Assembly (NCBI GenBank): GCA_963965975.1
Contig: OZ014411.1
Span: forward strand, 19,062,446 to 19,126,445
Origin: Xestospongia bergquistia
Lineage: Eukaryota; Porifera; Demospongiae; Haplosclerida; Petrosiidae
Length of the DNA: 64,000 bases
Direction: 5' to 3'
The position numbers and the translations under genes are program-made. The notes beneath the pieces are model-generated. The model did no database searches, was not told the origin of the DNA, and worked only from the letters and a program-made list of their open reading frames with translations. Positions within the stretch are counted from its first letter, which is position 1, and every line of letters begins with the position of its first letter. Below are positions 1 through 64,000 of the stretch, piece by piece.

Positions 1-979
1 CGATAGAATGTGACTTTTAAGTATAAATGTTGTCGCAATGCTAAACAAAAACATTGACTCTCAAGTATACTATGGCTACTACATACAATAGCAAAGATTT
101 GCTTTATAAAATCTTGGCTTTCTGGCTTCTAATTACTGTCAAAGTTAGAACCACTATAGGTAACCCTTATTACCAAGGTTGAATGTTGTAGCATATACAG
201 AAAGCTCACAGCAAGGTCTTTCCTTACTAATTTGCTGAACGTCACCATTACTGTCTGCAAACAGATCAATAATTTAAAATATGTGTGGGCATAGCAGTAT
301 GAATATGACACTGTCAGAGAGATATTATACTGTGCTATAAGCTATAATAAGTTAAAATCTGTCATAGCAACAAAGTCTAAGATATAAACAAAAGAGTATA
401 AGTAACTTAGCATGACACAAATTCACATCAATTATTCAAAAAAGGTTAAAGTGTTTAAATTCCATGTTTTGAAATGAACCAGCACAACTACTTGTTCATC
501 AGGAAATAATTGGTTACACTAACACTATTATTATGTTATGAATAAACAATTTGGGCAAAAATTGTTGCACCCATTGTTCATTTTTCTCTGAGGCTCCATT
601 TACATGACAACGTTTTTGGTCCAAATCAGTTTCATTTCGTATCTGTTTACTGCTTGCGTGTACACAGAAACAACGAAAACGCAAACGGCAATGATGCGAA
701 AAATGAATTGTTTTCAAAACACTGTGTTTCTCATTTATGTGTGAACATCGAAAACGTAATATCATGTGACGTCACTCAATATGGAAGCAATACAAAGAGT
801 GATGGCTGTCTTGGCTTTATTCAATCTATTGTCAACCTTGATTTCTCTCCACAAACTAAACTGCTTATTGATGTACATCACTGCTTCTACTTATTATCAG
901 ACAAAGAAGGAAATATGCCATGTTACACTTTCGGGAAGAAATCCTGGGAAAGTCTGAAGAGGAGTCCAAGAAGTTGTTG

Positions 980-1295
980 GATTAGGCCTAGAAGGACTCA
1001 GGTATGGTGGGACAACTTTGTAAATGATGTCATGGTTAGCCAAGAATGAAGGGAGAACTTCCGAATGGGTAAAGAAAACTTTGAAACTTTGCAATGAATT
1101 ATGTCCATACATACAGAAGTCAACCAATATGAGATCATCCATTTCAGTTGAGAAACAAGTAGCTGTAACACTATACTACTTATCCAATGAGGGAAGACTC
1201 CACAAGTCAGCAAATGCTTTTGGAATCGCTCGATCAACTGTTTACATCATAATTAGAAGTGTGTCCTATGCATTGACTGTATATTTCAGAGTATA
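980..1295 (+). pseudogene. Harbinger transposase N-terminal fragment
   Basis: The plus strand encodes a recognisable PIF/Harbinger transposase N-terminal region: RRTQVWWDNFVNDV, then the helical segment NMRSSISVEKQVAVTLYYLS and SANAFGIARSTVYIIIRSV, a helix-turn-helix-like stretch. It is broken. The Trp expected after VSQE is a TGA (1047-1049), and the frame changes again near TLCNELCPY. Translation stops at about 1295, before any DDE residues. It is a remnant inside the element at 591-1780. Confidence 0.75.
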
Positions 1296-1339
1296 ACATC
1301 ATAACGTCAACTGACTCCCTAAACTTAATTCATATTGCC

Positions 1340-1590
1340 TTAAGCTTTGAAGTCAATATTTTTTGCTACTTGCTCCTTTGTATGAGGATAATCTTTCAAA
1401 CAGTTGTCTCTAGCCTCCTCTAATGTTACTGGTAACTCTTGGCGCATAAGCAAGGATATCGTCATACTTAGTTTTGACTGACTCCCAATCCGCATTTTCT
1501 GATATCTTCTTTACCTTGTAGTTGTGAGTAACATTCAATAAGAGTTCAGCCTCATCATCAGTCCATTTATAGTCCTCTTTCTTTTGACCA
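1340..1590 (-). pseudogene. Harbinger Myb/SANT-like protein fragment
   Basis: Read on the minus strand, this stretch gives a Myb/SANT-like start (KWTDDEAELLLNVTHNYKV, then ENADWESVKTKYDDIL). After a frame change it continues as ELPVTLEEARDNCLKDYPHT. PIF/Harbinger elements carry such a DNA-binding partner in divergent or convergent orientation to the transposase. The frameshift and missing start make it a remnant. Confidence 0.6.
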
Positions 1591-1868
1591 GTAGATATAA
1601 CCTGCTTTCTTCAAACCACTCCTTTTACAACATGCTTCATCACGTGATTACTATGAATTATTAGCTAGTTAATTTTTATTAGCTACGTTTCCGTTTCTGT
1701 GTGAAGGCATGGAAAACGTAACACTGGTTTGTGCATTTATTATATCGTTTGTTGGAGCCATTGTCATGTAAACGGAGCCTGAGACTCTCTCCTAGAAGCC
1801 ATACCATCGTTTATTACCAAATATTTGACAGATTACAGGGATTAATATAAGTAGTTATTATAACTTAC

Positions 1869-2064
1869 AAGTAAGCGAGAGAGGTAAGGTTGCAGAATGC
1901 TTCATTGCCCAAAAAAAAGATCTCATTATTAGTAAGTGATCTTATGAAAAAATAAATAGTTAATTATTACAACAATAACTATATCTACTCACAAATTCGT
2001 AAGATTAGATAAGTTCCTGAAAGCTCCATCGGGCATACTAATTAGTCGATTATAGCTCAAATCA
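1869..2064 (-). CDS. Two LRR exons (3' part of an LRR gene)
   Basis: There are two 72-nt minus-strand exons, each encoding one 24-residue leucine-rich repeat. Exon 1993-2064 reads DLSYNRLISMPDGAFRNLSN and is bounded by acceptor ttttaatag and donor gtgagtag. Exon 1869-1940 reads SLTNNEIFFLGNEAF then CNLTSLAYL, bounded by cataag and gtaagtta. The intron between them is 52 nt and both exons are phase 2 to 2. That is the same phase and length as the LRR exons at 18.46-19.94 kb. No signal-peptide exon lies nearby, so these may be downstream exons of that gene, or of a separate LRR gene. The 3' end of the gene is not identified. Confidence 0.65.
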
Positions 2065-3370
2065 CTATTAAAAAAGAGAAGAAAACAGTCAGCAATTCAA
2101 ATACCTGAAATAACAGACATTGACAATGTGGGTATGAAAATTTGAGGGTTTATATTTTTGCTAACTAAGCCAACTAATGTTGTGTCATTATTCTAAAGCT
2201 CAAGAATTACTAGAGAACAACAAATAGTCAGGGATATCAACTTTAAATTCATGTGTTTCCTGTTTGACATGGGTAATAGTTTTTATTGATTTTCATTAAC
2301 ATAGAGACCCTAGTGAAAATAGCAAAAATAAATCTTTCACAAAAATTTGTCCCAAGCAATGAATACATATATTATCACAATATTAGTTGACATAAACATA
2401 AACTGACAGTAAAAAGACTAGGGAGCACCAACTAACTTTAAAATGGAGACCAAGAATTAAAAACATGTTTAGATTAGACTTTATAGTGCTTGTCAATTAT
2501 AAAAATAAAGGGTGTGAAACAATCACCAATTGAGAAAGTACTTTGTTGTCAATATGTGATCAATACCTGATGACAAAACTACGACTATGAACATCTCTAC
2601 TCAGGCATCAAGATTTAACAAAAATTTTGTTATTTGATATCTTTGCTAATGCATTGACTGGATGCATACTATATTTGATAATTATAGAGCATGCTTTTTC
2701 ATGGTAGGTGTGGTCTCAAGGCATTTGTCAACATGCATTTCTTTTCTTGTTTCAAACTAAAGACTCATTAAGGGCAGTATCTGAAGACAGGTATCAAACA
2801 GCAGTAGAATGGAAATGTTTTGCCAACATTAGACAAAAAATCAGATGAAGTCTCGTTTTACTGGTGCATTATGGAAATTAAAGTACTCAAAGCTTGGTCT
2901 CATAGATCATAGTTTCACCTCATGCTTTATCAACCACCCAAACATGACTCTTGTGCTTTACTTTCTGTAATGCACTTACACAGTACTACTCTATTACAAA
3001 TTCACTGTAGTTTATCACTCTAACAGATATAACATATCATTACATAAACTACTCCTCTAAACTTACTGCACATAGTCTGTGTGAGGTATTATCCTGACTG
3101 TAATTTATCATATAACATATCATTACATAGACTACTCTATTCTTACACTATAAGACACAACCGCCAAACTCTAGTACATCAGCTTTTACATATTGTCAAA
3201 GTAATATCAATCCTCCTTCACTACCTATTCACTAAGTGCACATGTATATGGCATACAATTACATAATTAGCATACTCGTAATTGATAGGAAATTAAAAGC
3301 AGATCACACAAAAGGTGAATTTATAACAGCTATCAAACACACTGACTACCAGTCAACACTTGACAAGTTC
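2065..3370. other. Intergenic or intronic, no gene seen
   Basis: AT-rich sequence with no coding signal I can support. From about 2985 to 3140 there are two imperfect copies of a block containing actactc, taaacttactgcacatag and gtgtgaggtattatc. The same block recurs at 4.9-5.27 kb upstream of the second collagen copy. It is therefore part of the duplicated collagen 5' flank. Confidence 0.5.
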
Positions 3371-3378
3371 TATAAAAG
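3371..3378 (+). promoter_or_regulatory. TATA box of collagen copy 1
   Basis: TATAAAAG lies 50 nt upstream of the ATG at 3421. The same spacing is seen at 5481 (copy 2), 7796 (copy 3), 9808 (copy 4) and 17256 (relic), so the promoter was duplicated with the gene. Confidence 0.65.
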
Positions 3379-3420
3379 AAATCAATTTTTAAAACAGCAA
3401 GTCAAATACCTCATCCCAAG

Positions 3421-4331
3421 ATGAGAAAGAGTAAACTAGCATTTCTTCTCATTCTCTACAACATGACCTGGATAACATCAGCTACTCACAGCAGTAAGTA
3501 CATTGTATATCACAGCTAATCATTATTATACTCATACTTATTATTATCATAAATGTAGGTGCTAACAATCAAGTCATAAAACATAGTGCTACTACTAATA
3601 CTACTAACTGTGACTGTGGTAAGTCACAATATCTTCAAATATTAAGAGGTCGTGATGGTACTCCTGGAAGAGATGGAAGAGATGGTAGAGATGGTAAAGA
3701 TGGACAACATGGTCTCCCTGGAAATAGAGGACCTCAAGGACTCAAAGGAGATGCAGGTCCTATAGGACCAATGGGACCTATAGCTGGAGGAGTAGTCTAT
3801 ACAAGATGGGGTCAAACTATTTGTCCTCAAGATAAAGGGACTCGGTTATTATACAGTGGGCGTACTGCTGGTACTCACTATACCCAGTCTGGTGGAGGAG
3901 CTAACTATCTATGTCTGCCTGATAATCCTGAATATTTACCTACTGAAACAGGGGCACATAACAATAGAGCTTATCTTTATGGAACAGAATATGATAGCCC
4001 AATTGGTTCATTGAGTGGTCTTCATGATCATAACGTACCCTGTGGAATATGCTATGCTAGTAATAGAGTGTCGTTTTTGATGATACCTGCTAGGTTGACT
4101 TGTCCTACTAATTGAACAATGGAATATCAAGGTTATTTAATGGCTACATATCACAGTCAGAAGCAGAACTCAATGTTTGAATGTGTTGATAAGAATGCAC
4201 AAGCTATTCCTGGAGGAGCTAAAAACACAGATAGTGCTCTCTTCTATCATGTTGAAATAAAATGTGTTGGACTACTCTGTCCTCCTTATGATGAACAAAG
4301 AGAGTTAGCATGTGTTGTGTGTACTAAATAA
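3421..4331 (+). pseudogene. Short-chain collagen copy 1, one in-frame stop
   Basis: Exon 1 (3421-3493) encodes a signal peptide (MRKSKLAFLLILYNM...). A 65-nt GT-AG intron (3494-3558, phase 1) follows, then exon 2 from 3559. The protein has an NCDCG motif, 15 Gly-X-Y triplets (GRDGTPGRDGRDG through GPIGPMGPI) and the C-terminal domain VYTRWGQTICP...YLCLPDNPEYL. At 4113-4115 a TGA replaces the Trp that the intact paralogue has in TNWTMEYQGY. The same frame then runs open to the normal end VVCTK at 4331. No other lesion is visible, so this is a very young pseudogene, an allele-level defect, or makes a product shortened by 72 residues. The family is secreted extracellular-matrix collagen. Confidence 0.8.
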
Positions 4332-5480
4332 AATTATTGTGCGATTTCATTTTTGGCTATTGCTCTAGGAGCACATAACATTTACTTTACTATGTATATT
4401 ATCACTAATTGTGTCTCATCCCTTATTTCAAGAAATTTGTCAATTCATTTATTAACAGATGTAAAGATATTTACTAACATATACTTAGTAATATATTCTT
4501 TATTCTATCATAATCATAAAGTTGAAAGTATGTTTGAGGGGTACGATATACCTATAAATTGTTATATCCTATTCGTCTACTCCCATTTGACAATATTTTC
4601 CATTCCTACACAACATCATATATGACAATGCAGTTGTACTACCACAGATAATACATTGTCAATAAGTAATATACGCATTGACTCCACAAACATTCATATA
4701 AATATATAACAATGAAAAACACTCCATATAAATATATAACAATGAAAACATTGTGACTTCTGTCAGAAAATAATATTTGGCAATAGAAAGGACTGTCCAA
4801 ATATAGCAGGTAAAATATGTGCTGAAGTCCTTAATCATGAATAAAGGCCATGTGTAACTGTGCACCCTGTAAGAGGTATCTAATGAAATGCTATTGTATA
4901 AGTACTCCTCTAAAATTACTAGACACTGACATGTACCTCTTCATGTAAGGTATTATTACAAACATGTTACTATTAGTTATCAGTCTGACTGAGGTATCTA
5001 CAGACATATAATCACATTGAACTACTCCTCTAAACTCAATGTACACTAATATGTATGTCTCTAGCTTGTGTGAGGTATATCAAAAACAGGTTGATTATAA
5101 TTTACAGTTGGACTAGTCTACTGACAAACCATTATGTAAACTATCCCAGTAAACTTACTATACATTGTCTGTGTGAGGTATTATCAAAAACATGTTTACT
5201 ATAATTCATCTGATATCACATAATATTACATATACTTCTCCAATAAACTTACACTAACATTTGACCACAAACATACTATATGTTGACTAATTCATATTGT
5301 CAAAGCAATATAAAGTTTCATTCACTATCTTAGTAGTAATATGCCCTATATGTATATGGCATACAATTATATAGTCAGCATACTAACATTTGATAGAATT
5401 ATAGTGAGTAGATCACACAAAAGGTGAATCCGTAAAAGCTGTCAAAAGAACTGACTTGCTGTTAACAACTTAACACAAAA
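4332..5480. other. Collagen intergenic spacer with degenerate repeats
   Basis: No gene seen. At 4690-4750 a motif catataaatatataacaatg occurs twice in tandem. From about 4902 to 5270 there are roughly four diverged units of about 120 bp, each with a 'ctcc-taaa-ttactactacac' like core followed by gtgaggtat. They match the 5' flank of copy 1 near 3.05 kb. Confidence 0.5.
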
Positions 5481-5526
5481 TATAAAAGACCTCGACTTCT
5501 AAAACAGCAAGTCAAATCTTGCCAAG

Positions 5527-6130
5527 ATGAGTAACAATAAATTATTATTGTCTCTTCTCATTCTGTACTCAGTGACCTGTATAACATCAGCTACTAACAA
5601 CATTAAGTACATTGTATGTCACAGCTAATCATTATCATACACATACTTATTACGATCATAAATGTAGTTGCTAACAATCAAATCATAAAACGTAGTGTTG
5701 ATTCTAACACTGCTAACTGTGACTGTGGTAAATCACAATATCTTCAAATATTAAGAGGTCGTGATGGTACTCCTGGAAGGAGATAGTAGAGATGGAAAAC
5801 GTGGTCTCTCTGGAAATAGAGGACCTCAAGGACTAAAAGGAGACGTGGGTCCTACAGGACCAATGGGACCTATAGTTGGAGGAGTAGTTTATACAAGATG
5901 GGGTCAAACTATTTGCCCTCAAGATAAAGGGACTCAGTTATTATACAGTGGGCATACTGCTGGTACTCACTATACTCAGTCTGGTGGAGGAGCTAACTAT
6001 CTATGTCTGCCTGATAATCCTGAATATTTGCCTACTGAGGCAGGGGCACATAACAATTGAGCTTATCTTTATGGAACAGAATATGATAGCCCAATTGGTT
6101 CACCGAGTGGTCTTCACAATCATAACATAC
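5527..6130 (+). pseudogene. Short-chain collagen copy 2, pseudogene
   Basis: Several independent lesions can be seen against copies 1 and 3. The intron donor is changed from gtaagt to ttaagt. An extra G in the Gly-X-Y region (cctggaaggagatag near 5775) shifts the frame into a stop. An Arg codon has become TGA at 6058-6060. Similarity ends abruptly at about 6130, after GLHNHN, so the last third of the C-terminal domain is deleted. The signal peptide, CDCG, collagen triplets and VYTRWGQTICP are still readable. A TATA box lies at 5481-5488. Confidence 0.85.
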
Positions 6131-6663
6131 CAGACATACAACTTGTTGTTATTCAAGTTGTATGTCAATATTTAGTTCACTGTGTGTTAACTTTTGAATA
6201 AAACATTTGACCTCTTAAATTCACACTAATAAGTACTTAGTGTTCAGGTGAATTAAAACTATTTCATGGTATATCAATTGAATGGTAAAATTAATAACCA
6301 AAACTCATAATTCTGTTGAAATATATTGTTCATCAAAATGGTGACAAATAATTGATATAACCATACTCTAAAGTTCTACTATGGACCTCAAGTCAACTTT
6401 ATACATGCAAAATGTGCAATGAATGCTGTAAGTGATCAAGTGACTCCAAGATGCAAGGAAGGAGTACAATATGAGGTGAATTAGAGTAGAAATTGATCCT
6501 TTAACAAAAGAGGTTACAAAAACATAACCTTTAAGCTGACAATTCAAGGTGTCCTTAACGAATGTAATAAATAGTACAAAATGATGTTTAAGAAAACACA
6601 CAATAAAAAAGAAAGCTTCAACTTTAAATCACAATGTACAAATAGAAAATTTTCAGAAACAAA
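6131..6663. other. Spacer, no gene seen
   Basis: AT-rich. The first part (about 6140-6260) matches the 3' flank of the intact collagen gene (8850-8960: gtatgtcaatatttagttcac and cacta-taagta-ttagtgttcagg). This shows the deletion in copy 2 joined its coding region to its own downstream flank. Confidence 0.45.
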
Positions 6664-7045
6664 CCCAGTCTGGTGGATGAGGTAACTATCTCAGTCTGCC
6701 TGATAATCCTGAATATTTAGCTACTCAATGAGGGAACATAACAGGTGAGTTTATGTAGAAATGAGGCCCCATTTGCTTCAATGAATGGTCTTCATGATTC
6801 TAATATACCCTATGCAATATGCTATGTTAGTATTACAGTATTGATAATACCAGTTTGAGTTGACTTGTCATACTAATTTGGATAATGGAATATCAAGGTT
6901 ATCGAACGGCTAACTATCAAAGTCATAAAGATAGCTCCATGTTTGAATATGTTCACATGAATGCTAAATAGGACTTTATACTATAACATTGAAACAAAAT
7001 GTGTTGGACTATTCTGTGCCTTCTTTTGAGAGGATAAGCATATAC
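6664..7045 (+). pseudogene. Short-chain collagen relic (C-terminal part)
   Basis: A strongly decayed copy of the collagen C-terminal domain. It starts at the TQSGGGANYL region (cccagtctggtggatgagg) and runs through SLPDNPEYLAT, MNGLHD and MEYQGY to KCVGLFC. It contains many stops and indels and has no 5' half. It is older than copies 1 and 2, judged by its greater divergence. Confidence 0.75.
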
Positions 7046-7790
7046 AGTGCATGCTACATAAAGAATAGTGCAATTTTGTTTCATGGCTAATGCTTTAAGA
7101 GTATATAATGTATAGCTCATTCTCCAATAACAAGTCGTTTACAAATAAATATTTTGTTATAAAGAGTAGGTTGCCAAGAACACTTTAAAAATTAAGTGAT
7201 CACACCATTGAGCCCACCAGGGTGCTTCATCATCCAAAGATAACCTTCCAAAATGGAGATCTGAATGTCACATATACATATGCAAAACATCAGTCCTCTA
7301 ACAAAAAGCAATAACAGTGTACTCTAAAGCCATTACCAAAGGACTTTTGTGTTTTGTCAAAACAACTAGAGAACACATCTACACTACTAATCGTTATCTA
7401 GTTAACAATAATTCACTAAATGTTGCTACTAGTCTCCTGAATACATATACAGTATATGCATCAATCAATTGCTCAGAAACATATCAATTGCTCAGAAACA
7501 TATCAATATTGAGTTGTAAATTAGAGAACAATTACTACATCATTCAAGTAAATATGCTAAACTTTAATATAAACTTTCCCATTAAGAAACCACTGCTGAA
7601 TTGTTTCCCAATGTAAACTAAATTGACATTTCATAACAATGTCTACACTTTGAACTTGTCTGTACACGTAATTCACAAAAAATTGACCTCTTAAAGGAAA
7701 TGGGTCACAAAAATTGATATAACTATTGTGTGTGTTAATTCCGATTAAAAAGTCCTTATCAAAGCTATTAAGCATATTGGTTGCCATCAA
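7046..7790. other. Spacer upstream of the intact collagen gene
   Basis: No gene supported. The short duplicated motif caattgctcagaaacatat occurs at about 7468 and 7487. Confidence 0.4.
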
Positions 7791-7795
7791 AAAAG

Positions 7796-7804
7796 TATAA
7801 AAAG
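7796..7804 (+). promoter_or_regulatory. TATA box of the intact collagen gene
   Basis: TATAAAAAG lies 55 nt upstream of the ATG at 7851, the same placement as in the other copies of the array. Confidence 0.6.
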
Positions 7805-7850
7805 CCAAGAAACAGACAGTAAAGAACATAGCTACAAGAGTTAAACTACA

Positions 7851-8753
7851 ATGAATAAATGGATGATTTCTATTTTACTCTTTCTGTATTTCATTGTGAG
7901 CTGTATAACAGCAACTGATGACAACAGTAAGTCTTTACTCAATAACAACTACTCATCAATGTACTCTTATATTCCTGTAGATGCTAATAATCCTCTAATA
8001 AAACACAGTGCTACTACTAATACTACTAACTGTGACTGTGGTAAGTCACAATATCTTCAAATATTAAGAGGTCGTGATGGTACTCCTGGAAGAGATGGAA
8101 GAGATGGTAGAGATGGTAAAGATGGACAACATGGTCTCCCTGGAAATAGAGGACCTCAAGGACTCAAAGGAGATGCAGGTCCTACAGGACCAATGGGACC
8201 TATAGCTGGAGGAGTAGTCTATACAAGATGGGGTCAAACTATTTGTCCTCAAGATAAAGGGACTCATTTATTATACAGTGGGCGTACTGCTGGTACTCAC
8301 TTTACCCAGTCTGGTGGAGGAGCTAACTATCTCTGTCTACCTGATAATCCTGAATATTTAGCTACTGAGGCAGGGTCAAACAATTGGCGAGCTTATCTTT
8401 ATGGAACAGAATATGAGGGTCCTGTCGGTTCAATGAATGGTCTTCATAATCATAATGTACCCTGTGCAATATGTTATGCTAGTAATAGAGTATCATTATT
8501 GATGATACCAGCTAGGTTGACTTGTCCTACTAATTGGACAATGGAATATCAAGGTTATCTGATGGCTGACTACCACAGTCATAAACGGAACTCCATGTTT
8601 GAATGTGTCGATAAGAATGCACAAACTGTTCCTGGAGGAGCTAAGGACACAAATGGTGCTTTATTCTACAACGTTGAAACAAAATGTGTTGGACTACTCT
8701 GTCCTCCTTATGATGAACAAAGAGAGTTAGCATGTGTTGTGTGTACTAAATAA
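7851..8753 (+). CDS. Short-chain (spongin-type, C4-like) collagen, intact
   Basis: 300 residues, uninterrupted. Residues 1-21 are a signal peptide (MNKWMISILLFLYFIVSCIT). Residues 22-73 form a short N-terminal region with CDCG at 61-64. Residues 74-118 are 15 perfect Gly-X-Y triplets rich in RDG. Residues 119-300 are a cysteine-rich C-terminal domain with VYTRWGQTICP, YLCLPDNPEYL, VPCAICYASNRVS, SMFECVDKN and the end VVCTK. The family is a secreted fibril- or basement-type matrix protein typical of sponges. Nucleotides 7927-7980 (54 nt) start gtaag and end ctgtag, exactly where copy 1 has its intron. Here the stretch is in frame and may be translated, or spliced out to give 282 residues. The stop codon overlaps an AATAAA signal. 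This is the only undamaged full-length member in the array. Confidence 0.9.
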   Translation: MNKWMISILLFLYFIVSCITATDDNSKSLLNNNYSSMYSYIPVDANNPLIKHSATTNTTNCDCGKSQYLQILRGRDGTPGRDGRDGRDGKDGQHGLPGNRGPQGLKGDAGPTGPMGPIAGGVVYTRWGQTICPQDKGTHLLYSGRTAGTHFTQSGGGANYLCLPDNPEYLATEAGSNNWRAYLYGTEYEGPVGSMNGLHNHNVPCAICYASNRVSLLMIPARLTCPTNWTMEYQGYLMADYHSHKRNSMFECVDKNAQTVPGGAKDTNGALFYNVETKCVGLLCPPYDEQRELACVVCTK

Positions 8754-9800
8754 AAGTTAATTGTATGATTAATTTTTGGTTATTGCTCTAGGAGCACTTG
8801 ACATTTTGTTTAATGTGTGTATTATATCACTGAGTATATTATCAATGATCGTGTATCTTCCGTTGTATGTCAATATTTAGTTCACTGTTTTAACATTTGA
8901 ATAAAATATTTGACCTTTTACATTCACACTATTAAGTATTTAGTGTTCAGGTGAATTAAAACTACTTCATGGTAAATGCAGGATCGATTATGTCAAAGTC
9001 AATGATCAATCATTCAAAATAGTGCCAATCAACATAATCCTACTTCAAAGCTCTATCATGAGCTTTGAAGTAGGATTTTATGTATATATTATTAGTTATG
9101 TATGCTATAAAAAATAAAGTTAAGTATATCTCTCACACTTTCTACATAAATCATATATAAGGAAGCTATAGCTTCAAAAGAACAAATCTAGAAGAGACTA
9201 CAAAGAGCACTTTATAAAAATTATAAAAATAAACAACAGTGACCAGTATAAATAAATAAATCAATAAACTAAAGAAATTATTGTGTAATTATATAATATG
9301 AGTTCAATTAGTTTAATTATCATTTATACGTAGCTTCATCGAAACAAATAGATAAATATTAATAGCAAAATAGCTTTGAAGTTTAAACATGTGTACAAAA
9401 ATATACTTCAAGCAAAGCTGTTCAAACCTGTTGTTATTAATAATATAAAAGAACTCACATTTAACATACCACTGGATCAAGACACATCTTTGATAGACTA
9501 TGGAGGGCTTCACTAAATCTATCAGTGAATCATCCCAACATTAGAATAAAGTACACTCAATATGGTACAGTGGCTATGTATATGATGTATATTAAGTTAA
9601 GCCACAACAAATGATCTGATCATAGGGATGTTTACATAAAAGAAAACTTCCCTACCTGCTACTATTGAAATTTACCAGACAGCTTTAAAAACAAAGGTAT
9701 AACCAAATGTTTGACTAATCTTGAAATACTCTTGAGACTATTACATGATGTATTATCACAACACAGTAAAATTAATACTTCAGGCCCTTTATTAAAACAG
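8754..9800. other. Collagen spacer with a perfect hairpin
   Basis: No gene seen. It begins with the short 3' flank shared by the collagen copies. A perfect 18-bp inverted repeat lies at 9036-9077 (separate entry). Confidence 0.5.
9036..9077. repeat. Perfect 18-bp stem, 6-nt loop inverted repeat
   Basis: aatcctacttcaaagctc (9036-9053), loop tatcat, then the exact reverse complement gagctttgaagtaggatt (9060-9077). It lies about 290 nt downstream of the intact collagen stop codon. It could be a transposon foldback remnant or a structured RNA element; nothing else supports either. Confidence 0.7.
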
Positions 9801-9864
9801 TGCTAGCTATAAAAAGTGGTTTTGAAATCCAAAGAAGAGACTATCCATTTCAACAAAGATAAAT

Positions 9865-10675
9865 ATGAAAATCACACCACTTTTCTTCTTCATTCCAAAC
9901 TTTTTGATCTATGCGTCAGCAGCTACTAACAACAATAATTACAATTATATATCACACCTAATCATTATGTACTCCAGTAGATGTTAACAATCCACTAACA
10001 AAAATGTAGTACTAACACTATACTATTAACTGTGACTGTGGCAATTCACAAATTCCTCAAATATTAAGAGGTTGTGATGGTACTCCTGAAAGAGATGGTA
10101 AAAATGGACAACATGGTCTCCCCAGAAATACAGGACCACAAGGTTTCAAAGGAGACATGGGCCTACAAGACCAATCAGACCTACAGCTGGAGAAGCAGTC
10201 TATACAAAATGGGATAGAACTGTCTTTTCCACAAGATAAAGGAACTCAGTTGTTATACAGTAGTTGTACTCCTGGTTCTCGTTATTTTCAGTCTGATGGA
10301 GGAGCTAACTACCTCTGTCTGCCTGATAATCCTGAACATTTAGTTCAATTGCCAATTGGTTCAATGAATGGTCTTCATGATCATAACGCACCCTGCGTAA
10401 TATGCTATGCTAGTAAGAGAGTATTATTGTTGATGATACTAGCTAAGTTGAATTGTACTGCTTATTGGACAATGGAATATCAAGGTTATCTAATGTTTGA
10501 CTATCATTGTCATAAGCAGAACTCCATGTTTGAATGTGTAGATAAGAATGCACAAGCTATTCCTGGAGGTGCTAAAGATTCACGTTGCACTTTATTCTAT
10601 CCAGTTGAAACAAAATGCATTGGACTACTTTGTCCTCCTTACAATGAAAAAAAAGAGTTACCATGTGTTGAATAA
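9865..10675 (+). pseudogene. Short-chain collagen copy 4, pseudogene
   Basis: A signal peptide is still readable (MKITPLFFFIPNFLIYASAA), followed by stops before the NCDCG motif. Gly codons in the triplet region are changed (GCDGTPERDG and GLPRNTGPQ), and a frameshift follows GFKGDMG near 10160. From about 10220 the C-terminal domain is in frame again (QDKGTQLLYSS...CVE). It lacks about 14 residues around the YLYGTEY motif and ends early at the EELPCVE position. The stop codon overlaps AATAAA. A TATA box is at 9808-9816. Confidence 0.85.
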
Positions 10676-10797
10676 AGCCTATTGAGTAATTCATCTACTT
10701 TTTGTTACTAAAGTTGTATGTCAATAGTCAGCCACTATGTATTACCTTTTAATAGAAAATTTGTGACCTCTTTACAATGTGCAGTACTTAAAAAACC

Positions 10798-10977
10798 TGG
10801 ACAATGGAATATCAAGGTTTTCTAATGACTGAAAACCACAGTCATAATGCAACTCCGTGCTTGAATGTCTTAATAAAAATGCACAAGCCATGTTTGGAGG
10901 TACTAAGGACACAAATTGTGCTTTAGTCTATAATGTTCAAACAAAAATGTGTTGGACTACTCTTTCTTCCTTTTGTA
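10798..10977 (+). pseudogene. Short-chain collagen relic (3' end)
   Basis: A fragment of the last part of the collagen C-terminal domain (tggacaatggaatatcaagg through the KCVGLL-equivalent) with frameshifts and no 5' part. It lies directly behind copy 4, so it looks like the remains of a separate duplicated copy. Confidence 0.75.
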
Positions 10978-12369
10978 ATACATATTTGTATAATTCACCT
11001 ATGCTACATTAGAAGACCTTATCTCATGTAGAAAAAAGCACACAAGAACATGTAACAAACATCAAAATTTCAAAAATAACAACAAATGTAGTGATAACAA
11101 TCAACATAGAAACATGTTGATTGCATCAGGTCTAACTTGGCTGTAATAAGATTAGTTACCATTTAATCAAAAACTAATGAATATTGAATATAGAAAAATA
11201 TTGAAGGAATGATGATCGCTTTATAATTTTAACACATGCACAAGTACATCAGGAAAAGCTTATATAATTTACTATTATCCCATACCTACTGTATATCGCA
11301 TATAGAACTAACAGATCAACAATACCTCACCCTTCGACCACTTCAATACTCAGTGTTTCCACATTTGTGCCAAAGGGCAATTGAAAATCCTGGCTCATTT
11401 TTTCACAATTTTGTGGCCTTGTCAAATATCAAAATATAAGGTGATTTTGTCATCCTAAGACAGATTCCTAAAGTTAAAGAGGTTCAAATGTCACCAACAT
11501 GTAAATGTCACATCAATCCTCTAAGAAATAATAAAATAAGAAAACATGAAAAGTGCCCTCAAGCTACACTTCAATGTGTTTTGTGTTTTCTCATAACAAT
11601 TAGATGACTCTAACACTCCACTTATAATTATCTATGACTTAATCTAACTAACAGTTTAGTGAATGCTTTTACTCTCCTCCTACCAGGAACAGATCAATAC
11701 CATGTGTAAACTAGAGAACAATCATTATAAAATGTTCAATGAAGTATTCCCTTCATAAGACAAAAGTATATACGGTAAACTTTCTTATCAACAGTTCACA
11801 ATAGATGTCTTTACTAATGTAAACGGTGATGTATCAATACCAGATGGTGTACTTTTAATATCCAGTATACTACAGACAGTTTGTGAACAATCCAAGCTTT
11901 GCAGAAGTTTGTCTCACAGTTTGTCTTATGTGAATTAGAGTACCTTTAAAAAGCAAGTTACAAATGTAACGAGTGTAAACTATTGTGCTATACAATACTG
12001 TAATGATTGTATTACAACAAACCTTGTCTGTTGAAAACCATTGTGTTATACAATACTATATTAATGTGTGAAATGTTATGTAATCTCTAGAACTCTCTAG
12101 AATGTTCTTTGTGATTTTGTATTTAAGTAGACATGTCATCTCGTTGATATAGATAGAAAGATAAGTTGATTTATATAGGTATTACTATTGAGTTGTTGCT
12201 ATAACAAGAGATAATCTGCCAAACTTAGCTCCCATGCGGGTTACACAAAAATGGAATAACTTTTACGCTGCAAATTCAAGGTATCCTTAATTAATTTAAT
12301 AAATAGCATAAAATAACATTTAAGAAAACAGACAATACAGAACAAAGCTTAAAATTTTAAATTACAATG
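10978..12369. other. Spacer, no gene seen
   Basis: AT-rich spacer without a supportable coding region. The stretch near 12250-12370 resembles 6500-6660 (ttcaaggt-tccttaa, aagaaaacaca/gacaata). It marks the duplicated 5' flank of the relic that follows. Confidence 0.4.
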
Positions 12370-12527
12370 AACAATCATACCCAGTTTGATGGAGGAGCTA
12401 ACTATCTTTGTCTGCCTGATAATCCCGGATATTTAGCTACTCATTGAGGAAAACATAATTTATGACCTTATGTAGAAAGGAAGTGGTTCAATAAATAGTC
12501 TTCATGAACATAATGTACACTGTGCAA
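12370..12527 (+). pseudogene. Collagen relic, 5' piece, split by hAT insertion
   Basis: A decayed collagen C-terminal domain fragment (cccagtttgatggaggagc, LCLPDNPGYLAT, FNK-SLHEHNVHCA). It is interrupted exactly at ctgtgcaa by the hAT element and continues at 14898. The gene was already broken (TGA after TH) or has decayed since. Confidence 0.8.
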
Positions 12528-14897
12528 TAGGCTTGGGCGGTATACCAGTATTTAGTTGTATCATAGTATGATTTTTAAACCGTAGCAGTATTATTTGGAT
12601 TTTTTGGAAATACAACTATAGAAAAATTGAAAATATCGCGTTACCATATATGGTATTCATTGTGCCACGTGTACGAGCCTGCACCTGTCAATTGTTTGGA
12701 TGAAGAGAACGATCTATGGATTTGGTGCCTAAACTTGGAACAAAAAGCCTTGTTTGGACTTATTTTGGGCTAGAAAAAAGTAGAGATGGGAAGCCTGTTG
12801 ACGATAGTTCAGCAATTTGTCATACTTGCCGTCGAAGAGTGCTAGCCAAACACGGGAACACATCAAATCTACTTTCACACCTAAAAGCCAATCATGGCAA
12901 GTTGTATGCTGAAGCGAAAGAGGCCATGACACAAAGACAGCCTTCGAGTTCAACAACTGTTACTAAAACTGTGGTCAGTCAACCGACCATTGAGGAAACA
13001 GTAGAAAGCTGTCAATCATACGAATGGAAAGGAAAGCGATGGCAACAACTAACTGATGCCATAACATTCTTCATAGCCAAAGACGACCAGCCACTGTATA
13101 CTGTCGAAAAGGATGGGTTCAAACGTCTTGTCCGGGCTTTTGATGAAAGATATAGTATTCCGTCCATAAGTTATTTCTCCAGGACTGCTCTGCCAAATCT
13201 TTATGCAGCCACAAAAGACCAGATCAAACAGGAAATCTGTGATATAAACAATTTATCCGCCACAACAGATCTATGGTCAAGTGAAGAAATGCTGCAGTAT
13301 ATGAGTTATACCATCCACTTCTTAGATAATGATTGGCAGATGCAGAACAGATGCTTGGAGACACAGTTTCTTCCTGAAGACCACACTGGGGAGAATTTAG
13401 CTAAGGCCATAAAGGTGACTTTGGAGTCATCGGATTTAGATATGAATAATCAAATATGTTTAAGAACTGACAATGAAACTAATATTACCTCAGCAGCCAA
13501 TCAACTTAGCATTTGTAGACTTTCATGCTTTGGTCATAATTTGCACTTAGCCATCACCAAGTCCATAAGAGACGATCCTCGATGTACTCGAGCTATTAGC
13601 TTGTGCCGAAAAATTGTTAGTACCTTTTCCATGAGCTGGAAAAGAAAGCGGGAATTAACTAAAGCTCAGCTGAACCTTGGACTGAAAAAGAAATGTCTAG
13701 TTGCTGTAAGTTAATCAAGTTAAAACATGCATGTTTTTTATTGAGGAACTGTTTTTAGTGATTTTTTTAAAAACTTGCATAGGACTGTGCAACAAGGTGG
13801 GGGTCATTAGCTATAATGATCAAAAGGATTTTACAACAAGAGGAAGCAATCAGGATTGTGTTAAGCGCAGATCAAAAAACCACTCATTTAATTCTCACTT
13901 GGAAGGATATAGACGTACTTCAGTCGATTGATGCTGCCCTTGCTCCTATTTCGTCTTTGACCGATATACTTTCTGGGGAAACATATGCCACTGTATCAGC
14001 AGTATTCCCTATTCTGCACCTTCTCAACAACACCTTACTGAAAGAAAGTGAAGATGATACTCTACTAACGAAAAATCTTAAAAGTCGTATTAAGGTTGAC
14101 CTTAATGAGCGCTACACTGAAATGAGGTTAGGAGATGATGTCTGCAGTATTCTACAAGTCTCAACTGTTCTTGATCCGAGATTCAAAATGAAGTATGTAT
14201 CTGAAGATGTTATTCTTGATTTAAATAAGAGATAGCAACCAAATGTCTTTCTGTCTGTCATCTCAAGATAGTACGGTTAGTACCACACCTTCATCATCAA
14301 CACAGCCTAATCCACCACCTCCTCCTAAAAAACGAAAAACATTGGGAAGTTTATTCAAAGACCAAGAGTGTAACAGTGAACCCCCCTCTGTATCCCCTCA
14401 GCAACAGGTAAGTGCTGAGCTGGAAAAATATCTTGACACAGAAAAACTTGATTTTGAAGAAGATCCGCTTGTATGGTGGAAGCTTAACGCTTCAAAGTAT
14501 CCTAAACTTGAAGAAATTGGCTCAAAAGTATTTCACTGTTTGTGCTGCTAGTGCTGCCTCTGAGCGTATTTTCAGTACCTCTGGACGAATTGTGACTCCT
14601 GCCCAAGCCAGTCTTAATCCAGACAAAGTCAATATGCTTACATTTCTTTCTAAAAACTTGAAGTGACTGTACCTGTTGACTTCTTATTGTATATCACTTA
14701 TTGGCTTCTTATTGTATCACTTATTCTAGCGGTCTAGCCTTGTACATGTATGATAGACTGTCAATGTAGTAACCATGTGTTTGAGTTCAGTGTTGTTGTT
14801 TTTTTAATTTCTCAAAAATTAGTAGGTATTTAGTTATATCACAATATATTTGTTGAAAATACCGTGGTACTATATTGCTCAATACCACCCAAGCCTA
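12528..14897 (+). mobile_element. hAT transposon, 2.37 kb, inserted in collagen relic
   Basis: The left end taggcttgggcggtat and the right end, read in reverse, taggcttgggtggtat form terminal inverted repeats. The flanks ctgtgcaa (12520-12527) and ctgtggaa (14898-14905) are an 8-bp target-site duplication with one mismatch; 8 bp is the hallmark of hAT insertion. Intact collagen copies carry cctgtgcaatatg once at this place, so the empty site can be read directly. Inside is one BED-finger hAT transposase gene in plus orientation. Confidence 0.92.
12716..14666 (+). pseudogene. hAT transposase (ZBED-like), two frameshifts
   Basis: The start is MDLVPKLGTKSLVWTYFGLE. A BED zinc finger (ICHTC...LLSHLKANH) follows at residues about 35-60, and the RNase-H-like region has LRTDNETNI and CFGHNLHLAI. 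A real 77-nt intron seems present at 13706-13782 (gtaagt...cttgcatag). Removing it joins CLVA to DCATRWGSLAIMIKRI in frame. Two frame breaks follow, near 14235 (after LDLNKR) and near 14530. Across the second, LAQKYFTVCAASAASERIFS, the conserved hAT C-terminal dimerisation motif, is restored. As it stands no full-length transposase can be made. Confidence 0.85.
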
Positions 14898-15010
14898 CTG
14901 TGGAATATGTTATGCTAGTAATAGAGTATCATTATTAATGATACCAGTTGTGTTGACTTGTCTCTTACGATGAACAAAGAGACTTAGCATGTGTTGTGTG
15001 TACTAAATAA
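14898..15010 (+). pseudogene. Collagen relic, 3' piece after hAT
   Basis: Continues the relic broken at 12527: TGTGGAATATGTTATGCTAG encodes CGICYASNRVSLL. An internal deletion after the LTC position jumps to YDEQRDLACVVCTK and the stop at 15008-15010. The AATAAA overlapping the stop codon is kept. Confidence 0.8.
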
Positions 15011-15454
15011 AAGTTATTGCATGATTTTCATTTTTCAGTCATTGCTCTCAGATTACACAGCATTTTATAATATCATGTTTCGTTGTGTTTCTCCTCCTTT
15101 TTCAAGAAATTTGGGAATTCATTATTACCAAATGGTAAAAAATTACTTAACATTTAACTACAGAAAATAAGATAACAAAGATTACATATGGGAACACCTC
15201 CAAACCTATTGTTGTTGAATGGACAACTGACAAATTTATCAAAAGTTTAAAGTAGAATATAATAAATTGATGAATGGTAAGGTTTACATATTGAACACCT
15301 CCTGATCTATTGTTATTAAAACAGATAAATATAAGTATAATATCAAAAATTGAGGGCCTAAGAAAGGGAACAAAAAGAGGTGGTATGTGTTGTGTGTACA
15401 AAAGAAACAATTATGTAATTTGTCTTCTTATTGTTACTACATATATACATATAC

Positions 15455-15496
<42 letters not shown>

Positions 15497-17250
15497 CACA
15501 TAGACAAAAGCAAACACAAAGTCAAACAGCAATTGAACTGGTACATGTATGTATGTATGTATACATGGTAGGCTGCCCAATAAAATTGACCGTTGCACCT
15601 TGAAGCATTTTCAAATAAAATCATGATCGCAGTACAAATCAGAATCACAAATCATTATCAATCACTAATTGGCAGTAGTGCTTGTGGAGTGACTACAGAA
15701 TGCTAGAAGTAAAAATGTAAGGGAAGATAACTGATAAAAGTAAACTAGGCTGTAGCATAAGCCTTTCAAGCATGATCAGTTACAATACTTCTTACAAGTT
15801 AGTTAAGTTATCAGTTGCCACTTACATTTGAAGTTAAAACATTCAATTTTATTTTATTTGCCAGTCTTAATAGTCATATACTGCAATATAGTTACACAAT
15901 GGAAATGGATGTATATGTATATATGCATACATACTAGGTGGTCCAAAGAAAGGCTATGTGTGTGAGACAGCATAACCTTTGCTGTAAAAGCATATATATT
16001 CCAAAAAATACAATCATGTTGGAAGATGCTATGGTCACAATAAACACTGGAGAGTTGTCAGAAATAGTGACTGTGGACTGATGACAAAAGGTCGTGAAAG
16101 CAGAGAAGCAAGGTTCAAAGAAAGCCAATCATCATAGCGTGTGCAGTAATTGGTTATAGGTGGTTGAAGACACAGTTAAATTTTATTTGTTACAAATGTT
16201 AAAAATAAAAGTAATTACAATAGAATAAATCAATGTGTAGATATTTATAATTAATACTTAGTCCAAGATCACTATAGGACTGCATAGTATGTTAAACAAA
16301 AAAATTATTGACAGAACATTTTGATAAGTACTACTTCCTTATACTTAATACACTAAAATTTCAGATAAATCTAAGGTCAAAACCACAAATTCAAATTATC
16401 CACCCAGAGCTTGCCTTCCACAAGATATATTTCAGACTATGCTGTTAAAATATTAGTGATCAATATACAAAAGGGTTCTGTACTATCTGTACATATACAT
16501 GTGTATGTAATATACTATGAACAGGTCAAATTGCATTTTCAATGGTAATTCTACTCCATTCAATAGAAACATTATAATTATTATACTTTATCAATGAACC
16601 CTCCCAAATTAGTATCGTATACACATACATGTAAATGTATTATTGTGGCTAAGCCACACTAAATGACCTACAGATGTTAAAGTTTAGATAAAGGAACATG
16701 CCCCAATACTGTGCTACTGAAGTACATGTAGGTTAATGTAAAAAACAAGACTATAATTGAAAAATCATTTTAACAATATTTTGATGGAACAGTTGTTACT
16801 ACATAAAGGACTTCCAAAGACTGAAGAGTTAACAGAAGTTATAGTCCCATTTGAAGATGTTATAAAGCTTGTCATGCTCAATTCAAAGCAAGTGCGATAA
16901 CTGTATTCTATATGAAATGTCTGTGTGTTGTTTTAAGTTTGAGGACAGGATCATTTTGTGATTTCACTTCCTTTCAAGAAGAACATGCTATTCATGACAT
17001 AGAAGAAGACTGTATAGATGATACTCATATTGTGGACCTTCATGACATGCCTATTGTCAGTGAAACTACAGGCTCTACAAGTATTGATAGAATTCTATTA
17101 CAGCATCTTCTACTCTGTGAATTTCTATTAACCTCTTTGTTTACAATGTATATTTTTTGTTTGCCCCTCTTACAAGTTGATTAAAACAGTATAAAATGAA
17201 CATATCACTTTATGTAAAACTTAACATTAAGTATATATATATAAACATTG
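15011..17250. other. Spacer with microsatellite; no confident gene
   Basis: Contains the (TA)n/(TACA)n microsatellite at 15438-15494 and a short (TGTA)n run near 15545. Two open stretches, 16784-16900 (MEQLLLHKGLPKTEELTEV...) and 16912-17184 (with an acidic HDIEEDCIDDTHIVDLHDM segment), could be exons or a gene fragment. I recognise no family and could not join them with a clean in-frame splice. Confidence 0.4.
15438..15494. repeat. (TACATA)n then (TA)n microsatellite
   Basis: tatacatatacatatacata followed by about 17 TA units. Apparent reading frames here on both strands are made of IYIYIY repeats and are not genes. Confidence 0.9.
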
Positions 17251-17308
17251 CTAGTTATATAAAGAGTGGCTTCACAATAGAAAGACAAGACTAAGCATTT
17301 CACTAAAG

Positions 17309-17594
17309 ATGAACAAGACATCACTGTCATACAATGGTACATGTACAACAGCTGGTACTCTTTATACTCAATCTGGTGACCATTAGAGTATCATTATTGA
17401 TACCAGCTAAGTTGGTTTGTCGTACTAATTGGATAAAGGAATGTCAAGACATCAAATGGCTGAATATCACACTCAAACACAACACTATGTTTGAATGTGT
17501 CAATAAGAATGCTCAAGCTACTCCTGGAGAACACAACTATCAAGCTGCTTATTTATTCTATAATGTTAAAAGAAACAGACTACTCTTGTGTTGA
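17309..17594 (+). pseudogene. Collagen relic (start fused to C-terminal domain)
   Basis: An ATG at 17309 (MNKTSLSYNGT) is followed within about 40 nt by the TAGTLYTQSG region. The signal peptide, CDCG and all Gly-X-Y triplets are therefore deleted. The remainder (RVSLLIPAKLVCRTNW, NTMFECVNKNAQATPG, LFYNVKRNR, LLC) ends early with TGA overlapping AATAAA. A TATA box at 17256-17264 is kept. A frame change separates the first 20 codons from the rest. Confidence 0.8.
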
Positions 17595-17596
17595 AT

Positions 17597-18459
17597 AAAA
17601 AAGTGCTGTATGCAACAAAGTAAATCACTGTGCTCACTTCTTACAATATTCTTCACATCCTACTGACTTAACATGACAATAACAGTTTAGTAAAGTTCAT
17701 AAATAAAAGGATCATTTTCACCATGCCATTACAACTAAAGAGCATAACTCAAAGACAAGATAATTGGACCATAAGAAAAAAAAGAAAAGATAATACAATC
17801 ACTATAGATATGTCACATATTTAGAAAAAGAATACTGTCTTTTTAACCTAACAGCCCTCCACCTGGGCAAGGGTTAAAGTATTCCATCTGTCTATGTGTC
17901 TGTTACCAAGGCAAAAACACTTACTATAAACTTACACAAATTATAGATAAATATCCATATAGCAACTTTAAAGGCTTATTTTTAAATTCAGAATATTCAT
18001 CACACAAACAATAATTCGAACAAAATTTAAGGTATTGCCACTTCAAATAGAAAGTAGATATTGCTTAGAAGCCATGACTGTTAGAAACTTTTTAAGAAGA
18101 ATTCATATTAACACACACAAATAGACACAAACCTCACTAAATTCAAATGTCAATTCCTTTTAAAGACTAGCCATGGGATTCCAGTAAAAGGAAAGAAAAA
18201 AACCTTCATTTATAACATCAGTGATACAACTAGGAAACTGGTTTAATTGTTTGTTTACTGATAAGTGAAAAAAGGAAACACAGTCTCTCCTGTAGGTATC
18301 AAGGATACCCACATGAAACAAACATTTTTAATGATAGATAACAACTGAAATATCAAGTATGTGATAATGTACATGATTATCATTTTTCAGAATATCATTA
18401 TGACCCAATAAAACAATAGCATTTATTTATTCAAATTACACCTATATACATTGACTTAC
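17597..18459. other. AT-rich spacer or LRR intron, nothing seen
   Basis: I looked on the minus strand for further 72-nt LRR exons continuing from 18460 and found none with a usable frame and splice sites. Confidence 0.4.
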
Positions 18460-20285
18460 ATATCACCAACATTGACCAATTCATCAAATACTCCAGACTC
18501 AAAGGATTTCATTTCATTATTGGACAAGTCACTATAAAAAAAAGAATAATATACATAGACTTTGTAGCCAAATATTTTTCATTTATAATAAATCTTGTAC
18601 CATGCTATGCCTAAATTGACCAACATCTCCAAGAAAGGTGTATAAGTTCTTATACACTCTTTTCTGAGGCAGTGAATTCCAAAGTTATAGCAAATAGTAT
18701 GGATAAAATCCCTTTCATATGTTGCTATTTTCTACAAATAAGTAATTTTTTATAACAAACATTGTGAAAAGTTAAAATGACTAGTAATAAGATAGATCAG
18801 TTGATGTAATACGTAAACATTAAGGCAAGTTAGATTGATTTGTATCAACAATTTGTATACACCATTCATTTTAGTCATTGTCTTCAATAGCAATGCATCA
18901 ATAGCTGTGCATAAAAACATAATAATATGAAAAATTACTGACAGTCTTCTTAGTGACTTTAGTCCATGAAATGCTCCAAAGTTTAATTTATGAATACAGT
19001 TATTCTGCAAATAACTAGAAAAATAGAAAATAAATAGTCAGAGAAGTATTAGCAAATTATAATGATAAAAATTGCTAAGATAGTTTTAAACAAAAATTGA
19101 GACCAAAAATTAGCTGAGCTATGATGTAGAAGTAAAGATTAAGAAACATTTTTTGACTTGTCAAGTATTTTGAGCAACAATCAGTCAGGTCCACTTGTAC
19201 AATCAAACAAACAGAAAACATTAGACTGTTATAAGATAAATCAACAATCATTGTACAAGCTTTGATATTATTGATAGTTACACGCAAGAATACAACAGCA
19301 CTATTGAAAAGGACATTGTAATGGTTATATATATGCACATAACCATATAGCCTTAAACAATCTTAGGACTACTTGACATGCCTGGTATGCCAACTGCCAG
19401 TATCTGTGAATTTGTTTTCGTTAATTAAAGTGTATTCACTAGATATTGCTTATTGTTTAAGATCACTGCTACATGATCACACTGGTATCACTACTATAGG
19501 ACATGGTTCAAAGTTCATGGTACTAGCAAAGATAACTATTTCATAACTAGTATCATACCCAGATGTCTGGTCTTAATTATATTAAACAATATGGCATCTA
19601 AGCAAGAGAAAATTGAAATTTAAAATTTGTTAATAAAAGTAAAAGTAAAGCCATTCAAATGTACATGTAAGTGCCACCTACAGTTGTGATAAGGCCATAC
19701 ACTCATGAACCACATCAACATCAAGATTTGATAAACTTACAGTTCCTCTAGTGAACTGACAGTTCGAAAAGCCCCTGAACGCACAATTTCAATGAAGTTA
19801 CCATCTAATCTCCTGCCAAGATAATGTCAATGACAGATCAGTCATACATAGAGTAAGTCATAATATTCTTACAGGACTTTAAGCTTGGTAAGGTTCTGAA
19901 ATTCATAATGAATAGCTTGCAAATAATTGTGATGGAGGTACCTATAGAATTGATGAGAAGAGATAATCACTCTGTTGTAAAATAGCATTACTAACATAAC
20001 TACTTTGTTGTTGTACCTGAAAAGAATCAAAAAAGCTACCTACTCTTGACAATAGCACAAAATTTATTAATATAGGGGAATGACTTACAGCTGCGTTGTA
20101 TTTTGGGAAATTCCTTGAGGAATTTTACGCAGCCACAGACCACTACAATCTGTGCGGTAACCATTTACAAGTCCCCCTTCCTGTTGTAAAGGAAAACAAA
20201 GACACCAGTTAGGACAAGTGTTTTGAGTGAGCGATGAGCAAACAAGACAAGCTACACAAACAAAAAACAGAGCGACAGTAGCCAT
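18460..20285 (-). CDS. Secreted/surface LRR protein, 5' exons
   Basis: Minus-strand gene read from the ATG at 20283-20285. Exon 1 (20089-20285) encodes a signal peptide (MATVALFFVCVACLVCSSLT) and a cysteine-rich N-cap (CPNWCLCFPL, then TDCSGLWLRKIPQGISQNTT), as in extracellular LRR proteins. The next four exons each encode one repeat: 19873-19941 (LYLHHNYLQAIHYEFQNLTK), 19741-19812 (LRLDGNFIEIVRSGAFRTVS), 18943-19014 (LYLQNNCIHKLNFGAFHGLK) and 18460-18531 (LDLSNNEMKSFESGVFDELV). All introns are GT-AG in phase 2. The window shows no C-cap, membrane segment or cytoplasmic part, unless the in-phase LRR exons at 1.87-2.06 kb belong to it. A likely role is a cell-surface or secreted recognition protein; the specific family is not determined. 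Confidence 0.8.
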
Positions 20286-20765
20286 AATAACTTATCCACA
20301 TGTAGCCGTGGCGCCGCGCACGCACACGGTCACCTCATAATTAATGTTAATTAAAATTAATACTGAAACAGAAACTAGAAGGGCGATGTGTATTGCATTG
20401 CTTATAATATAATGCACTTCAAATAAAACAGTGAGCTACAGAATATTTGAATCAAAAAGGCATTTAAGGTTTTGTTGTGAACGAAAAGCCGGGCAGACAG
20501 TAGTTATTGTTTCAACAACAGAACAGAGCTGCAAGAAATATGTATAAAAAGCATACGTTATTATATATACGAGGCTGAGACTAGTACTTGTCTGTATAAA
20601 GTTCACAATTTATGTTAAACTGATAATAATAAAACAACATGTATAGAAAATGGTAAAATATATAATTCAGTAATAAAATCCAGAAAAATTTATAATAAAA
20701 GAATATCAATATTATTATTATTGAGATTACTTCACCAGTACCAATGACTCTCAATAAACAGATAT
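20286..20765. other. LRR upstream region and SPRY 3' flank
   Basis: Directly upstream of the LRR start, about 20300-20335 is a short CpG-rich patch (gtggcgccgcgcacgcacac) that stands out in the AT-rich surroundings and may be promoter DNA. The rest is AT-rich and forms the 3' flank of the minus-strand SPRY gene. Confidence 0.45.
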
Positions 20766-23700
20766 TTATCCGGTAAGTGGTTCAAGATTGACCTTCACTT
20801 TGTCCCCTATATCACACAAAGCTATTACAGGATGTAAACCTCTTGAAGGTGACGAACATTGACTTTCAAAAATGGTTTCTCCATTTCTAGTAAAATAAAC
20901 AGTGACTGATTTTGTCTTAACTTGACGGATATTTTTCAATTTGCTTCGTTCTTCAGCCTTTTCTACATGTGGTACAATTCTTCTAAAACCCCCAAACCCA
21001 GCACCAAATTCACCAGCATTAAAAAAGGGAGCTGGAGGAAGGATACCACCAAACATACCTCCAAAATGAATAAATGGTTTATTTTCACCTAGAAATTCAG
21101 ATGAATACGGTTCCATATCAGAGCCACTGCTATCATCTTCATCACACTCCACCTGGACATTTTTAAATATAATACCACAGCCAATTACATCATTGTTTTC
21201 ACAAATAGGAGCATCATGCATATCTTTATCAGCTAAGACTTTCCCAATGCCAATAGAGTAGCCTACTGACTTCGTATATGATCCTAGTTGATCAGTGGAG
21301 TGACAATTACATCCAGCCAAACCAATTGAAATACCGTCTTTCTCTAATGGACCAAGTGCCTTCATACTTATAATAGTCACTTCAAAGTAATGGCTTGTTC
21401 TATTAATTGTTTGTATTGCCTGTGCAAATCCAATATCAGTCTTTCTGCCATTTTGTGTTCCAATAAATTCCAGAGTTAATCCATCCTCAATAAATTTAAT
21501 TCCATTTGAACGATGCCAGTATGTAGATGGAGAAGTATCAAGACACATACGCTCCACTGGAATACCTGAGGTACAACATCTATGACCTAAGTATTGGATT
21601 TTTTCACCCATGCTATGTAAACCTATAACAATGTAGGGAAAACAAAAATAATATGGATATAAAGAGTCTCTTAACAATAACATAATAATTGTAACAATCA
21701 TCCTAAGATTACAATACTCTAAAAAATCAGCTGCAAAATAAAATAAAACAGTGAAAAAAAATACATCCTGTTACATAGTGTATGTATATATGTTAATATG
21801 TAATATAAAACAATCTTAGAACTGCCTGGCATGATGCACATGACAGGTGAAGAAATATGATATGAACACATGTATCCGACACAAGTACTACAAATATTAG
21901 CTAGAATATATTATCTGCATATATATATATATATTGGTTTTAACTTTTCAGTACAAATATCTTAAATGTATATATATACATGTCTCACCAAATAATGGAT
22001 AAAAACCATTCACTGGTCTTGTCATTCTCTGAGGTGTTCCCACTTGTTCACCATTTTTGGTAAAAAATACTTCACCAAAGCCTTCACCAAAGTGGCTGAT
22101 ACCACAGCCCATTATATCACCTAAAAATAATATATGATAAAATAAATAATTAACACAAACATAAGAATGTCCATCAATACAGTGTACTTATGATGAACAA
22201 TGTATTTATATCTTAACTAAAAAATGTTATTACATAAGACACTTTAGAGTTTACCTTCTGTACAAGGAGGCCCAAATTGATTCCCTACACCTCTTTCCTG
22301 ATACAAATGGCCATCATCAGCATGATAACCAATACCACCTTCACTCCATCCAGGCATATGTCCCTGTTAAGACAAAAGTGCTCTTGTAAGTTCAGTTCAA
22401 GAACAATATAGTAATAGTCATTCGAGAAGCCACATAGCACTTATTCATTCATATCTTTCTAACGGGGAACAACAGTATAGAGCCAGTTTTTTGAAGTGCA
22501 AGATTTTTACATTTTCACAAATTTTGACTCAAACATAAAAATTATTCCACAAATATTTTTGACACTTACTATAGTGGTTTGATTTCTTTCTACCAAATGT
22601 ATAATTTTGTCTAACATTTCATGGGGGTCTGCATCAATATTTCCAAAGAATTAATGGCAAGACAAAGCTACTTGAGCCACAAGGATCTATATCTAAGAAA
22701 GTGAGATGCGAGAATCTGGGTGTGGCATACTATATCTTAAATGCTTTATAAAAGGAATTTATGAAAATTTATCTCTCAAAAATGAGCACAGAATATAAAC
22801 ACAAAAATTCCATGGAAAAGTGAGTGTGACCACATTCTTCTTCCTGATCTTATGATGGCAATCTGGAATTATGAAAGCCAATCACAATCAGACATGGAGT
22901 AACAGTAGTAGGTAATCATAATAATAGTAATAGTAAAGATTACAAGTTTTGAAGTAATAGTAATAGTAAATGGGATTTTCAAAATTGAGGTAATAGTAGT
23001 AATTGAAAGGAATGTAATATAGTGTTGTGCTATTGTGCATTGCAATTAACACATAAAACTTGTCAGAAAGCATTCTTTCAAGTTCCTTTATCAGATCATT
23101 CGAGTAAAAGTGTCACCTGTCTTTGAAAAGCTTCATGATCTAACATCAGCAGTTGTTGGTCATAGTCTCGGTACTACCATATGGTCATTAGTATTGCTGT
23201 TATCAAGATGTCTAAAATTAAAAGTCTCCTCTTTGGCACTTTGAGGTAAATGTACCTGTTAATGCTAAGACATAGGTGAAGGAAGCTCAAAAAAGTTGGG
23301 GGGGGGGGGGGGGGGGGGGACTGGACATATTTGTACACAGTGTCACTTGCAAAAGTAAACATTTTTAAAACGAGAATTAAAATACACTAAAATATTTTCT
23401 TTGCCCATCATTTCTTTCAACAAACTTTGTATTACAAAGTAATGAATGCTTTTCATGCAAAATGGGTTACTCTATGTAAAAGTTGGGGGGGGGGGTATCA
23501 GCCCCCTTCACCCCCACCCTCAGCCTCCTATGTAAAAGCAATGGCAACTACAAACCAAAATAAGAGGGGTGTGGCTAACATATAAAGGATGTACCTGCTT
23601 CCTTCCTAACGTGTATCAAATTATTGATACAAACTATGACATGAAAAATATTGGGTACTAAACTCAATACTTAAATTAATATGTCCTTCATGAACAGATT

Positions 23701-24097
23701 TTAAAGTCAAATATTCTGTTCGTATTACATATTAAAGACGAGCCTATGTAGGCTACTTTGAAGGCAGATATCAATTCAAACAATATATCAATTTACATAC
23801 CTGAAGATAATCCAATGATCCCACACCTATACCAACAGCACATTCTTCACCTTTCTTAAGAATCTTCAATTCAAAATAATTTAACATTGGGTTGAGAGGT
23901 TCCAAAAGTTTAACTAAAGCAGTGAGGCCTCTGCCTCCAGAGTAAGTAATGATATTATCTTCAGCAGTTGCGTAAGGACCAGTATGAAGACGTCCATTTT
24001 TATGTAGGAAGACTGCTGGGCCTGACGACGCCTACAGAACAAAAAGCATCCCACTTATTATGATTACAAAGGGTGGGGCTAACACCTAACTGACCAT
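20766..24097 (-). CDS. SPRYD3: Double-SPRY protein, SPRYD3-like, copy A
   Basis: Minus-strand gene with five exons: ATG alone at 24095-24097, then 23801-24031, 22255-22363, 21989-22120 and 20766-21622, all with GT-AG junctions and matching phases. This gives 443 residues, close to the size I recall for vertebrate SPRYD3 (about 440). SPRY domain 1 covers about residues 2-155 (LNPMLNYFELKILKKGEECA, GWSEGGIGYHADDGHLYQE, GDIMGCGI, VFFTKNGEQVG, NGFYPLFG). SPRY domain 2 starts after GLHSMGEKI (DTSPSTYWHRSNGIKF, DIGFAQAIQ, CGIIFKN, VYFTRNGETIFE, LHPVIALCDIGDKVKVNLEP). It carries an acidic and Gly/Pro/Phe-rich insert (DEDDSSGSDMEPYSSEF) inside domain 2. SPRY domains bind protein ligands; no enzymatic role is expected. 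Intron 2 (22364-23800) is unusually long and holds the poly-G tracts. Confidence 0.88.
22905..22980. repeat. Imperfect (TAATAG)n repeat
   Basis: Runs of ataatagtaatagtaa and gtaatagtaatagtaa inside intron 2 of SPRY copy A. They generate the Tyr-rich shadow frame on the minus strand. Confidence 0.75.
23298..23319 (+). repeat. G22 homopolymer tract
   Basis: Twenty-two consecutive G residues in an AT-rich intron. A second G11 run lies at 23485-23495, followed by a C-rich stretch (gcccccttcacccccaccct). They can form G-quadruplex or hairpin structures, or may be assembly or sequencing artefacts in length. Confidence 0.85.
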
Positions 24098-24318
24098 TTT
24101 GTCTATTCTTTTTATTCTTGCTCCTTTCAGTCCTTTTGGTAGCTCCTTCAGTTTCAATTATCAATAACTATAATAACCCGACCAATCAAAACTAATAGAT
24201 TAATCGAAGAATACTGAAAGTTGACAGCTAGCACATTTAAATCTTTTGGGCGTGGCACATGTTCAATTTGTCCTCGCCCTCGTCCTGTTCTCATTACTCA
24301 GCAGAACAATAAAGTCTG
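24098..24318. promoter_or_regulatory. Bidirectional promoter between SPRYD3 paralogues
   Basis: Only 221 bp separate the two start codons, and both 5' UTRs must lie inside it. It contains a CCAAT sequence (gaccaatcaaaac, 24180-24192) and no obvious TATA box. Head-to-head spacing this short normally means shared control of both genes. Confidence 0.65.
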
Positions 24319-27300
24319 ATGGTAAGAAACACAGCTTGCCTTTTAAATATTGTCGAGACCCTAACAGTAATATACCAGTCACTGTTGTGTCTTATTACAG
24401 GCAGGATCTGCTAACGTTGATCCTAAATCCTCAGGCATCAAGCTACATTATAAAGGTCGTTTTCTATCTGGTCCTAGCGCAAAAGTTGAAGATGATATTA
24501 TCAGTTTCACTGGTGGGGGAGGGTCAGTGGCTTTAGTAAAGCTAGTGGAGCCAGTCAATCCAATGTTGAATTATTTTGAATATGAGATATTGAACCGTGG
24601 TGAAGAGTGTGCTATTGGTATTGGTGTAGGAGCTTTAAACTATCCACAGGTAAGATCACATCTGGTGAGGAAGGAAACCAAGTAGAAATGCTGTTAATAA
24701 ACCCTAAACCTTCAAAAGTATAAACGCCATTTTGGGGTGGATTACCTAAAGCAGTGTCATTCCATAGGCCTTGTAGTGCACGTGTTGTGCATAATATTAT
24801 ACAGTAGCTATCAGCTTGTTTGCTGAGATGTTGTAGATAACAGATTAAGTTAAGAGGATAGAGTTTAATAGTAGCAACATACACAAAAAGCTGAATTTTG
24901 TTTCTGTGACCAAAATTATCATTATGGGGAATCCCCTAACATGGCTGATTTCCTTAATTGTTTTGATAAAATCATTTCAAGTATTTTAACAATATTTCGT
25001 TGTCTATATATGATATCAGTGTTCTTCATCTTTGAGTTACCAGGAGCACATCCGTGTTGTGTTAATGCATTCCTGGTATCATAGGTGGATCTAGGGGCTA
25101 AAATTATATTACATAATGTGCAACAGAAAATTTTGTTATCTTATTGGTATTTATGAACTATTATATAATAATCTGCCAGTTGTTAATCAATAATATAACC
25201 TGCAATACAATACTTAAACATTATTGCAGTTAGCTTAATATTTCTGGGGACAGTCCTAGCTTGAGATAGAGTGAGGTTCATTCCCTCAGATCCACCTATT
25301 TACATACTGTATATTTTGTATGCCATTACATATTGATATATCATGGCTAACAGGGTCGTATGCCAGGATGGAACAGAGATAGTATTGGCTATCATGCTGA
25401 TGATGGTAAACTATTTCATGAAAAAGGTTATGGAGCTAACTTTGGTCCTACATGTACACAAGGTAATATATAACAAACATCACTGTATAATACCATTTGT
25501 CATGACATACTTACAATAACAACTTTTCTTATGTAAATGTGCAGCTTATATGTAACACATAGCCATTACATTTACTAAAAGCCTTCCACATTTGTTGTTT
25601 TTACGTGTATTATAAGCAATATTCAGTAAAAACTATAATCCTTAAATGATATATTTAAGCAATGAATTTCATTCAATCTATTATAAAAGTGTATATCTCT
25701 TACTATGTATATAGGTGATATTATGGGGTGTGGTGTTGACTTTGATACTGATGTTGGCCAAAACTATGTCAAGGTATTCTTCACTAAAAATGGACGTCAG
25801 ATTGGTGAGTCTCAAAAAATGAAGAGACCTGTTCATGGACTCTATCCATTATTTGGTAAGTTTATCTTAATAACATTTATTGTATTTTCATACCAGCACC
25901 ATATACACTTCAAAAATATTATGCATCATGCAGGCACATCATTTTGTACTTTTATTCTGTTATAGTTTTTAGACAAATCATGTCTCCATGTGGTTTTATA
26001 TTGAGAGGATAACTTAGTGATGTGATCATTGTTACAGTTCTGTCATAAAGCACTTATAGTTATATGATGGCACTTGTTTATGTCCCAATGCTGAAGACAT
26101 TATAATATTAAATCTTTATCCTTGAATTTACAAATCAATGCTTCTGCATTTGGTGGTAATACAAGCTTGATGAGCATGACATAAGTTGAGCAATAAACAC
26201 TTTTCTAGAGAACCTGATAACTTGCTATATTTCCTACTTCCAACTCCAAAACACATAGTTGTACAGATAGCATTTGCCATCTTAGGCACTGACTTTAGAC
26301 TATTTCATTCCCTATGTTGTTAAAAGTATGTACATTTAGGACAAATGGTTTCCAATGCTAATTTCGATTGTCTAAAACTCAAACCGTTTCAGGGAAGTAC
26401 TTCCTAGATAGTGGTGCTTCTTTACCACCATATTACTTTCCTACTATACTGTATTTAGTTTTGCCCTTTACATTCTATGTGAAAGTCTGTTATAGTGGAA
26501 TAAAGGATTTGAAAGCCATAGCAAGGTTTTGTTGCTGTTATGCACACATTACTGTAATTATTGCTCACACAGTGACAGTAAGGCCTAATAAAACTCCAGT
26601 CTAAAATCTGCTTACACTATTGGTTAGCAAAATTTTAATAGATAATTTTCTTTAGGTCTCCACAGTCATGGTGAGAAAATATGTTATCGAGGACATTGGC
26701 ATCGTGTCCCTGAAACTCTACAAGAACCTATGGAACTGGATATTTCACCGTCCACTTACTGGCTTCGATCAAATGGGGTTAAATTTGTTGATGATGGTTT
26801 GACACTGGAGTATGCTGGTGAAGGTGGTAACATACAAGATGTGTCTATTGCCCAAGCCAATTTTCCGATAAGTTCAACAAATCATTATTTTGAGCTAGAA
26901 ATATTGGAGTGTGGCGTCACTGGTGCTATAGCAATTGGTTTAGCAAAAACCACTTATCCATTAAATAGACATCCTGGTTGGAATGCTGGTGCTGTAGGCT
27001 ATCATGCAGACGATGGAAAATTATTTAAAGAGAAAGGAATGGGAGAAGAGTTTGGACCAACATGTACATCAGGAGATGTAATGGGTTGTGGTGTTCGATT
27101 CACAAGCTTGGAAGATGACGATTTACTCAATGGTTACGACAGTGAATCAGACACAAGCCTACCTGAAGAGGTTACAGAAAGACGGCCATTTCATTTTGGT
27201 GATGAGTACTCATCTGATGAGGACTATGAAGACTATTTTGGTGATCCTCCTCTCGGACTTTTTGGAGGACTTCGAGGTTTACCTCCACCACCAATGCCAC

Positions 27301-27491
27301 TGGTACGTTCCATATCAAAACAAAAATCAAAAAAAGAAGGAGGCAGGACAATTATGGTCTATTTCACCAAAAATGGTGAAGAGATAGGAGAAACCGAGTG
27401 TACTCTACCCTCTGGAGGTTTTTATCCTGTAGTAGCTATGTTAAGTAGAGGAGAGAGAATCAAAGTAAATTTGCAACCGTTTAGTGGATAA
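24319..27491 (+). CDS. SPRYD3: Double-SPRY protein, SPRYD3-like, copy B
   Basis: Five exons: ATG alone at 24319-24321 (last codon of exon 1), then 24401-24649, 25354-25462, 25715-25855 and 26656-27491. All have GT-AG junctions and phases 0,0,1,1. The product is 445 residues. Domain 1 includes GSANVDPKSSGIKLHYKGRF, PVNPMLNYFEYEILNRGEEC, GWNRDSIGYHADDGKLFHE, GDIMGCGVDF, VFFTKNGRQIG and HGLYPLFG. Domain 2 follows GLHSHGEKI (DISPSTYWLRSNGVKFVDDG, HYFELEILE, GWNAGAVGYHADDGKLFKE, GDVMGCGVRF, VYFTKNGEEIGE, FYPVVAMLSRGERIKVNLQP). The insert in domain 2 is acidic (SSDEDYEDYFGD) with a PPLGLFGG and LPPPPMP tail. Exon sizes 3 and 5 nearly equal those of copy A, so the pair arose by inverted duplication. 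The start choice removes a false signal peptide (see rejected items). Confidence 0.9.
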
Positions 27492-27920
27492 AGTAGACAG
27501 TGTGGTGTGTACTAGTTGATTTTTAAGAAAAAGTTATTTATCATAGTTACGTCTCAGTACTGATTATAAAAAAAAATTCTAAAAATTATTTACCCACTTT
27601 TATATTCTATAGAATGTATTAAGTTGTTTTAAAATTGTATTTTTTTAAACTTTCCTTACAGTCTGTATTTTGTTCTAATAACTCAGAGTGGACTCTTTTA
27701 ATAAAAACAAGCATATCAGCCAAGACAAGTTTGCCATTATATCTTGCTATTTTTCATTACAAATAGTTGCATTATCTTGATTCTATCCCCACCATGCATA
27801 TTTATAACAATATATTAATTATACACAACATATATATATATATTACACATATAATGGAAACTTCCTTACAATAACTGAAAGAAAATTAATGCAGCAACCA
27901 CAAATTAGTCAATGTTGACT
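27492..27920. other. Convergent 3' flanks of SPRYD3-B and MRH gene
   Basis: No gene. Candidate poly(A) signal aataaaa near 27700 for the SPRY gene, and a short (AT)n run at 27830-27842. Confidence 0.45.
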
Positions 27921-30145
27921 TCAACAAGCATATTTAGTAAATACATGAAAGTGAGCCTGGTTAGATTCTTTGAAATGTTCCATAACTGGCCCCTCTATAG
28001 TAACATTAGCCTGACATACAAAATAGATCCTAGCTTCATAGCGAGTAATGTGGTCAACCATATCACCATTATAATAATCCAAGTAGACACCTAAGAAAAA
28101 TTTATACTTGTATTCATATATCTATAAATGATATTCATTATTTACAACCACACAGGCTCATCCCAAACAAACTACAGCCTGTTCATGTTACCTTTGACCT
28201 TTGCTTTTCTGCCATAATTTTACTTTTTCCTGTTCAATAACAAAACATAAGGTACAAAATTAAAACAACTATACTTTAAGGTACAAAACAAAATTGCCTC
28301 TGTGCAAGTCTGCAATCAATACATTTGATGGTTCTGAAGTTAGCTATATTACCCATGAACAAAGATGGCCCATAAGGACAAATATAAATTTATGTATTAA
28401 AACAATTTACAAGGTCAAAGTTAATGTGAATAGGCTTTAGTATTCATGAAAATTTCTAAATTTGAAATTTTGGCTCCCAAATGCATCACCAAAGGCCATT
28501 CAAACATTCCACTTAGTGACTGTTTGTTGTGATACTACACACATGATAATAACTAATTACATAGTGATTGTTCACATGACAACTATACATTTTATTACAT
28601 CATACTATACAGGTTACTGTCCTTGAGTGCAAGCAACTTTAATTTGGCAAACCTAAAATTTGTCAAAAGAAATGAGTTCCCAATGTTAGTATCAGCTATT
28701 TCTTAAAACTTCTTTCTATCTTGTCAGTTAAACTTAGTATATAATAAATTTTAAAAAAGATAAATTACAAGCTCAATATAAGTTACTGGTGAGTTGAGGA
28801 CAATCACATGATGGTTTTACCATACCCACTAAATAACTTACCATCATTAAATGGGTTTGGTTCAAAGGTAGCAACATCAAGACTCCCAAGAGATATGCAC
28901 TTTTTAGTATCTCCTCTATACTATTCATAAACATTAAAAAGAAGACAATAAGTACATGTTTTAATACATGTATTTTGATAAGAATGTTTCAATATTCAAT
29001 GACGTAATACACATGTGACCATATAACAACTACTTATGAGATAGTAACGACATATGTGTAGCTGAACACTATAATCTAACTAACCAAAAACACTGGTGCA
29101 GTTCCAGAGCATGGGGACATAGGAGTGGCCACATTTTGACATATTGCCAACTGCACGCTAATATTTACAGTATCAGAGAAGTTAGGATTTGTGAGTAGAT
29201 TGTCTGCTGTGCTGACAACAGTCTGTTTGAAAAAATACCTGGAAACACACAAACTATTTTTACTCAACTATATAAAACACTAAAAGCACTCTATTATTAT
29301 AATTAATAATTGCAGAGTGCTTTAACATAAGGCAACTACTCCAAATAGTGAAACAGTATTACACCTTATATCTACATATGTATGTATATGTCACAATTAG
29401 GCATGTCATAATTACTTTATCCAAAACCACAGGTATGCAAGATTACATGTTTAGACATGTCATGCGAAAAGAACAAAGAACAAAAGTACCTGAAACTATT
29501 TAAATAACGCAATGTTGCTTACAAGAGATCTTGAGTAGTGTCAAAACTGTATACTAAATTAAATGCTTCATTCTTTGTATGAAGTATTAATACTAAAATT
29601 AAGTTAACTATTTTTAATTTTTTTTTCTTTTGAATTAGGGTAGATAGCCAAACTAAGACATGATTGAAATAATATTATGTATGATCAATTATTACTTACT
29701 TATATATAGGAGTATTTATGTATTCCTAATAGTCATATATAGGCAACCATTGAAATAAACAGCTAATATAATTCTGAATGGAGAGTCAACATAAAAAAAC
29801 ATTAAATGGATCTATTTAGTAAACTAAATATAAACAGTTATGCCAACTATCAATCTGATCCCATACTAAAGAATAAACTAAGTTCTACACATTGCAGCTC
29901 ATTTTATGTATTTTTGTTAACTAATAGTAAATACACATCATTATGTTAATACATTTTCTGAATTTTTATTTTATGGGAACAACAGTACACCACATAACTG
30001 ACTAGTAATATGTACAAACATACTCTTTCTTTAAAGCTGACAGGTCATAATTTTTCCCATTCACATTGTAAGTGCAATCATGAACGTCTCCTGCACATTT
30101 GCTAATCAAGAGCAACAGGGACACAATAATAAATGCAGCCTTCAT
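27921..30145 (-). CDS. Small secreted MRH-domain protein
   Basis: Minus-strand gene with four exons: 30024-30145, 29085-29238, 28842-28920 and 27921-28090. All junctions are GT-AG and the phases fit (2,0,1); 174 residues. It has a signal peptide (MKAAFIIVSLLLLISKCAG) and then one MRH domain: CTYNVNGKNYDLSAL, VQLAICQNV, CSGTAPVFLYRGDTKKCISL, YYNGD, ITRYEARIYFVCQANVT. The YxxGD segment, the Arg/Glu in RYEARIYFVC and the paired cysteines match the mannose-6-phosphate-receptor-homology fold (M6PR, GNPTG, OS-9, Atg27 groups). It ends at KYAC with no membrane segment and no KDEL. It is therefore predicted to be a soluble luminal or secreted glycan-binding protein. Which MRH subgroup it belongs to is not resolved. 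Confidence 0.82.
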
Positions 30146-30181
30146 TGTCTCTTCCTATTGTGGTACAGTGGTACTATACAA

Positions 30182-30215
30182 CACGTGATAGGGTAGCCCA
30201 CAGGGCTACCACGTG
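30182..30215. promoter_or_regulatory. Palindromic pair of CACGTG boxes upstream of MRH gene
   Basis: CACGTG occurs at 30182-30187 and 30210-30215, flanking a small hairpin (gggtagccc / ggctacc). The block is nearly its own reverse complement. It lies 37-70 nt upstream of the MRH gene start. The right box reads accacgtgac, close to the GTCACGTGAC 'CLEAR' element that controls lysosomal genes in animals. Confidence 0.6.
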
Positions 30216-30544
30216 ACTACTAAATTACCGCACAAGATAATTATATGTCATGCCATCTAATTAACAACAGCACGTCCTGTTGTTCTATACTACTTACAAA
30301 ATTAAATTCAAGTATCATCCTGAAGACTCAACGAAATTAACGTCTTACCTTTAGCCATTGAATTATTTGTAATGTCATGAGTTATGCTACTGTGAAATAA
30401 GAGTTGTTGTGATATCTTCATTTTTAAGAAATTAGACTAGACATTATTATTTTTCTTAAAATATAATACAAGGAAAATGATATAAAAGTAAGTGTATACA
30501 ACAAAATATTTGATAAATAACACATAAATTTAGATTATAAATTT

Positions 30545-31123
30545 CTAAGTTCTTTGGAAAGCATACAGGGACTTCTTGATATCTTCAAGAAATACCTGGT
30601 TCACCTCACTAGGAAATGTACAGTTCCTTAACTGATCTTTCTTCTTCATTTCACACAAATGATATGATATAGCAACTACATCTACTATATTCTGAGTGAT
30701 TTGCACAGTGTCTGGATTACAAGACATCAGTTCCTTTGTTTCAACCAATATCTGCATAATAAAATTAAAGAAATTGTTATCAACAGCTATGGTATAATAA
30801 TACCACCAATACAATAGGATGCTACTTACTTTATATATATCTGACAGTACATGATGTAGTAGCTGTAATACAGGTATACATTGAGGTTTAAAAATACTGC
30901 CATTGTAAACTGTTATGGTACCCAAGTCAATCTTGCTCTCAACAATACTACTCCACTGCTGTTCCCAGTCCTGTATTATCGAAATCAGTTTCTTTGTGGT
31001 ATCTGACATCAACAAGAACATCTTGCTGTTGTTAGTGACATCTTGCAATGATAAGGTAGTAAACTGCTCCAGTAGACTGTTTAAAACAACAGTAATGCTG
31101 TTAAACGTATTGGTGATCTCCAT
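30545..31123 (-). CDS. Array family protein, reverse copy R1
   Basis: Two exons on the minus strand: 30830-31123 (98 codons) and 30545-30751. They are joined by a 78-nt GT-AG intron (30752-30829, phase 0); 166 residues. It starts MEITNTFNSITVVLNSLLEQ, an amphipathic helical region. The family core KIDLGTITVYNGSIFKPQCI follows, then IPVLQLLHHVLSDIYK at the intron. Exon 2 has ILVETKEL, VVAISYHLCEMKKKDQLRNC, TFPSE and DIKKSLYAFQ. There is no signal peptide or membrane segment in the spliced form, so it is probably cytosolic. I recognise no known family. The intron has no stop in frame; retention would insert a hydrophobic segment. Confidence 0.75.
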   Translation of the reverse strand: MEITNTFNSITVVLNSLLEQFTTLSLQDVTNNSKMFLLMSDTTKKLISIIQDWEQQWSSIVESKIDLGTITVYNGSIFKPQCIPVLQLLHHVLSDIYKVSSILLYWWYYYTIAVDNNFFNFIMQILVETKELMSCNPDTVQITQNIVDVVAISYHLCEMKKKDQLRNCTFPSEVNQVFLEDIKKSLYAFQRT

Positions 31124-32130
31124 GACTAAATAACAATTTTAATTCATCACTTGAACAAACAGACTTCTTTTATAACAGAAGTTCATATTACATATCCTGT
31201 AATGTAACATCACACCTGGACCCCTTGGATGTATACATCCTGCATAGTCATGATGTTTGTGTTATATTAATTTATTTAGTTATAATTTTATTATTATTAT
31301 AATACTAAAATAATTGATAAATTAAAGGATAAATCCTTGTTGTCAGAAGGATAGTAGTAATTGCTTTACACCATAAGAGAATGCTTCTAATCAAAACAAT
31401 CATTGCAATAATTGAGGCTGTCACTATAATTGTTTCCTCACTCACAGACAACTTGGGAAGTGTATCATCCTGATCATGAAGGGTAACTAAATTAACATCT
31501 TATCTTTATCCGTAATGTCATGAGTTATGCAACTGTGAAATAACAATTGTTGCAATATCTTGACTTAAAAGAAATTGTGTAGGCACAAACTCTCATCTCT
31601 CATACAGATTTAAACATTAGCCATGCTATTCTATTACTGCAATACATACACCATATGAACTACTACATTATTGTCATAATTATGAGCTTAACTTGTTAAT
31701 GTTCACTGTTAAATAGACTGGTTGATTTAACAAAGTCATGTATTCTTTTATCTACATTAAAATAGCACAAATAACTTCCATAATGAAGTGAGCCAAATAT
31801 ATGATATTGACACATAAAAATAGATTACTTGTGTGAACAAGAGCAGCTAGTACTGTGTGTCTTTAGGATTGCATATTCTGATTAGTTAAGCAAAATGAAT
31901 TTCATGGATACTAGCTAGGGAACATGTGTATACAATGACTAATAAAATAATCAATAGACACTAGCCTATACAAGAGTAGCTGGGATATTGGTACTTAACT
32001 GTAACTAATAGGCACATGGTCAAAATTACCATCTACTCTCAGTATTCCCACATATACCCAAACAAAATTGAAGTTCATATTCAGAGCAATTCAAATGAGA
32101 TGCATCTATAATATAATAATGTGAAACATA
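31124..32130. other. Array spacer, duplicated sequence
   Basis: No gene. The region from about 31590 to 32110 (taaacattagccatgctatt... through agcaattcaaatgagatg) recurs upstream of the other forward copies (33.97, 40.48 and 43.95 kb). It is the common 5' block of the array unit. Confidence 0.55.
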
Positions 32131-32159
32131 CATACATAATCTATTTAATTTAAAAAGGT

Positions 32160-32560
32160 GGGGTTAATGTGTGATGTCAGAGATAACACTGATGTTAGGT
32201 TAACCTATGATGAGGAAAGTCGAGTGTGTCAGTAATTATTATAGTGTTATAAAAGCAACTGGTAGAGTCTACTCTACTATCTATAATACAATAACGTGAG
32301 GTGTACATACGGATGACGTCAATCTATTTAATTAAAAATAAGATGCATACTCAATATAACCTCTATAATATAATAATGTGAAACATACATACAGATGACG
32401 TCAATCTATTTAATTTAAAAAGGTGGGGTGAATGCGTGATGTCAGTGATAACAATCATAACACTGAGCACAGGATGTAAGGTTGACCAGTGATGGGGAAA
32501 GTTGAGTGTGTCAGTAATTATTATAGTGTTATAAAAGCAACTAGTTTATATGTATAGACT
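32160..32560 (+). promoter_or_regulatory. Duplicated promoter module of copy F1
   Basis: Two successive copies of the same module occur, 282 bp apart at the TATA boxes. CRE-like TGACGTCA is found at 32314-32321 and 32396-32403, aaaggtggggt at about 32154 and 32421, and gtgtgtcagtaattattatagtgttataaaagcaact with TATAAAAG at 32248-32255 and 32530-32537. Only the second TATA lies at the usual distance (about 107 nt) from an ATG (32637). Confidence 0.65.
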
Positions 32561-32636
32561 ATTGTCATAAAAAAGCCATTACACGTAAATATCTCTCGAG
32601 TACTGACTGCATTCAAAACTTAATTCAAGAAACAAA

Positions 32637-33202
32637 ATGAGTCTTAGTGAAGTTAAAGATATTGCCAACACTTTAGATAACATTGCTGTACTTCTAAACA
32701 AGATGGAGAAGCAGTTCAATGCCTTAGACTTCAGCAATAACAAGACAACCTCTTTTATTACAGATGCCCTGAGAAGACTCAATAACATGATACTAAACTG
32801 GCAAGAACAATGGAGTGCAGCCATGATTAATAATGTTGACTTAGGCACTGTAACTGTTTATAAAGGCAACATTTTTAAACCACAAAGTATACCAGTAACA
32901 CAATTACTTCACTCTGATGTACATCAAGTAAGCTTTGTAATTTAATTGTTCAGATAAACTTATAATGCTTTCTCTGATTTTAGATTTTGGCTGAAACTGA
33001 AGAAGCCCTACCTGAAAATCTTCATACACAAGTGTTAGAAAAAGTCACCAACATCATCATGATCTCTAGTTACCTCTTTGAAATGAAGAGGAAAGGACAA
33101 CTAAGGCATTGTGTTTTTCCTTGTGACCAAGACAAGGAAACATTAAAAGACATTAACCAGTCATTACTATCATATCAGGGATTACAAATTTATTGTCAAT
33201 AA
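32637..33202 (+). CDS. Array family protein, forward copy F1
   Basis: Exon 1 is 32637-32927 and exon 2 is 32984-33202, with a 56-nt GT-AG intron in phase 0; 169 residues. MSLSEVKDIANTLDNIAVLL then NKMEKQF form an amphipathic N-terminal helix, and ALRRLNNMILNWQEQWSAAM a second. The core is NVDLGTVTVYKGNIFKPQSI with IPVTQLLH. It lacks three residues (VLS) that other copies have before SDVHQ, a 9-nt deletion next to the intron. Exon 2 has ILAETEEALPENLHTQVLEK, SSYLFEMKRKGQLRHCVFPC and DINQSLLSYQ. Probably cytosolic and helical; function unknown. Confidence 0.75.
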
Positions 33203-34638
33203 AATATAACATACTTACATATAATTATACTGTATTACCACATACATTATACATACATAATAATATTATTGTTTTAATTGTTTTTACTGTTCATTTCTTC
33301 ATTATTTTGAAATCAACAATTGCAAGTCCATTTTAAACTATAAAAAAGTGGTGGTATTTATTATAAAACTAAAGGGAAAGGCATGAACATGCATTGTGCA
33401 TGATCATTCATGATCAGACTGGCTTATTCATTACTTATATAGATATATTACGTATCATTCTATCATCTTGTCTCTAGACCCACACACTAACTTGAGTTGA
33501 CTTTTGTGTCCTAGCTAATCAATGTGACATGGATGTTGAAATCTAGGCCAGGAAACTGCTTCTCCATCTTGTTTAGAAGTACAGTGATGTTATCTAAAGT
33601 ATTGGTAATATCTTGAACTTCACTAAGACTCTTTTTTTTCTTGAATCATATTTTTGACTACAGTTAGTATTGCATATATAACTAAACTCTACATCATAAC
33701 ATACTAACTAACTACATTAATCCACTTTCTTCCTATGTTGCATCATAGGTTAACCTAACATCCTGCGCTTCAGTTCCCTCACTCACAGCCACCTCCACCT
33801 TTTTAATTAAATTCATTTGAGCGTAATACATCCTGTAAGCACTCAACACAACTAACGTCTTCCCTTTAATATCTTGCCTTACCCATAATGTCATGAATTA
33901 TGCTACTGTGAAATAACAGCTGTTGCAATATCTTAACTTAAACATAACTGTATAGACACTAGCTTCATCTCTCATACAGTTTTAAACATTAGCCATGCTA
34001 TTCTATTACTGCAATACATACACCATATGAACTACTACATTATTGTCATAATTATGAGCTTAACTTGTTAATGTTCACTGTTAAATAGACTGGTTGCTTT
34101 AACAAAGTCATGTATTCTTTTTATCTACATTGAAATAGCACAAATAACTTCCATAATGAAATGAGCCAAATATACGATATTGAAATCTATAAAAATAGAT
34201 TATGGTTGTGTGAACAAGAGCAGCTAGTTCTGTGTCTTTAGGATTGCATATTCTGATTAGTTAAGCAAAATGAATTTCATGGATACTAGCTAAGAAAGAT
34301 GTTTATACAATGACTAAGAAAATAATCAATAGATCTATACAAGAGTAATATTGATACTTAAAATATAACTATATAGTAGGCATATTGTCAAACTTCCATC
34401 TACTCTAGTATTCCCATATATACATGAACAAAATTAAAGCTGATATTTAGAGCAATTCAAATGAAACTAGACAAATACATACTCAATATAATAATGTAAA
34501 ACATAGTTGATATACTAACAGGATGTAGGTCGCTCTAATAAATTTAATTTAAAAGGTAAGGTCACAAAAGTGCAGGATATTAGGTTTACCTGTGATGAAA
34601 CCACAACGGCAGGAAGTCGAGTAATGTAATTAGTTAGT
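33203..34638. other. Array spacer with exon-1 relic
   Basis: At 33541-33631 (minus strand) a piece of the family's exon 1 is preserved (SLSEVQDITNTLDNITVLLN, then KMEKQFPGLDF). Its start codon has changed from ATG to AAG. The rest is duplicated array spacer, including the 3' flank motif catgcattgtgcatgatcat shared by the forward copies. Confidence 0.65.
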
Positions 34639-34743
34639 GATATTATAAAAGTAACTTGTTTATGGCGTAGAGTTTAGTTAAACTTTTACACGCAAATATC
34701 TCCCGGGTACTGACTGCATTCAAAACTTAATTCAAGAAACAAA

Positions 34744-35317
34744 ATGAGTCTTAGTGAAGTTAAAGATATTACCAAAACTTTAGATAACATTGCTGTACTT
34801 CTAAACAAGATGGAGAAGCAGTTCAATGCCTTAGACTTCAGCAATGACAAGACAACTTCGTTTATTACAGATGCCCTGAGAAGACTCAATAACATGATAC
34901 TAAACTGGCAAGAACAATGGAGTGCAGCCATGATTAATAATGTTGACTTAGGCACTGTAACTGTTTATGAAGGCAACATTTTTAAACCACAAAGTATACC
35001 AGTAACACAATTACTTCACTCTGTATTATCAGATGTGCACCAAGTAAGCTTTATAATTTAATTGTTCAAATAAATTTATAATACTTCTTTGATTTTAGAT
35101 TTTGGCTGAAACTGAAGAAGCCCTACCTGAAAATCTTTATATACAAGTGTTAGAAAAAGTCACCAACGTCATACTGATCTCTACACACCTCCATGAAATG
35201 AAGAGTAAAGGACAACTAAGAGATTGTGTTTTTCCTTGTGACCAAGACAAGGAAACTTTGAAAGACATTAGTCAGTCATTACTATTATATCAAGGATTAC
35301 AAATCAGTTGTCAATGA
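34744..35317 (+). CDS. Array family protein, forward copy F2
   Basis: Exon 1 is 34744-35043 (100 codons) and exon 2 is 35099-35317, with a 55-nt intron in phase 0; 172 residues. Almost identical to F1 and F3, with differences such as DITKTLDN and SNDKTTSF in exon 1 and VILISTHLHEMKSKGQLRDC in exon 2. Exon 2 is nearly the same as in F3, 6.5 kb away, because both lie in a duplicated block of about 3 kb. A TATA box (tattataaaag) lies near 34639. Confidence 0.75.
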
Positions 35318-36379
35318 AATTATAACATACATAAATATATTATATATTTTTATATATGCATTATACATACATGACAATTTTGTTGCTTATATCGTTTGTT
35401 TCTTCATTATTTTAAAGTCAACAAGACCATTCCAAATTATGAAATAGTGGTGGTATTTATTATAAAACTAAAGAGAAAGTCATCAACATGCATTGTGCAT
35501 GATCATTGATTGTCAGTCTCTGACTTGTACATGACCTATATAATTATATTACATGTCATTCTATCATCTCATTCTAGACCTACATGCTAATTTGAGTTAA
35601 CTTTGTGTCCTAGCTAAGAGAAAGTTTTTGGATTGTTTAAAGCAACAGTAACGCATATTAAATCTATATAGTTTGATGATCTTCAAGACAAAAAAGGATT
35701 TTGATTATCATTTGAACAAATAACGTTAACCTAAGTGGTCCTTTATGACAAAAGTTCACATTATATACCCTGTATATGATGTGAACTTTTTTGATCCTTA
35801 TTTATGATGTTTATAGTCTAGCTGAACTCACACATCCTACAATGTCATGATATTATGTATTCTATATGTCTTATATCCTCAGTATTACTTCATTTAGTTA
35901 CACTTTATTATATACTGATAAGAATGATAAAAGATGAATCTTTGTTGTACTGTAGAAGGATGATAATAATTACTTTATACCAAACAAGAATGCTTATAGT
36001 CACTGAATACACTCATTATAATAATTGGCAATAGTCCATATATCAATTGTTTGCTTAGACCACTCAGGAAATATAATTTAAGTATCATCCTGAAGACTAC
36101 TCAACACGATTAATGTCTTACCTTTAGCCATTTATACCTATAATGTCATGAGTTATGCTACTGTGAAATAAGAGCAATTGTGATATCTTCATTTTAAAGA
36201 AGCTGGGTAAATTCTAGCTCTTATCTCTCATACAATTTTAAACATTAGCTATGTGATACTATCACACAATAATTAATAAACTAGACATCATTACTATTAA
36301 AAAAATAATATACAAGGGGATGATAGTGTATACAACAAAATATTTGATTAAACAATACATCCAATTAAATTATAAATTT
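35318..36379. other. Array spacer with conserved hairpin
   Basis: Contains the palindrome gttcacattatata / tatatgatgtgaac at about 35753-35787, conserved at three other places in the array. No gene seen. Confidence 0.5.
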
Positions 36380-36958
36380 CTATGTTCTTTGACAAGCATA
36401 CAGTGACTTCTTGATATCTTCAAGAAATACCTCGTTCATCTCACTAGGAAATGTACAGTTCCTTAACTGATCTTTCTTTTTCATTTCACACAAATGATAT
36501 GATATAGCAACTACATCTACTATATTTTGAGTGATTTGCATAGTGTCTGGATTACAAGATGTCAGTTCCTTTGTTTCAACCAATATCTGCATAATAAAAT
36601 TTAAAAAATTGTTATCAACAGCTATGGTATAATAATACCACCAATACAATAAGATGCTACTTACTTTATATATATCTGACAGTACATGATGTAGCAGCTG
36701 TGATACAGGTATGCATTGAGGTTTAAAAATACTGCCATTGTAAACTGTTATGGTACCCAAGTCAATCTTGCTCTCATCAATGCTACTCCACTGCTGTTCC
36801 CAGTCCTGTATTATCGAAATCAGTTTCTTTGTGGTATCTGACATCAACAAGAATATCTTGCTGCTGTTAGTGACATCTTGCAATGATAAGGTAGTAAACT
36901 GCTCCAGTAGACTGTTTAAAACAACAGTAATGCTGTTAAACGTATTGGTGATCTCCAT
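36380..36958 (-). CDS. Array family protein, reverse copy R2
   Basis: Exon 1 is 36665-36958 and exon 2 is 36380-36586, with a 78-nt intron in phase 0; 166 residues. The start MEITNTFNSI is chosen by homology to R1 and R3. The frame stays open upstream for 43 codons (to 37087), but that part matches untranslated flank in R1 and R3, which have stops there. Core KIDLGTITVYNGSIFKPQCI; exon 2 ILVETKELTSCNPDTMQITQ, then YHLCEMKKKDQLRNCTFPSE. No signal peptide. Unknown function; the same intron-retention possibility as R1. Confidence 0.75.
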   Translation of the reverse strand: MEITNTFNSITVVLNSLLEQFTTLSLQDVTNSSKIFLLMSDTTKKLISIIQDWEQQWSSIDESKIDLGTITVYNGSIFKPQCIPVSQLLHHVLSDIYKVSSILLYWWYYYTIAVDNNFLNFIMQILVETKELTSCNPDTMQITQNIVDVVAISYHLCEMKKKDQLRNCTFPSEMNEVFLEDIKKSLYACQRT

Positions 36959-37428
36959 GACTAAATAACAATTATAATTCATCACTTGAACAAATAGAGT
37001 TTTTTTATAACAGAAGTTCATATTGAATATCCTGTAATGTAACCTCACACTAGACCCCTTCCATGTGTACATCCTGCATTTGTACATGATGTTATATACT
37101 TTATGTGTTATAATTTATTTGAGCGTAATACATCCTGTAAGTACTCAACACAACTAACGTCTTCCCTTTAATATCTTGCCTTACCCATAATGTCATGAAT
37201 TATGCTACTGTGAAATAACAGCTGTTGCAATATCTTAACTTAAACATAACTGTATAGACACTAGCTTTCATCTCTCATACAGTTTTAAACATTAGCCATG
37301 CTATTCCATTACTTCAATACATACATCATATGAACTACTACATTATAATTTTATCGTTTTAATTGTTTTTATTGTTCATATTTTCTATTGTCATAATTAT
37401 GAGCTGATTCAATCAACTTTGATTTTAG

Positions 37429-37659
37429 ATTTTGGCTGAAACTGAAGAAGTCCCACCTGAAAATCTTCATACACTGATACACAAGTGTTAGAAAAAGTTA
37501 CCAACAAACATCATAATGATCTCTATTTACCTCTTTGAAATGAAGAGCAAAAGACAACTAAAGCATTGTGTTTTTCCTTGTGACCAAGACAAGGAAACAT
37601 TAAAAGACATTAACCAGTCATTACTATCATATCAGGGATTACAAATTTATTGTCAATAA
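37429..37659 (+). pseudogene. Array family relic, exon 2 only
   Basis: The acceptor (ttttgattttag) and full exon 2 are recognisable (ILAETEEVPPENLHT... to the end at TAA). Small insertions (tacactgataca and ccaacaaacatc) break the frame, and no exon 1 lies upstream. A decayed forward copy joined to reverse-copy 5' flank. Confidence 0.75.
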
Positions 37660-37957
37660 AATTATAACATACTTACATATTATTATACTGTATTACCACA
37701 TACATTATACATACATAATAATATTATTGTTTTAATTGTTTTTACTGTTCATTTCTTCATCAACAATTGCAAGTCCATTTTAAACTATGTAATAGTGGTG
37801 GTATTTATTATAAAACTAAAGGGAAAGGCATGAACATGCATTGTGCATGATCATTTATTATCAGACTGGCTTATTCATTACTTATATAGTTATATTACGT
37901 ATCATTCTATCATCTTGTCTCTAGACCCACACGCTAACTTGAGTTGACTTTTGTGTC

Positions 37958-38080
37958 CTAGCTAATCAATGTGACATGGATGTTGAAATCTAGGCCAGGA
38001 AACTGCTTCTCCATCTTGTTTAGAAGTACAGTGATGTTATCTAAAGTATTGGTAATATCTTGAACTTCACTAAGACTCAT
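37958..38080 (-). pseudogene. Array family relic, exon 1 start
   Basis: Starts MSLSEVQDITNTLDNITVLL on the minus strand. After about 35 family codons it runs into unrelated sequence and stops (HVTLIS then TAG), giving a 40-codon frame. It is a forward-type exon 1 in inverted orientation. The same truncated form appears at 33.5 kb and in longer form at 39.9-40.1 kb. Confidence 0.7.
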
Positions 38081-38398
38081 TTTTTTCTTGAATCATATTT
38101 TTGACTACAGTTAGTACTTGCATACATAAACTCTACATTATAACAAGTTGTTGTTACTAACTACATTACTCCACTTTCTTCCTATGTTGCACCATAGGTT
38201 AACCTAACATCCTGCGCTTCAGTTAAGATCAAAGCCACCTCCACCTTTTTAATTAAATTCATTTGGTGTAATTACATCCTGTAAGTACACCAGACCAATT
38301 AACGTTTTATCTTATCTTACCCATAATATCATGCATTATGCTACTGTGAAATAACAGCTGTTGCAATATCTTAACTTAAACATAACTGTATAGACACT

Positions 38399-38512
38399 AG
38401 CAAAGGACAACTAAGCAATTGTGTTTTTCCTTGTGACCAAGACAAGGAAACATTAAAAGACATTAACCAGTCATTACTATCATATCAGGGATTACAAATT
38501 TGTTGTCAATGA
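38399..38512 (+). pseudogene. Array family relic, end of exon 2
   Basis: The last 37 codons of exon 2 (SKGQLSNCVFPCDQDKETLK... to TGA) plus the usual 3' flank, joined at 38398 to upstream-type spacer. The rest of the gene is deleted. Confidence 0.75.
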
Positions 38513-39919
38513 AATTATAACATACTTACACATATACTGTATAACCGTGTACAATATACATACATAATAATATTATTGTTTTAATTGTTTTTACTGTTCA
38601 TTTCTTCATTATTTTGAAGTCAACAAGTCCATTTTAAATTATGTAATAGTGGTGGTATTTATTATAAAACTAAAGGGAAAGGCATGAACATGCATTGCAC
38701 ATGATCATTTATTATTAGACTGGCTTATTTTATTACTTATATAATTATATTACATATCATTCTATCATCTTGTCTCTAGACCCACACGCTAACTTGAGTT
38801 GACTTTTGTGTCCTAGCTATAGCTAATCAATGTGACATGGATGTTGAAAGATATTGTGTTTGTCACCATTAGTTGAATTACTGATGAGAAAATAAATCTC
38901 ATGTATACACAATATATATAATTACATTGAGAGTATCATAACTGCTTTTACCCAAAACCACATGCATGCAAGATCACATGTTCAGTCATGCCACAGAGAA
39001 AATATTTGGATTGTTTAAAACAACAGTAAATCTGTTAAATCTATTGGTAATTTTCATGACTAAAAAGGAATTTCTATTTATCACTTGAACAAATAGCACA
39101 AGGGCTCTCTTATGACAAAAGTTCACATTATATACCCTGTTTATAATGTGAACTTCTTTTGATCCTTATGATGTTTATAGTCTAGCTGAACTCAAACATC
39201 CTACAATGTCATGATATCATGTATTCTATAATTATGTGTTATACCCTTGGCCTCAGTATTACTTTATTTATATAATACTGATAAGACTGAATCCTGGTAG
39301 AAGGATGATACTAATTACTTTATGGCGCAGGAATGTACCCCGGAAGTGACGTCACGTTTCATTAGTGAATATTAAATACCTTTGTGAAAAGGTCTATTAA
39401 ATTCAAGTATCATCCTGAAGACTCAACAGAATTAACGTCTTACCTATACTGTGTGAAATAAGCTATGAGCTGATTCAATTAACTTGTTAATATTCACTGT
39501 TATAAATAGAATGGTTGATTTAACAAAGTCATGCATTGTTTTTAGCTATATTGAAACAGCACAAATAACTTCTATAACAAAGTGACCCATACATCTGATA
39601 TTGACGTATGAAAATTGATTAGTTGTGTGAACAAGAGCAGCTAGTTCAGTGTCTTTAGGATTGCATACTACTTCTGATTAGTTAAGCAACATTAATTTGG
39701 GGAACATGTGTATGCAATGACTTAATCAAATAATCAATAGACATTAAACATATATAAGAGAAGCTATGCAATATTGGTACTTAACTGTAACTAGTGGGCA
39801 CATGGTCAAAATTACCACCTACTCTCAGTATTCCCACATATATATATATAGACAAACAAAATAGAAGTTCATATTCAGAGCAATTCAAATAATAGTAAAC
39901 AGATACATACTCAATATAA
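38513..39919. other. Array spacer; hairpin and ETS/CRE site
   Basis: Holds another copy of the gttcacattatata hairpin (about 39120-39154) and the compact sequence ccggaagtgacgtcac at 39340-39355, described under findings. No gene seen. Confidence 0.5.
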
Positions 39920-40141
39920 TTAGAGAATGGTTAAGCCTATATATGGGTGCAAGCTATTCGTAATTATACGAAGAGTTGAGATGTGAGACCTTATTCTCTG
40001 AAGTATAATACTATTATAAATAGAAGATGTTGTCTTGTTATTGCTCAAATCTAGGGCAGGAAAATGGTTCTCTATCTTGTTTAGAAGTACAGTGATGTTA
40101 TCTAAAGTATTGGTAATATCTTGAACTTCACTAAGACTCAT
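39920..40141 (-). pseudogene. Array family relic, truncated exon 1
   Basis: MSLSEVQDITNTLDNITVLL then NKIENHFPALDLSNNKTTSS; after that the frame leaves the family sequence and ends 27 codons later. No core motif and no exon 2 are attached. If expressed it would make a 73-residue peptide containing only the first helix. Confidence 0.65.
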
Positions 40142-41156
40142 TTTTTTCTTGAATCATATTTTTGACTACAGCTAGTACTTGCATACATAAACTCTACATT
40201 ATAACAAGTTGTTGTTACTAACTACATTACTCCACTTTCTTCCTATGTTGCACCATAGGTTAACCTAACATCCTGCGCTTCAGTTAAGATCAAAGCCACC
40301 TCCACCTTTTTAATTAAATTCATTTGGTGTAATTACATCCTGTAAGTACACCAGACCAATTAATTAACGTTTTATCTTATCTTACCCATAATATCATGCA
40401 TTATGCTACTGTGAAATAACAGCTGTTGCAATATCTTAACTTAAACATAACTGTATAGACACTAGCTTCATCTCTCATACAGTTTTAAACATTGGCCATG
40501 CTATTCAATTACTGCAATACATACACCATATGAACTACTATATTATTGTCATAATTATGAGCTTAACTTGTTAATGTTCACTGTTAAATAGACTGGTTGC
40601 TTTAACAAAGTCATGTATTCTTTTTATCTACATTGAGATAGCACAAATAACTTCCATAATGAAGTGAGCCAAATATATAATATAGCATTTTGACACATAA
40701 AAATAGATTAGTTGTGTGAACAAGAGCAGCTAGTTCTGTGTGTCTTTAGGATTGCATATTCTGATTAGTTAAGCAAAATGAATTTCATGGATACTAGCTA
40801 AGGAAGATGTGTATACAATGACTAAGAAAATAATCAATAGACATTAACCTATACAAGAGTAATATTGATACTTAAAATATAACTATATAGTAGGCATATT
40901 GTCAAACTTCCATCTACTCTAGTATTCCCATATATACATAAACAAAATTGAAGCTGATATTTAGAGCAATTCAAATGAAACTAGACAAATACATACTCAA
41001 TATAATAACGTAAAACATAGTTGATATACTAACAGGATGTAGGTCGCTCTAATAAATTTAATTTAAAAGGTAAGGTCACAAAAGTGCAGGATATTAGGTT
41101 TACCTGTGATGAAACCACAACGGCAGGAAGTCGACAAATGTAATTAGTTTTCGTGA
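40142..41156. other. Array spacer, upstream block of F3
   Basis: 40142-40440 repeats 38081-38400, and 40450-41156 repeats 33960-34640, nearly base for base over long stretches. No gene seen. Confidence 0.6.
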
Positions 41157-41259
41157 TATTATAAAAGTAACTTGTTTATGATGTAGAGTTTAGTTAAACC
41201 ATTACACACAAATATCTCTCGAGTACTGACTGTAGTCAAAAGTTGATTCAAAAAACAAA

Positions 41260-41833
41260 ATGAGTCTTAGTGAAGTTAAAGATATTGCCAACACTTTAGA
41301 TAACATTGCTGTACTTCTAAACAAGATGGAGAAGCAGTTCAATGCCTTAGACTTCAGCAATAACAAGACAACCTCTTTTATTTCAGATGCCCTGAAAAGA
41401 CTCAATAACATGATACTAAACTGGCAAGAACAATGGAGTGCAGCCATGATTAATAATGTTGACTTAGGTACTGTAACTGTTTATGAAGGCAACATTTTTA
41501 AACCACAAAATTTACCAGTAACACAATTACTTCACTTTGTATTATCAGATGTACATCAAGTAAGCTTTATAATTTAATTGTTCAAATAAATTTATAATAC
41601 TTCTTTGATTTTAGATTTTGGCTGAAACTGAAGAAACCCTACCTGAAAATCTTTATATACAAGTGTTAGAAAAAGTCACCAACGTCATACTGATCTCTAC
41701 ACACCTCCATGAAATGAAGAGTAAAGGACAACTAAGAGATTATGTTTTTCCTTGTGACCAAGACAAGGAAACTTTGAAAGACATTAGTCAGTCATTACTA
41801 TTATATCAAGGATTACAAATCAGTTGTCAATGA
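41260..41833 (+). CDS. Array family protein, forward copy F3
   Basis: Exon 1 is 41260-41559 and exon 2 is 41615-41833, with a 55-nt intron in phase 0; 172 residues. It differs from F2 mainly by ISDALKRL, NLPVTQLLHF and RDYVFPC, where a Cys codon present in all other forward copies is Tyr. TATA box near 41157. Part of the duplicated block shared with F2. Confidence 0.75.
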
Positions 41834-42905
41834 AATTATAACATACATAAATATATTATATATTTTTATATATGCATTATACATACATGACAATTTTGTT
41901 GCTTATATTGTTTGTTTCTTCATTATTTTAAAGTCAACAAGACCATTCCAAATTATGAAATAGTGGTGGTATTTATTATAAAACTAAAGAGAAAGGCATG
42001 CATCAACATGCATTGTGCATGATCATTGATTGTCAGTCTCTGACTTGTACATGACCTATATAATTATATTACATGTCATTCTATCATCTCATTCTAGACC
42101 TACATGCTAATTTGAGTTGACTTTGTGTCCTAGCTAAGAGAAACTTTTCGGATTGTTTAAAGCAACAGTAACGTATATTAAATCTGTATATATTGATGAT
42201 CTTCATGACTAAAAAAGGATTTTGATTTATCATTTGAAATAATAACGTTAACCTAAGTGGTCCTTTATGACAAAAGTTCACATTATATACCCTGTATATA
42301 GTGTAAACTTTTTTTGATCCTTATTTATGATGTTTATAGTCTAGCTGAACTCACACATCCTACAATGTCATGATATTATGTATTCTATATGTCTTATATC
42401 CTCAGTATTACTTTATTTAGTTACACTTTATTATACTGATAAGACTGATAAAAGATGAATCCTTGTTGTACATAGAAGGATGATAATAATTACTTTATGC
42501 CAAACAAGAATGCTTATAGTCACTGAATACACTCATTATAATAATTGGCAATAGTCCATATATCAATTGTTTGCTTAGACCACTCAGGAAATATAATTTA
42601 AGTATCATCCTGAAGACTACTCAACACGATTAATGTCTTACCTTTAGCCATTTATACCTATAATGTCATGAGTTATGCTACTGTGAAATAAGAGCAATTG
42701 TGATATCTTCATTTTAAAGAAGCTGGGTAAATTCTAGCTCTTATCTCTCATACAATTTTAAACATTAGCTATGTGATACTATCACACAATTAATAAACTA
42801 GACGTCATTATATTTAAAAAAATAACATGCAAGGGGATGATATACAAGTAAGTGTATACAACAAAATATTTGATTAAACAATACATCCAATTAAATTATA
42901 AATTT
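41834..42905. other. Array spacer with conserved hairpin
   Basis: A near-identical copy of 35318-36379, including the gttcacattatata hairpin (about 42276-42310). Here the right arm has changed (gtgtaaact), so pairing is weaker. No gene seen. Confidence 0.55.
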
Positions 42906-43484
42906 CTATGTTCTTTGACAAGCATACAGTGACTTCTTGATATCTTCAAGAAATACCAGGTTCATCTCACTAAGAAATGTACAGTTCCCTAACTGATCTT
43001 TCTTCTTCATTTCACACAAATAATATGATATAGCAACTACATCTGCTATATTTTGAGTGATTTGCACAATGTTTGGATTACAAGATGTCAGTTCCTTTGT
43101 TTCAACCAATATCTGCATAATAAAATTTAAAACATTGGTATCAACAGTTATGGTATAATAATACCACCAATACAATAGGATGCTACTTACTTTATATATA
43201 TCTGACAGTACATGATGTAGCAGCTGTGATACAGGTATGCATTGAGGTTTAAAAATACTGCCATTGTAAACTGTTATGGTACCCAAGTCAATCTTGCTCT
43301 CAAAAATACTACTCCACTGCTGTTCCCAGTCCTGTATTATCGAAATCAGTTTCTTTGTGGTATCTGACATCAACAAGAACATCTTGCTGTTGTCAGTGAC
43401 ATCTTGCAATGATAAGGTAGTGAACTGCTCCAGTAGACTGTTTAAAACAACAGTAATGCTGTTAAAAGTATTGGTGATCTCCAT
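42906..43484 (-). CDS. Array family protein, reverse copy R3
   Basis: Exon 1 is 43191-43484 and exon 2 is 42906-43112, with a 78-nt intron in phase 0; 166 residues. Very close to R1 and R2 (core KIDLGTITVYNGSIFKPQCI). It differs at YYLCEMKKKDQLGNCTFLSE, where the otherwise conserved Arg and Pro of QLRNC-FP are Gly and Leu. Function unknown. Confidence 0.75.
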   Translation of the reverse strand: MEITNTFNSITVVLNSLLEQFTTLSLQDVTDNSKMFLLMSDTTKKLISIIQDWEQQWSSIFESKIDLGTITVYNGSIFKPQCIPVSQLLHHVLSDIYKVSSILLYWWYYYTITVDTNVLNFIMQILVETKELTSCNPNIVQITQNIADVVAISYYLCEMKKKDQLGNCTFLSEMNLVFLEDIKKSLYACQRT

Positions 43485-44559
43485 GACTAAATAACAATTT
43501 TAATTCATCACTTGAACAAATAGAGTTCTTTTATAACAGAAGTTCATATTGAATATCCTGTAATGTAACCTCACAGTGGACCACTTCTATGTGTACATTC
43601 TGCATTGTCATGATGTTATATACTTTATGTGTTATATTACTTTATTTAATTACACTTTATTATTGTAATGATTAGACTGATACAATTAAATGAATGAACT
43701 TTGTTGTAGGAAGGATGGTAATAATTATTTTATGCCATAAATGCTTCTAGTCAATACATTGGGCTAGTCACTTTAATTGTTTCCTCAGACAACTCAGGAA
43801 GTAGTATCACATTAAGACAAACAAAATTAACATCTTTCCTTTATCCATAATGTTATGAATTATGCTATTGTGAAATAACAGCTGTATACGTTGCAATATC
43901 TTAACTTAAACATAACTGTATAGGCACTAGCTTTCATCTCTTATACAGTTTTAGACATTAGCCATGCTATTCAATTACTTCAATACATACATCATACAAA
44001 CAACTACATTATAATTTTATTGTTTTAATTGTTTTTATTTTTCATTTCTAATTGTCATAATTATGAGCTGATTCAGTCAACTTGCATTGTTAAATGGACT
44101 GGTTGCTTAAAAACGTCATGCATTATTTTTAGCTATATTGAAATAGCACAAATAACTTCTATAGCAAAGTGACCCATAGATCTGATATTGATGTGTAAAA
44201 ATTGATTAGTTGTGTGAACAAGAGCAGCTATAGTTCAGTGTCTTTAGGATTGCATACTAATTTATGATCATACCAGTTTAACTTCTGATTAGTTAAACAA
44301 AATGAATTTCATGGATACTAGCTAGGGAACATGACAGCAACATGTGTATACAATGACTAATAAAATAATCAATAGACATTAGCCTATACAAGAGTAGCTG
44401 GGATATTGGTACTTAACTGTAAGTGGTCAAAATTACCATCTACTCTCAGTATTCCCATGTATACACAAACAAAATTGAAGTTCATATTCAGAGCAATTCA
44501 AATGAGATGTATACTCAATATAACCTCTATAATATAATAATGTGAAACATACATACAGA
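43485..44559. other. Array spacer, upstream block of F4
   Basis: No gene. Repeats the common upstream block (taaacattagccatgc... at about 43945 onward). It ends with the CRE-containing promoter module that starts at 44560. Confidence 0.5.
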
Positions 44560-44677
44560 TGACGTCAATCTATTTAATTTAAAAAGGTGGGGTTAATGTG
44601 TGATGTCACTGAGCACAGGATGCTAGGTTAAATGACCCGAACAGGAAAATAGTGTGTTATTAATTACTAGTGTTATA
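44560..44677 (+). promoter_or_regulatory. CRE and TATA promoter module of copy F4
   Basis: TGACGTCA at 44560-44567, then aaaaaggtggggttaatgtg, then gtgttataaaagcag with the TATA box near 44670. Same order and wording as the module in front of F1. Confidence 0.6.
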
Positions 44678-44760
44678 AAAGCAGATGTAGACTATAGTCA
44701 TAAAAAAGCCAAATATCTCTCGAGTACTGACTGTAGTCAAAACTTGATTCAAGAAACAAA

Positions 44761-45338
44761 ATGAGTCTTAGTGAAGTTAAAGATATTGCCAATACTTTAG
44801 ATAACATCACTGTACTTCTAAACGAGATGGAGAAGCAGTTCAATGCCTTAGACTTCAGCAATAACAAGACAACCCCTTCTATTACAGATGCCCTGAAAAG
44901 ACTCAATAACATGATACTAAACTGGCAAAAACAATGGAGTGCAGCCATGATTAATAATGTTGACTTAGGCACTGTAACTGTTTATGAAGGCAACATTTTT
45001 AAACCACAAAGTATACCAGTAACACAATTACTTTACTCTGTATTGTCAGATGTACATCAAGTAAGCTTTGTAATTTAATTGTTCAGATAAGTTTATAATG
45101 CTTTCTCTGATTTTAGATTTTGGCTGAAACTGAAGAAACCCTACCTGAAAATCTTCATACACAAGTGTTAGAAGAAAAAGTCACCAACATCATAATGATC
45201 TCTAGTTACCTCTTTGAAATGAAGAGCAAAGGACAACTAAGCAGTTGTGTTTTTCCTTGTGACCAAGACAAGGAAACATTAAAAGACATTAACCAGTCAT
45301 TACTATCATATCAGGGGTTACAAATTTGTTGTCAATGA
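44761..45338 (+). CDS. Array family protein, forward copy F4
   Basis: Exon 1 is 44761-45060 and exon 2 is 45117-45338, with a 56-nt intron in phase 0; 173 residues. One extra residue in exon 2 (VLEEKVTN, a 3-nt insertion). Variants include LLNEMEKQF and NWQKQWSAAM, each an acid/base swap in the helices. The core DLGTVTVYEGNIFKPQSIPV is unchanged. Confidence 0.75.
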
Positions 45339-46643
45339 AATTATAATATACTTACATATATACTGTATTACCACATACATTATACATACATAATAATATT
45401 ATTGTTTTAATTGTTTTTACTGTTCATTTCTTCATTACTTTGAAATCAACAATTGCAAGTCCATTTTAAATTACAAAATAGTGGTGGTATGAACATGCAT
45501 TGTGCATGATCATTCATTATCAGACTCTGGCTTATTCATTACTTATATAATTATATTACATATCATTCTATCATCTCGTCTCTAAGATCCACACGCTAAC
45601 TTGAATTGACTTTTGTGTCCTAGCTAATCAATGTGACATGGATGTTGAAAGATATTGTGTTTGTCATCATTAGTTGAATTACTGATGAGAAACATATCTC
45701 GTGTATACATATATATATATTGGGAATATCATAACTGCTTTACCCAAAACTACATGCATATGCAAGATCACGTGTAAATATTTGGATTATTTAAAACAAC
45801 AGCAATGCTGTTAAATCTATTGGTAATTTTCATGACTAAAAAGGAATTTTTATTTATCACTTGAACAAATAGCCCAAGGTCTCTCTTATGACAAAAGTTC
45901 ACATTATATACTTTGTATATAATGTAAACTTTTTTGATCCCTATGATGTTTATAATCTAGCTGAACTCACACATCCTACAATGTCATGATATTATGTATT
46001 CTATATGCATTATACCCTCAGTATTACTTTATTTAGTTACACTTTATTATACTGATAAGACTGATAAAAGATGAATCCTTGTTGTAGAAGGATGGTAAAT
46101 TACTTTATACCATAGATAGTGTGCTTCTAGTCAATATACTCATTATAATAATTGGGGTTAGCCTCATATCAATTGTTGCTCAGACTACTCAGGAAATTAG
46201 ATTTAAGTATCATCCTGAAGTCTGAGCAAATTAACTTATTAGTCCTTTCCCATAATGCCATGAGTTATACTACTATGAACAACAATTGATATGATATCTT
46301 AATTTAAAAGATTCAATTAACTTATAATGAAAGTATTAAACACAAAAAATACACAACAGTTACTTTACAGTTTTACTGTGGAATTGATAGTCCATGTAAT
46401 TAGACTAATGACCAATTGATGTGTATTAAAACAGATTGGTTGCATTAACAAGTATAGCTGAATGTTAACAAAACATATACATATTTGCTAAAGTCAGGTT
46501 AGTTAAGGAAACCAATTTCATGGATACATACATAATGACTAATTATTAATAGACATTGGTGGGCCACGCAAGAGTAAATTATCAGTCAATAGCTATAGCT
46601 TGTGGGCATATTGTCAAAATTATTATCTACTCTCAATATTCCC

Positions 46644-46674
<31 letters not shown>

Positions 46675-46930
46675 TATTAACAAACAAACCTGAGTTTCAT
46701 ATTCAGAAGAAAATAGACAAATCCTACAAAAGATCACACTTACTAAAAGGTGCATAAGGGTGAATGTGATGTGACCATGTGTACAGGATGTTAGGCAAGC
46801 AAATTGACCAAATTCTAATGAATATTATTATTATTTAATTAAAAGATGAGACAATCGTAGATGTGACATATGAGGCAATCGTAGATGTGACATTGTGTGG
46901 CAACCATGAATGGGCAGGAAGTTCTGTAAT
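45339..46930. other. Array spacer with hairpin and (TA)n run
   Basis: Contains the conserved hairpin (about 45897-45931) and a (TA)n microsatellite at 46643-46672. No gene seen. From about 46300 on the sequence is less similar to the other spacers. Confidence 0.5.
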
Positions 46931-47048
46931 GTGGTTAATTACTAATGCTATAAAAAAACTAGACAGGTAGAATATTGTTATACAAAGCCATCACACGTAA
47001 ATATCTCTCGAGGACTGACTGTATTCAAAACTTGATTCAAGAAACAAA

Positions 47049-47626
47049 ATGAGTCTTAGTGAAGTTAAAGATATTGCCAGCACTTTAGATAACATTGCTG
47101 TACTTCTAAACAAGATGGAGAAGCAGTTCAATGCCTTAGACTTCAGCAATAACAAGACAACCTCTTCTATTACAGATGCCCTGAGAAGACTCAATAACAT
47201 GATACTAAACTGGCAAGAACAATGGAGTGCAGCCATGATTAATAATGTTGACTTAGGCACTGTAACTGTTTATGAAGGCAGCATTTTTAAACCACAAAGT
47301 ATACCAGTAACACAATTACTTCACTCTGTATTATCAGATGTGCACCAAGTAAGCTTTGTAATTTAGTTGTCAGATAAATTAGGTCATGATTCTTTCTTTA
47401 TCTTTAGATTTTGGCAGAGATTGAAGGGATCCTACCTGAAAATATTCATACAAAAGTGCTTGAAAAAGTCACCAACATCATAATGATCTCTAGTTACCTC
47501 TATGAAATGAAGAATAAAGGACAACTAAGAGATTGTGTTTTTCCTTGTGACCAAGACAAGGAAACATTAAAAGACATTAACCAGTCATTACTATCATATC
47601 AGGGATTACAAATTTGTTGTCAATGA
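47049..47626 (+). CDS. Array family protein, forward copy F5
   Basis: Exon 1 is 47049-47348 and exon 2 is 47408-47626, with a 59-nt intron in phase 0; 172 residues. Exon 1 nearly equals F1. Exon 2 is the most divergent of F1-F5 (ILAEIEGILPENIHTKVLEK, SSYLYEMKNKGQLRDC). TATA-like gctataaaaaa near 46929. Confidence 0.75.
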
Positions 47627-48560
47627 AACAATATGTATTGTATATAGACACACACACACTCAACATTACCATTACATATACATGATAATTTTATTGTTTT
47701 TATTGTTCACTCCTTCATTATTTTGAAGTCAACAAGTCTGTTTCAAACTATGAAATAACACTGGCCGGTGTTTTTTATAAAAATAAATTGTAAAGACATG
47801 TATATGCATTATGCATTACAGGCTCACAAACCAGTCTTTTAAACAAAGAAAGTCAGCTGGAAGACCTGGCTTGCACATTAATGTGTTTATATTGTATTGT
47901 CTTATCCCCAGATCTAGACCTACATACGAAAAATTAAGTCTGGTAACATTAATTGACTTTTGTATCCCAACTAAGAAATGTGACAAAGGTTTCAAAAAGT
48001 ATGAGGAGATACCATGTTATTTTAGTCATTTCATGAGTGTATTCAAAATAAAACAAGAGTTATCTAATCTATTATGTGTGTCATCATTACTTGCAATAAT
48101 GTTGGATAAAGTTTGGTGATGTTGACATTTCTGCTGAGTTTGTATGCAGCAAGAATTACAAAAGACTTTATCTATTTTCTGTGAATATTCTCAGCATGCC
48201 TGCAATCATGTAGTACACACAGGAATATTAAGCATTCTTGTTCTAATAGTAACCTGATCTTTGGATTTGCTACCAAAGTCAGAACAACTAGACTGACAAG
48301 AGTAGTCATTCATTCCAGTACTATAGTAGCTCACACCAAGTTTAATTGTATATATAAAACATTACCAACAAAATGAGTGACATGAACTACTTTTCACTTG
48401 CGTCTATTCACTCTTTATTACTATGTATTGAACAAACAAAATCTCAAAATACGTTTCCTGTTCCAAATTAAAAACTGATAAAATTATAACCATATAATAG
48501 CGTCTACGATAAAAGTGTGAAGTCGTAGCCTAACAAATCAGTGAATCACTAGCCATTACA
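47627..48560. other. Spacer between F5 and F6, no gene
   Basis: Array-type 3' flank to about 47810, then unique AT-rich sequence. An open stretch at 47811-48119 has no features I can support as a gene. Confidence 0.4.
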
Positions 48561-49315
48561 ATGAGCGCTTCAAGAGAATTGACTGAAATTGCTAGCAAAC
48601 TCCAAAGTGTTATAGACACCTTGACTAGCCTCGACACTGCCTTTACTACTACTACTACTGCTGCTGCAATACCTAGCCTAATTGATCGAGATAGGGATGC
48701 TATGAGTGTGATGCCTGAAGCTCTAAAACGCTTCATGGATATAGTTTGCAAATTGGAAAGAGATTTCAAGAGAGTGATTAAAGAGGATATCGATCTCGGT
48801 GCAATAACTACATATGCTGGAAGTGTTTTCAATCCACAAAAAATTCCTGTCGTTCAAGTCTTACATTGCATAATTTCAGACATGGATATGGTGAGTTCTA
48901 ACTGTTTTATACACTCTTCTATCCTGCATGTATATATAAACTAAAGTCTTTTAAATTATACATTAATGATCTTGTGTCAACTAGGAGGGCTATACATACT
49001 TAATGTGATTTGTATTCAACGTATATATCCCAAAATGAAAACTTGTAAATTGACACTTTTTTCTGTTTCATACAGCTACTTACAGATACAAAAACTATTC
49101 TTTGTTCCTCTTCTAATTCTATTGACTACACACAAGCCATCAACAACATATATGCTGTAATCGCCTCATCTCGTTTCATATATCGTACTCAAGAAGCAAA
49201 TGAAGACATTCCAAAAGACAAATTTCCATTTTCAAGCACTGAATCCAATATTGATGATATAACTAGTTTATTCTCAGACTTTGATGATAGAGTTCAAACT
49301 ATTGGTGTGGAATAA
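48561..49315 (+). CDS. Array family protein, divergent copy F6
   Basis: Exon 1 is 48561-48890 (110 codons) and exon 2 is 49076-49315, with a 185-nt GT-AG intron in phase 0 at the same place as in F1-F5 and R1-R3; 189 residues. N-terminus MSASRELTEIASKLQSVIDT, with a Thr/Ala-rich insert (TTTTTAAAIP). Core DIDLGAITTYAGSVFNPQKI with IPVVQVLHCIISDMDM. Exon 2 (LLTDTKTILCSSSNSIDYTQ ... DITSLFSDFDDRVQTIGVE) is only weakly similar but has the same length and helical character. It is likely the oldest member and defines which residues are conserved. Confidence 0.75.
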
Positions 49316-49599
49316 GAATTCATTTTTAAATAACATTTTTTTCATACTTTAAATGCTTTAATCAACTTACAGATATTGTATTTGACTTGTTTCTTTTTAA
49401 TAATATTTTTAACGAGCATAATTGTGATTGGAGGTTTAATCATATTACCTGCATCATACACCTGTAAATTAAGCGTAAGTAATTCAATTATCATTTGTCA
49501 AATAAGTCAGATATTAATTAAGGAGGAGTTCCCAGTCCAACCCATAGGCTCGACCCTGAAGTGAATTGAAGAGGATTTCATCCTGATGTAGCAACAACA

Positions 49600-52500
49600 A
49601 TGGTGTCTACCCCTGATGAAATAGAATTAAAGAAGCTAGGGTCTAGTCTAGAACGTTAGTTTTAGATGCTGTTATCATAATACTAGTTCATGGTTTACTA
49701 TATGGTTATATAAGGCATGGTATAATACTAACATCCATTGTGAAATTGATGATATAACTACTGTCTAGACAGTTTAATAGTGACCACAAGAGATCAAAGT
49801 GTTGTCACAAGATACACTGCATGATGTCCATACCATAATTTTTATAATGTAATTTTGTGATGCTATTTATGTCTATATTATAGTTTTTAATTTTTACATC
49901 TATTGGTGTTGCTCTACTAGCATTATTCTAATATTGTCTGACATTTGCCTATCCCCCAGAAACATTGGGAAATGCGAGGCTAGTGCTTACCATTCATGTT
50001 AGATTGTACTAACCATTGTACATATTCAGTGATATTTTGTGTGATATTTGTTGTCCACTCACAGAAGATGAAGAAAAGGAACAACTTCTTAGTAAAGAGA
50101 CCAGAAAACAGTCACAGTATGCAACAATATTACAAGAGTCCAATGGACCAGACACATCAACTGACAGTATCAGACAACGTGTATTTAGATGGTTACAAAA
50201 GTACGTCTTCTGTTGTGATTTAGGAGATGAGGATGATGCTATGGATTTACATAAAGTCTATATACATACGGAAGGATGGGCTTTCACCTCTAACAGAATC
50301 AGGTACATTTAACACTTAAGCTAGAGAATAGAACTATATTGAACTACACTATAGCTAATCTCACATATTCTGATCCTAGTTGCTTACATTTTATTAACCA
50401 TAAAAGAAACACAAACTGTTTGTATTTGCTACTATACTATTTACCTTTATAGAGCTTCAGTAGTCCATGTGTATCCAGGGTCGTCACCTACTCATTAGCT
50501 TTATATTGATTGTTTATGTTGATGTGTTGTAGTTTATGACTAACTCTGAGAATACATTAAGTTGACATTCGTTAGCAATGCTCATAATTCAATAACTTTC
50601 TCATATTTATGTATATTACAAAGATAACATGTTACCATGCAAACTTAACATTAATTTACTCCTCATAACATAAGTTGTTTTTAATATGTGTAATTAAATA
50701 TGCCCTGCAATACACATTCCAAACAAATTGAGTGTACAATCTAGTTGTTAGCAAACACATTTTTTTACTCATTACAAACATATAGCACAATAGCTAAGTT
50801 TATAACAAGGAATAGTTATGTTATTAGTTACAGTAAGAGTAGTTATATGAAACATTTTGCTTGGACATTCATTGACTTGTTTGGCAGTGATTCAAGTACT
50901 ATAGAATACAAAAAACTTTGAAACTGAAGATATTTTTACTACATAATATGTTTATGTTGTTATAATTAGTAAATACAAATGTTATTTTAGCAGTTACTGA
51001 TACTATGGCTTGTTTCTTGTTTCACTGTAGTACAACCAAATATAATGTCATCACTTTTGTGCCAAAATTCTTGTTTGATCAATTCCGACGTTATTCTAAT
51101 CTGTTCTTCTTAATCATGGCTTTGCTAGAGGTACATACACTACATTAGTATCAGTAATCCTTCACTAGTGGTACATACACTACAATATCAGTAATCCTTC
51201 ACTAGAGGTACATACACTACAATAGTATCAGTAATCCTTCACTAGTGGTACATACACTACAATAGTATCAGTAATCCTTCACTAGAGGTACATACACTAC
51301 AATAGTATCAGTAATCCTTCACTAGAGGTACATACACTACAATAGTATCAGTAATCCTTCACTAGATGTACATACACTACATTAGTATCAGTAATTCTTT
51401 CACTAGAAGTACATACACTACATTAGCATCAGTAATCCTCCACTAGAGGTACAGACACTACATTAGTATTAGTAATCCTCCACTATAGGTACATACAGTA
51501 TCAGTAATCCTTAACTAGAGGTAGATACACTACATTAGTATCAGTAATCCTTAACTAGAAGTACATACACTACATTATTCCTTATTAACTAGTGGTACAT
51601 ACACTACATTAGTATCAGTAGTCCTTCACTTAAGGTACATATAAATTTAACTTAGTTACCTTTATATATCCAAGTACTTGTATTAGAAGACATGCTGTCT
51701 AGAGTTGTGACTACTGATAACATATAACAGCAAGTTTTGAAGTCATCTAAGTCAATAGGTGGCTATATTCTTGTAATCCCTTAACAGAATTTGTATGAAC
51801 TCTTAACTTGTCCTACTACTGTGTAATACAGTAGTTATATGTGTGAACAACAGTCTCACAAACAATTAATAAGGTGCATCTATCTCATTTTTAGCAAATT
51901 CCAGGTGTGTCTCCCTTTGACACCTACACAATAGCTTTTCCTTTGTCAATAGTTATTGTTGTGGCTGCCATTAAAGAGATTATTGAGGATCTAGTTAGTA
52001 TATCCTCTATGTTATTTATTTTGTATTCATTATAATTATAATTAACAGAGACGATTTAAAGCTGATAAGGAAGTCAACAACAGAATAGTTGAAGGTATAC
52101 AAAAGTATCATGCAGTCACACTCCAGACAGACACAGAAATGACATAGTGTCGGCTCCCATTATGATAATTGTTATTATAAGGTATTCTTTTTTATAGTTT
52201 TAAGGCAAGATAGACATGTAGATGAGATCAGATGGAAACAGGTACATAGGTCATTGTGATATCAGTTAATAAGCACTTGCTAGGTCAAACCTGGAGATAT
52301 AGTTAGAATTACAAAGGACATGTACTTCCCTGCTGATCTCATATTCCTCTCTTCCAGGTAAGATACTGTAATAGGAGAGTGTGTACAGTTATAATCACAT
52401 TTACATTTTGTACTATGATTATTAATTACAGTGAGTTATTTGGAAAGTGTTACATTCAAACTGCTAGTCTTGATGGAGAGAGCAACTTAAAGATTAGACA

Positions 52501-55500
52501 TGTAATAACTTTTATCACTCCAATAAGATATTTATTATTAGTGTAGGCACATTCTTTAACATCTGGATTTACAGAGGAACAACTTTGTGATCTACAGGTA
52601 TTATTGTATGTTGTCTTCTATTAAGATAATAGTATTTTATGTATAGTTTAACACTGACACAGGTAGTATGTGCTTCAACTAGTGTAACTGATTTAAATAT
52701 TTATTAGTGGCAATAATTATGTGCTGTGTTATTTAGGGTTTTGTTGAGTGTGAACTACCAAACAAAAGACTATATGAGTTTACAGGAAACTTGGAAGTAA
52801 ATGGCAAAAGGTATTACACACACACAACTCGTGTACACACACACAACATATGCGTACATGCACACACACGCTACACAACACATTGTTGTTCTTTTAAACA
52901 ACATATTTTCTCATTAATGTTTACCGTTATGTTCTATAGCAAAACATCAATCAGTTCTGATAATATCCTACTAAGAGGAGCTCAACTAAAGAATACAGAC
53001 TACATACATGGACTTGTTATCTATACTGGTCATGATTCTAAGATATTACAAAATACAAGATGGGTCCCTTTAAAACGTTCACACATGGATCATGTTACTA
53101 ACAAACAGGTGTTACATTTCACATCATTTATTGAAATATGTAATTTAAATAGATCAAAAGGGAAATGTCCCTCCTCCTAGTGACAGCACGCACAGTCTGA
53201 AAACACAGTACAATATAGTTCATACATTATACTGTGAAAAATGTACTATGATTCATAAATAATATGTATATTATAGCTGATATGTCAATATTGTTAAGAC
53301 AGTACTCATAATTTCATTTATTACCTCCTAATTAGTTTCTTACATAGGAATAAAAGTAATACATATTATTTAATAATGTCTCTATAGATTCTTTTGATGT
53401 TCATTGTTATAGTACTATTGTCAGCTGTCAGTTCCATTTGTGGCCTGTTATGGAATGGTGAGTGTTCTTATCATAGTACATGCAGACTGTAAATCTTAAC
53501 ACACTGAATAGCCCCAATATCTTCAAGTGTAGCACAAACAGGCACTTCTACTTAATAGTATCACATAATAGTAACTACTTTAGTTGTGGTTTTATGCAAA
53601 GGTAGTGTCACAGGAAGTTGTGGACTTGTGGTTAGTTTCATAGTGGTGTACAGTTTTGATTGAAAGTGAACCTGGTTTCACTGACTAAAATGCAATGTTT
53701 TGTAAAAATTGACAGATTGGTGAAACAACAATTCAAGGAGTATGTTTATAGTATCCTTTATTGGACAAAACATTTTGCTATACAAGTAGTGTACATGTCA
53801 ATGTACAATGTATGGTATTGATATTTGTCTCTCCTACTAATAGTCTCTTATAGTGATGAACACTGGTATCTACAGTTAAAAAAAGGTACACAACATACAG
53901 TACATTGTCATAGCTTCAGTCTAATGTATGACCGTTATAAAATGTGTTATTATTTTACACTCTTAATAATTCATTTCTCTGTTGTAACCAGCAAGAAGGA
54001 AACACTTTTTATTAGTACAAATCAAAGGAAGTAGTTGTAAAGAGGGGCTTTACAGACTATAGGGACTATATGGACTACATGGACTATAGGGACTTCTCTT
54101 ATTAGTTATGATAGAGAAGGAAAAGGTTATTTCCTTCATTGTTTTATGTAATAATGTAAATAAATAAGGAAAATATACATAATATACTCTACATAGTCAC
54201 AACTTAAGTCTAGTATATGGCAATTATACCTGTGATGTTATTTTGCACTCTTGATAATTCATTTATCTGTTGTATATGAAGGAAGGGAACTTGTTTAGTA
54301 ATGCAAACAAGAGAAAGTAGTTATAAGGGGGGAGCTGTATGGACTATATATGGACTATAGGGACTATAAGGACTATAAGGACTATATAGACTATTTATGG
54401 ACTATAGGGACTTCTCTTATTAGACATGATAGAGAGGGAAAAACTGTTTCTTTCATTGCTTTATATAATAATGTAATCAAATCATATAAATGTAATTGAA
54501 TGGAATAGTGTAAGCATATTAATAGACATATGCTGCACAATTTAACAGTTACAATATACATGTACAAATACACTTGTTACAAGAGAGGGAAAAAATTGTT
54601 TCCTTCATTACTTTATATAATAATGTAAATAAATCATATAAATGTAATTGAATGGAATGGCGTAAACACATTAATAGACGATGATTATATATACTGTACA
54701 GTTGTAATATACATGTACAAATACACATGTTATATCATGTACATTTGTACATCTTGTTAACAATAATTTGTACTTCATGTTGTGAAATTGTTCCTGTAGG
54801 ACCACTTCAAACTGTCAAGCATTTTGTGTTGTCTGTCATTACATTTATGATCTTGTACTCCAGTTTAATTCCCATCAGTCTGATCATTCAGTTAGAAGTG
54901 AGTATAAAAACATACTGAATCACTAATAATGAATTATTTACATGTGACTTATTCATTCATGTTATACAAGGCTTTATTAGTTCTTTGTGAAGCCAAATTA
55001 TCCAACACATTTAAAATTACAAACCTTTAATTATTAGTAATTTATTAGCAAACAACACATAGAATCACTAATAATGATTTGTTTACACATTACTTATTAC
55101 TTGATGTTACACAAGACTTTGGCATACCTTATTAGTTCTATATTAAGCCAAGTTATCCCACACAACTAAAATTACAAGCCTTGATTATTATTAATTTACT
55201 AGCAGACAACACACAGGATACACTTTGAATAGTACACTCATTGCTCTTCTCTTTTCACAGTTAGTAAAGCTCTTTCAAGGGTTGTTCATTAGTTGGGTAA
55301 GCACTTACTCTTTGTATGTCATATATAATACGTATTTATCCCTCACTTGTCCCTCTATACATACAGTACTTGTTGAATTAGTTATCACACACAGTTAATT
55401 CCCTTTATTAGGACCTAGATATGTATTATGAGAAGACAGACACTAGAGCACAAGCACGGAATTCCAACCTCAATGAAGAGCTCGGTCAGGTAATCTCCAT

Positions 55501-58500
55501 AGAATTTGCACAAGACCAAACAGATGTTGTTGTTGTTAGCTGGTTTGATATAATATTATATTTACATTATGTGGTAGGTATTATTTAAAGCAATACCCAC
55601 TTACAGTTAAGGTATCCCTTAGGTAAACTATGTCCACATCAACTCATACCTGTGATATGAAGCATCAAAATATCCTACTTGATTTTGCTAACCCATCCAA
55701 AACCATCTGTATAGGTATAGGTTGTACACTGAGGTTGAAGTAACTATGAGTTTATATCCTAATGGTCAAACACAGAAAAGCAAGTTAGGTATCTAGTACT
55801 CACAGAAAGACAAATGAAATTCATTATTTCCATTAGTTACCATTTATATTTCCTGTTAATGCATGCAGTTTAATTTGACTTTATCATTTTTAATACCGGT
55901 AGTAGAGTAAAATGATGTAAGTGGACACAACTGTATATATACACACATACCAGATAGCCTAAAACAACTGAAGGACTACCAAGCATGTTTGACAGTAAAA
56001 AGGGAATATATATCACTTAATAAAGATATAATTTTATTTTATACATTCATTATTAATGCAACACTATTTTTAGGTTCAATTTATCTTCAGTGACAAGACT
56101 GGTACACTGACTAACAATATCATGAGCTTTAAAAAGTGTTCAATCAATGGCCAATTATACAGGTAGAATTTGATATGCTTATATACTATGACTATTAAAA
56201 TGTCTGTTTAGAATGGACTCCCCTGGCAGTGATGATAATACAGACATGATATTGTCTGAAGTTTTAGATAAAGGACAAGTAAGTGAATTATGACTACTAC
56301 ACAGTATGCTATTATATCAACACTGATATACCATATTGTACATGATTACCATTCTTAATTCTCTCTCTTTTTAGTCAAGTTTGCATTCGGATGTTATACA
56401 TTTTCTACAAGTGCTTGCATTATGTCATTCAGTGGTTTCTGAAATGGTTAATGGACAATTATGTTATTATGCTGCTTCTCCAGGTCAGCAATGTCTATAT
56501 TTGTTATACCTACACACATGCATTCATCGTCATAACTACCACCAACACTTCAATAAGTGTATATGGATTCAATTGTGTAACTATATGGTGGGAGAACTAT
56601 TAAAAGAACTCAACGCTTGCAATTTCTTGTCATCATTTTTTAAAAGTTACATGGCATTTGTTGCTGTTATTGACAGTATTCATATCAATTTATGGACACA
56701 TAATTGTGATAATTTTATAATTATGACTATTTTTATAATTATTTATTCAATTTATAACTTCATTAATTTAGTTATTACATTTTAGATGAGGAGGCTCTTG
56801 TTGATGCTGCTAAAAGGTTAGGTGTAATCTATGAGTCACTACATGATGATGTCATTACTATTAATATGGTTAGTGGTAGGCATCTTGTAAGGAGATCTAT
56901 ACCAAATTTTACATGCATTGAATTGCTTTACTATGTATTTAATATGTATATTATTACATATGTAATATGTATCACCCCATGCATACCACTTAATTAAATA
57001 ACATGTTATAATACACAATTCATAGATATTTTGACTGTGTTTGTTACTTGTGAATATTCTTCCATTATAGTTGGGTAAAAGAGAGGAATACAGACTGTTA
57101 AATGTCCTAAGTTTCTCAAGGTTAGTTTTTAATACATTTTAGTGTATTATGTTATGTATTGTTGTCTAGTGTTAGGAGAAGAATGTCTGTAATAGTGAGA
57201 ACACCATCTGGAGAGATCAAGTTGTTCTGTAAAGGAGCGGTCAGTGATATGTTCATAATATTGCGTACTTGTTTTAGTGTTATATAGAAAGTACATATAG
57301 ATAGTTAGAGAGTTTATAGTTAATGTGTAGCTGATGACAAAAGAAATGTATCATAATATGTTTGGCAGTTAAAAATTGAATCCTTAGGGCAAATCATACA
57401 ATAATTGTTTTGAGCCATGTATATAGGTTCATACTGTGGTATGTCCATTTCATATTGTCTTTTCTACTGTTGTCTACATCTCTCAAAGTAAATGAGACCT
57501 AACACATTAACTGCCATTGTATATGACAACAAATTGATTTTTAATTTATTTCTGTTTTGACTACAATAACAGTAACAGTGCAGATGATGGCTTATTTTTT
57601 CAGCATCCTCATACCATTCATATCTTCATTTGTAGTCATTGAAGCCTTCACTTAACATTTACAAATATTTTCTTGTAATGAGGTGTATTTATTGAAAGAT
57701 GATCAATGAAACGTTTTTTAATAAGTTTGTTCTGTGGTAATAATGCATACAAAAATCAATTTAGACGCAATAAGTGATATATATATAAGTGCAATGTTGA
57801 TGATATTGCTCAATTATTACCTTGATTGGGAATTTTCCAATTGTCATATTCACATTTGTAAGGTATTTGGGAAAAGTCGTACCAGCATCTGTATAGACCA
57901 TATATGTTAAAATGATTTTTATTGTTTATGCTAGACTAGCTGCAATATTTAATACATTTAAATATTTAATACATTTGTAAGGTATTTGGGAAAAGTCGTA
58001 CCAGTATCTGTATAGACCATATATGTTAAAATGATTTTTATTGTTTATGCTAGACTAGCTACAATATTTAATACATTTAAAGTGCACTTTAAACATTATG
58101 TAAGCTAATATATACCATATATGTCTGAAACAGATATAACCCAACATGCTTTGTTCATGAAGTCATGTGTAGTAAATTGTAAAGGAGTGTCAGTTCCACT
58201 TTCAACATTACTAGGCATTCATGCCATACAAGAACAATGCCTGCACTCATCAGTTACTTAGGTAAATTCCCATCATTAGTCCTCACCTCATCCTTGTGTT
58301 TACATGTACATGTACAAGTGCTTGTATGTGGGAACAAACTACCTATTCAGCTGCTTTTTCCTGTAATGTAAGTTATCTGTTGTTTGAAATCAAACTGTGT
58401 CAAGCTATGACAAGTCACTATGACATATATCATTACTTATACAATGATGCTCTTTAATATTTCTGAAGAAATCTTTGTAGGCTTCTTATGTCATTTGTAG

Positions 58501-61500
58501 TGGTGTGGTGATTGTATTATCAGTTTTAGTTTAATTACCTTTTAACTACCATTTATAAGTTTACTTTTAGTTTTGAATTTGAGGTGCACTATTCTTGAGT
58601 GTGAGTCCACTAGTATCCATTAAGGTTTGTGTTAATGTCTAACACGTCATAACATGTTATAATGTTATTCTAGCATTTGTTATAATAATAATTATGGTAT
58701 CAAATGATGTCATTGATATGTCAGGATTCACTATGAACTCCTGACTGAAAGGACATCATAATGTCGCTCATTGTTGCTATATAAATGCTATTATTGTAGT
58801 AAATTAACTGTTTTTAATTAAATGCCTTTGAAATGAACATTAATTTTATTTTTAAAAGCATTTAGTTGGCACATACTTTGTGGTTTGTTTTCTTGACTTA
58901 CTTAAACCACTGAAATAGCCTCACAAGGTCAGTCCCCTTACTTAGAGTAGAAGTCCATACAAGACTAAAACCGAAATTTGCCATCAGTCCACTCAGCATT
59001 CATCAAGTTCATTTGTTAAATCTCGGACTGTGTTTGTTTCACACTTTTAGGAACATTGTTTTCTATATACAAATAGTCTTGAGCTACGTAAACTTTAATA
59101 TGCTGACTATTTATTACTTATCATTTTAACTTTTTCACAATCTTAGTTACAATAAATTTACTGATTTGTAGAAAAATTAAGACAGCAATTTCAGCCATAT
59201 ATATTTACTATAACCTTGTAAATCATTGCCTCAGAAAAGAGTATATAAGAACTTATATACTTCTCTGAGAGGTGTATAAGTTATTTATTGACCGGAAATG
59301 GAGCAATCTGATTGGTCAATTAAGGCATACCATAGTACATAGCCATCAGTCCACTCAGCATTCATCAAGTTCATTTGTTAAATCTCGGACTGTGTTTGTT
59401 TCACACTTTTAGGAACATTGTTTTCTATATACAAATAGTCTTGAGCTACGTAAACTTTAATATGCTGACTATTTATTACTTATCATTTTAACTTTTTCAC
59501 AATCTTAGTTACAATAAATTTACTGATTTGTAGAAAAATTAAGACAGCAATTTCAGCCATATATATTTACTATAACCTTGTAAATCATTGCCTCAGAAAA
59601 GAGTATATAAGAACTTATATACTTCTCTGAGAGGTGTATAAGTTATTTATTGACCGGAAATGGAGCAATCTGATTGGTCAATTAAGGCATACCATAGTAC
59701 AAGTTGTCATGATATCCTGGTAGATTTTACTTTGCATGCCAGGCCATCCTCTAGTTAATACACTTATGTGTGTGTATGTGTGCTATTTCATTGTTTTATT
59801 CTATTATTGAAAAGCAAGGATGACAAATAAAATTAAAGTGGGATATTGACCACTGGTACACAATGAATTTGAGGTCCTTCATACTTCAATGTGAGTACAC
59901 CAGTATTCATGAAGGTTCTAATGTCCTCTTTACCATAAGCATAGACTATAGAGTAACATTAAGACATAGTTATGTCCTTGGTATACTAATGCTATATTTT
60001 AGTAATAAATCATACCTAATTTATGAATTTAAATATCTTTGATTCCTGGCTAAGAAACTAGCATGAAATATTTTAAATTGTGTTCTTAAAAATACATGCA
60101 GATGGCAAAGGCTTTGTTATGTGATGTTCAATTGTTCTATGAATCATACTTCACATGCCAGGGCATTCTTTGGTTAATGGTTATATAAATCTATATAAAC
60201 TTGCTTTTCATTGTATCATTCTATTATTATATACAAAATCAAGGACAAAAAAAATTAAAGTAGGGAATTGACCACTGACACTTCACTCTTAAGTGTGTTA
60301 CAGAAATTTAATGTTTCAATACTAAATAATCTCAATCTGTTATATCGTTATCTTACACTCCCAATTTGGTTATGTCATTATCAGACACACCTAATTTGTT
60401 ATATCATTATCAGACACACCTAATTTGTTATATCATTATCTGGCATTCCCAATCTATTATATCATTGTCTTACACTTAATATAATTGCTGGATTGATCTA
60501 TAATTTTGAAAATTAAAGTTGGTGAAATTAAATTTGGCTATGCAAGCTATACATCGACACATTTAACTTGCTCTTCTGTAAATGAAGGAATGGTCCTTAG
60601 TTATACAGACACTAATTCATTTGAGGACTATTTGAATAAAGGTATTCCCATTTTGCTGTTCCCCACTTCAACTCTTTCCTCTTTTAAAAGTAAACTCCAC
60701 CCATTATATGCCAAGGACCTTAAACGAGTTTATAATCATTGCTCTAATAACTCTTGTGTAAATAGCTTTTGATAGGCATAACTGAGCAGCTGTAAGATGT
60801 ACTGTTAAGTACTATGCACAGTGTAAGTAGATAAGCTTAGGTACAGTTTTTAATGAGTAACATGTGAGTGTCCAAACTTTTTTGAATGCCACTATAGAAG
60901 CAGGCTTCCAACCATATAAAAATACCTGGGTTTTCAATGTTTACATTAAAACCATTAACACATGCAATAACTACATTTTGTATTTAAAATAGTTAAATTA
61001 TAAAATTGATTATTTTTGCTTTCAGGATGTTGTAATATTTGATCGATTACATCATCAATCTGACAACACACAGACAACAGAACAACATGTAACTCAATTC
61101 TCACTTGATGGTAAGTGAAATTGTAAATATATACTTCATACTATATCTTTGATCATATTATATTAATGTGTCTCAGAGTAAGTAGAATTTTAAATCTCTT
61201 AAAAATAACTCTATATCTAGATTTAGATTAAAATGCAATAAAAGTAATTGAAGGATTGAGTCTAAAGTGTTGACTATTCAGTTCAGTTAGCTGCATGTAC
61301 ATGTGACATGGTCAACGTTCTGTTACAATCAAGACTAGATAACCTCACTATATATGGAGCTGATATATATATAGTATGTTCTTTTTCACATGTAGGTTTA
61401 CGTACACTGTGTATTGCAGAGAGGACGCTATCTGAAAGAGACTATGAGGTATAACTCCTTAATCAGCATAACATGTAGTAATAATGTCACTGTTTGTAAG

Positions 61501-63854
61501 ACTCTTTATTAAGTGTTTTTTTTGCCATAAAATCTGTAAATACTTCTACTATAATATACTTGGCAACTACAGTAGCTCTGTAATTCACTAACAACATAAC
61601 TGTAGCTTTGTTAATTGTATTATAGTGTAGGAGGTTACTACATCTTGTTGCAAAAACCATATTCCATATTATTGTTGTTATATTCTTAAGCTCTGGAAAG
61701 CACAGTATTTGGAGGCTAGTCTATTAATAGGTACAGAAATGAAGAATGCAAGATTGGAATATGTAGCTGATCTCATTGAAAAGGTATCATGACCTAAACA
61801 CTGTATTAAAATAACATACTAGTTAACATATATCTGGTTTTAGAAGCAAACAATCCCTTCTTCATATCAGATTTCTGGTTATGACTTTCCTAGATAACTG
61901 GTGCTGTATATTTTTAATAAAATTTCTGAACTTGAAGGCATTTTGAATGGTGCAAACCATGTATCTCTAGCTCATTTTTAGCCAGAGTTATAGGACTGAG
62001 TTAGTGTTCGTTCTCAATGTAAACAGAGTATTATTATATATCTGAATGTGTATAGAAAAAAGAGTACACAAATATTATTAACTACCATTATAATATTATT
62101 CCTATTATATCTGTAATCATAGACATGCTATTTAAATTCGTTAGGATCTTCTATTATTGGGAGCAACTGCTGTAGAAGATAAGCTACAAGATGTGAGTGA
62201 CATAACAACAACATCTCTTTAAGTTATTCTCATTAGTATGTTCCTGAAACAATAGATGATTTACATCAAGCTGGTATTAAAGTGTGGGTATTGACCGGTG
62301 ACAAGATGGAGACAGCAGTCAATATAGGTATATATCAGTGCAGCATTGTGTTCTATCATGTTTTATTATGTAATATATTTGATATTATACACATCAATAC
62401 ACTATCTATCTTATCCTTTCAGCATTCTCCTCCCGGCAAGTGACAAGTGATATGAGACTAATCTTAGTAGCAGAGACTAATGATGTGGTTGGTCTTCAGT
62501 ACCTTAAACAATGGATTTATTAACATCTTTGCATTGATTGTATTTGTGTTCTACGTTAATGGTTTGTAGAGATATCAATGTGAACATGTTGACTTACTAC
62601 GTTTAAATAATTCTACTCTGCCTTATCATGGTTTACTATATCCATGTTGACTTGCATGCATCTCCAATGAGAATTGATACTTACATTAAGAACTAAATCT
62701 ATTTACATTCAACCAAACATGTCTCATTTAGTAATTAAAATAGCAGTTATAAACAAGTACTTTATATTTTGTGTATTAATACATCTAGACCGTTAAAGCT
62801 AAATTAAATCAAGAACTCTTTGAAATCAAGAACAATGCAAAACAAATTGAGGTAAACTACACACACCAAGGGCTCCCTTTCTCTAGTGTGTATAGAGATA
62901 TACACAGAACAATCATTCACTTCACTACCACATTGCTTACAATTAAAATTATGTATGAATTTTGTTCAGTATACCCTTTCTTATTCTTTCTTGTTACAGA
63001 CTGCAATTGCAATTGATGGAAAGGTATGAACAAACACACATCTACGTATACTGTCAAGCAATTATGTTCATTTGTACATGGATATCTACAACATATACTG
63101 TCATGTGATTTGACAGAACATGTTCTTTTGTACATGAATATCTGTATATATTGTTCTGTAACTTGACAGTATATATTCTTTTGTATGTGGATGGATAAAA
63201 GGGTATACTGACTGAAAAATGACCTAACAGTAGATGGATTAATTATATACAGTTATTACATCTTGTTTTTATCCTCATTTTGAAGGCTCTTGACTACGTA
63301 ATTGTATCAAATGAGATAGCTAATCTTTTTCTTGAGCTTGCTCTTCTCTGTCAATCTGTGATTTGCTGTCGGGTCTCACCTGCTCAAAAAGCTGAGATGG
63401 TTGATTTAGTCCGTAGAAAAGTGAAAAAAGTGACATTAGCAATAGGAGATGGAGCTAATGATGTCAGCATGATACAGGTATAACATTGTGAGTGATTGTG
63501 AGAAGTTCAGTATCATAATGGCTAATAATAACTAAAGAGTACTAGCCTGTTATGAATACTATTGCTTTGTGTATCACTGAATGCACAAAATAGTAATGAC
63601 ATTTCATTATATCTTTAAAAGGCTGCTAATATTGGAGTCGGTATCTCTGGGAGAGAGGGTCTACAAGCAACTTTGGCCTCTGATTACTCAATAGCTCAAG
63701 TAAGGAATTTATGAATATGACATGTGTAATGATTTGGTGACAGTTTCAGTATTTGTCCAAGTTGTTGCTAGTTCATGGAGCATGGAATTATCAGAGACAA
63801 ACTAAATTAGTGCTATACTCTTTCTACAAGAATGTCTCCCTCTACATGATAGAG
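49600..63854 (+). CDS. P4-ATPase phospholipid flippase, ATP8A-like (3' end missing)
   Basis: Thirty-three exons with consistent phases give the first 903 residues of a protein usually about 1150 long. Exons: 49600-49654 (predicted start), 50065-50302, 51031-51130, 51895-51993, 52049-52094, 52198-52241, 52284-52357, 52432-52501, 52547-52597, 52737-52810, 52940-53108, 53388-53457, 53844-53885, 54800-54897, 55261-55296, 55412-55489, 56074-56162, 56212-56278, 56375-56483, 56786-56868, 57071-57120, 57170-57239, 61026-61110, 61396-61448, 61691-61783, 62145-62192, 62237-62327, 62423-62487, 62789-62851, 63000-63023, 63286-63477, 63622-63699, 63750-63854. Landmarks: actuator loop LDGES (232-236), PISL in TM4 (402-405), phosphorylation site DKTGT (Asp455), CKGAD, LTGDK (716-720) and [11 protein letters not shown] (832-842). 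Such pumps move aminophospholipids to the cytosolic leaflet, usually with a CDC50 partner. [20 protein letters not shown] and [20 protein letters not shown] fit ATP8A best. The last helices lie beyond the edge. Confidence 0.9.
51131..51645. repeat. 40-bp minisatellite in flippase intron 3
   Basis: About 12-13 imperfect copies of a 40-bp unit (gtacatacactacaatagta then tcagtaatccttcactagag). The array starts at the first base of the intron: the exon end gctagag plus donor gtacat is echoed as cactagag gtacat in each unit. Confidence 0.9.
54040..54620. repeat. (GGACTATA)n clusters and triplicated flank in intron 13
   Basis: Short clusters of ggactata/ggactac at 54052-54090 and 54336-54410, each followed by cttctcttattag and a gatagag-ggaaaa ... 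ttccttcatt-ctttat-taataatgtaa block. That block occurs three times (about 54108, 54427 and 54587). The whole is a diverged triplication inside one intron. Confidence 0.75.
57240..61025. repeat. Large flippase intron 22, built of repeats
   Basis: At 3.8 kb this is by far the longest intron of the gene. It contains a 119-bp tandem duplication (57853-58085), an exact-looking 362-bp tandem duplication (58981-59702), a diverged duplication of about 440 bp (59700-59870 against 60140-60290) and a short 30-bp repeat with ttatatcattatcagacaca (60344-60475). There is also an isolated 88-codon open stretch (60506-60772) that I do not recognise. Confidence 0.8.
58981..59702. repeat. Two 362-bp tandem copies
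   Basis: ccatcagtccactcagcatt starts at 58981 and again at 59343, and I see no difference over the unit. Each copy contains cagaaaagagtatataagaa, acttatatac and gaccggaaatggagcaatct. A related sequence occurs in reverse orientation at about 18640-18675, in an LRR intron, so part of the unit is a dispersed repeat. Confidence 0.9.
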
Positions 63855-64000
63855 GTATAGTGACCCTATGTACTAGAATGACATGCTACTGTATACCCGA
63901 TAAATTTGGCAAGGATAAATCTGACAATGTATTAAACCACATAGTCTTCATTTTAATAATAATGCAAAATATCTGATATAAAAATGATCATTTTACATTT

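Follow-up and report, generated by a model that had tools for sequence, protein, structure and literature searches.

A family of small two-exon genes arranged as two arrays on a single contig of the sponge Xestospongia bergquistia, with one segment that may be under different constraint in array 1 and in part of array 2

In the 64,000-nt stretch of DNA analysed here, referred to as the window, nine two-exon genes form a first array, six of them on the plus strand (F1 to F6) and three on the minus strand (R1 to R3). Each contains a single intron, located at the same place, in phase 0 and with GT-AG borders, and the reading frames of all nine are open and intact. The initial annotation had described nine such genes with products of 166–189 residues; positions, orientations, common intron and product lengths are borne out, and its regular expression for a conserved core matches all nine. 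R1 and F1 as well as R3 and F4 are arranged as divergent pairs, with ATG-to-ATG gaps of 1.5 and 1.3 kb, respectively. Exon 1 of F4 is 89–92% identical to that of F1, F2, F3 and F5 and 44–47% identical to that of the R genes, and the likeness among the copies is far above chance. The window also contains collagen-like genes, of which one matches the Pfam Collagen model.

Table 1. Genes and relic pieces of the first array. Positions refer to the 64,000-nt window; all genes consist of two exons.
Feature	Position	Strand	Product (aa)	Intron (nt)	Remarks
R1	30545..31123	-	166	78	intron in frame, without stop
F1	32637..33202	+	169	56	
Relic, F-type exon 1, 5' end	33535..33621	-			E 1e-10
F2	34744..35317	+	172	55	
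R2	36380..36958	-	166	78	in-frame intron of 26 codons
Relic, exon 2 with stop, without exon 1	37429..37635	+			occupies the place of R2's F partner
Relic, F-type exon 1, 5' end	37985..38080	-			E 3e-13
Relic, broken exon 2	38351..38488	+			
Relic, R-type exon 1, 5' end	39010..39057	-			weak, E 0.07
Relic, F-type exon 1, 5' half	39980..40141	-			E 5e-16
F3	41260..41833	+	172		inside 3.6-kb segmental copy
R3	42906..43484	-	166	78	
F4	44761..45338	+	173		
Relic, R-type exon 1, 5' end	45786..45833	-			weak, E 0.01
F5	47049..47626	+	172		
F6	48561..49315	+	189	185	

Where at least five relics had been noted, seven pieces were located, namely three F-type exon-1 ends, two R-type exon-1 ends (both weak) and two broken second exons. 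Furthermore, a 3.6-kb segment holding F3 (40047–43636) is 94.6% identical to 33539–37112, and together these features agree with the proposed rapid local duplication accompanied by decay. The pooled divergence among F1–F5 amounts to 3.6% in exon 1, 9.0% in exon 2, 13.6% in the intron and 21.6% in the 3' flank. In F5, exon 1 is 96–98% identical to that of F1–F4, whereas intron and 3' flank differ by 23–32%. Exon 1 of F1–F5 is thus held far more alike than introns and flanks, and the synonymous-site difference is likewise 0.063 in exon 1 versus 0.139 in exon 2.

Exon 2 of F6 led to a second array on the same contig, at a distance of 5.9 Mb, which comprises nine genes (B–E and G–K) of the same exon design together with an isolated exon 2 and a single relic. 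The nine-gene array therefore exists as described, but the family is larger by nine genes; a third locus was not found in a whole-genome search. In that search, exon 2 of F6 matches array 2 with 30–41% identity (E 2e-6 to 1e-3), and E values down to 1e-10 are reached when the search is limited to the 70-kb stretch of array 2. F6 had been regarded as divergent in every part except the core; given this resemblance of its second exon to array 2, it is not without relatives there. In all 18 genes the exon border lies at the same place, with the phase-0 intron just before a [VIL]L-x-[DE]-[TI] stretch, and GT-AG borders are present in 17 of them. In gene I of array 2, where the border was placed by similarity, TG stands where the AG acceptor is expected, which points to decay within this array. 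Profile alignment with hhalign gives a score of 36.7 for F1–F5 and the R genes against array 2 (the highest of 150 column shuffles being 20.2) and of 110.3 for F6 against array 2 (19.6 for column shuffles). In the tree, F1–F5, R1–R3, B–E and G–K each form a single group, and F6 is placed beside F and R. Both arrays are accordingly of common descent, and F6 forms the bridge between them, its core in exon 1 resembling array 1 and its exon 2 resembling array 2.

The DLGxxTxYxGxxFxPQ core is present in all nine genes of array 1 and, as judged by alignment, in none of the nine of array 2. Because array 2 lacks it, the core defines a subfamily only and not the constraint acting on the whole family. 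The earlier view that it marks the residues under constraint is not supported, on two counts: array 2 shares the remaining design and the intron position without DLGxxTxYxG, and in G, H, I and J the codon model finds less constraint on the corresponding segment than on any other part. For these four genes omega is 0.99 in columns 63–92, 0.57 in the rest and 0.12 in columns 31–60. A 30-codon window with pN minus pS as large was obtained in 22 of 5000 column shuffles, for a segment that had been chosen after inspection of the window profile. An initial sign of positive selection in G–J was not sustained by the codon model: pairwise pN/pS reaches 2.05 in columns 65–94, yet the codon-model omega for columns 63–92 stays at 0.99. 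In three sets of independent pairs, pN exceeds pS with p values of 0.18, 0.15 and 0.03. Since two of these three sets are not significant and omega is 0.99, plain loss of constraint explains the G–J segment as well as a specificity segment does. High pN/pS is also observed in columns 1–20 of G–J (3.5, with little synonymous change) and in columns 111–150 of exon 2 of F1–F5 (1.1–1.8), neither of which is accounted for by the idea of one specificity segment.

As a whole, the family is under long-term purifying selection, with a codon-model omega of 0.42 for all 18 genes (below 1 at p about 1e-25). Values below 1 are also found for F plus R (0.45, p 9e-6), for B–E (0.48, p 7e-4) and, significantly, for G–J (0.69), while those of F1–F5 alone (0.68, p 0.16) and R1–R3 alone (0.70, p 0.4) are not significantly below 1. 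A dN/dS near 1, named in the initial annotation, together with missing transcripts, as evidence for mere decaying duplicates, is consequently found neither for the family nor for F plus R; the latest F and R copies taken alone are indistinguishable from it.

The proteins were compared with Pfam, NCBIfam, PHROGs, PDB sequences and viral and prokaryote contigs, and in agreement with the earlier failure to place them no credible match was obtained in any of these. Pfam was scanned with 9 members and then with 14 (9 of them new), 18 different proteins overall, and NCBIfam and PHROGs with 14 of the 18. The best E value was 0.0033 in PHROGs (in one of 14 members) and 0.006 in NCBIfam (16.3 bits, where 125 would be required), and of the two profile searches of PDB one returned no match and the other 4, the best with E 0.08. 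Scans of viral and prokaryote contigs with the alignments of both arrays, each seeded by two short peptide patterns, confirmed no relative; since animals lie outside their coverage, these scans do not allow the family to be called lineage-specific. Three Pfam candidates were rejected. The V-SNARE N-terminus (PF05008) reaches 13.8 bits in F1 and 15.1 in F5 against a cut-off of 25.9; any match at all is seen in 4 of the 9 members scanned first, with E values of 0.017 or higher, and in 2 of the 14 scanned next, with E values of 0.032 or higher. HRI2_3H (PF22949) is matched by only 3 of 9 members in the first scan and 2 of 14 in the second, the lowest E value being 0.0057, and RPW8, as representative of HeLo-like cell-death bundles, by 1 of 9 and 1 of 14, with 11.5 bits in F5 against a cut-off of 30.4. 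No Pfam match to NACHT, LRR, CARD or death domains was found among the 18 proteins. Next to array 2 an NLR gene was considered and discarded as well: an open reading frame (L045:6287-7744) looks NLR-like by eye, but at an E threshold of 0.01 it matches nothing in Pfam, and the sole Walker-A pattern in 70 kb lies on the opposite strand among stops.

The highest mean hydropathy over 19 residues among the 18 proteins is 1.57, and by this measure no signal-like or membrane-like stretch is found in any of them, consistent with the lack of a signal peptide noted before. Two AlphaFold models were obtained, one from the contiguous reading of R2 including the 26 intron codons with the exons of F1–F6 as separate rows, the other from exon 1 of F6 with nine exon-1 rows. 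Both are mostly helical, as had been predicted for the products, but their confidence is low (mean pLDDT 51 and 50). What they suggest is a set of helices in which the core segment is irregular and separates putative helices 2 and 3; owing to the poor quality of the models, the assignment as a helical bundle and the placement of the core are weak. A Foldseek search with the first, poor model returned nothing below E 1.1. In the 500 bp upstream of the 18 genes, compared with simple base shuffles, heat-shock, kB, IRF, AP1 and metal-response sites are absent or not in excess. Simple counts in these regions are 46 versus 32 expected for TATA-like, 14 versus 8.4 for STAT-like and 4 versus 2.3 for ARE sites.

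The locus belongs to a set of 18 or more two-exon genes that are divided between two arrays of a single contig, and with slightly less than even odds (about 0.45) we read their products as small soluble, probably mostly helical proteins in which the scaffold is conserved and one segment carries specificity. The set has grown by tandem and segmental duplication, with decay of some copies. The conserved helices may form the scaffold, whereas binding specificity may reside in the segment that separates helices 2 and 3, which is fixed as DLGxxTxYxGxxFxPQ in array 1 but could vary freely in one branch of array 2. A cytosolic role in binding, or as adaptors, could follow for the products, array 1 supplying several near-identical copies and array 2 several different ones. 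An immune or allorecognition role may be envisaged for the family, and our guess is that defence or self/non-self discrimination would be the likeliest purpose of such a gene set. It seems rather improbable that a new cytosolic recognition family of an early-branching animal is at hand, in which a conserved helical scaffold bears an exchangeable segment that selection and gene conversion keep uniform in one array but that has diversified in the second, the arrays representing a constant and a variable set.

The duplicates might instead be a by-product of an unstable region, in which they are generated by unequal exchange, made alike by gene conversion and then lost to decay, so that a household job would be done by no more than one or two of them, perhaps F6 and a single F gene. 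Seven relic pieces among nine genes and the 3.6-kb copy suit such an origin, as do the omega values of F1–F5 and R1–R3 and the lower synonymous difference in exon 1, which conversion tracts would give. We consider it somewhat unlikely: frames and splice sites are intact in all nine genes, and from the omega values of 0.45 for F plus R and 0.48 for B–E it follows that the copies have been constrained over longer times. Descent from a known helical family (e.g. a SNARE-type N-terminal bundle, TNFAIP8-like proteins or a cell-death helical domain), diverged beyond the reach of profiles, is unlikely. The sub-threshold matches to HRI2_3H (E 0.006) and the V-SNARE N-terminus (E 0.017) would fit it, but they vary between members, the V-SNARE scores of F1 and F5 stay far from the cut-off, and neither the PDB profiles nor Foldseek, the latter with a poor model, yielded more. 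Very improbable is a structural or reproductive family, related to spicules, spongin or gametes and expanded for dosage; near-identical F copies and collagen-like genes in the window would suit it, whereas the hydrophobic start needed by a secreted matrix protein is missing.

If the small soluble proteins proposed above are real at the protein level, they add a domain absent from the libraries searched. A ready comparison is moreover provided by one segment that nine genes keep constant and four related ones vary, which suggests where a binding partner may be sought. Tandem growth of unassigned gene families is a common pattern among invertebrates, and taxonomically restricted (orphan) families expanded in tandem have been described in corals and other invertebrates (cf. 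PMC10236652 and PMC12314368). The SpTransformer genes of sea urchin encode secreted products, whereas the present family shows no signal-like start. The tandem orphan families and the present family are alike in lacking a recognised domain and in local duplication, mixed orientation and relics; peculiar to the present family are a member, F6, that connects two arrays, and a segment that one array keeps fixed while part of the second leaves it free. According to PMC8634487 and PMC11810900, the SpTransformer genes are a small family unique to one animal group, upregulated on immune challenge and grown by duplication, the last of which is also observed here. Unlike the poriferan NLRs, the present family has no match to NACHT, LRR, CARD or death domains. 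Those repertoires are described, in PMC12909245, as expanded defence genes of a sponge with some near-identical copies close together, and such neighbouring copies are a feature they have in common with the family reported here.

The gene family in which the core, i.e. the DLGxxTxYxGxxFxPQ segment, was noted is real, unassigned, extends over two arrays and is larger than first reported. Translation and pattern search of the window detect the core in six forward and three reverse frames, and splice sites, frames and stops could be determined for all nine genes (array 1, F1-F6 and R1-R3), as the initial annotation had it. Likewise, the common phase 0 intron (GT-AG in 9/9) and the product size of 166-189 residues were found as described, and seven relic pieces, two of them short and weak, lie between the genes where at least five had been claimed. 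The nine genes are, however, not the entire family. In assembly-wide searches (21 contigs, 146.5 Mb in total), F4 and R2 gave credible E-values in the window alone (one search down to E 0.01; another with a single match elsewhere, E 5.4), whereas F6 found ten further exon-2 matches at 25.03-25.07 Mb of contig 1 (E 2e-6 to 1e-3). The surrounding 70 kb hold nine more two-exon genes (array 2), with B, C, D, E and J on the forward and G, H, I and K on the reverse strand. F6, viewed earlier as divergent outside the core, therefore has an exon 2 that matches array 2. Queries with C and I, from both array-2 branches, and with K, the most diverged array-2 gene, revealed no third locus, the next match having E 0.8 among the best 20-odd candidates scored, beyond which further, more distant copies may exist.

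Features in the window (plain positions), on contig 1 (C1) and in sequences of the array-2 region (L handles)
Feature	Position	Strand	Remark
Collagen-like ORFs	3498-4115, 7845-8753, 10016-10675		three, similar
BED zinc finger ORF, then hAT-transposase-like sequence	12704-14235		latter by eye
SPRY-domain ORFs	20766-21770 (-), 26646-27491 (+)		two, similar plan
R1-R3 introns	30752-30829, 36587-36664, 43113-43190	-	78 nt each
Divergent R-F spacers	31124-32636 (1.5 kb), 43485-44760 (1.3 kb)		start codon to start codon
Tandem repeat	51125-51641		40-base unit, 13.3 copies
ORF with GDGANDV motif	63223-63483
Orphan exon 2 (A)	array 2		similarity search
Relic	C1, near 25061305		array 2
Gene I	C1:25064249-25064995	-	TG in place of AG at expected acceptor; exon 2 frame open
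Upstream motif region	C1:25030656-25069875 (L046-L050)		by eye, within 120 bases upstream of ATG
Cysteine-rich repeat frame	L051:361-3354	-	997 residues, open, regular repeats; adjoins array 2

Both arrays belong to a single family. The exon border has the same position in 18/18 genes and GT-AG is found in 17/18, the exception being gene I, which may either have lost its acceptor recently or use another one. The profile of F1-F5 and R1-R3 scores 36.7 over 119 columns against that of array 2 (best of 150 column-shuffled controls 20.2), and F6 scores 110.3 (control best 19.6). In the tree F6 sits on a long branch beside the F and R groups, and array 2 comprises B-E and G-K; because its midpoint root serves drawing purposes only, we infer rather than observe that F6 is ancestor-like. 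Of the array 1 introns, that of F6 is the longest (185 nt), followed by those of R1-R3 (78 nt) and F1-F5 (55-59 nt). The R introns are divisible by three and stop-free in 3/3 copies, so that an unspliced message would carry an aromatic-rich insert of 26 residues; as a single event copied three times, this may be chance.

Growth of array 1 is visible in steps. The block 33539-37112 (relic, F2, R2) has a second copy at 40047-43636, the two being 94.6% identical across 3613 aligned positions, and most of the space within the divergent pairs R1/F1 and R3/F4 is similar between the pairs, while exon 2 alone remains of the F partner of R2. In the upstream sequences inspected for the divergent pairs a TATAAAA stretch lies about 50 (R) to about 110 bases (F) before the ATG. 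Divergence among F1-F5 is lowest in exon 1 (3.6%) and rises through exon 2 (9.0%) and the intron (13.6%) to the 185-base 3′ flank (21.6%). Since synonymous change (0.063 in exon 1, 0.139 in exon 2) ranks in the same way, gene conversion would explain part of the exon 1 likeness better than selection on the protein.

Codon models (chi-square p values with one degree of freedom, small data) put omega at 0.42 over all 18 genes (p 2e-25), with F plus R at 0.45 (p 9e-6), B-E at 0.48 (p 7e-4) and G-J at 0.69 (p 0.03). The dN/dS comparison proposed in the initial annotation thus falls below 1 for the whole family, but not significantly so for F1-F5 (0.68, p 0.16) and R1-R3 (0.70, p 0.4) individually. 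Pooled pN/pS by counting is 0.48 and 0.55 for exons 1 and 2 of F1-F5, 0.32 and 0.61 for those of R1-R3, 0.47 for B-E and 0.69 for G-K. The two-array family has thus long been coding; its newest copies are too similar for judging selection.

The core itself, formerly regarded as the residues under constraint, does not keep this standing across the family. DLGxxTxYxG is absent from array 2, where B-E retain a PQ-x-x-[VI]P trace, and as the alignment of the arrays is unsure across the core, the segment between the same flanking landmarks was compared. In G, H, I and J (the much more diverged K was excluded) this segment is the part most variable in replacement sites, with 0.38 replacements per site in columns 65-94 versus 0.14 elsewhere (synonymous 0.19 versus 0.22); the segment was picked after inspecting the profile, and an equally extreme 30-codon window at any position arose in 22/5000 column shuffles. 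In a codon model of these four genes, omega reaches 0.99 over columns 63-92, against 0.57 outside them (omega 1 rejected, 2 delta lnL 8.1) and as little as 0.12 over columns 31-60 (2 delta lnL 10.2); therefore, the segment is unconstrained or mixed. Independent pairs gave p 0.18, 0.15 and 0.03, which does not establish diversifying selection in it. B-E have their highest ratio (1.35) at columns 81-100, inside the corresponding region. Against a simple picture speak columns 1-20 of G-J (pN/pS 3.5, with small synonymous change) and F1-F5, where exon 2 is loosest (columns 111-150, ratios 1.1-1.8).

Hydropathy detects neither a hydrophobic start, in line with the claimed lack of a signal peptide, nor a membrane span in 18/18 proteins (highest 19-residue mean 1.57). 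AlphaFold models of R2 read through its intron (15 rows; mean pLDDT 51.4, pTM 0.40) and of F6 exon 1 (9 rows; 49.9, 0.30) agree in their layout: helix 1, which is long, and helix 2 are followed by an irregular region containing the core and then by helix 3. In the R2 model the core region also has some isolated strand residues, and three further helices follow helix 3, the intron-encoded residues falling in the third and fourth helices of the model. The helix-rich character claimed before is thus reproduced, although at low pLDDT, and we take from the models only the prediction of a mostly helical protein that carries the core in a linker. No fold match to the R2 model had an E-value below 1.1, and library and profile searches yielded no credible match, which agrees with the initial failure to place the family.

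Among the neighbours, the collagen-like ORFs are presumably of the short-chain collagen type; the second, the sole one of the three scanned, matches Pfam Collagen. Smaller SPRY-like ORFs were seen by eye between the two SPRY-domain ORFs. GDGANDV, which we take to be a motif of P-type ATPases, agrees with the flippase noted earlier; Pfam found no match at E 0.01 in this exon alone. Beside array 2, an ORF of 485 residues (L045:6287-7744, reverse strand) resembled by eye the part of NLRs after NACHT, without a Pfam match.

The products look like soluble binding or adaptor proteins, with conserved scaffold helices and a single linker, which is fixed across array 1 and, in part of array 2, free; as its variation by itself may suggest, the linker would set specificity. 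The proteins may serve in defence, allorecognition or stress, toward which the scan of upstream promoter motifs gave no lead. Either ACAGGAAGT (B, D and E) or TTTCCTGT (G, H, I and also F6), the complement of ACAGGAAA, precedes the ATG by at most 120 bases, C having neither; the motif is reminiscent of an ETS site. The literature on sponge families, immunity and allorecognition, as far as accessible, yielded no description of the two-array family, which is no proof of its being unpublished. The family itself is unnamed in the libraries searched; orphan families that grow in tandem are of a known kind.
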